IMG/VR virus record: IMGVR_UViG_3300042294_000134
Coordinates: 1 to 30,308 of that record
Source: a virus
Reading direction: 5' to 3' (one strand)
Length of the DNA stretch: 30,308 nucleotides
Below, one piece after another: positions 1-30,308 of the stretch; within the stretch, counting starts at the first letter, position 1, and each line of letters begins with the position of its first letter. The position numbers were made by a program, and so were the translations under genes. The notes under the pieces were generated by a model that worked only from the letters and a program-made list of their open reading frames with translations, did no database searches and was not told the origin of the DNA.

Positions 1-36
1 TGTCGGGAAGCAGTTGCCGACGGTTTATTTTGGTTG

Positions 37-46
37 CCCTCCTTTT
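37..46 (-). promoter_or_regulatory. Shine-Dalgarno-like site for a gene leaving the window on the left
   Basis: Read on the minus strand, positions 46-37 give AAAAGGAGGG, a very strong ribosome binding site just after the end of the 2094-residue gene. No ATG, GTG or TTG follows at normal spacing before the window ends. The open frame with the best spacing starts at an ATA codon (28-26) and reads I-N-R-R-Q-L-L-P-D to the edge; an in-frame CTG lies at 13-11. I infer that another gene of the same operon starts here, but its start codon is unresolved. Confidence 0.4.
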
Positions 47-75
47 ACCCCCGGCTAATCCCCGGGGGTTTTTTT
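47..75 (+). terminator. Rho-independent terminator oriented for plus-strand transcripts
   Basis: An 8-bp GC-rich stem (47-54 pairing with 62-69) encloses a 7-base loop and is followed on the plus strand by seven T residues (69-75). This is a textbook intrinsic terminator for rightward transcription. On the minus strand, the sense strand of all genes here, the hairpin is followed by A residues rather than U, so it should not stop the leftward operon. The T-tract overlaps the TAA stop codon (74-76) of the 2094-residue gene. It probably ends a rightward transcript that starts left of the window. Confidence 0.75.
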
Positions 76-3000
76 ATTTCGCCGCTTCTCTTTCGAGCTT
101 CTCACGAGAGGATTCAAGCAACTGTTCCAAGTATGGGTAGAACTTCTTGTCCACATCAAACCCACGATCGGCCTTAGCACGCTTAGATATACGCGCTTGA
201 ACTAACTTGCTCAAATCTGCACCATCAATCCTAGCTTGTGGGTTACGCGCACCAAACGCGATTAGTTTTTCCAGTGCGTCATCAAAGGCTTCGTCATCGC
301 CTCGTGTAGCTTCTAGGTCAACACGATTAACGAGCTTGCCTTTTTCAATTATCACTTTAGCTTTAAGTGCGTTGGCTTTGAAGTTAGCTTCTTGCGCAGA
401 GGCCAAACCTGTAGTCCGTGCACCGGCTGCTTGAGCAAGTAGTTGCGCCTTTGTAAACTCTTCAGGCTCTCTAATAACCGCGCCTGTACTTGTTGTAGCA
501 CCTTCTTCGCTATACCGAACCGCAGTCAACGGCTGACGCAAAGCGGCGGGGAGAAGTCTTTCCAAGCCTTGCATGGTTTTACCCTCTTGCAGTAGCCGGA
601 TAGCTGAAGGTATTTGATTTAATGTCAAACTAGCAAACGGCCCTGCCAACGACAATGCGTATTCCCGCACTGTGTCTTCAAGAGTGCGTTGCTCTTTTAA
701 GTCTGGGAACCACATGTTATTCATCGACAAGCTATTAGACATGTTGTAGCCCGAGATAGTGTCAATCAAACCGGAGTCAATGATGTCACTGATTTTGTTT
801 CCACCAATCTGAGCTTCACCAAAGAACTCAGGAATAAACACACTGCGGAACCAGAACTCAAGGTCGCGCTCTTCTAACGGGTCTTCATCATCTTCATCGC
901 GCATTGAATTGATAATGCCTTGGATAGCACCCATAGCCGCACTGATACCCGGGACACCAACGTAGCCAGCTAACAAGCCAGACATAAACAAAGTGCCAAA
1001 CAATTGAGTAGCCGCTTCTTTCTTAGCCGCCGCATCCATACCAGCCATAGCACGATAGCCATTACGGGTTAGGTATGTAGTTACGAAAAGAGGGAAAGTC
1101 TTAAATTGCAATAGCGTACGACCGGCTGGGCCGCGCATCATGCGTGGACGGTTTTGCTCAGAGAAGTTACCAAGAGCATCGTAAGTATCCTTAACCGCTT
1201 GTTCGACCGCGTCATCAAAAGATAGTTGATTTGGCCCGGGCTTACGGCTCAAACGGAACGAGGTCATAAACATGACTTCACGGTTCAAACGCTCAACGTG
1301 GTGGAACAAGCCACCCATCATGTTAGTTGCAGTCTTCCACGCACCAGAGTATTTAGTTGACGGAGTCTTGCGGCGATCCATCAAATCATAGGCCATCGTG
1401 ATCTCACTGACACCACGGTCTGTCATTGCTTCAATAGCCCGTTGCTCTTCCTCATTCATCTTAACGCGACGGGAGTTTGCCAAGGACACTTGACTGAGTT
1501 TTCCATCTTTATCAATAACGCCGACGTCGTTGAAGACCAACATCATTTTGCCCATCTCAGCAACTACACCGGCGGGACTGTGGCGAGACATAAGGACAGG
1601 TGCGCCAAAAATAGGCAACGAAGAAAACTGAACAACAGCAGTCTTCACAGAAGTCATAAAGTACAGGAACGCTGTTTTGTTAGCAACGTTAGCCGCACCT
1701 TGCGCAAAAGAATCTACCGCAGGTGGGTAAACATCCAACTGAACACGCTCACCTAACTCGTTGACCAGCATCTCCAATTTATCTTTATCAGGGTTGCCCT
1801 TGAGACTTTCTTTGGCAGCATCAACTTCACGAAGCATTACTGGGCCGTACTTTAACCGCGAAAGTTGGTTGGCCATATTGGTGGAAGACGTAATAAAGTT
1901 GCGCAGTGCGTCACCCGAGAAACCAGCAGTGCCTTTACGATGGATAAACTGACGACGGAAACTCTGCTCCGGCATCGTAGTCAAGTACAACTGATAGATT
2001 TGATCCTTAAGCGCCTCGGCATCGACTTCACTCATGCCGTCACCAATCAACTCAAAGATTTGTTTTAGTAAAGGCGCAGTGTCGTTAGTCGTACTTTTAT
2101 CGCGCAAACCTTTTAAGTCGTTGCCGGTTTCAATATCCTCATCGGCCTTCATCTCAGACAGACTGCGGGTGTCACCTTCTTTTTGTAAGTCACGAACACG
2201 CTGACGCATAAACAATTCACGGTCGGCTACGCTCTCAAACATGTAGAACTCTTTCTTTTTGCCAGAGCCAACACGCAACCAGTAGTCACCGTAACGCATC
2301 AATGGGAAGTATGGAGATAGACCCTTAGCCGTCTCGTACATCTTCTTAATCTCAGCCATTAGCTTGCCCTTGGGTGTATCAGGGTCAGCGGCATCACCGG
2401 GGATCTTCATTGCATCTATGCGGGCATTGAGCAACAAGCGGTACAAGTCAAAGTTAGATTTATAGTAGTCGCGCACATCAACGTAGATTTCTTTGGCTGT
2501 ATCGCTCAGGCCATCCCACATCTTGTTAAGTGTAGCGTCTTTCTTGTTTGTAGCAGGGTCAATGCTCTTGTCCGTGGCGTAGTGCATCACAGCAGATAAT
2601 TCAGCAAGTTCATTCTTCTTGCCTTTAATAAGTTTGCCGTACAAACCGGGTTGTACATTAAGCCATTTGTTTACTACATCTGAAGCACCACCAAGCATCT
2701 TCATGCGCATAGCACTCATATCTTCCATTGCACGCCATGTTTTGTCCATGTGTTTAATGCCAAGATTAGTGCCCCACTCAGCCAATATGTTGGTTTGAAT
2801 AGAAGGCATCAACGCTTTTAGTTTTGTTACGTTTAGCCCGTACCACATAGACGCAAGAGTGTCCAAGAAAATCTGCGGGTCGCGTAGCTTAACCATTGTG
2901 TCAATGCCGTCGACTACATCTTGCGCTTCTTTGCTGCGCAGGATTTTTTTCTCAGCAGCGGTAATCTTTTTAGCGTTGGCGTTGGCCTTAGCTTTAGCTT

Positions 3001-6000
3001 TAGACGCAGAAACTTTCTCGCCACGACCTTCACGGACTGCGTTGGCTTTGTCAGCCTTAACAATCATCTTCATTGTCGGCGTCAGCTTAGCCGTCAAGAT
3101 TTCATCCGTAACAAGAATTAAGTCAGACAGAGCATTGATGGAGTCAAGCCCCATGCCAAGCAGTTCACGGATTGCGTCTACAAATTGGTTGAACAGACCT
3201 GTGTCTTCCTCAAAGCCATAAGCGCCCATCAGGAACTTTTGAAAATAGGGGTCGGTCATGCCGTAAGAAACAAACTCGTGCGGGTTGCTAAACACACCAG
3301 ACACAGTCTTCAGATAGTAAATATCCGTGGGCAGTTCGCCCAAGTTAGACAGTCGGTTGTACTCATCCTTTGCGTTGTTCATCACGTCAAGGAGTTTGTT
3401 GTACGCACGAGTTAACTTAGCGTCACCTGAGAACCCACGTTGAACCGCAAGAAGAGCTAGCTCAAGTTTTTGTTGCGTTGCAGCATGCAGTAACTCATGC
3501 AGTACTGTGGTGTTATTGATACCTTGGAAGTCACCCGCGCTAGAACCGCGCACGTAGATAATCTTTTCACCGGTAGCTGTGTTCTCAAAATACACACCAC
3601 GAGCACGGGAGTTGTCATTGCCCCAAGCCTCTTGATGGCGGGACAGTTGTTCTGGTAGGGGGTCGGTCTCTTCAACTACAACAAACTTAACACCATTGAC
3701 CAGTCCACGAAGGCGCTTGGCCAAGAACTTTTGCATGCCAGTTCCCGTCTTAATGACTTGACCCACAGCTTGCGCGGCGTTCTTAGCTTTCTTAAACCCT
3801 TCGTCTGCGGCTTCGACTTCTTCGTTACTTGCAGAGCTTTTGTTTACGCGCTCTTGAGATTTGTACTTGCGCCCAGCCTGCACATCGTCATAGTCTCTTT
3901 GAGAAATCTTTGTGCGATCAGCAAGTGCGGCTTTGACCCGTTTACCCAGAGCAGTACCACGGTGCTTAGTTTCCAAGTCCATCATTGCATTGATGGTGTC
4001 TCGCTTAAGCGCACGCTTCTCGTCTTGGGCAACTGTTAAATCTAAGTCGTCGGCAAACTTAGTCTCGTCAACAGGGGTAGCGGCTTCTTCCAGTTGGGTC
4101 TGAAGTTTAGGTAGAGCACGCTCGCCCTTCATGTACTCAGCACGGCCTTCGGTACGAGCTTTTTCTTTCTCCGCACGCTTCTCTTCAGTAATGTCAGCCT
4201 TTGGCCGACCACGTTGCTTGCCGGTTACTGCTCCGGCTGCTGGTGCTTTTTGTCCTTCTTCTTTTGTTTGGACGGTTTTAGGGGTCTTAGTGCCAACGTC
4301 GGCTCCTTTAGTTTCTACAAGGGTTTTCTTTGCTACTTCTCTAGCGGCATCAAGTTCATCAAGTTGTTGAATAGCAGCATCAAATTTAGCTGAAGCCTCA
4401 TTACGCTTGGCTTCTAAAGTTTTTACAGCTTCGTATTTTTTGTCTGAATCATAGTTACCGTTTTCATCAAGAACTAACGGTTTGCCATTGTCGTCTAAAA
4501 CGTCTGCTGCGCGAACACTATCTAAATCAATTAGTTTGTCTAATAGAGCCGAGCTTTCTTCGCTTGCTTCATCAAGCTGTTTAAGAAATTCATTTCGTTT
4601 TTCATAATACTTTACAGTGTCCGTTATATCTGCGTCTGTTACTGCAACGGGCTTAGCTCTTTCTCTTTCAACAGGCTTTGCAACATCCGCTCTAACAGGA
4701 ACCACTCCATCTCGTTTAGCTTCTCCAACTCCTGTGGTGGCGGGAACGTTGTCGGCTGATTGTGCAGGTAGCGCAGGGCTCTCTCCACCTGCTTTACTGA
4801 TAGGTTCTGTAACATCTTTTGCTCCCTCTTCAATAGGCGCATTTGCTTCCTCAATCTCGTTACGCGCTAGTGTAGCGGCGTCTTCGGGCATGTAGCCCCG
4901 CTTCTTGTATTTTGCTACAAGTGCTTCAAGCTCTGGGGAGGGCGCAGGTTGTACTTCTGGAGTTACTTCAGTAGGAGCAGCTTCCGATACCACCGTAGGG
5001 GGCGCAGGTTGTACCTCTGCCGCAGGTTGTTCTTCTACCGCAGGCTTCATGCGTTTAGCTAAAGCATCTTTGAGTGCTTGGCGCTTATTAACAGGAGCTA
5101 GGGGGGTTTCTTCTTCTACCGTCCATGGGTCTAAAGTAGGTTCAACTTTTTCCGTAACAGGTGCTTCAGCTTTTGGTGTTGCAGCTACACGCAGTGCGCC
5201 CATACCAGCGGTTGGGCCAAGAGAACCAGCGGCTTCGGCGAGTCCAGATTCCAAAACATCTTTGGCGGTCTCCATTGTGGCAAACTTATCGCGCTCGCCA
5301 ACATTAACTTTACCCGCAATTTGCGCGGCTTCTTGAGCGCTACCAGCTACAAACTCTTGCCCAGCTTGTTTAGGCAGTTCTTTAATAGCTTCTTTGGCCG
5401 CACCCCTACGGCCCATGCCTTGGATTGAGCTCTTAATGCCTTGCTTAGCAATAGAAGCGGCAGGGCCAAGCACTGTATCTAGTGCACCAGAAGCTACAGC
5501 AATGGCTGTGTTTACATCGTTAGTTTCTTGTAGCCTTTGAGCTACACGAGCGGCTCTTTGCTCAGGCGGTAGGGTTTGCAGTTCCTTGGCCAGTGCATCT
5601 AGACGATTGTTAACCGCCTCGGTATAACCCATACCCGTGCCGACAGTTAGCAGACCCGGTTGTTTTGCGGTAATAGCGGCAATGATAGAAGGTATAGCGT
5701 AGACAGCGCCCGAGCCAATGTTTTTAGACAGCCAATTACCAAAGTCTGCGGCGCTTTCGCTCTCTAGCACTTTCTCTTGGCGGCCTTCGTATTTCTTACC
5801 TTCACGCTTGTATTGCTCAAGTAAACCAAGAGAGGTGTTTACAAATGTTTGATCTTTGGTTAGGTCATTATTAATTGCTTGACGCAGTCGGCCACGCACC
5901 TCTGGGTTAGAGGCAAAATACATACGTGCTTGTGGGTCACGAGGTAACTCGTTAGGAGATTTAATTTCCCCTTTATCAATCTTGTCCAGCAACTCTAAGC

Positions 6001-6358
6001 GTTGGATGGTGTTACCAAGAACTTCAGCACTACCGGCTAATTTAAACTGCTCAACCGAGCTTGGGATGCCAACAGTAGCCGCGCCAACTGCGCCTTTTTT
6101 AGCTTCTTCAAGAGGAGAAAAACTTCTGTCAGGCTCCGCTTTAGGCACGGGTGGGGGCAAGAAAGGCTGAGCCGCTGGCGTTTGCTGTACTGGTTGCGCA
6201 GGTTTTACAAAACGCTCCATCTGCTGGGGCGTCATTTGTTGCGTAGGGGCAACGGCAGGGGCAGCGGCAATAGGAGTTTCAGACGCAACTTCCCAGCCAG
6301 AACTATCGGCTGCACCGACTGGAGTTTCGGAAACAACCGACCATTCGTCTTTTGCCAT
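74..6358 (-). CDS. Giant polyvalent phage protein with zincin-like HELLH motif and LPD38-like C-terminal region (2094 aa)
   Basis: This is the last complete gene of the operon. Residues 1-90 are Pro/Ala-rich and contain a doubled WSVVSETPV / WEVASETPI motif. Residues ~205-395 form a Gly/Ala-rich, partly hydrophobic module resembling one in the 1946-residue protein. Residues ~400-870 are low-complexity Lys/Glu/Ala sequence, likely disordered or coiled. HELLH lies at 954-958 in TTVLHELLHAAT, and a Glu near 1028 (NPHEF) could be the third zinc ligand. The C-terminal half, particularly ~1680-1860 (NREVMFMTSFRL, TFPLFVTTYLTRNGYRAMAG), resembles the large polyvalent protein-associated domain LPD38. 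Family knowledge: such phage proteins are multi-domain and are thought to be packaged and delivered with the DNA. Inference: an ejected virion protein with a possible peptidase activity. The start ATG follows the previous stop after one base, and an internal start is unlikely given the doubled N-terminal motif. Confidence 0.75.
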   Translation of the reverse strand: MAKDEWSVVSETPVGAADSSGWEVASETPIAAAPAVAPTQQMTPQQMERFVKPAQPVQQTPAAQPFLPPPVPKAEPDRSFSPLEEAKKGAVGAATVGIPSSVEQFKLAGSAEVLGNTIQRLELLDKIDKGEIKSPNELPRDPQARMYFASNPEVRGRLRQAINNDLTKDQTFVNTSLGLLEQYKREGKKYEGRQEKVLESESAADFGNWLSKNIGSGAVYAIPSIIAAITAKQPGLLTVGTGMGYTEAVNNRLDALAKELQTLPPEQRAARVAQRLQETNDVNTAIAVASGALDTVLGPAASIAKQGIKSSIQGMGRRGAAKEAIKELPKQAGQEFVAGSAQEAAQIAGKVNVGERDKFATMETAKDVLESGLAEAAGSLGPTAGMGALRVAATPKAEAPVTEKVEPTLDPWTVEEETPLAPVNKRQALKDALAKRMKPAVEEQPAAEVQPAPPTVVSEAAPTEVTPEVQPAPSPELEALVAKYKKRGYMPEDAATLARNEIEEANAPIEEGAKDVTEPISKAGGESPALPAQSADNVPATTGVGEAKRDGVVPVRADVAKPVERERAKPVAVTDADITDTVKYYEKRNEFLKQLDEASEESSALLDKLIDLDSVRAADVLDDNGKPLVLDENGNYDSDKKYEAVKTLEAKRNEASAKFDAAIQQLDELDAAREVAKKTLVETKGADVGTKTPKTVQTKEEGQKAPAAGAVTGKQRGRPKADITEEKRAEKEKARTEGRAEYMKGERALPKLQTQLEEAATPVDETKFADDLDLTVAQDEKRALKRDTINAMMDLETKHRGTALGKRVKAALADRTKISQRDYDDVQAGRKYKSQERVNKSSASNEEVEAADEGFKKAKNAAQAVGQVIKTGTGMQKFLAKRLRGLVNGVKFVVVEETDPLPEQLSRHQEAWGNDNSRARGVYFENTATGEKIIYVRGSSAGDFQGINNTTVLHELLHAATQQKLELALLAVQRGFSGDAKLTRAYNKLLDVMNNAKDEYNRLSNLGELPTDIYYLKTVSGVFSNPHEFVSYGMTDPYFQKFLMGAYGFEEDTGLFNQFVDAIRELLGMGLDSINALSDLILVTDEILTAKLTPTMKMIVKADKANAVREGRGEKVSASKAKAKANANAKKITAAEKKILRSKEAQDVVDGIDTMVKLRDPQIFLDTLASMWYGLNVTKLKALMPSIQTNILAEWGTNLGIKHMDKTWRAMEDMSAMRMKMLGGASDVVNKWLNVQPGLYGKLIKGKKNELAELSAVMHYATDKSIDPATNKKDATLNKMWDGLSDTAKEIYVDVRDYYKSNFDLYRLLLNARIDAMKIPGDAADPDTPKGKLMAEIKKMYETAKGLSPYFPLMRYGDYWLRVGSGKKKEFYMFESVADRELFMRQRVRDLQKEGDTRSLSEMKADEDIETGNDLKGLRDKSTTNDTAPLLKQIFELIGDGMSEVDAEALKDQIYQLYLTTMPEQSFRRQFIHRKGTAGFSGDALRNFITSSTNMANQLSRLKYGPVMLREVDAAKESLKGNPDKDKLEMLVNELGERVQLDVYPPAVDSFAQGAANVANKTAFLYFMTSVKTAVVQFSSLPIFGAPVLMSRHSPAGVVAEMGKMMLVFNDVGVIDKDGKLSQVSLANSRRVKMNEEEQRAIEAMTDRGVSEITMAYDLMDRRKTPSTKYSGAWKTATNMMGGLFHHVERLNREVMFMTSFRLSRKPGPNQLSFDDAVEQAVKDTYDALGNFSEQNRPRMMRGPAGRTLLQFKTFPLFVTTYLTRNGYRAMAGMDAAAKKEAATQLFGTLFMSGLLAGYVGVPGISAAMGAIQGIINSMRDEDDEDPLEERDLEFWFRSVFIPEFFGEAQIGGNKISDIIDSGLIDTISGYNMSNSLSMNNMWFPDLKEQRTLEDTVREYALSLAGPFASLTLNQIPSAIRLLQEGKTMQGLERLLPAALRQPLTAVRYSEEGATTSTGAVIREPEEFTKAQLLAQAAGARTTGLASAQEANFKANALKAKVIIEKGKLVNRVDLEATRGDDEAFDDALEKLIAFGARNPQARIDGADLSKLVQARISKRAKADRGFDVDKKFYPYLEQLLESSREKLEREAAK

Positions 6359-6359
6359 A

Positions 6360-8048
6360 TTATTTCACTTGTACTGGTTGACCGTTCTTAAGAGTCCAAG
6401 TTTGCCCGTTTCCAAACTTTGTTGCAACACCTTCTTTTAACTTACTTACAGGCGGCGTGCTTGAAACGGCTGGAGCGGCAGCAGGGGCTGGAGAGTCGGC
6501 AGGGGCTGGCGCATTACCTCCAGACATTACAGTTGGCGCTATTCCAAACTCATTTTTAATTTGGTTTTTAAGTTTAGCAATACCCGCCGCATATTCAGTT
6601 GGGTTCTTTTTGCGCATCTTGCGCAGGTCTGAATATTCTGGGGTGTAGTATCTTTCAAGGAATTCTTGATTGGCTTTTTCAACTTTGCTAACTTCTACAC
6701 GATTTGTACTAGCTGATTTGCTTAAACGATCTTGAGCTATATTCATAGCCCGCTTGCGTGTATTTGCGTCGTCAGGTTCGCCTTCAGCAATCAAAGCAGC
6801 TAATTCAATCTCGTAAGATGTACCCAAGTCAGTGGGTTTCTTTGCACCACCAGCGCCTTTATTTTTGGCTCTTTCTTTTGCAGATTGAATTTGAGCGTCG
6901 GCCATAATTTGGCTCTTAATAACACCAAGGTTACCGGAAAGAGCTTTACCAACAAGGTTGCTCTTAGCCACGTCCAAGTCTTTAGCAATCTTAGCCAAAT
7001 CAGAATCAAGTTTTTGTTCTGCTTTAATGTCACCACTTTTCTGAGCTTGACGCAAAGCTTGAACTTTGTACTGCGCTTCGTTAAGAAGCTCATCTACTTT
7101 AATACCTTCTTGGCGCAAGTTAGTTTCTTCGCCCATGAATTTTTCAGTAGCGTTCATGCGGCTGCGAGCTAATGCACCAATTCCACCCATACCTGTTTGA
7201 CCACGAGTTGCATCGCTGTAATCAAGCAGAGCTCTAGGCGTTATAAATTCTTTGCTTTTATCGAGGTTTGCTTGTCGTTGCGCGCGATCCGCTAATTTAG
7301 CTTCTTTTAATGAGGCGAGACCTTCTAAATAGCCTTTACCAACTGGGCCTTCATCAACGCCGTAATCTTTTCTTGCAGTTAATTCTTCTTCAATTTTTGC
7401 GGTTGAACGAACAGGACGTGCACCCGCTTTCATACGCGCTTCAAACTGAGGTTGGAGTCGGCGAAGTTCTGCTGCCGCGTCATACTCAGCGGCATTACTA
7501 AGAGTGCCTGACTCCACGCTATCTTCATCATCTTCTTCAACTTCTTGATCGCCGTCTGCACCACTGAAAGCAACAATGCCGCCTGAGCCGTACTCAAACA
7601 TGCGCGGGTCAACAGGAACACCCATCAAACCACCACCCGCCGCCATACGAACGGGTTGCGCACCTTGAGGTGCTTGTTGGGGCATTGGCTGTTGTGGTTG
7701 AGGCTGTTGTTGACGCACTGGTTGAGGAATACCGGGAGGCACTGCTCGTTGCGCGGCTCCAGCTTGCTGAGCCATTTGCTGCATACCTTGTTGCTGTTGT
7801 CCTTGCTGCAATGCACCAATACCCATACTTTGCAGGGCTTGCTTAGGTAGGCTTTCGTTTAAAGGTTCAGCAGGGGGTTGCGCTTGTTGCGTCGACTGTA
7901 TCTCTTTATTGATTTCGCTAATACGAGCAAGCGCCATAAACGGAGGCACTTGGGGGTTACCACCTTGAGCCGCTGACGTCAAATACTGGATTGACTCGGG
8001 TAAAGGGGGCAGCTTATTTAGCCTGCTTTGTACTTCCATTAAGTTCAT
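6360..8048 (-). CDS. Gln/Pro-rich, coiled virion-associated protein (562 aa), function unknown
   Basis: I do not recognise a named family. Residues ~50-130 are extremely rich in Gln, Pro and Ala. They are followed by short glycine motifs (RMAAGGGLMGV, YGSGGIVAFSG) like those in other proteins of this operon, then an acidic stretch (about 165-180). The remainder (~190-480) is charged and helical and looks coiled. The C-terminus is Ala/Pro-rich and ends in a compact GNGQTWTLKNGQPVQVK segment. The gene starts 11 bases after the previous stop, with an AAGGTGG ribosome site ahead of ATG; a second in-frame ATG three codons on is possible. Lying between the ejection-type proteins and the 2094-residue protein, it is plausibly an internal virion protein; this is inferred from position only. 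Confidence 0.65.
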   Translation of the reverse strand: MNLMEVQSRLNKLPPLPESIQYLTSAAQGGNPQVPPFMALARISEINKEIQSTQQAQPPAEPLNESLPKQALQSMGIGALQQGQQQQGMQQMAQQAGAAQRAVPPGIPQPVRQQQPQPQQPMPQQAPQGAQPVRMAAGGGLMGVPVDPRMFEYGSGGIVAFSGADGDQEVEEDDEDSVESGTLSNAAEYDAAAELRRLQPQFEARMKAGARPVRSTAKIEEELTARKDYGVDEGPVGKGYLEGLASLKEAKLADRAQRQANLDKSKEFITPRALLDYSDATRGQTGMGGIGALARSRMNATEKFMGEETNLRQEGIKVDELLNEAQYKVQALRQAQKSGDIKAEQKLDSDLAKIAKDLDVAKSNLVGKALSGNLGVIKSQIMADAQIQSAKERAKNKGAGGAKKPTDLGTSYEIELAALIAEGEPDDANTRKRAMNIAQDRLSKSASTNRVEVSKVEKANQEFLERYYTPEYSDLRKMRKKNPTEYAAGIAKLKNQIKNEFGIAPTVMSGGNAPAPADSPAPAAAPAVSSTPPVSKLKEGVATKFGNGQTWTLKNGQPVQVK

Positions 8049-8059
8049 GCTGCCACCTT

Positions 8060-8995
8060 TTATTTAGGAATCAAACCAAGATCTTTAAGCGTCTGCTCAA
8101 CGCTAGGCAAACTACCAGTAATCTCGGCTAGCTGACCCATACCGGATTTACCTAATGGGCTATTAGTTACAGTAGAGATAGGCAGACCTTGCAACATAGA
8201 CTGCAAGTATTGTGTTTGCTTCATTGGGTAGTCGCGCTGAGCTAAGAACTCATTGTAGTCGGCAGTGATACCTTCTTGCTCAATACCACGTTGTGCTTGA
8301 CCCGCATTGGCCATCATATTGGTAAGATCTTTAGCTTGACCCATCTCAGTATTAAATTGACCCATACCCTTGTCGTACGCACTTGCGTACCCTTGGCCGA
8401 TTGCTTTGTTCTGCTCTTGCAACAAATTGCGGTTAGCTTCAGATTCCATAATGGCTTGACGACCGCCGCCATAACCACCAGCTTGAGTCATCTTAGCTAA
8501 GCCGGGCTGCATATTAATCTGTGACTGCCTGCGTAGTTCTTCCAACTGTGGGTTAAGCACGGACTGCAAGTACGGGTTCATGTACTGAGAAGCAATACCC
8601 GGAGTACCAGCACCTGTTGCGCCAGTAGTTCCAGTGTTTAATCCAGCAATACCTGCACCCGCACCTGTACCTGTACCAATAGCGCCGGGGGTATAAGCAT
8701 TAGTACCCATAGTTGGCGGTTGATATGCGCTAGTAGAACTAAAGCTTTGACCTAATTGAGTAGGAAACGCGAGATTACCCAAACCTTTAAACACGTTGCT
8801 TTGCAGGCCAGACTCACCAGCCGTCATTGGGCCTTGATAGGTTTGATAAGGTGAGTTGGCAATAGCTTGAGCTTGGCCAAGCATGTTTGTTACATACGGG
8901 CCTATGTAACTAGACAGAGTTTGTTCTGAAGTACCACCAGCAGCGGGCAATGCCGAGGCCGCTGTGCCTCCTGTATTTGTTAAGGGGGTAGCCAT
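8060..8995 (-). CDS. Conserved virion-associated protein of podovirus-like phages (311 aa), function unknown
   Basis: The protein begins with a Gly/Thr/Ala-rich segment. Its middle has the block IASQYMNPYLQSVLNPQLEE (about 137-156) followed by GGYGGGRQAIMESEANRNLL (about 173-192) and a helical region with many Gln. I associate these blocks, from memory, with unannotated proteins near the internal virion proteins of aquatic phages; no function is established. There is no signal peptide or membrane segment. The long Gln/Glu helices suggest oligomerisation. The start is well supported: an AAGGAA ribosome site lies just before ATG and the previous stop is nine bases away. By context it may be a T7 gp14/15-type internal or ejection protein, but I see no sequence similarity that would prove this. 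Confidence 0.65.
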   Translation of the reverse strand: MATPLTNTGGTAASALPAAGGTSEQTLSSYIGPYVTNMLGQAQAIANSPYQTYQGPMTAGESGLQSNVFKGLGNLAFPTQLGQSFSSTSAYQPPTMGTNAYTPGAIGTGTGAGAGIAGLNTGTTGATGAGTPGIASQYMNPYLQSVLNPQLEELRRQSQINMQPGLAKMTQAGGYGGGRQAIMESEANRNLLQEQNKAIGQGYASAYDKGMGQFNTEMGQAKDLTNMMANAGQAQRGIEQEGITADYNEFLAQRDYPMKQTQYLQSMLQGLPISTVTNSPLGKSGMGQLAEITGSLPSVEQTLKDLGLIPK

Positions 8996-9004
8996 AGTCG
9001 TTCC

Positions 9005-9880
9005 TTAAGCGGGTAAATGCTTGTCTGATTTGGTATCGGCAGCAATGTTTTTGGCCTTGCCACGAGCCTTCTTAATTCTGTCCATCATTGCGTATAGTTT
9101 ACGCGCACCAGCTTCTGTTGAGCCATTGCCCAGTTCAGAAACAATACGTGCTGGAATAACAAATTCACCGTCGGCTAACCGAGCGGGTTGTCTTTTACCA
9201 ATAGTAGCTGGGATGCTGTCAGACACACCATCACCGGGGCCACGGAGCAGGCGGCCACCATCGGAGTAACCACCTAAATTGGCAATACCACCACGAGCAA
9301 AGTTTTGATAGGACATGTCTTCTGTAGGCGCAGCAACAGATTCAGCGGGAGCCGTAGACGCAGGTACTGTTGCAATGCCCGTAGACGCAGGGGTTGCTGG
9401 AGTTTGAGTAGGGGTTTGGCCGGGCTTAAGATACTGCATTGGGCTGAAATACGTAACGCCACCAGAACCGGGTCGGCGGGGGATTGGTATACCCTTTGCA
9501 TCTAACATTGGAGTGCCCGCTGCATTCATCATTGAAGTTGGGATAGGCAATTGTTGACGATACGCAGTTAAAGTGGGGATACCACCTCTGTAACCACCGG
9601 GGCCTTTTTGTACATCAAAAATCTTGTCGGCTAAGTTGCCTAAGCCAGCAGCACCCAAGGTTTGTAAAAGAGGCGAATCTTTAAACAGTTTGGCGAGATC
9701 TGAGCTACTAAATAGACTGCTTTGATTTGCAATTTGAGCGTTAATACCGGCGGTAGTGCCGTCGTCGGCAACCGCGTCATTTGCATAATAGCCACCGCTT
9801 TGAAGGTAGTTATCTAGCTCTCCTTGGGAACCAGAGTCGTATCCAGTTTCACCTACACTCCAGTCAATTTCATCACCCAT
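9005..9880 (-). CDS. Phage protein with conserved GDGxSDSIPA / GEFVIPA C-terminal domain (291 aa)
   Basis: Residues ~213-273 carry GPGDGVSDSIPATI, then LADGEFVIPARIVSELGNGS and AGARKLYAMMDRIKKAR. This block recurs, from memory, at the C-terminus of many phage virion proteins encoded near tail or internal core genes; its function is unknown. The N-terminus is acidic and Gly/Tyr-rich, and the centre is Pro/Thr/Ala-rich and probably disordered. Just before the conserved block come ARGGIANLGG and YSDGGRLL, glycine motifs similar to those in several neighbours. AAGGAG lies at ideal distance from the ATG, inside the end of the 1946-residue gene, and one base separates the two genes. The protein probably works with the giant protein upstream, since genes this tightly coupled usually do. 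Confidence 0.7.
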   Translation of the reverse strand: MGDEIDWSVGETGYDSGSQGELDNYLQSGGYYANDAVADDGTTAGINAQIANQSSLFSSSDLAKLFKDSPLLQTLGAAGLGNLADKIFDVQKGPGGYRGGIPTLTAYRQQLPIPTSMMNAAGTPMLDAKGIPIPRRPGSGGVTYFSPMQYLKPGQTPTQTPATPASTGIATVPASTAPAESVAAPTEDMSYQNFARGGIANLGGYSDGGRLLRGPGDGVSDSIPATIGKRQPARLADGEFVIPARIVSELGNGSTEAGARKLYAMMDRIKKARGKAKNIAADTKSDKHLPA

Positions 9881-9881
9881 A

Positions 9882-12800
9882 TTAGGCTCCTTGCCTTACG
9901 ATTTGTTCAATTTCTTCAGGGGTCGCAGCGTTGTCACTTGACCCTTCAATCTTTTTAAGCAATTCTTCAATGTCATTTTCGTCGGTTTTGCCCTTCTGGG
10001 CAAGTGCTTCTTCCTCAATCTTTTCACCTTCAGCACCGGCTTTGGTGACGCTCAGCGCCTTGTATTCTTCTTGGTCTAACTTGCCCGACTTGCCGACCTT
10101 CTGCTTCTTAGCCCCAAATTCTTTGCCGTAGTAGAACACGTTGGCCAATTGAGGTACGCCAAAAGAACCCGCAAGTGCGGTAGCTTGAGGCCAAGTTAGA
10201 CCCGTTTGCTTGCTTGGATCCTTTGGATTCTTAGGCGGCTTAGGTGGCGGCTGTTTGGTTGGGTCACTGATAATTTTATCAATAATTGGGTCGTCTAGCA
10301 GAGTTGTAACTTTATCAATTACGTCATCATCTAGGTCGTCAATAACTTTTTCTGCGTCTTTAATATTGGGCAGGTCGGTAGTTACCTTAGTTTCGGTCTT
10401 TACTTCAGGCTCAGTCTTAACTTCTTTCTTTACTTCAGGCTCAGTCTTAACTTCTTCCTTAACTTCAGGCTCAGTCTTAACTTCTTCCTTAACTTCAGGC
10501 TCAGTTTTAATTTCTTCCTTAACTTCAGGCTCAGTCTTTAGTTCAGAAATTATGTCGGGCTTAGTTTCAGTTAATCCCGCAGTCTCTAACTCAGAAATTA
10601 CGTCAGGCTCAGTTTTAACTTCTGCGTCTATCTTAGCTTGGGCATCTGCGGCGGCTTTAACTTCTGCGTCTATCTTAGCTTGGGCATCTGCGGCGGCTTT
10701 AACTTCTGCGTCTATCTTAGCTTGGGCATCTGCGGCGGCTTTAACTTCTGCGTCTATCTTAGCTTGGGCGTCCGCTGCGGCCTTAGTATCTGCATCGGCT
10801 TTAGTTTGGGCATCCGTAGCAGCTTTAACATCTGCATCGGCTTTGGCTTGGGCATCTGCGGCGGCTTTAACTTCTGCGTCTATCTTAGCTTGAGCGTCCG
10901 CTGCGGCCTTAGCATCTGCATCGGCTTTAGTTTTAGCATCTGCGGCAGCCTTAGCATCTGCATCGGCTTTAGCTTGGGCATTTGCGGCAGCCTTAGCATC
11001 TGCATCGGCTTTAGCTTGGGCATCTGCGGCGGCTTTAGCATCGGCCTTTGTTTTTGCAGCAGCAGCATCTGCATCGGCTTTAGTTTTAGCATCCACAGCA
11101 GCTTGGGCATCTGCATCGGCTTTAGTTTTAGCATCCGTAGCAGCTTGGGCATCTGCATCGGCTTTAGTTTTAGCATCCACAGCAGCTTGGGCATCTGCAT
11201 CGGCTTTAGTTTTAGCATCCGCAGCAGCTTGGGCATCTGCATCGGCTTTAGTTTTAGCATCCGCAGCAGCTTGGGCATCTGCATCGGCTTTAGTTTTAGC
11301 ATCCGCAGCAGCTTTAATATCTGCGTCTATCTTAGCTTGAGCGTCTGCGGCAGCCTTAACATCTGCGTCTATCTTAGCTTGGGCATCTGCGGCAGCCTTA
11401 GCATCTGCATCGGCTTTAGTTTTAGCATCTGCAACGGCTTGGGCATCTGCATCAGCTTTAGTTTTAGCATCTGTAACGGCTTGGGCATCTGCATCAGCTT
11501 TAGTTTTAGCATCTGTAACGGCTTGGGCATCTGCATCAGCTTTAGTTTTAGCATCTGTAACGGCTTGGGCATCTGCATCAGCTTTAGTTTTAGCATCTGC
11601 TGCGGTTGTATCTGAAATTACGCTTTCAAGAGTACCATCTTTAGTATCAGTTAGTCCCGCAGTTTCTAAAGTAGTAACAACATCGTCTTTAGCCTCACCT
11701 TCGGTCTTAGTCTCAGACAGCCCCGCAGTTTCTAAGGTAGTAACAACATCTGATTTGGCATCCACCGCAGCCGCAGTTGCTTTTGCGTCTGTAGTAATAG
11801 CGGTTTCTTTAGCCTGCAACCCAGTCAAATCACCGATTGTTAAGGGTTTACCATCACTTGCAGTTCCAATAACTACGTCTGGTTGGACTTTAAAGTCCGT
11901 ACCTTTACCTGTTACGCTAGAACCAAGCACGTCACCAACTGTGACCGCGTTGCCGTCTGTGTCAAAACCAACAGGCGCATTTAAATTATCAACGCTAAAC
12001 TTAGTATCTTCGCTGCCATTTTTGGTAAGGTTATGAACAACCGCCTCGGCCACAACAGTATTAGCAACCGACTGAGCTTGGGCAGGGTTCATGCCTGCGT
12101 CTTGCATCGTAGCTGCAATCTGCGTACCGGCGTCTGACAAGTTTTTGGTATTGGCAAGAGTGCTTGCAACTTGAGTCTGTAAGTCGCCCGCTTTATCGCC
12201 AGCAACAGAGTTAAGTATTTCAGAAGAAGCCGCTTGTTCTACTTTGCTAAGCGCCATCTCACCTAATTGGATAGAGGCTACAGTGTGTCCAGCAACCGCC
12301 ATACCCGCAGTTGCGCCAGTCAAAATGTTGTTTACGTTAACCTTGCCGGTAGCAAAGTAGTCTTCAAAACCTTGAGCCCCGCCTTCTTCTACATATTCTA
12401 GCGGCATCTCTTTAGCCGCTGATTTACCTACTGTACCAAGAGTTGTCTTTTGAACTACGTCACCCGCAGCCCGCTTAATAAACGGAGCATCAACAATAGG
12501 GCCAAGCACCGCAGCTACGGTAGCGGTAGCAACAAATGCTTTTTGGCCAGCGGCATGCGCGGCTTCTTCACTCATACCGGCTTTTTCGGCTTTAGCTACC
12601 GTGCCGTTATACCCTGCGCCACCAGCTTCGATTCCGTTAACAATAGAGTTAGCAGCAAAGCCAATTAGTTTGCCGCCCCACTTAGCCGCACTTGCACCAG
12701 TTAAAATTGGAATAACTTCTTGGATACCTTCTTTAACTACGGTGTAGCCAAAACCAATTGGGTTGTTAATAATTGCAGAAGGCAGTGCTTTTAATTTAGC

Positions 12801-15722
12801 GCCAGCATCTGGCCAGAAATTTCCAGTATTACCAGCTTTAGCAATCTCAGTTATAAACCCTTGTTCTTGATCTTGCGCTTTGGTACTAACGTTATTTGCT
12901 CCATAGGAAGTCAAACCATTTGCCATGCCCGCAAGTAAGCTGTTTTTGCCAATAGCCCCGCTAGCCTTAAGCGTCCCTTCAAGAGCAGATGCTTGTTCAC
13001 CCAAAGCCCCGGATACCGTGCCGGTAACATTTTTAAATACCGATGTAATAGCACTGTCGGATTCTTCAGCCGACAACTTGGCAGTTCTGTTCTGCGCAGC
13101 GAGTCTTGCGGTTTCCGCCGTCGATTGGTTAGGGGCGTTACCTAGTACTAAAGAATTATTTAATGCTGTTAAACGCCTAATTTCCGCAGAAGATTGATTA
13201 TCCAAACCAGATAGTTTGTCTGCCGCAGCTCTTCTTGCCGCAGTATCACCCTGTGCTGCAACTGTACTGGATGCGTCAGTTACTGTAGATAAGTTAGATG
13301 CGTTTAAGGCATCAAGTGCTTTATCTCCTGCGGTAATGTTTAGATCTGGACGCTCTTCTTTTGTAGCGGTGCTAAAGCTTTCTACTTTACCTGTCTTGGG
13401 GTTTAACCAATCAAATGTTTTATTTGCGCCAAGTTCTTTACGTGCCAGTGCATACGCATCATTAAAGCTACTGCTAGTTTTAATCGTATCCCGCAGTTGG
13501 TCGTTTGCGGCGTTTCTATCTTGTGCGCCTTTTAGGTCACCAAACTCAGTATCAATAAGCGTACTAGCGTCTGTAAGAGTTTTTGCAAGCGCATCCGCAC
13601 CGCCGAGGTTTAATGTGTCCGGGGTTGTAACTGCATCGCTACCAATAGACGAAACAACATCTTTATTGGCAAGGAGTGAGGTAATAGTGTCGGCATCTGT
13701 TGCAGCATTGCCGTCTACTAACCCAGCTTTAGTTAGCGTATCTTCTGTGTTTGTATCTAGGCTTCCAGTTGTGCCTTTAGCGTCGGCAATAGCTGAATTG
13801 GCCGCAGAGATAGCGGTATTGATAACAATCTGATCCAGTGGTTTACCTGAAATCACGCCTGTTACGGCATTGGTAACCATCTTCTTTTGGTTAGCGGTTA
13901 GGTCGCCAAACCCTTCAATATTACCTAAGAGCGAATTAACAGCACCGTTAACACCACCGGTAACAAAACCTCTAGTCATGGCTTCGCCAACATCTTGGCC
14001 ACTAAGCAGCGCAGTGCCAGCAGAAACCGCAGCGTTTTGGAAAGAGTTAGTTAGCGTGTTTGTAAGTTCTGTTGACAGCCCAAGGTCTTTAATAAACGAA
14101 GCGCCATCTGACATGAAATCCATACCAGGGATTTGAGCGCCAGCAAAACTAATTGCAGCGCTTTTAATTGAATCACCAAGGTCTTTACCGCTTAAAACGT
14201 TTACAGCTAAATTAGCCGCAATCTGTTGAGGTATAGACAAACCACCCGTAGCAATAGCCAAACCAATTTGACCGATTGGGCCAAGGTCTGCCATAAGATT
14301 TGCTAAATCATTAGACGATGCACCAGTGGTGTAAAAGATTGGCGTTCCATCAGGGGCAAATTGAACTCGATAACCTGTGTTACCTTTACCTGCAAACGTG
14401 CCGCCAAACGCATTTCCTGTTTGACGTTCACTGTATGTATTAGGGACAGCTTGGCCTGTTTCTTTGTTACCAAATGTTTTTTGCCCTGTATCAACTACAG
14501 GTTTGCCGTCTACTATTTTTACTTTTGATGTGTCAACGGCATCGTAGCTTTCACCATTAGATACCCCGTAAAGCGTTTCAATTTTTGCGTCTTTAGGTAT
14601 TGGCACGTATTGACCGATTCCGTTGCCATCACTGTCAAATTGACCAGTGCTTTGATATACCGCATTTCTAATTTCGCCATCGCCAAGGTCAATTTTGACA
14701 ACTTGGTTTCCGTTATACGTTTTACCAATTTCTTCAACGGGCGCTAAAAGAGGAACCTCACCAAACTGTTTAATGTCTGTAATGCCAATACCGGTCAAAA
14801 TCTTAGCCATGTCAGCAGCATTAGCTTGAGCTGATCCATGCCCTTGACCCTGCCATTTGTCGGTTAGTCCTTGCCCAAGAATCTGTTGGGTCAATGTGGT
14901 AGTGGCAGCAGACCCGGTATCCGCAAGCACGTTACCTGACGCATTAACGATTGTGCCAGTAGTAGTTAGATATGTACCGTTCTTTAAATCAACCGCATTT
15001 TGCACTTCTGGTGGAGCAATTGTAAAAAGCGGGCCACCCAAACCTTGGTTCGCTGGCTTAAGTCCAAGAAAATCTATATCTTTTAATCCTTCTTCTATTT
15101 CTTTTATTTGTTCAGGAGTTAAAACTATTTCAGGCTCAACTGCTGCAACTTGGGTTGTGTCCGCAGTTGTTTGTGTTGTACCTACAAGATTAGGAGCCAA
15201 CGCTGTTTGTTCTTCTTTAGTTTTAGTGGCGAGTTCTGCTTTAGCTGCTTGCAAAAAGTCAGCTTTTTCCGACTCATCTACAGTAGGCCCAAATGCGTTT
15301 TCCCAGAATGCCTTACCACCTGCATCTGATGGACGGCCAAGAATGGTTGTGTACAAATCTTCTACCGTCATAGTAGATTCAGGAATAGACGCAATGTAGT
15401 CGTCTACTATGTCAGTAGTTTTTGCGGCGGGAATTTCAACAGCGGCGGGAGTTTGAACGGCGGGAGTTTCAACAGCGGCGGGAGGTTGAGCGGCGGGAGG
15501 TTGAGCGGCGGGAGGTTGAGCGGCGGGAGGTTGAGCGGCGGGAGGTTGAGCGGCGGGGGCTTGAACGGTGGCTGGTCGATACGGGGCAAAGATGCCAACA
15601 ATATCACTATCAGATAACCCCATACCTTTAAATTGCATAACTAAGTCGTTGGTAGCATCCCGCCCACCAAAAACGTCATACACGTCTTCATAAGCATTAG
15701 AAAAATTTGTTGGTAATGCCAT
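9882..15722 (-). CDS. Giant virion protein with DUF4214-like domain, hydrophobic modules and TolA-like repeat helix (1946 aa)
   Basis: Order of parts: a short N-terminal helical domain (1-45); five to six PPAAQ repeats (about 55-83); a DUF4214-like segment (about 120-160, VEDLYTTILGRPSDAGGKAF); a Gly-rich block (about 290-480) with WQGQGHG, NTYSERQTGNAFGGT and GKGNTGYRVQFA that I recall from other large phage proteins; hydrophobic Gly/Ala stretches (about 490-620); a second hydrophobic module (about 985-1157); a very regular 14-residue Ala/Asp/Lys repeat region (about 1373-1700); KTEPEVKEE repeats; a PPPKPPK linker; and a charged C-terminus. Inference: an internal or ejection protein, with hydrophobic modules entering a membrane and a rigid helix spanning a long distance, somewhat like T7 gp15/16 in role but without visible homology. 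No catalytic motif was recognised. The ATG lies nine bases after the previous stop and its ribosome site is weak, suggesting translational coupling. Confidence 0.75.
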   Translation of the reverse strand: MALPTNFSNAYEDVYDVFGGRDATNDLVMQFKGMGLSDSDIVGIFAPYRPATVQAPAAQPPAAQPPAAQPPAAQPPAAQPPAAVETPAVQTPAAVEIPAAKTTDIVDDYIASIPESTMTVEDLYTTILGRPSDAGGKAFWENAFGPTVDESEKADFLQAAKAELATKTKEEQTALAPNLVGTTQTTADTTQVAAVEPEIVLTPEQIKEIEEGLKDIDFLGLKPANQGLGGPLFTIAPPEVQNAVDLKNGTYLTTTGTIVNASGNVLADTGSAATTTLTQQILGQGLTDKWQGQGHGSAQANAADMAKILTGIGITDIKQFGEVPLLAPVEEIGKTYNGNQVVKIDLGDGEIRNAVYQSTGQFDSDGNGIGQYVPIPKDAKIETLYGVSNGESYDAVDTSKVKIVDGKPVVDTGQKTFGNKETGQAVPNTYSERQTGNAFGGTFAGKGNTGYRVQFAPDGTPIFYTTGASSNDLANLMADLGPIGQIGLAIATGGLSIPQQIAANLAVNVLSGKDLGDSIKSAAISFAGAQIPGMDFMSDGASFIKDLGLSTELTNTLTNSFQNAAVSAGTALLSGQDVGEAMTRGFVTGGVNGAVNSLLGNIEGFGDLTANQKKMVTNAVTGVISGKPLDQIVINTAISAANSAIADAKGTTGSLDTNTEDTLTKAGLVDGNAATDADTITSLLANKDVVSSIGSDAVTTPDTLNLGGADALAKTLTDASTLIDTEFGDLKGAQDRNAANDQLRDTIKTSSSFNDAYALARKELGANKTFDWLNPKTGKVESFSTATKEERPDLNITAGDKALDALNASNLSTVTDASSTVAAQGDTAARRAAADKLSGLDNQSSAEIRRLTALNNSLVLGNAPNQSTAETARLAAQNRTAKLSAEESDSAITSVFKNVTGTVSGALGEQASALEGTLKASGAIGKNSLLAGMANGLTSYGANNVSTKAQDQEQGFITEIAKAGNTGNFWPDAGAKLKALPSAIINNPIGFGYTVVKEGIQEVIPILTGASAAKWGGKLIGFAANSIVNGIEAGGAGYNGTVAKAEKAGMSEEAAHAAGQKAFVATATVAAVLGPIVDAPFIKRAAGDVVQKTTLGTVGKSAAKEMPLEYVEEGGAQGFEDYFATGKVNVNNILTGATAGMAVAGHTVASIQLGEMALSKVEQAASSEILNSVAGDKAGDLQTQVASTLANTKNLSDAGTQIAATMQDAGMNPAQAQSVANTVVAEAVVHNLTKNGSEDTKFSVDNLNAPVGFDTDGNAVTVGDVLGSSVTGKGTDFKVQPDVVIGTASDGKPLTIGDLTGLQAKETAITTDAKATAAAVDAKSDVVTTLETAGLSETKTEGEAKDDVVTTLETAGLTDTKDGTLESVISDTTAADAKTKADADAQAVTDAKTKADADAQAVTDAKTKADADAQAVTDAKTKADADAQAVADAKTKADADAKAAADAQAKIDADVKAAADAQAKIDADIKAAADAKTKADADAQAAADAKTKADADAQAAADAKTKADADAQAAVDAKTKADADAQAATDAKTKADADAQAAVDAKTKADADAAAAKTKADAKAAADAQAKADADAKAAANAQAKADADAKAAADAKTKADADAKAAADAQAKIDAEVKAAADAQAKADADVKAATDAQTKADADTKAAADAQAKIDAEVKAAADAQAKIDAEVKAAADAQAKIDAEVKAAADAQAKIDAEVKTEPDVISELETAGLTETKPDIISELKTEPEVKEEIKTEPEVKEEVKTEPEVKEEVKTEPEVKKEVKTEPEVKTETKVTTDLPNIKDAEKVIDDLDDDVIDKVTTLLDDPIIDKIISDPTKQPPPKPPKNPKDPSKQTGLTWPQATALAGSFGVPQLANVFYYGKEFGAKKQKVGKSGKLDQEEYKALSVTKAGAEGEKIEEEALAQKGKTDENDIEELLKKIEGSSDNAATPEEIEQIVRQGA
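10402..10540 (-). repeat. 30-bp coding repeat (KTEPEVKEE, five copies)
   Basis: The segment AACTTCAGGCTCAGT recurs every 30 bases, about five times, within the 1946-residue gene. It encodes alternating KTEPEVKEE/KTEPEVKEV decapeptides. The repeat is highly charged and follows directly after the Ala/Asp/Lys helix region. Copies differ by a few bases, which indicates tandem duplication followed by divergence. Confidence 0.9.
10621..11606 (-). repeat. 42-bp coding repeat array encoding a 14-residue Ala/Asp/Lys periodic helix
   Basis: About 23 tandem units of 42 bases lie in the 1946-residue gene. Two flavours occur: DAKTKADADAQAVT (mostly 11060-11600) and DAQAKIDAEVKAAA (mostly 10621-10780 and a few others), with mixtures between. 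The unit length equals two heptads. Composition is almost only Ala, Asp, Lys, Thr, Gln, Val and Ile, so a long continuous helix or coiled coil is expected. The four units nearest the promoter-proximal end (about 11430-11600) are nearly identical in DNA sequence, pointing to recent expansion or gene conversion. Confidence 0.95.
15475..15564 (-). repeat. 15-bp coding repeat (PPAAQ), five perfect copies plus one variant
   Basis: The 15-base unit GCGGCGGGAGGTTGA (plus strand) repeats perfectly five times from 15475 and once more with changes. It encodes a proline/alanine/glutamine linker near the N-terminus of the 1946-residue protein. Such perfect short repeats are prone to copy-number change. 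The likely role is a flexible spacer between the N-terminal domain and the DUF4214-like segment. Confidence 0.95.
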
Positions 15723-15731
15723 ATAAACTTA

Positions 15732-16001
15732 TTAAGATGTTTTTATTCGCAGCATCTGGCTGGTATCTTGAACACCGTCTTGTGTGTCTCGATAGACATC
15801 ACCCAATCTTAAGTTGGGTAAATCTGCTTCTGTTGGAAGCGTTGTTAAGTTAATGTTTAACCGCGCAATGTTGATTGGTTGAATAGCGTTTAAACGTTGA
15901 AAGAACAAATTCAACACGTTCAACATCTGACCCATATAGGCTGCTTCATATTCTGGCGGTGGAGCCGGTAAACGCGGCGGAGATTCTTGCATAAAACTCA
16001 T
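15732..16001 (-). CDS. Small conserved phage protein with PTEADLPNLRLGDVYRD motif (89 aa)
   Basis: The protein starts with a Pro-rich tail (SPPRLPAPPPEYEAAYMGQM), followed by an amphipathic helix (LNVLNLFFQRLNAI). The C-terminal block is PTEADLPNLRLGDVYRDTQD. I recall this block from short proteins encoded next to tail genes in aquatic phages; its function is unknown. The ATG overlaps the stop of the nozzle-like gene (ATGA), so the two are translationally coupled. There is no signal peptide or membrane segment. A minor structural or assembly role linked to the tail tube is an inference from position. Confidence 0.7.
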   Translation of the reverse strand: MSFMQESPPRLPAPPPEYEAAYMGQMLNVLNLFFQRLNAIQPINIARLNINLTTLPTEADLPNLRLGDVYRDTQDGVQDTSQMLRIKTS

Positions 16002-17884
16002 GAGTTACCCCTTCTGCCGTCTTGTTTGATGTCGATACGGGGTGAACCCAACTGCCAAGCGCACCCAAGCTGGTTAGATTCAACTTGAATAATCATCTGA
16101 CGGCCTCGCACCCTAACATAGACTTGACCGGTAAACTGTTCAATCACGGAAGTAGATGTTCGGATTACAGTGGCCGTAGAATTACCACCTAAAGAAATAG
16201 GATCGTTATACCCAGAACCTGAGTTTTGCATAGGAATTAGCGTCATTGTGACTTGTGGCGAAGCGGCATTTGATCCACGGAATGTAATGTCTGGAAGCAT
16301 TCTCCAGACAAACCCAAAGTGATCGCCGTCATCAATGTCAAACTCAGCAGAACCAATAACAGCATTGATAGCCGCAGGAGTTCCTGTTTGATTGTCATCG
16401 TTACCTTGCTCATGGTTAACAAGGTTATAGGAATAAGTTGCCGCTAACGGAAAATCACGCAAACCAGAATCCAACCAAGCTGTACGGCCTAATGTGCCGT
16501 ATGCCCATACATCTTCCAAGTAGTTATACGTTACATAAAGGTCAATCTCATTGCTATTGGCAGAGCAGTAGAACCACCAAGCTTCGTTAAAACCTTCGTT
16601 TGTCCCCGCAAACACCTGTGCGGCTTGAGCAGTATTAATGTCTTGGAAAATATATTGCTTAAGGTCACAACGCAAAGTCTGCACACGGCCATCGTATTTG
16701 TAGAATTTGTCTACGCCCATCCAATACACTACGCCAGAGGCCAAACATACTGCGTTAGGGCCAATAATTGAAACGTTATCGCCAAGTAGTTGAGAAGACC
16801 AAACCACGGGTGGCCCAACGTATTGAAGTGAATATATGGCTGAATCTGTAAACACCACAATCTCTTGACGAGCTTGGATGGCGGTGACAATCTCAGAACC
16901 GTGCGACAACTGTAAGCTACCCGCTTGGTTTGTGATGGCAGGGGTCCAAACAAGAATGCTCTCTTGGTCAGACCAGCGAATTAACATGGGGTTTAGCGTA
17001 GATGAACTGTAGTCATCGCAACCAAACGCAAACACAAAACGGCTTGCGTCAGACACAAATACAGACAAAACCACAGAAGGTGTATCTGCGTCTGCTCCCA
17101 TAATGCTAGATACCAACACACCCCGTGACGTTACACCAGTTCCTGCATCCCAATAATACAAAGCACCCCCACGGGGGTTGAAGATTAAGTCTTCTCCAAA
17201 GTTACTTTGACTCCATAGGCGAATGGTACTTATAGATGTTCCGCCAGTACCCCAAACACCAGAACCCCAAAAGCCAGCACCCCAACCAACCAAAGGAACT
17301 GCAATAGCTGGGCCGGTATTAATTTGATACGCCGCCGCCACCGAAGCTCCACCACCGGGAGATCCTGAAACATCTGTGGCATTTGCCGTAGCTGTAACTG
17401 TAATCGTGTACGAGTTAACGCTAACAAAAGTAATTTGATATTCAGCATTTAATACATCAGCCGTGATATTGCCGCCAAGCCCAACAGCACCGCTGAAAGT
17501 AACAAAATCGCCCGTTATGCCACCGTGACCTGTATCTGTAACAGTGATAACTGCCGACCCATTTGTAGCTACAAAAGGATTAGTGTTAATTGTGCTGGTT
17601 GCGCGAATAGGGGTGATGTCGTTATAAATACCACCTTGTTCAATGTAAAACTTTAAATTAGTTCCAACACCTACAAGGTTTAACCCACCGAGGGTAATCC
17701 AGTTCCACAAAGAACGACAAACGCCTTGGAATATAGCACCAGAAATACGTACCCAACCGCCAATTTTCTCAGGCGTACCTTGCCGAAACCGCATCTTATC
17801 GGATACATACCAACCGTTCTCATTGGTATATCTGGTGTTTTCTTTGTTTACACCCGGCTTCAGTAATAGTTTTTTTAAAGGCAT
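15998..17884 (-). CDS. Putative tail nozzle / packaged-DNA stabilisation-type protein (628 aa)
   Basis: This large beta-rich protein opens with LLLKPGVNKENTRYTNENGW and VSDKMRFRQGTPEKIGGW, and continues with many Trp-containing strands (RLWSQSNFGEDLIFNPRGG, MGVDKFYKYDGRVQTLRCDL, YNYLEDVWAYGTL). That pattern is typical of short-tail tube or nozzle propellers such as P22 gp10 or T7 gp12; I infer this fold, as no diagnostic motif can be proved by eye. Residues ~95-190 look like an inserted small beta domain (GDFVTFSGA...EYQITFVSVNSYTITV) common in phage structural proteins. It starts eight bases after the endolysin stop with an AGGA ribosome site. It would cap the tail tube and retain packaged DNA together with the adaptor and connector-like proteins encoded upstream. 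Confidence 0.65.
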   Translation of the reverse strand: MPLKKLLLKPGVNKENTRYTNENGWYVSDKMRFRQGTPEKIGGWVRISGAIFQGVCRSLWNWITLGGLNLVGVGTNLKFYIEQGGIYNDITPIRATSTINTNPFVATNGSAVITVTDTGHGGITGDFVTFSGAVGLGGNITADVLNAEYQITFVSVNSYTITVTATANATDVSGSPGGGASVAAAYQINTGPAIAVPLVGWGAGFWGSGVWGTGGTSISTIRLWSQSNFGEDLIFNPRGGALYYWDAGTGVTSRGVLVSSIMGADADTPSVVLSVFVSDASRFVFAFGCDDYSSSTLNPMLIRWSDQESILVWTPAITNQAGSLQLSHGSEIVTAIQARQEIVVFTDSAIYSLQYVGPPVVWSSQLLGDNVSIIGPNAVCLASGVVYWMGVDKFYKYDGRVQTLRCDLKQYIFQDINTAQAAQVFAGTNEGFNEAWWFYCSANSNEIDLYVTYNYLEDVWAYGTLGRTAWLDSGLRDFPLAATYSYNLVNHEQGNDDNQTGTPAAINAVIGSAEFDIDDGDHFGFVWRMLPDITFRGSNAASPQVTMTLIPMQNSGSGYNDPISLGGNSTATVIRTSTSVIEQFTGQVYVRVRGRQMIIQVESNQLGCAWQLGSPRIDIKQDGRRGNS

Positions 17885-17892
17885 CGGCAGTC

Positions 17893-18399
17893 CTAAGATA
17901 GAAACAGTGCTTTTTCAGCGTCCCTGCGCTTTTTTAGCCCTGCGAGTATTTTGCCACCAGCCATGCAATACAGCAAGAGCGCATCGGCTGCGCCTTCCCA
18001 ATCACCACGGTTTATTTTCATCCGAATAGAAGAGCGCTGAAAAGCCCCCACTCCGGCGTTGAAGGCAAAGCTGACGCACGCATCGAAAGCCCCTTGACGA
18101 CCAGATAAAGCGGGAGCAAGTCGTAGAACACCAAGTTCAGTAGGTCTGACATCATCTTGGAATAGTTTCTCGATCTTTTCTTTAGTCCAGACACGGTTGT
18201 CCTCCGGTTTCAGTGGCATCTCTTTGCGGATCATGGGGGTGTCTTTACCCTCCACCCTGACTACAGGCAAACGAATTTGGTCTTGGTACAGCACATGACC
18301 ATAACCAATTGTCCAAATATGGGCTGGGCAGAGGTACGGCTTAGTCCTGTACCCCTCCCACTGGTGCATCAACTTAGCGCCAGCTTCGCCTAGTTTCAT
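17893..18399 (-). CDS. Endolysin, GH24 (T4-type) lysozyme with E-C-T active site (168 aa)
   Basis: The enzyme should cleave the beta-1,4 MurNAc-GlcNAc bond of peptidoglycan at lysis. The signature WEGYRTKPYLCPAHIWTIGY gives catalytic Glu15, Cys24 and Thr30 with the spacing E-x8-(D/C)-x5-T of T4 lysozyme; Cys replaces the usual Asp, as in a known subset of phage lysozymes. The C-terminal lobe SFAFNAGVGAFQRSSIRMKI and LKKRRDAEKALF also fit the family, and the length is normal. There is no signal peptide or N-terminal signal-anchor helix, so export must depend on the holin. The ATG overlaps the holin stop (ATGA), giving the usual holin-endolysin order. An insertion-like loop at about 40-70 (VRVEGKDTPMIRKEMPLKPE) lies between the two lobes. 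Confidence 0.95.
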   Translation of the reverse strand: MKLGEAGAKLMHQWEGYRTKPYLCPAHIWTIGYGHVLYQDQIRLPVVRVEGKDTPMIRKEMPLKPEDNRVWTKEKIEKLFQDDVRPTELGVLRLAPALSGRQGAFDACVSFAFNAGVGAFQRSSIRMKINRGDWEGAADALLLYCMAGGKILAGLKKRRDAEKALFLS

Positions 18400-18899
18400 T
18401 TCTTGCTCCAGCTACGTGAGCCAAACCAGAAACCTATGATGCCTCCAAGCATTGCCATCTCGTCAGTGGAGAAGATGATGTCAGACAGGCGGATCAGGTC
18501 TTCTATGCTCATGATTAAGCTGGGGCGGCTGTAAACGTAGTAGGCAATCCATGCGTTTATTGCACATAGCTCCAGCACAAAGATGTAAGTGACCATTGGA
18601 CGAACGGTTCCAACAAAGTTCACCACCCAAGTGCTGGCATTTTCCATAACCTTCTTGTCGTGGTCATAGGCGGCAACAGTCATCTGCGCGTCTGTTTCCA
18701 TAGCAATCTGGTCGGTGCGTATCTCTTCCATGCGCTCTTGAGCGGCAAAGCCCTGCGCCATCATCTGTAGCTGTAGTTCTACTTGCACACGGGCAAGAGC
18801 CAACTCATGCTTCTGGTCTGCCTTGTTTTGGAAGAAGTCTAGGAGTTTGGGCAAGCCTGATATGAGCAAACCGCCAAGTGTTGAGAATAGTGAAAGCAT
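18396..18899 (-). CDS. Putative holin, 3TM family (167 aa)
   Basis: The N-terminus (FSTLGGLLISGLPKLLDFF) is hydrophobic or amphipathic. A long charged helix follows (about 25-80, rich in Gln, Glu and Met), then VVNFVGTVRPMVTYIFVLEL and CAINAWIAYYVY as membrane segments, and the C-terminal MLGGIIGFWFGSRSWSKK. The RP followed by a membrane helix, and the closing GFWFGSR-SK, match the three-transmembrane holin family known from gene transfer agents and many phages. It is encoded directly before the endolysin and overlaps it by four bases, and its own ATG overlaps the preceding stop (TAATG). It should form the inner membrane lesion that releases the cytoplasmic lysozyme. Confidence 0.8.
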   Translation of the reverse strand: MLSLFSTLGGLLISGLPKLLDFFQNKADQKHELALARVQVELQLQMMAQGFAAQERMEEIRTDQIAMETDAQMTVAAYDHDKKVMENASTWVVNFVGTVRPMVTYIFVLELCAINAWIAYYVYSRPSLIMSIEDLIRLSDIIFSTDEMAMLGGIIGFWFGSRSWSKK

Positions 18900-19207
18900 T
18901 ATTTTTTCCCCAGTTTTTCGTAGATAACGGCAATGTCTTGTCGGTTGTGCATGATGTCATCACGGTTCTTTTGGATTTCTTTTTCCAAATCCTGACGTAG
19001 CTTCTCACGGGCTAGTTCTGCTCCCGTATTGGTAGCTTGTTTGTTGTCTGAAGTAACAACCAAACTAATCTTGTTGTTTAACACAGTCACTTCATGCGAC
19101 AAGTGCGATAGTGAGTTCATTAGATACACCACACAAGTGAACAGAATTGGCAGGATAGCAAACGCCACCTTTTCAATCAAAGCATGTTTTTCGTTTGGTT
19201 CGCTCAT
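18899..19207 (-). CDS. Membrane-anchored coiled-coil protein of the lysis region, DUF7201-like (102 aa)
   Basis: One membrane helix (about 14-33, VAFAILPILFTCVVYLMNSL) is followed by a long charged coiled coil (ATNTGAELAREKLRQDLEKE and onward). I associate this arrangement and sequence with a family often found beside phage lysis genes (DUF7201, number from memory). Possible roles are antiholin, holin partner or inner-membrane spanin-like subunit; the sequence does not decide. It overlaps both neighbours (ATGA with the 49-residue gene upstream, TAATG with the holin gene downstream), so its amount is probably tied to the holin's. Two or more start codons are not in question: the ATG at 19207 is the only one that fits the overlap. 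Confidence 0.7.
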   Translation of the reverse strand: MSEPNEKHALIEKVAFAILPILFTCVVYLMNSLSHLSHEVTVLNNKISLVVTSDNKQATNTGAELAREKLRQDLEKEIQKNRDDIMHNRQDIAVIYEKLGKK

Positions 19208-19353
19208 AGTCCAATCATTCCAAGAAGTTTATTGACAATTTTTGAGGCCAACTCATCTGGCAGGAAGCGGAGCAGTCCAAGCACCCACCAAGCAATGCAC
19301 AACCGCACAAAGACTTTAAGGAAGAGGTCAAATTGCTTCTGGTACTCATTCAC
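19204..19353 (-). CDS. Short membrane protein with GTG start (49 aa)
   Basis: Reading from GTG at 19353 gives MNEYQKQFDLFLKVFVRLCI followed by AWWVLGLLRFLPDELASKIV and NKLLGMIGL. It contains one hydrophobic helix (about 11-31) flanked by charged ends. The start forms a GTGA overlap with the stop of the 165-residue gene, and its stop forms an ATGA overlap with the 102-residue gene, filling exactly the space between them; this is the main evidence that it is real. An ATG in another frame (19349) gives a Cys-rich peptide that does not look like protein. Function unknown; a lysis-timing or holin-accessory role is inferred from the position. Confidence 0.7.
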   Translation of the reverse strand: MNEYQKQFDLFLKVFVRLCIAWWVLGLLRFLPDELASKIVNKLLGMIGL

Positions 19354-19847
19354 CGCCCACACCTTGATCTAGCACACAGATCAGAAACTTCATTAATACC
19401 CCAACCAACAGCACCAATAAACATCACAATAATAACAATAGCAGCCGCCCACTGCATTTGTTCAGCCTCGGCCTCTTTGCGCTTCTTCTCTTCATCCTTG
19501 GCTTTACGGGCTTCTATTGCATCATCCCTGTCCATCTCAGCGGCTCTAGCCTTGATCTTGTTCCAAACGTCTATGTTGCCAGTCTGTATATAAAGCAGTT
19601 GAAGCTCCGACTCCAGTTTAGCCGTTTGCATCAAGGCATTTTCGATCTGCATTGCCAAAGCAAAGTTAGACTTATTGCCAGACCGCTTGGCTTCAACCAT
19701 CGCTTTGGTGGCTTGGCTCTTAGCATCAAAGAGCTTGCCCAACATGGGCGCTAGTCCACCAAGATCGTTAGCCACCTTCGCAGCTTTACGGACTAATCCT
19801 ATGGCGCTTTGTAAACCTTCAAGAGCCGTGACCGGATCTAACATCAT
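19350..19847 (-). CDS. Lysis-region protein with long helices and C-terminal membrane segment (165 aa)
   Basis: The N-terminus MMLDPVTALEGLQSAIGLVR is amphipathic and hydrophobic. The middle is helical with many Lys/Glu/Ala residues (KARAAEMDRDDAIEARKAKD), and a single membrane helix (WAAAIVIIVMFIGAVGWGI) lies near the C-terminus, followed by two Cys. I recall similar small proteins starting MxDPVTA in phage lysis regions; no function is established. An upstream in-frame start at 19877 exists, but the ATG at 19847 makes an ATGA overlap with the preceding 51-residue gene and is preferred. With a long helix next to a membrane segment, it could be a spanin-like or holin-interacting protein; this is inference. 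Confidence 0.7.
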   Translation of the reverse strand: MMLDPVTALEGLQSAIGLVRKAAKVANDLGGLAPMLGKLFDAKSQATKAMVEAKRSGNKSNFALAMQIENALMQTAKLESELQLLYIQTGNIDVWNKIKARAAEMDRDDAIEARKAKDEEKKRKEAEAEQMQWAAAIVIIVMFIGAVGWGINEVSDLCARSRCGR

Positions 19848-19999
19848 TTCCGTACAACCTTTTCCCACTGTAGGCAAACAACTTTGCGGTTATAAACATC
19901 ACCCGTCCACGCCCACCGCACACAGCGGTACTCAGTCTTCCTATCTTGACTAGATGCTCCCGGTAGAAACACCAAAAAGAGCATCAATAGCCAGCGCAT
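19844..19999 (-). CDS. Small secreted protein with signal peptide and two cysteines (51 aa)
   Basis: Translation from ATG at 19999 begins MRWLLMLFLVFLPGASSQDR, a clear signal peptide, and continues with TEYRCVRWAWTGDVYNRKVV and CLQWEKVVRK. The predicted mature part has two Cys (26 and 42), likely a disulfide in the periplasm. There is no lipobox Cys near the cleavage region, so it is not a typical outer-membrane spanin. The start is directly adjacent to the stop of the 31-residue gene (TAAATG), and the end overlaps the 165-residue gene by ATGA. Possible roles are a periplasmic lysis factor or an exclusion or receptor-masking peptide; the sequence alone does not decide. Confidence 0.7.
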   Translation of the reverse strand: MRWLLMLFLVFLPGASSQDRKTEYRCVRWAWTGDVYNRKVVCLQWEKVVRK

Positions 20000-20095
20000 T
20001 TACCACGCCCAACTCCATGCAATCATGTACGTGCCAAAGATAACGAAGGCCACTATACAGGCCGCCGCAATAAGTGCTTCAGCCCAGTCCCACAT
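20000..20095 (-). CDS. 31-residue single-span membrane microprotein
   Basis: From ATG at 20095 the frame reads MWDWAEALIAAACIVAFVIF then GTYMIAWSWAW and stops with TAA. It is one hydrophobic helix with Trp residues at both ends, the typical interface pattern of a transmembrane peptide. The gene fits between its neighbours with two bases on one side and none on the other. It has no strong ribosome site and probably depends on coupling. A pinholin- or holin-regulator-like role is possible, but its family is unknown to me. Confidence 0.6.
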   Translation of the reverse strand: MWDWAEALIAAACIVAFVIFGTYMIAWSWAW

Positions 20096-20097
20096 GA

Positions 20098-20175
20098 TTA
20101 GGGAGCATCAGGCCATGTGATAGTCCACGGGAAACCTGATTGAGAAAGAATATCTCTTAATGCTAGATCGTTCAT
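20098..20175 (-). CDS. 25-residue ORF following the fibre chaperone-like gene
   Basis: ATG at 20175 overlaps the stop of the 100-residue gene (ATGA). The frame reads MNDLALRDILSQSGFPWTIT then WPDAP and ends in TAA. The Trp/Pro-rich tail resembles short proteins or C-terminal tails seen after phage fibre genes, from memory. It exactly fills the space before the 31-residue gene. It may be a tiny assembly factor, or what remains of a longer chaperone; its function is unknown. Confidence 0.5.
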   Translation of the reverse strand: MNDLALRDILSQSGFPWTITWPDAP

Positions 20176-20474
20176 GTGAAACCCCTATTGTTTTTTAAAG
20201 CTAATAGCGCAAGTAAACCATCTTGTATACTTTTTTCTTCTTGCGTCATTTGGCGAACATGATGAATATCTTTGCATATTCCATCTACTAAAGCATAGCT
20301 TAAACCTTCGTACACTTCGTAGTCACCAAGAACAGGCGGTTGAATCCGTTGAAAACGAACAAATTCAGATGGCAAATTGTTTGTATCAATGTGAGGAAAT
20401 GCTTGACAAAAATTACTACTTAAAATTGGATGTTCAAAAGGTTGATTGTCAACAATACGAATAAATAAATCCAT
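20172..20474 (-). CDS. Tail fibre chaperone-like protein (100 aa)
   Basis: The sequence runs MDLFIRIVDNQPFEHPILSS, NFCQAFPHIDTNNLPSEFVR and DYEVYEGLSYALVDGICKD, followed by a charged helix. The 'NGQPFEHPI...NF..AFP..D.NNLP..F' pattern is one I associate with small proteins encoded after tail fibres, probably fibre assembly chaperones. Length and position, directly after the glycine-rich fibre with a TAATG overlap, fit that role. The C-terminus (LLALLALKNNRGFT) is shorter than in many relatives I recall, and the next 25-codon ORF may supply the missing Trp/Pro tail. No membrane or signal sequence is present. Confidence 0.6.
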   Translation of the reverse strand: MDLFIRIVDNQPFEHPILSSNFCQAFPHIDTNNLPSEFVRFQRIQPPVLGDYEVYEGLSYALVDGICKDIHHVRQMTQEEKSIQDGLLALLALKNNRGFT

Positions 20475-21277
20475 TACAAATCCCCTGTATTTGTTGACGG
20501 AAACGCTCTAGTTATTCCACTAGTGCCAGCCCAAATAATGCGAACCGCACCGTTTCTGCCATTATTAAGACCACCGCCGCCATATAGACCACCTTGACCA
20601 ACGCCAGATTGAGGGCTATCTCCATTTGTACCGCCACTGCCACCAGTACCAACTCCCACGGCTCCATAGGCTCCGCTTGTTCCTTCTCCAAGTATGCCAA
20701 CACCGCCGCCAGAAGCACCATTACCACCAGCGCCAGCGCCCCCAGTTCCACCAGTAGATTTTCCAATACCACCAGCGCCAGAATAACCACCAGCACCTCC
20801 AGCTCCAGCATTGGCATATGAGGTTGCACCACCACCACCGCCTGCCCCACCAGAGCCGCCTGTACCATTTAATACAGTACCACCAGCTCCAACCGCAGAA
20901 GTAGTGCCTCCTCGCCCACCTTGTGCGCCACAAGTAGTTCCGTTAAAGGTACTGTCACCACCATTTGTACCAGCGGAAATTCCAGTTGATACACCCCTTG
21001 CGCCAACCACTACGGTATAACTTGATCCGGGGGTTACAGTGATACTATTTGCATACGCTAATGCTCCACCACCACCACCGTAATAAAAATCTGTGGGATC
21101 AACATATAAATTACCCATACCGCCACCACCGCCAACACAAACAACAGAAACTGAAGTTACACCCGCAGGTGCAACCCATGTATAAGTACCCGCAGTTGTA
21201 AATGCTTCTTGACCCGCTGCTGCGGGAACAATAAATGATCTAAGGTTTGTAAAAACAGCTTGTAGTGCACCACTCAT
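20474..21277 (-). CDS. Glycine-rich tail fibre / adhesin-like protein (267 aa)
   Basis: After a short N-terminus (MSGALQAVFTNLRSFIVPAA) comes the motif GTYTWVAPAGVTSVSVVCVG, the opening beta unit of the glycine-rich domain family, then long runs of Gly with Ala, Ser, Thr and Asn (about 60-245). The C-terminus is GRNGAVRIIWAG followed by FPSTNTGDL, common at the end of such phage proteins. Poly-glycine II helical bundles form the receptor-binding tips of T-even-type gp38 adhesins; a similar tip here is an inference from composition. An upstream TTG at 21304 is possible, but ATG at 21277 overlaps the fibre stop (ATGA) and has GGGAG in front, so it is preferred. Confidence 0.75.
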   Translation of the reverse strand: MSGALQAVFTNLRSFIVPAAAGQEAFTTAGTYTWVAPAGVTSVSVVCVGGGGGMGNLYVDPTDFYYGGGGGALAYANSITVTPGSSYTVVVGARGVSTGISAGTNGGDSTFNGTTCGAQGGRGGTTSAVGAGGTVLNGTGGSGGAGGGGGATSYANAGAGGAGGYSGAGGIGKSTGGTGGAGAGGNGASGGGVGILGEGTSGAYGAVGVGTGGSGGTNGDSPQSGVGQGGLYGGGGLNNGRNGAVRIIWAGTSGITRAFPSTNTGDL

Positions 21278-22506
21278 GTTAAACCACTCCCTGAAATAAG
21301 CCAAGATGTTGAGGTAATCTTAATGCAGGTTGCTGATCCGTTTGTAGCCAAGGTTCGTGAACCTGTTGTACCTGCGGAAGATAAAACCAATGTGTCTGTT
21401 GTGATGGCAATCGTGACGTTTGCCACAGCCATGTTGATGAATGTGATGGCAGTTCCAATTGGGAACGCAACGCTTGAGTTTGCGGGAATAGTAAATGTTC
21501 TAGCGTTATTGTCACCAACTGGGTGAAAAATGTGTTTACCAGCATCGGCTAAAACCAATGTGTAAGCTGCCGATTGACTGTTTTGTGGGATGTTTAAAAA
21601 TCCAACGCTGTTTGTGCCATCAACCGTGCAAGAACTTAATACACCACTTGCGGGAGTACCCAGTGCTGGGGTTGTCAGCGTTGGGCTTGTCAGCGTTTTG
21701 TTGGTCAGCGTATCAGTTGTTGCCCTACCCACTAATGTGTCGGTGCTTGTTGGTAGCGTCAATGTACCCGTGTTGCTGATACTTGAGATTATTGGCGTTG
21801 TCAGAGTCTTGTTGGTGAAAGTCTCTGTACCCGCCAAAGTTGCCAATGTACCCGTTGTGGGAAAAGTGACGTTGGTTGCGCCTGTTAGTGTTCTTGTGTA
21901 TGCAAAGTTTCCTGAACCCGTTACTGTCATTGCCGCATTATTTGCTACACCTGTACCGCCATTTGCTGGAGCCAACGTGCCAGCCAAAGTAACTGCGCCA
22001 GTTGTGGCTGTAGAAGGGGTAAGCCCTGTTGTGCCAGCAGTAAATGAAGTTACTCCGCTATCTACAGTAGAAGCCAGCTTCACATAGTCAGTGCCGTTAA
22101 AGTACACATAAGCTGACTCACCCACAGCGATAGAAACACCGGCTTGCCCCGCTGCTTTAAACGTCACAATACCGCCAGTGGCGGCGTTCACCACTGTGTA
22201 CGTTTTACTGTAACTTGGAGCCGTTACTACTTTGGCCACTGTTAGCGTGCCCGTAACTCTGACGATGGCAAACTGCGCTGTTACCGTACCCGCACCTGTC
22301 AAGGTAGATACGATGTTAGAAGCTGAAGCGTCCCCTGTAGTGTTTGCAAGAGTTACCGCGCCATCATTTGTTAGCGTCAGTGTGGCTGCAATAGCAATGT
22401 TGGTGTATTCGGTAATACCGTTGTTAACCGTATTGCCCCATGTACCAGAAAGTTCACCCTGTACCGGTAAGGCAAGTCCTAGTTGTCCCGTTGCGCCTGT
22501 AGTCAT
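21274..22506 (-). CDS. Tail fibre protein with TNKTLT-type beta repeats (410 aa)
   Basis: It starts MTTGATGQLGLALPVQGELS with GTWGNTVNNGI, the usual N-terminal attachment segment of this phage fibre class. The body is Thr/Ala/Gly-rich beta sequence. Repeated ETFTNKTLTTPIIS and DTLTNKTLTSPTLTTPALG motifs (about 235-310), and LAPANGGTGVANNAAMTVTG before them, are characteristic of trimeric tail fibre shafts. The C-terminal part (from about 320) is a distinct beta domain ending TSTSWLISGSGL. It should recognise or reach the host surface together with the glycine-rich protein downstream. AGGAG precedes the ATG, inside the nine-base gap after the repeat protein. Confidence 0.85.
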   Translation of the reverse strand: MTTGATGQLGLALPVQGELSGTWGNTVNNGITEYTNIAIAATLTLTNDGAVTLANTTGDASASNIVSTLTGAGTVTAQFAIVRVTGTLTVAKVVTAPSYSKTYTVVNAATGGIVTFKAAGQAGVSIAVGESAYVYFNGTDYVKLASTVDSGVTSFTAGTTGLTPSTATTGAVTLAGTLAPANGGTGVANNAAMTVTGSGNFAYTRTLTGATNVTFPTTGTLATLAGTETFTNKTLTTPIISSISNTGTLTLPTSTDTLVGRATTDTLTNKTLTSPTLTTPALGTPASGVLSSCTVDGTNSVGFLNIPQNSQSAAYTLVLADAGKHIFHPVGDNNARTFTIPANSSVAFPIGTAITFINMAVANVTIAITTDTLVLSSAGTTGSRTLATNGSATCIKITSTSWLISGSGLT

Positions 22507-22515
22507 TTAATGCTC

Positions 22516-23556
22516 CTAAGTTGTTGCAACAGCAGTCCACCCCGCCGTTTGCGTGTTACCAATATTTTGCCAGTTTGCGTTCTGCGTGTCATCTATTATT
22601 TCCCAGAAAGGTCGTGCTGTGATTGAATCTATGCCCGTTGCCAATTCTGCAATAGAGGCAACAAACGCCGCCGCTGCCGCCAATGTATCCGCGCTTACTG
22701 CTGTCTCCGTTACCGAGGAACCAAAACTTGCCGTTGCTGTGACTGCATCTGACCCCGTAGCGGTTTCTGTAATTGCCGCATTAACTACAACTACCGCCGT
22801 TACTGCGTCTGTGCCTGTCGCTGTTTCCTGCACATCACCAAAATATACAAGACTTCCAGCTATGTTATCTGTTCCGGTTGCTGTCTCCGCAACTGTAGCC
22901 GCGTACACAGGAACACTCGATACCGCATCCGCCGCCGTTGCCGTCTCCGCTATGGTTGAGAAGTACGTTGGTGACGCCGTTATTGCATCGCTACCCGTAC
23001 TTGTCTCAGTAACCTGTGCCGCAAACGCTATACCCGCTGTTACAACATCTGTTCCCGTTGCCGTTTCTGTTACCGCTACACTAATCCCCAGCGTAGACGT
23101 TACAACGTCTGAAGCAAGAGCTAGCTCACCAACCCCACCCCAAGAGTTGTACCCCCAAGCGCTCTCGCCCCAACCCGTGCCCGCTATTACCGCATCGTAT
23201 ACTTCGCCACCTACTGTTGCATCTGTACCCGTAGCAGTCTCAGTAATTACCGCGACTACAGCTATGACCGAAGAAACCGCATCTGTTACTGTGCTTGCCT
23301 CTGTTACCGTTGTAGCATACAACGGCCCCCCTTCAGCAGCATCTGTTCCCGTTGCCGTTTCCGTTACTGCCGGAAAATACGTTGGCAACGCTGTTATTGC
23401 ATCTGTGCCCGTACCCGTTTCAACAACTGAGGCATCAACACTGAGTGCCGATGTAACCGCGTCCGTGCCTGTAGAGGTTTCGTCTACGGAGCTAGTGAAG
23501 GCGGTAAAACCACCCCACCCTTGTTCGCCCCATAAGCCGTCACCCCACCCAGCCAT
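22516..23556 (-). CDS. Fourteen-copy 20-residue repeat protein with WG-rich headers, fibre-like (346 aa)
   Basis: Residues 1-23 contain a Trp/Gly header (AGWGDGLWGEQGWGG). Residues 24-123 are five repeats of exactly 20 residues with consensus V-T-E-T-A-T-G-T-D-A-V-T-A. A second header (GTGWGESAWGYNSWGG, 124-141) interrupts them, and nine further repeats run to 321. The C-terminus has two related Trp motifs (NANWQNIG, TAGWTAV). The repeats are probably short beta strands. I know such WG-headed repeat proteins from aquatic phages without an assigned function; a fibre or fibre-linker role is suggested by the neighbouring fibre genes. The ATG comes one base after the previous stop. Confidence 0.75.
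   Translation of the reverse strand: MAGWGDGLWGEQGWGGFTAFTSSVDETSTGTDAVTSALSVDASVVETGTGTDAITALPTYFPAVTETATGTDAAEGGPLYATTVTEASTVTDAVSSVIAVVAVITETATGTDATVGGEVYDAVIAGTGWGESAWGYNSWGGVGELALASDVVTSTLGISVAVTETATGTDVVTAGIAFAAQVTETSTGSDAITASPTYFSTIAETATAADAVSSVPVYAATVAETATGTDNIAGSLVYFGDVQETATGTDAVTAVVVVNAAITETATGSDAVTATASFGSSVTETAVSADTLAAAAAFVASIAELATGIDSITARPFWEIIDDTQNANWQNIGNTQTAGWTAVATT
22594..23487 (-). repeat. 60-bp coding repeats (20-aa unit, 14 copies) with one WG insertion
   Basis: Units of exactly 60 bases encode ETATGTDAVTA-type repeats in the 346-residue protein. The array is split at 23134-23187 by a 54-base Trp/Gly-coding insertion. Unit sequences have diverged at DNA level (many synonymous and conservative changes), so this is an old array under protein-level constraint. 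Confidence 0.95.
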
Positions 23557-23557
23557 A

Positions 23558-24136
23558 TTAAGCCGCCAAGCTGAATGTGTAAGTCACAGATAAAGTATCG
23601 CTGTTCACCACAGAACGGTCACCGGGTGAGCCAAAGTCAGCGGCAGAGAACAATGTTCCTGTTGTGCCACCTTTAGTATCGTTGCTCGTCAAAAACGCAC
23701 CGCCAACTGTTGCCGTGCCGTTAATGTTAAACACGGCTGGTGAAGCTGTATTAGTTACCACGGATGGATTAGCGGTTGTAGCTGTTACAAAAGTAGCAGT
23801 CACACGGGTTCCGTTGCTGTATGCCGTAACTTCTGTCCAACCAGCATGGGAAGCCATTGTGTCGCCCGCCGCAGGTGTATTAGAAGCGCCAGCGCCGTAC
23901 AAGCCAAGATACCAAGTGGTGATCTGGGTTACTGAGGTCAAAGCACTGCCCGCCATGTATGCCAGACCCGCGTTAACCACCAAGTTCTTAGACTCAGCAG
24001 TCCACTTCAAGTTACCATCTTTGTCATGGCATTTGATTTCAAATAAACCGGTCGCCTTTGCGTCCTCACCGGCTTTGGTGTTACAAGTCAGACCACTAGA
24101 AACAACGTCAGTGGCTTTGGTTTTTTCAATAGTCAT
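23558..24136 (-). CDS. Beta-rich phage structural protein (192 aa)
   Basis: The N-terminus (about 30-55) reads LFEIKCHDKDGNLKWTAESK then NLVVNAGLAYMAG, a segment seen at the start of several phage tail or coat-associated proteins. It continues TTWYLGLYGAGASNTPAAGD and ASHAGWTEVTAYSNGTRVTA, and ends GDRSVVNSDTLSVTYTFSLA. I recall this pattern from unannotated phage structural proteins placed between the neck and fibre genes. The Ser/Thr/Ala-rich beta composition suggests a virion surface component. A strong AAGGAG site precedes the ATG in the nine-base gap. Exact role unknown; minor tail or decoration protein is the best guess. Confidence 0.7.
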   Translation of the reverse strand: MTIEKTKATDVVSSGLTCNTKAGEDAKATGLFEIKCHDKDGNLKWTAESKNLVVNAGLAYMAGSALTSVTQITTWYLGLYGAGASNTPAAGDTMASHAGWTEVTAYSNGTRVTATFVTATTANPSVVTNTASPAVFNINGTATVGGAFLTSNDTKGGTTGTLFSAADFGSPGDRSVVNSDTLSVTYTFSLAA

Positions 24137-24145
24137 GATGACTCC

Positions 24146-24562
24146 TTAGTTAGAAGAACGAATCAATGCTGCTGTTGCTGTGTTTGCAGGCATTGTAATA
24201 GTGAAATTAGTAGAAGTCTTGTCAGACCCAAAGTCCAACACAGCAATGGATTTATTACCTTGGGTAACGTTGTAGATCAAAGCACAACGAGCCGTTACTG
24301 AAGCGTTAAACACCACATCGGCAAAATCTACATACGCCGTGTAACCAGACGAGCTAATGGTTACGCCCGTTAGCGTTACGCCACCAGCCACATAACCCGT
24401 ACCAGTCACTTCACCACTTGTCGTGTAAGCAGTAGTGGCTTCGTTTAAATTGGCATTAGCCGTATACAGGGCTATCTTTAACGTATTTGAAGACAGGTTG
24501 TGAACGCCTGTGTATAGCTCCGTTTTGAAACTAGTGGTCTGGGTTTGGAGAATACTGCTCAT
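24146..24562 (-). CDS. Small beta-rich phage structural protein (138 aa)
   Basis: The sequence begins SSILQTQTTSFKTELYTGVH, then NTLKIALYTANANLNEATTA and continues as alternating strands with many Thr/Val/Gly residues, closing with FTITMPANTATAALIR. The KIALYT...L...TTAYTT...E...GY..GG pattern is one I know from phage tail or head-associated proteins of about this length; no enzyme motif is present. The start overlaps the adaptor gene (ATGA), so it is translationally coupled to a neck component. A neck, decoration or minor tail role is inferred. Confidence 0.7.
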   Translation of the reverse strand: MSSILQTQTTSFKTELYTGVHNLSSNTLKIALYTANANLNEATTAYTTSGEVTGTGYVAGGVTLTGVTISSSGYTAYVDFADVVFNASVTARCALIYNVTQGNKSIAVLDFGSDKTSTNFTITMPANTATAALIRSSN

Positions 24563-25398
24563 GAAACAGCCACCCTAATTTGACCATCACGATAAGCATC
24601 AGCACGTTGTTTGCCATCCGACAAGTTTTTATACAGAGCAATAGCTTGTACGTAACGTTGTTGAGCAAGAGCCACCATGTCAGCCTCACCCTTCATGTAG
24701 GTATAGGCTTCGCATATAGTTCCATACAACAAAACAGAATCAAAGTTATCGCCTAGCCAAGTGGTTTCGGCAGTGACAATAGACTCAGGGTAGTAGTTGT
24801 AATGAAGCTCTGCGTTGTATGCAGCACTTGGTGTAGGGCCAACAATAAACGTCAACTCATTTACATTGTCTGACCGGGGGCCAAAGATGGCGTAGTGTTT
24901 AGGCTCAGATGCAAATGCAGACAAAGGGTAAGCTTCACGGATAAAGTTAACGTCTTTGTTTAAAAGATATAAGTAATCACCTTGGAAGGCAATAGAGCCT
25001 GATACCGTACCGTTGTTTGCGACTGTTAAGGTGACCGTAGTCCCCACAATACTTCTAACCTGTGCGTTAGTGCCAATTCCTGTGCCGGTTGCCTGCTGAC
25101 CTACTGCAATACCTGTCGTACTAGCAACCACAATTGTTTTCTGCCCAGATGTTCCTGTGGCAGTTGTCGTGTTATACGGGTATACGGCAAGGCTGTAAAC
25201 AGATAAGAAATCTGTTGGGCACTGAAGATACTTATTACCAGTGGTTAATATGCCCGTCACGTTCTTTCGCAAATTAGCTGGCTGCGCGGTGTTATAGATG
25301 CGCTGCTCCGCCTGACGAATGAACACATTCATATTGTCAGTTGGGAAAGAGTTCTCGCAGTAATCGCTTACCTGCGTGACAAGCTCGGTGTAATTCAT
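24559..25398 (-). CDS. Head-tail adaptor protein, SU10 adaptor-like (279 aa)
   Basis: The conserved start NYTELVTQVSDYCENSFPTD and FIRQAEQRIYNTAQPANLRK, then TGNKYLQCPTDFLSVYSLAV, are the marks of the phage adaptor family that sits between the portal and the tail in SU10-like podoviruses. Residues ~78-142 are an inserted Gly/Thr/Val beta segment (VVASTTGIAVGQQATGTGIG). The core resumes at GDYLYLLNKDVNFIREAYPL and PKHYAIFGPR, and ends in a helical part with LAQQRYVQAIALYKNLSDGK. It overlaps both neighbours by ATGA. It should form the ring docking the tail to the portal; the portal gene itself is not in this window. Confidence 0.8.
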   Translation of the reverse strand: MNYTELVTQVSDYCENSFPTDNMNVFIRQAEQRIYNTAQPANLRKNVTGILTTGNKYLQCPTDFLSVYSLAVYPYNTTTATGTSGQKTIVVASTTGIAVGQQATGTGIGTNAQVRSIVGTTVTLTVANNGTVSGSIAFQGDYLYLLNKDVNFIREAYPLSAFASEPKHYAIFGPRSDNVNELTFIVGPTPSAAYNAELHYNYYPESIVTAETTWLGDNFDSVLLYGTICEAYTYMKGEADMVALAQQRYVQAIALYKNLSDGKQRADAYRDGQIRVAVS

Positions 25399-25658
25399 GC
25401 CATTGGGCCTCTTGACATTACACCTTTAGTCGCTGCACCTGCGCCACGCATTTTGATACCCGAAGTTTTAGCGGCTGGCTGTGGACGGCGAGAGATGTTG
25501 CCTACAGACATATTGACTGTATTTGCATCACTGTGGTCAGGGCCAGAGCCGGGGTTAGTAGAAGCACTGACAGCTTTGCCAGACATTGTGTGTGGTTTAG
25601 CATAGACTTTGGCATCGCCAACTTCTTTACCCATCAATTTTTTGCTGTATGTAGCCAT
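25395..25658 (-). CDS. Small basic phage protein with GAATKGxxxRGPMA tail (87 aa)
   Basis: The protein is polar and basic, without predicted membrane segment. Its C-terminus (KTSGIKMRGAGAATKGVMSR then GPMA) is a motif I recall from small phage proteins encoded near connector genes. The middle (NPGSGPDHSDANTVNMSVGN) looks disordered. It is coupled to the adaptor gene by an ATGA overlap and lies two bases after the 62-residue gene. Possible roles are a minor virion protein or DNA-binding filler; function unknown. Confidence 0.65.
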   Translation of the reverse strand: MATYSKKLMGKEVGDAKVYAKPHTMSGKAVSASTNPGSGPDHSDANTVNMSVGNISRRPQPAAKTSGIKMRGAGAATKGVMSRGPMA

Positions 25659-25660
25659 GA

Positions 25661-25849
25661 TTAGCCTCGTTTCTGATTAGCAATTTTTGCCAAGTTACGA
25701 CCCATAGTCTTCATATCGGCATTGGTTTTACCCTTACCTTTGCCTTTACCGCCGTGCATCATGCCAGCAGTAGGGCCGCTATCACCTAAATTTTTACCTT
25801 CGGTTTTACCTTTTTTAGCAATACCGTCGGCTGATTTTCTAAATGCCAT
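25661..25849 (-). CDS. Small basic phage protein with DGIAxKGKTxG motif (62 aa)
   Basis: The N-terminus MAFRKSADGIAKKGKTEGKN carries the DGIAxKGKTxG motif also found at the C-terminus of two other small proteins in this operon (29009-29281 and 29285-29749). The centre is Gly/Lys repeats (GGKGKGKGKTN) and the protein is strongly basic. AAGGAG sits at ideal spacing to the ATG. A nucleic-acid-binding or virion-packaged role is plausible from composition only. Confidence 0.7.
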   Translation of the reverse strand: MAFRKSADGIAKKGKTEGKNLGDSGPTAGMMHGGKGKGKGKTNADMKTMGRNLAKIANQKRG

Positions 25850-25859
25850 TTTAATCTCC

Positions 25860-26243
25860 TTAACTAACCGTTACTGTACCAACAAATGTCGTTGCCACCA
25901 AGTAGTTTGGTGTCAATTCATTATCAAAAAATCTAGACCCACCAACTGGAGCCCAGCCCCACTGAATGTCTCGTGAACCGCCTGACAAGTTACCAGCCGA
26001 GTTAACACCAGAAGTTACATACGTTGTATCCCTACGCGGGTTACGCAAAGCTTGTGGGTCATCTACTGGAAACGTACCTAACATTAACTGTGGCTGATCT
26101 GGATCCCAGCACTCAGGGCAAACCAACAATTCATACTTACGCTGTTTAATGATTTCAGTCTTAAGTTGTTTTAACCTAAATTGCTGACCACAGCGATCAC
26201 ATTCAGCAATCGCTATCTTGCCGGATGCGTACCGATTACCCAT
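25860..26243 (-). CDS. Zinc-ribbon phage protein (127 aa)
   Basis: Two CxxC pairs (ECDRCG, Cys15/Cys18; VCPECWD, Cys42/Cys45) form a classic zinc ribbon. They are followed by DPQALRNPRRDTTYVTSG, which I recall from a widespread small phage protein family encoded next to tail connector genes. The C-terminal third is beta-like and ends in FVGTVTVS. The start overlaps the preceding gene (TAATG). Zinc would stabilise the fold rather than catalyse a reaction. A structural role in the neck is inferred from its position between two connector-type proteins. Confidence 0.75.
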   Translation of the reverse strand: MGNRYASGKIAIAECDRCGQQFRLKQLKTEIIKQRKYELLVCPECWDPDQPQLMLGTFPVDDPQALRNPRRDTTYVTSGVNSAGNLSGGSRDIQWGWAPVGGSRFFDNELTPNYLVATTFVGTVTVS

Positions 26244-27178
26244 TAGTAACCCCCGCCACTTCCAATAAACATTGGCCTAGGAACAAGGCGAAGCGGAGCT
26301 TTCTCTCGGTCTTCACCAGCGGCAATCTCAAAGGTCTCATCGTAAATCTGTTTAAGCATCTGGATGCGGGGCATCAATTCAGGTACTTTGATTGCAATGT
26401 GATACGCCAAACCAGCTACAAGGCACGGTAAAAAGCGAAAGTTCATGTCAGCGGTTTCAACACCAGCGCCAGCATCTTGCACTCGGCGAAGTCTCCAGTA
26501 CACAAACTGATACGGCGTGCTGTTATCAGGCGTAGGCCAAACTGTTACAGCAGGAAGCTGGGGTACAAAAATAGCTGAGCCATCAGTATGGGATGCGGCA
26601 GTTGTGTTGTTTTGACCACGGTACACACCACCTAGGGTATTCCCTGATACGTATGTGTAGTAAATATCTTCTGAATCAATGCGGATAAAACCAGAACCCG
26701 CCAAACCCACTATGGTGTTAAGCGTTATTGTGGTGTCCGTTGACGTAACCGCGCCCACCAAGACTGAATTGGTTGGATTAGTTTCGCCAGAAAGTCTTTG
26801 AATCCAGACTTGAATTGGGCGAGCTTGGCTAAGCTTGTTTGGAATAGTTGCATAAGTTGAGACGCTAATGCGTGAAACGGTTAAATCGGCTTGCGTAGAA
26901 GCAGTGTTAGATCCCGTACGGATTACATGTTCTAGAAGGTCAATAGTATCTTTTGGCAGCGCATACGTAGCTAAACCGGGGGTCAAGTTAATGATCCCCT
27001 GTTCCATTGTCCACATGTTGATGCCTTTGGACTGCCACTCAATGGTCATTAAGTTCATAGAACGACGCGCTGTGCGCAAGTCATAACCAGTACGCATCTC
27101 ACGGCCAGCCCTCTCCCACGCTTCTTCAGCGATCTCGGTAAACTCCATGTTGAAGAGGGTTGAGCCGGTAGTAGTCAT
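26243..27178 (-). CDS. Tail/connector-type protein with inserted beta domain (311 aa)
   Basis: A helical N-terminus (FTEIAEEAWERAGREMRTGY, DLRTARRSMNLMTIEWQSKG) and TPGLATYALPKDTIDLLEHV are typical of tail tube or tail accessory proteins of short-tailed phages (T7 gp11 or P22 gp4 type; inferred). Residues ~135-195 look like a separate beta module (GFIRIDSEDIYYTYVSG, LGGVYRGQNNTTAASHTDGS), and the core resumes at VTVWPTPDNSTPYQFVYWRL. The helical C-terminus (LPCLVAGLAYHIAIKVPEL) completes the pattern. It ends in a Gly-rich tail. It starts with a TAATG overlap and would be part of the neck with the adaptor and the nozzle-like protein. Confidence 0.7.
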   Translation of the reverse strand: MTTTGSTLFNMEFTEIAEEAWERAGREMRTGYDLRTARRSMNLMTIEWQSKGINMWTMEQGIINLTPGLATYALPKDTIDLLEHVIRTGSNTASTQADLTVSRISVSTYATIPNKLSQARPIQVWIQRLSGETNPTNSVLVGAVTSTDTTITLNTIVGLAGSGFIRIDSEDIYYTYVSGNTLGGVYRGQNNTTAASHTDGSAIFVPQLPAVTVWPTPDNSTPYQFVYWRLRRVQDAGAGVETADMNFRFLPCLVAGLAYHIAIKVPELMPRIQMLKQIYDETFEIAAGEDREKAPLRLVPRPMFIGSGGGY

Positions 27179-28329
27179 TATCTGCCCTTTAACATTTCAA
27201 GAAGACTCATCAATCTGCGTTGTTCTTCTAACGAACCGCCTCCGCCCCCACCAGCAAGTGCTTTTGCAATCAATGCGGCTAAGCCCTCACTTTGTTGACC
27301 ACCTGAACGTGAAGTTAAGTCTTGCAATAGCTTTCCAATATCACCACCTCTTTCTAAGGATTTTGCTACTCCTATGGGCGTTGGCATTGGAGTAAACCCC
27401 GGATCTTGTGTAAAGTCCATAGGGGGTGATGGGTTGTAGTAATCTACAGGCATTGGCGCTGTGTCAGGAAACATTGGCATTGGAGCTGTGTCTGGGTAAG
27501 GCGCTGTGTCAGGAAACATTGGCATTGGCGCAGTAGTTGGCTCTTCTGGATAGGGCGCAGTAGTTGTGCCGGGGTCATAGCCAATTTGTGGGCCATTTGG
27601 CAATTTATCGTATCCTTGGCCATTCCAAACATAACGATACTCGGGCTGGCCAATACCCATCGTGGCGTAATGCATAGCCAATTGCTCTGGCGTGTAGTTA
27701 GCAATAGGCTGACCGTCGTAGCCAATTTCAGTTCTTGAACCATCATCGTTTATGCGGTAAGAAGTGCGTGGCCCTATTTCTTGAGTTTGTGTTGAACCTG
27801 TAGTCCTTGGGCCAGCGTAGTCCTGTGGATAAATCTCTGGGGAACGGGGGTCTGGACGTGGCTCTTCTGGACGGCGTGGCTCCTCATAACGCGGCTCTTC
27901 TGGACGGCGTGGCTCCTCATAACGTGGCTCTTCATAACGCGGCTCTTCTGGACGCTCTGGGGGGCGCACTCTTTCTGGAAATCTAGGCTCAACAATATCT
28001 TGCTGATTTTGTGTTTGAGCTTGTTTAGCAATGTCCATCAAAGCCTGCGTAAAGTCATTACCTTGCAGCCTGCCGCCTTGAATCCCTTGAACCGCTTGCG
28101 CCAAACCAGCACCTAGATTGCCACCTTGCATGGGGGCCCCTTGCATTACAGAACGGGACATATCCCGCCCATCATCAAAGCCCTGACCGTTAACATCACC
28201 GCCTTCTGCGTACTTACGCATGGCAGAACGCAAGCTCATAGGAGCTTTACGAAGTTGTGTGGAATTAGAAGCCCCGGCTGCCTTTGGAGCGCCTTTGGAA
28301 GCCATTAGTTGTTCGTATAGAGATGCCAT
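27178..28329 (-). CDS. Proline/glutamate repeat protein of the virion gene cluster (383 aa)
   Basis: The N-terminus is basic and contains MRKYAEGGDVNGQGFDDG, a motif related to those in neighbouring small proteins. Two repeat tracts follow: RPEEPRYEEPR units (nucleotides 27860-27960) and TAPMPMFPDTAP units (27451-27530). Between them lies a more ordered segment (TSYRINDDGSRTEIGYDGQP, MGIGQPEYRYVWNGQGYDKL). The C-terminus is a helix after a poly-Gly stretch (AGGGGGGSLEEQRRLMSLLE). I do not recognise a family. Largely disordered, it might be a scaffold, linker or packaged protein. The start overlaps the previous stop (TAATG). Confidence 0.65.
   Translation of the reverse strand: MASLYEQLMASKGAPKAAGASNSTQLRKAPMSLRSAMRKYAEGGDVNGQGFDDGRDMSRSVMQGAPMQGGNLGAGLAQAVQGIQGGRLQGNDFTQALMDIAKQAQTQNQQDIVEPRFPERVRPPERPEEPRYEEPRYEEPRRPEEPRYEEPRRPEEPRPDPRSPEIYPQDYAGPRTTGSTQTQEIGPRTSYRINDDGSRTEIGYDGQPIANYTPEQLAMHYATMGIGQPEYRYVWNGQGYDKLPNGPQIGYDPGTTTAPYPEEPTTAPMPMFPDTAPYPDTAPMPMFPDTAPMPVDYYNPSPPMDFTQDPGFTPMPTPIGVAKSLERGGDIGKLLQDLTSRSGGQQSEGLAALIAKALAGGGGGGSLEEQRRLMSLLEMLKGR
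27860..27960 (-). repeat. 33-bp coding repeat (RPEEPRYEEPR)
   Basis: Two nearly identical 33-base units (27860-27892 and 27893-27925) are followed by a shortened copy and part of another. They encode Arg/Pro/Glu repeats in the 383-residue protein. The high DNA identity indicates recent duplication or slippage. Confidence 0.9.
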
Positions 28330-28562
28330 TATCTGAACCCCGCTGTTTTCTTTGCAATAGTTTTAGGTTGCGCTACAAATTGTTTACCAGATGCTTTACC
28401 AGCACGTTTGGCTTTGGTTGTAGCTGCGTATTCTGCTGGGCTTAAAGATTTAATAGCCGCTTCGGGCAAATACCGCTCTCCCGTCTTACTTGACGGTTTA
28501 CCAGACTTAGTGCGCCATTTCTGGTCACCCCAATCTTTGAGCGATTTTTGAGGGGCTTTCAA
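28329..28562 (-). CDS. Small basic protein of a family shared with large DNA viruses (77 aa), TTG start
   Basis: The sequence KSLKDWGDQKWRTKSGKPSS, GERYLPEAAIKSLSPAEYAA and GKQFVAQPKTIAKKTAGFR belongs to a compact basic family that I recall from phages and from algal or giant viruses; its biochemical role is unknown. There is no ATG near the conserved start, and TTG at 28562 overlaps the previous stop (TTGA), so TTG initiation with translational coupling is the best reading. Lys/Arg-rich composition suggests nucleic-acid or capsid binding. It ends with a TAATG overlap to the next gene. Confidence 0.75.
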   Translation of the reverse strand: MKAPQKSLKDWGDQKWRTKSGKPSSKTGERYLPEAAIKSLSPAEYAATTKAKRAGKASGKQFVAQPKTIAKKTAGFR

Positions 28563-28834
28563 TCTTTGTACCCCCCGCCAGCTTCTTTGTACTTCTTAGC
28601 AACAAGTTGTGCTTTACGGGCTGACCATTGGCCTGCGCCTGTACCGTGGGTTGCTGCGGACTTTACCTGAGACACAATTCTCTTACGAAGGCCGGGTTTG
28701 GTGTAATTGCCAGCAGCATTAACTTTGCCGCCCTCTTTATACTGAGTAAAGTCAGTATCGTCCCGACGTGCTTTTTTCTTTGCACCGGGCATTTTGCTTG
28801 GGGATATGGCTCCCATACCACGGCTTGGCATCAT
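28559..28834 (-). CDS. Small basic protein with GQWSARKAQL motif, DUF5872-like (91 aa)
   Basis: The C-terminal half has the conserved pattern KPGLRKRIVSQVKS, then GQWSARKAQLVAKKYKEAGG and GY, which I associate with DUF5872 (number from memory), a small family in viruses and some bacteria with unknown function. The N-terminal half is basic and includes FTQYKEGGKVNAAGNY, another version of the YxEGG motif. The start overlaps the preceding stop (ATGA), and a second ATG follows directly. Very basic overall; DNA binding is a guess. Confidence 0.75.
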   Translation of the reverse strand: MMPSRGMGAISPSKMPGAKKKARRDDTDFTQYKEGGKVNAAGNYTKPGLRKRIVSQVKSAATHGTGAGQWSARKAQLVAKKYKEAGGGYKD

Positions 28835-29007
28835 TTTGTTTTACCTTTAGCTTTTTTGGCTAAAAACAATTTATCAACCATCTTTATCCGCTGGGGTTTG
28901 GTTGTAACTTTGTTAATGATAGCCAGTCGTTTGGGTTCACTTGCACCGTAAAACCCAGCCTTTTTTAAAGACTTAACTACACTGCCTGCGGGTTTTGCGG
29001 TTGCCAT
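28831..29007 (-). CDS. Very small basic protein (58 aa), function unknown
   Basis: From ATG at 29007 it reads MATAKPAGSVVKSLKKAGFY, GASEPKRLAIINKVTTKPQR and a Lys-rich tail ending KKAKGKTK. A longer frame to 29073 exists but would overlap the upstream gene heavily; the chosen start follows that gene's stop after one base. It is highly basic and probably helical in the middle. No family recognised; it resembles its neighbours in size and charge. Confidence 0.65.
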   Translation of the reverse strand: MATAKPAGSVVKSLKKAGFYGASEPKRLAIINKVTTKPQRIKMVDKLFLAKKAKGKTK

Positions 29008-29008
29008 A

Positions 29009-29281
29009 TCAGCACATCTTTCCGCGTGTCTTACCACGCTGAGCAATACCGTCTGCACGGGTAACGCCACCACTGGCCATCTTCTTAGTTTTACTCACAG
29101 ATGCGCCATCCTTGTCTTGTGGAACTGGCATACCTTCGCGGAACACTGTGTCTTTTGGAGGCGCAGTTTTCTTAGGCGCAGGCTTAGGCGCGGTCTTTTT
29201 TACAGCGGGTACGCCTTCTGGGTCAGTAGGAGGTTTACCCATTTCAGCGGTATAGATACCACCTTCAGCGTATTTTTTCAT
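29009..29281 (-). CDS. Small basic protein with YAEGG and DGIAxRGKTRG motifs (90 aa)
   Basis: The N-terminus MKKYAEGGIYTAEMGKPPTD has the YAEGG motif, and the C-terminus ASGGVTRADGIAQRGKTRGK has the DGIAxRGKTxG motif also present in the 154- and 62-residue proteins. Between them lies a Pro/Lys/Ala linker (APKPAPKKTAPPKD), surely flexible. It starts three bases after the previous gene. The protein looks like two short linear motifs joined by a linker, which fits a tether or a co-packaging tag; that is inference. Confidence 0.7.
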   Translation of the reverse strand: MKKYAEGGIYTAEMGKPPTDPEGVPAVKKTAPKPAPKKTAPPKDTVFREGMPVPQDKDGASVSKTKKMASGGVTRADGIAQRGKTRGKMC

Positions 29282-29284
29282 GGC

Positions 29285-29749
29285 TTAGCACTTCCCGCCA
29301 TTTTTCATGGTAATCATTGTGCCTTTGGTTTTGCCTTTAGTAGCAATACCATCACGGCTAGAAGAAGTTTTAACCGAACCCATTTTGGATGCAGCCATAC
29401 CGCCAGCCTTCAGACCTTTGTGAGCCTTGGAAGCTGGCATGCCTGCATGCTTAGCCAAAGCTGCTGGCATTTTGCCTTTAGCCATGCCGCCTTTGGCCAT
29501 CTTGCCCTTGCCGTCAGCAGCAAAGTCAGGAACCATCTTGTCGCCTTTTTTGACCATGGTCATGCCACCGTCTGCGTATCCACCCATATTCATCTTTTTC
29601 ATATCGCCACCTTTAGAAAATTTACGACCTTTGTCGGCCTGATTAAACTCTTTACCCACAGACTGTGGGACGCCTGCTTTCTTAGCAAACGATGGGTTGT
29701 TAGCCACCGCTGCCATGAAATTGTGTTGCTTCTTACTAACTGAGGGCAC
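29285..29749 (-). CDS. Small basic protein with VSKxQHxFM N-terminus and GTG start (154 aa)
   Basis: The N-terminus MPSVSKKQHNFMAAVANNPS then FAKKAGVPQSVGKEF is a pattern I recall from many phages (function unknown). The middle is Gly/Met/Lys-rich with YADGGMTMV and KGGMAKGKMP segments, and the C-terminus SSRDGIATKGKTKGTMITMK carries the shared DGIAxKGKTxG motif. The start is GTG at 29749, seven bases after AAGGAG, and overlaps the end of the upstream gene by 14 bases. No ATG fits the conserved N-terminus. Possibly a packaged DNA-binding protein by its charge. Confidence 0.75.
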   Translation of the reverse strand: MPSVSKKQHNFMAAVANNPSFAKKAGVPQSVGKEFNQADKGRKFSKGGDMKKMNMGGYADGGMTMVKKGDKMVPDFAADGKGKMAKGGMAKGKMPAALAKHAGMPASKAHKGLKAGGMAASKMGSVKTSSSRDGIATKGKTKGTMITMKNGGKC

Positions 29750-29984
29750 TGCGATGCTCCTTCATAAAGTCGTCTATCTTGCTTTCAAGACGATCCAATC
29801 TGGCCAGCACTCGGTTAATGTCATTATGAACATCTGATTTGGTTACAAACTTTTCTGCGTTTTCTTCACGAGTTTTGCTCAAAAGAATACTTAGGCGTTT
29901 TACTTCATCGTGGGACACCTTTACCCAAAACAGCAGCAGTGCTGATGCAAAGGAGAGTATTACGTTCCAGACCATCAGTTCCAT
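29736..29984 (-). CDS. Membrane-anchored coiled-coil protein (82 aa)
   Basis: The preferred start is ATG at 29984, one base after the previous stop; a longer in-frame start at 30050 would overlap the conserved upstream gene by 65 bases. The product begins MELMVWNVILSFASALLLFW, a single membrane helix, followed by a charged coiled coil (VHNDINRVLARLDRLESKID). This is the same build as the 102-residue lysis-region protein. It may be a holin accessory or antiholin located away from the lysis region, or a membrane protein of another function. Confidence 0.7.
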   Translation of the reverse strand: MELMVWNVILSFASALLLFWVKVSHDEVKRLSILLSKTREENAEKFVTKSDVHNDINRVLARLDRLESKIDDFMKEHRSALS

Positions 29985-29985
29985 G

Positions 29986-30231
29986 TTAGCAATTCCATGC
30001 TCTAAGAGCTTTGTTGATCCGTGAATTTGGATCGTTTGCTGTCTTTGCACTTGTTAGCTTCTTTTTCATCCCGCCCATCCTCGCACAGAAAGAGTCTTTG
30101 CGAGAGCCGCCTTCCGGCTGGGGAGGTTTCAAATTCATACCTTGCTTTTTGGCGGAGGCTCGGCCTTTGGCGTTCAAGCCGCCCTTCTCGGATTTGCCCT
30201 CTTTGCGTTGCCATGCTGGAGATTTAGCCAT
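29986..30231 (-). CDS. Small basic protein with DPNSRINKALRAWNC end, DUF6321-like (81 aa)
   Basis: The sequence SPAWQRKEGKSEKGGLNAKG, then FCARMGGMKKKLTSAKTAND and PNSRINKALRAWNC, is a distinctive small basic family that I recall from aquatic phages and from algal and giant viruses (DUF6321, number from memory). Length is normal for the family and it appears complete. Function unknown; abundance of Lys/Arg and a conserved CARM motif suggest virion or nucleic-acid binding. It overlaps the end of the upstream partial gene by eight bases and is followed after one base by the next gene. Confidence 0.8.
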   Translation of the reverse strand: MAKSPAWQRKEGKSEKGGLNAKGRASAKKQGMNLKPPQPEGGSRKDSFCARMGGMKKKLTSAKTANDPNSRINKALRAWNC

Positions 30232-30308
30232 AAAACACCGTTGCTGTTACAGAACCGCCAACACCTACAAACATACCGTTTTTGCAATAGATGCCTTCAC
30301 CGGGGATC
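30224..30308 (-). CDS. C-terminal end of a phage protein, partial
   Basis: The minus-strand frame entering from the window edge is open for 27 codons (IPGEGIYCKNGMFVGVGGSV then TATVFYG) and ends with TAA at 30226-30224, overlapping the next gene by eight bases. The closing 'GxY...G.V..TVFYG' pattern is common at the C-terminus of small phage structural proteins, from memory. Its start and most of its body lie outside the window, so no function can be given. Confidence 0.55.
   Translation of the reverse strand, partial: IPGEGIYCKNGMFVGVGGSVTATVFYG

Follow-up and report, generated by a model that had tools for sequence, protein, structure and literature searches.

The window, as the whole stretch of DNA analysed is called here, is a virus record of 30,308 bases. 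The ORF under study (the target) is carried on its minus strand together with the following features:

9882..15722, minus strand: target ORF, 1946 aa, no cysteine
15429..15572, minus strand: PAAQP repeat, N-terminal, residues 51-98 of the target
14319..14891, minus strand: beta-rich domain, residues 278-468, predicted with block pLDDT values mostly of 78-88
13743..14318, minus strand: Gly/Ala helical part, residues 469-660, the best-conserved part of the middle domain
11703..13541, minus strand: a second conserved stretch (residues 728-1340) that many of the longer orthologues share
10617..11600, minus strand: array of 14-residue units, residues 1375-1702, 23.4 units in two registers
10359..10613, minus strand: segment of Glu/Lys/Thr/Val/Pro repeats that follows the array, residues 1704-1788, for the most part predicted to be disordered
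9885..10154, minus strand: C-terminal tail, residues 1857-1946, common to seven aligned relatives

The following genes surround the target:

15998..17884, minus strand: P22 gp10-like stabilization (head-closure) protein, the upstream neighbour, with PHROG and phage-record matches and no Pfam match
9005..9880, minus strand: partner gene, 291 aa
8060..8995, minus strand: 311-aa protein with a weak match to the PHROG 'DNA ejection protein' (E 1e-4)
6360..8048, minus strand: cassette protein of 562 aa, cysteine-free and without a family match
74..6358, minus strand: 2094-aa polyvalent protein, LPD39, with a DarB-like PHROG

The C-terminal tail of the target contains the sequence NVFYYGKEFG and ends in EEIEQIVRQGA. 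A search of the target protein against PHROGs gave no family match. The hydrophobic Gly/Ala modules described in an earlier note on this DNA are present, but they are only weakly hydrophobic, with a best 19-residue Kyte-Doolittle mean of 1.73, and the first stretch of the protein above the threshold is at residue 1059. The structure model of the middle region was of low confidence (pTM 0.28), and the fold matches are weak for this reason. The best match in the PDB had an E value of 0.68, VIA-align gave a best Z of 5.6 with unrelated proteins tied, and the T7 tunnel 7k5c scored a Z of 3.2. Two uncultured-phage proteins were matched in BFVD (E 2e-4 and 5e-4, TM-scores 0.09-0.15), one with an LT_GEWL name and the other uncharacterised. 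No ejection protein stood out in the PDB, VIA-align and BFVD searches with this model.

Gene neighbourhood and cysteine content

Relatives of the target were gathered by two scans of viral contigs, using residues 405-660 of the middle domain as the probe. One scan confirmed 183 relatives, of which 80 were kept. The census comprised 119 proteins (118 loci and the window), which were reduced to 63 non-redundant and then to 37 complete proteins; L054 (a phage record) and the later found L127 and L150 were left out. A gp10-like gene was found upstream of the target orthologue in 61 of the 62 non-redundant relatives, the exception being L051. The partner was a separate downstream gene in 22 of the 62, and in five complete relatives (L073, L097, L108, L114 and L116) its C-terminal module was fused to the end of the target orthologue. 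No partner match was seen in the other 35, and many contigs end before the partner site.

The 2094-aa polyvalent protein is a probable injected payload. Judged from gene order and family matches, the gp10-like gene, the weak ejection match and the polyvalent protein form the arrangement expected of ejection genes with a payload, and the target occupies the slot after the gp10-like gene among them. The ejection-type surroundings pointed out in the earlier note were in this respect borne out, and all five genes of the cassette lack cysteine. Large size and an almost complete lack of cysteine are shared with gp14/15/16 of T7 and gp7/20/16 of P22, and the slot after a gp10-like gene is shared with P22; however, the target has no sequence match or convincing fold match to these proteins. 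To our knowledge, such a repeat spacer is not found in the ejection proteins of T7 and P22. Phage DSL-LC04, a complete record from lake water, is also similar in layout: a 759-aa 'tail tape measure' protein without cysteine lies downstream of a gp10-like gene, with two genes between, and at its C-terminus this protein shows 41% identity to part of the partner (9005-9880). DSL-LC04 differs in having one ORF where the window has two, and its 759-aa protein has no long Ala helix.

Two further upstream proteins of the window, at 24559-25398 (E 6e-19) and 26243-27178 (E 2e-6), matched the Pfam family SU10_adaptor; SU10 is described as a short-tailed phage (PMC9509320). The motif [YFM]A.GG was found seven times in five of the 23 window proteins (6360-8048, 9005-9880, 27178-28329, 29009-29281 and 29285-29749), with 1.04 occurrences expected and a maximum of 6 in 500 shuffles. 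Besides the window protein there are 36 complete orthologues, and in nine of these the motif was likewise located at most 24 residues from the end. A scan of genome contigs for relatives gave 220 pattern stretches, none of them confirmed, and thus yielded neither a named host nor a prophage. The gp10-like relatives belong to phages of Gammaproteobacteria, Roseobacter, Pelagibacter, Pseudomonas and cyanobacteria, and because of these hosts the host of the present virus would be of the Gram-negative type.

The five-gene cassette (74-15722) contains no cysteine in 5204 residues, where 38.4 would be expected from the other 18 window proteins (30 cysteines in 4066 residues). A similar depletion was observed in T7 gp14-16 (1 in 2261 residues, 26.0 expected), P22 gp7/20/16 (0 in 1309, 13.4 expected), the P-SSP7 counterparts assigned by synteny (1 in 2282, 22.2 expected) and the slot genes of DSL-LC04 (0 in 2766, 16.1 expected), and a weaker one in HTVC023P (4 in 1900, 20.1 expected) and CRP-902 (1 in 2037, 9.3 expected); the comparison genes were hand-picked, as were, by position, the ejection genes of DSL-LC04, HTVC023P and CRP-902, and some small genes were omitted from both sets. 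In nine relatives the target and all listed downstream ORFs of at least 200 aa were free of cysteine. By the yardstick of T7, P22 and P-SSP7 set here, the cassette shows the cysteine depletion of ejection genes. The depletion is not specific to ejection proteins, because the scaffold proteins of T7, P22 and P-SSP7 share it; the P22 needle and four window proteins outside the cassette are likewise without cysteine. The literature searches made here, which covered open PMC papers, gave no description of cysteine depletion in ejection proteins.

Among the complete orthologues, 32 of 37 have no cysteine. The remaining five have 18, 26, 4, 24 and 68, all even counts and all after the domain, and Cys-pair repeats, in which the paired cysteines are often 11-14 residues apart, follow the domain in L026, L031, L080, L093 and L047. 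The even counts are as expected of disulphide pairs. Since these cysteines are even in number and placed after the domain in otherwise cysteine-free proteins, these proteins may meet an oxidising place.

The array and its predicted shape

The tandem repeat of about 23 units of 14 residues reported in the earlier note was confirmed. The array consists of 328 residues, or 23.4 units, with a lag-14 identity of 0.84, compared to 0.27 ± 0.02 (maximum 0.34) in 2000 shuffles. Its composition is A147 D64 K50 T20 Q20 V13 plus I, E and N; Ala makes up 45% and the charged fraction is 0.36. In the DNA the array is a 42-bp tandem repeat of 10.2 + 12.8 copies, and a register slip at about residues 1550-1558 splits it into two blocks. 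With two registers, the array is not a single continuous helix. The full array was present in seven near-identical contigs, with 328 residues in five and 314 in two (L002 and L006), which have exactly one 42-bp unit fewer, copy numbers being those of the assembled contigs. An antisense ORF of 325 aa on the plus strand (10638-11615) overlies the repeat and looks like a by-product of it, the frame probably being kept open by the repeat.

Ala and polar residues alternate strictly in the array, with a moment at 180° of 0.68 (range 0.68-0.77) compared to 0.13 for shuffled sequence. At 100-103° the moment was 0.16-0.17 and that of the shuffled sequence 0.15, indicating that there is no seam. A coiled coil was consequently rejected, since the heptad hydrophobic seam is absent. 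Opposite charges were found at i,i+4 in 82 pairs (20.9 ± 3.8 in shuffles) and like charges in one, and there were no i,i+3 charge pairs. The mean helix propensity was 0.28 kcal/mol in the array versus 0.59 kcal/mol elsewhere in the target protein. The near-absence of like i,i+4 pairs in the window may reflect one motif that was copied. Permutation of the charge order gave weak P values of 0.07 and 0.03 for the window units, a strong one (0.0005) for the Ala-helical spacer of L022, and uninformative values of 0.33-1.0 for four short-period arrays. Codon variants among units lean synonymous, with rough omega values of 0.44 and 0.29 for the two window blocks and 0.31 for L022, and some selection on the peptide can therefore be argued.

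AlphaFold2, run on residues 1300-1946 together with seven relatives, predicted two helices of 188 and 144 residues (1362-1549 and 1559-1702), and the break between them coincides with the register slip. Block pLDDT values were mostly 78-88 in the first helix and about 64-76 in the second, and the stretch after the second helix was mostly disordered. AlphaFold2 favours helix in Ala-rich repeats, and the predicted helix alone is for this reason modest support. Of the checks proposed in the earlier note, structure prediction returned a helix and the coiled-coil test found no seam; the expected continuous helix of about 330 residues was recovered as a long helix, but in two pieces. Single alpha-helix (SAH) domains have in common with the array a network of opposite charges at i,i+4 and the lack of a hydrophobic seam. 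The array differs in being Ala-rich (45%) and 36% charged, in using Asp and not Glu, and in lacking the i,i+3 pairs and the mainly Arg/Glu/Lys charges of such domains. With its strict alternation and missing seam, the array is therefore no coiled coil, and it is not a charged single helix of the canonical kind either.

The earlier note had also compared the periodicity to that of TolA domain II, and this did not hold. The alternation moment of E. coli TolA domain II is 0.19 (shuffle 0.15) versus 0.68 in the array, and the pattern is absent there. Searched with the array alone, the NCBIfam TolA model TIGR02794 scored 36.8 bits, below the cut-off of 59.45, and PRK09510 scored 18.6 of 213; no TolA row was obtained with the full target protein against TolA profiles. 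Homology to TolA was rejected, as unrelated MSCRAMM SD-repeat adhesin models outscored TolA on the array. PDB sequence matches of the array were dismissed as low-complexity chance. None of the 23 window ORFs regarded as genes matched a Tol or Pal family in Pfam, as neighbours from a tol-pal operon would. The SHLS motif has the exact spacing S-x3-H-x6-L-x3-S, and this pattern was absent from the first 200 residues of the target, which contain no His either. In TolA, the motif is reported from an N-terminal transmembrane helix (PMC12204202). What the array shares with TolA is its composition.

Spacer exchange among orthologues

The middle domain is conserved across the orthologues while the spacer sequence is not. 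At the spacer site of the 37 complete orthologues an Ala-helix was found in 3, of which two are the window and its near-copy, a Pro-rich segment in 12, an Asp/Thr/Lys segment in 4 and a Thr/Asn/Ala segment in 5. The other 13 have no low-complexity spacer, defined as a segment of at least 50 residues starting at least 120 residues past the domain, and in five of these the Cys-pair repeats stand in for it (few in L047). Of the five Thr/Asn/Ala spacers, three contain at least 200 helix-like residues. In 24 of the 37 orthologues a spacer was kept that measures 90 residues or more (range 90-565). A short acidic/hydrophobic C-terminal motif ends 27 of them, and five of the ten that lack it are the partner-fused orthologues.

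The closest relative, L008, has 88% identity to the target over residues 239-1375 and 98% within the probe, and its spacer is a DTKQDVDTKPDAKL repeat where the window has the helix. Other spacers consist of TDTKLDTKAD (L010 and L013), PTQPTT (L018), (TP)n (L044), (EP)n (L023 and L029) or NPNV (L042). An Ala helix of 470 residues is found in L022. Its units share up to 38 of 42 bases with those of the window, so that exchange between phages is possible, and convergence of the two is not claimed. On a tree of 49 rows, made by a quick method with 14 rows of unknown spacer excluded and some long branches unsure, the spacer type changes at least 15 times, and the sister rows L020 and L022 differ. 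Shuffled labels (200 shuffles) gave a mean of 24.2 changes and a minimum of 20 versus the 15 real ones. Spacer type is therefore partly inherited and its exchange is not random.

An Ala-rich helical segment was also seen ahead of the domain in 7 of the 63 non-redundant rows. In the N-terminal part of the L018 orthologue (L018:7680-12074), residues 222-361 make up a GDSL lipase/esterase domain. A search with a DNA pattern coding for KAAADAQAK..DA also led to a protein of 1413 aa in other phages (L128:4602-8843 and relatives), which has no PHROG match and contains a KAAADAQAKADAE helix similar to the array. Among the neighbours of this protein, two gave matches to tail, head-closure, internal-virion and similar families and the others gave none; such Ala-rich helices are therefore present in at least one further structural cassette of phages.

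The four helix-bearing spacers were longer than the 17 others, with medians of 467 and 262 residues (one-sided P 0.0024, in a test that ignores kinship and from which the near-copies L006, L045 and L114 were dropped). Converted to an estimated contour, assuming 0.15 nm per residue for helix and 0.31 nm per residue for the rest, the values became 91 and 81 nm (P 0.35). The coefficient of variation shrank little, from 0.42 in residues to 0.37 in contour. Estimated contours ranged from 28 to 148 nm across the orthologues, most of them well beyond a periplasm. The similar reach is a hint only, because the spread shrinks so little, the rows are related, the spans of the window, L006, L033 and L072 are interrupted or take in a second segment, and most of the lengths exceed a periplasm.

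Proposed role of the spacer

The array is best explained as this phage's own form of a long spacer that can be replaced, carried by a protein of the ejection apparatus in a phage with a short tail, a reading to which we assign a probability of about 0.5. Exchange at one site, the one-unit difference between contigs, the gp10-adjacent slot, the SU10 adaptor matches, the fusion of the partner, the cysteine-free cassette, the predicted helix with its opposite charges at i,i+4 and the similar estimated reach of helical and other spacers all point to this reading. Against it stand the 13 of 37 complete orthologues without a low-complexity spacer, the partly inherited spacer type, the cysteine-free scaffolds, the widely varying lengths and the lack of a weighty ejection match in the fold searches. 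The stronger part of the reading, that the array is a spacer in an ejection protein, is judged probable; the weaker part, that the spacer bridges the periplasm, is put forward tentatively.

The target protein would be present in the virion, and it probably leaves the virus with the DNA. The spacer would hold the middle domain and the C-terminal module apart and would pass the tail channel, for which any soluble, extended and easily threaded sequence should therefore serve. In the window, an alternating Ala-rich helix carrying i,i+4 salt bridges would fill this role. Use across the periplasm during DNA entry would be likeliest, in the manner of the unrelated domain II of TolA and TonB. A function specific to the helix appears weakened, because close orthologues carry Pro-, Thr- or Asp/Lys-rich spacers.

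The spacer could instead act before ejection, as a tether or tape measure inside the particle that joins the middle domain to a tail docked on the portal, core or scaffold. The resemblance of the downstream module to the C-terminus of the DSL-LC04 'tail tape measure' protein fits such a role, the short C-terminal tails (in 27 of 37 complete orthologues) have the look of docking peptides, and low cysteine is common to scaffold proteins. A length of 90-565 residues among those complete orthologues that have a spacer suits no ruler, however, and the five orthologues with even cysteines (4-68), all after the domain, suggest an oxidising place. A tether is considered unlikely.

Still less likely is a filler without mechanical role, in which repeats grow by replication slippage in a tolerant loop. 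The 42-bp repeat, the length change of one unit and the frequent change of spacer type, though below the level of shuffled labels, are what slippage would produce. Against a filler speak the synonymous lean of the unit variants, the retention of a spacer of at least 90 residues in 24 of 37 complete orthologues and the near-absence of like i,i+4 charges (1 versus 82), although in the window this last feature could stem from one copied motif (P 0.07 and 0.03).

Surface proteins often have Pro/Thr-rich and Cys-rich repeats, and the L018 orthologue with its N-terminal GDSL domain would suit a protein on the outside of the tail whose spacer presents surface-active modules to the host. Such an adhesin part is improbable given the gene position after gp10, the cysteine-free cassette with its polyvalent payload and the lack of any PHROGs family match for the target. 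Ionic self-assembly of the alternating Ala and charged residues into sheets like those of EAK16 and RADA16, favoured by the strict alternation and by the beta-sheet spectrum reported for the D-form peptide d-EAK16 at 25 °C (PMC2387071), is very improbable in view of the i,i+4 charge pairing, the good helix propensity and, allowing for the leaning of AlphaFold2 mentioned above, the predicted helix.

The reading as a replaceable spacer in an ejection protein draws on the domain II of TolA and TonB for comparison. Helical TolA domain II is reported to be prevalent mainly in gamma-proteobacteria, with Pro-rich forms elsewhere, and an equal reach costs helices more residues, as seen for TolA versus TonB (PMC12204202). 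Exchange of the TolA, TonB and disordered domain II left the swapped forms with partial function, and the disordered one gave poor colicin import and did not stabilise the outer membrane (PMC10666116). The phage spacers are alike in having an Ala/charged helix in one form and a Pro-rich sequence (Glu-Pro or other) in another at the same site, in having more residues in the helical versions (PMC12204202, PMC10666116) and in their tandem-repeat length, which varies in number of repeats in tolA too (PMC3477136). They differ in that the array has no detected homology, shows the strict alternation and lies in a phage gene. By this analogy, the phage spacer resembles TolA/TonB domain II in behaviour, without kinship. 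The same searches of open PMC papers gave no account of the target protein, nor of any phage virion protein with a TolA-like spacer.

More speculatively, the short-tailed phages of this group may bridge the host periplasm with a spacer open to replacement, whose evolution resembles that of domain II in TolA and TonB, selection keeping reach and solubility and not sequence or fold. Ala-helix, (EP)n, (TP)n, Asp/Lys/Thr and disulphide-paired repeats would then interchange at a single site, and the cassette around it, free of cysteine, would be built for passage through an oxidising compartment. For few systems have structures settled how a phage crosses a periplasm that is wider than its short tail is long, and a family with many natural spacer swaps around a kept middle domain is a ready experiment on what such a spacer requires. 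If it holds more generally and can be distinguished from the low cysteine of scaffold proteins, the near-absence of cysteine in proven ejection proteins would provide a simple marker for ejection genes of phages known only without culture.
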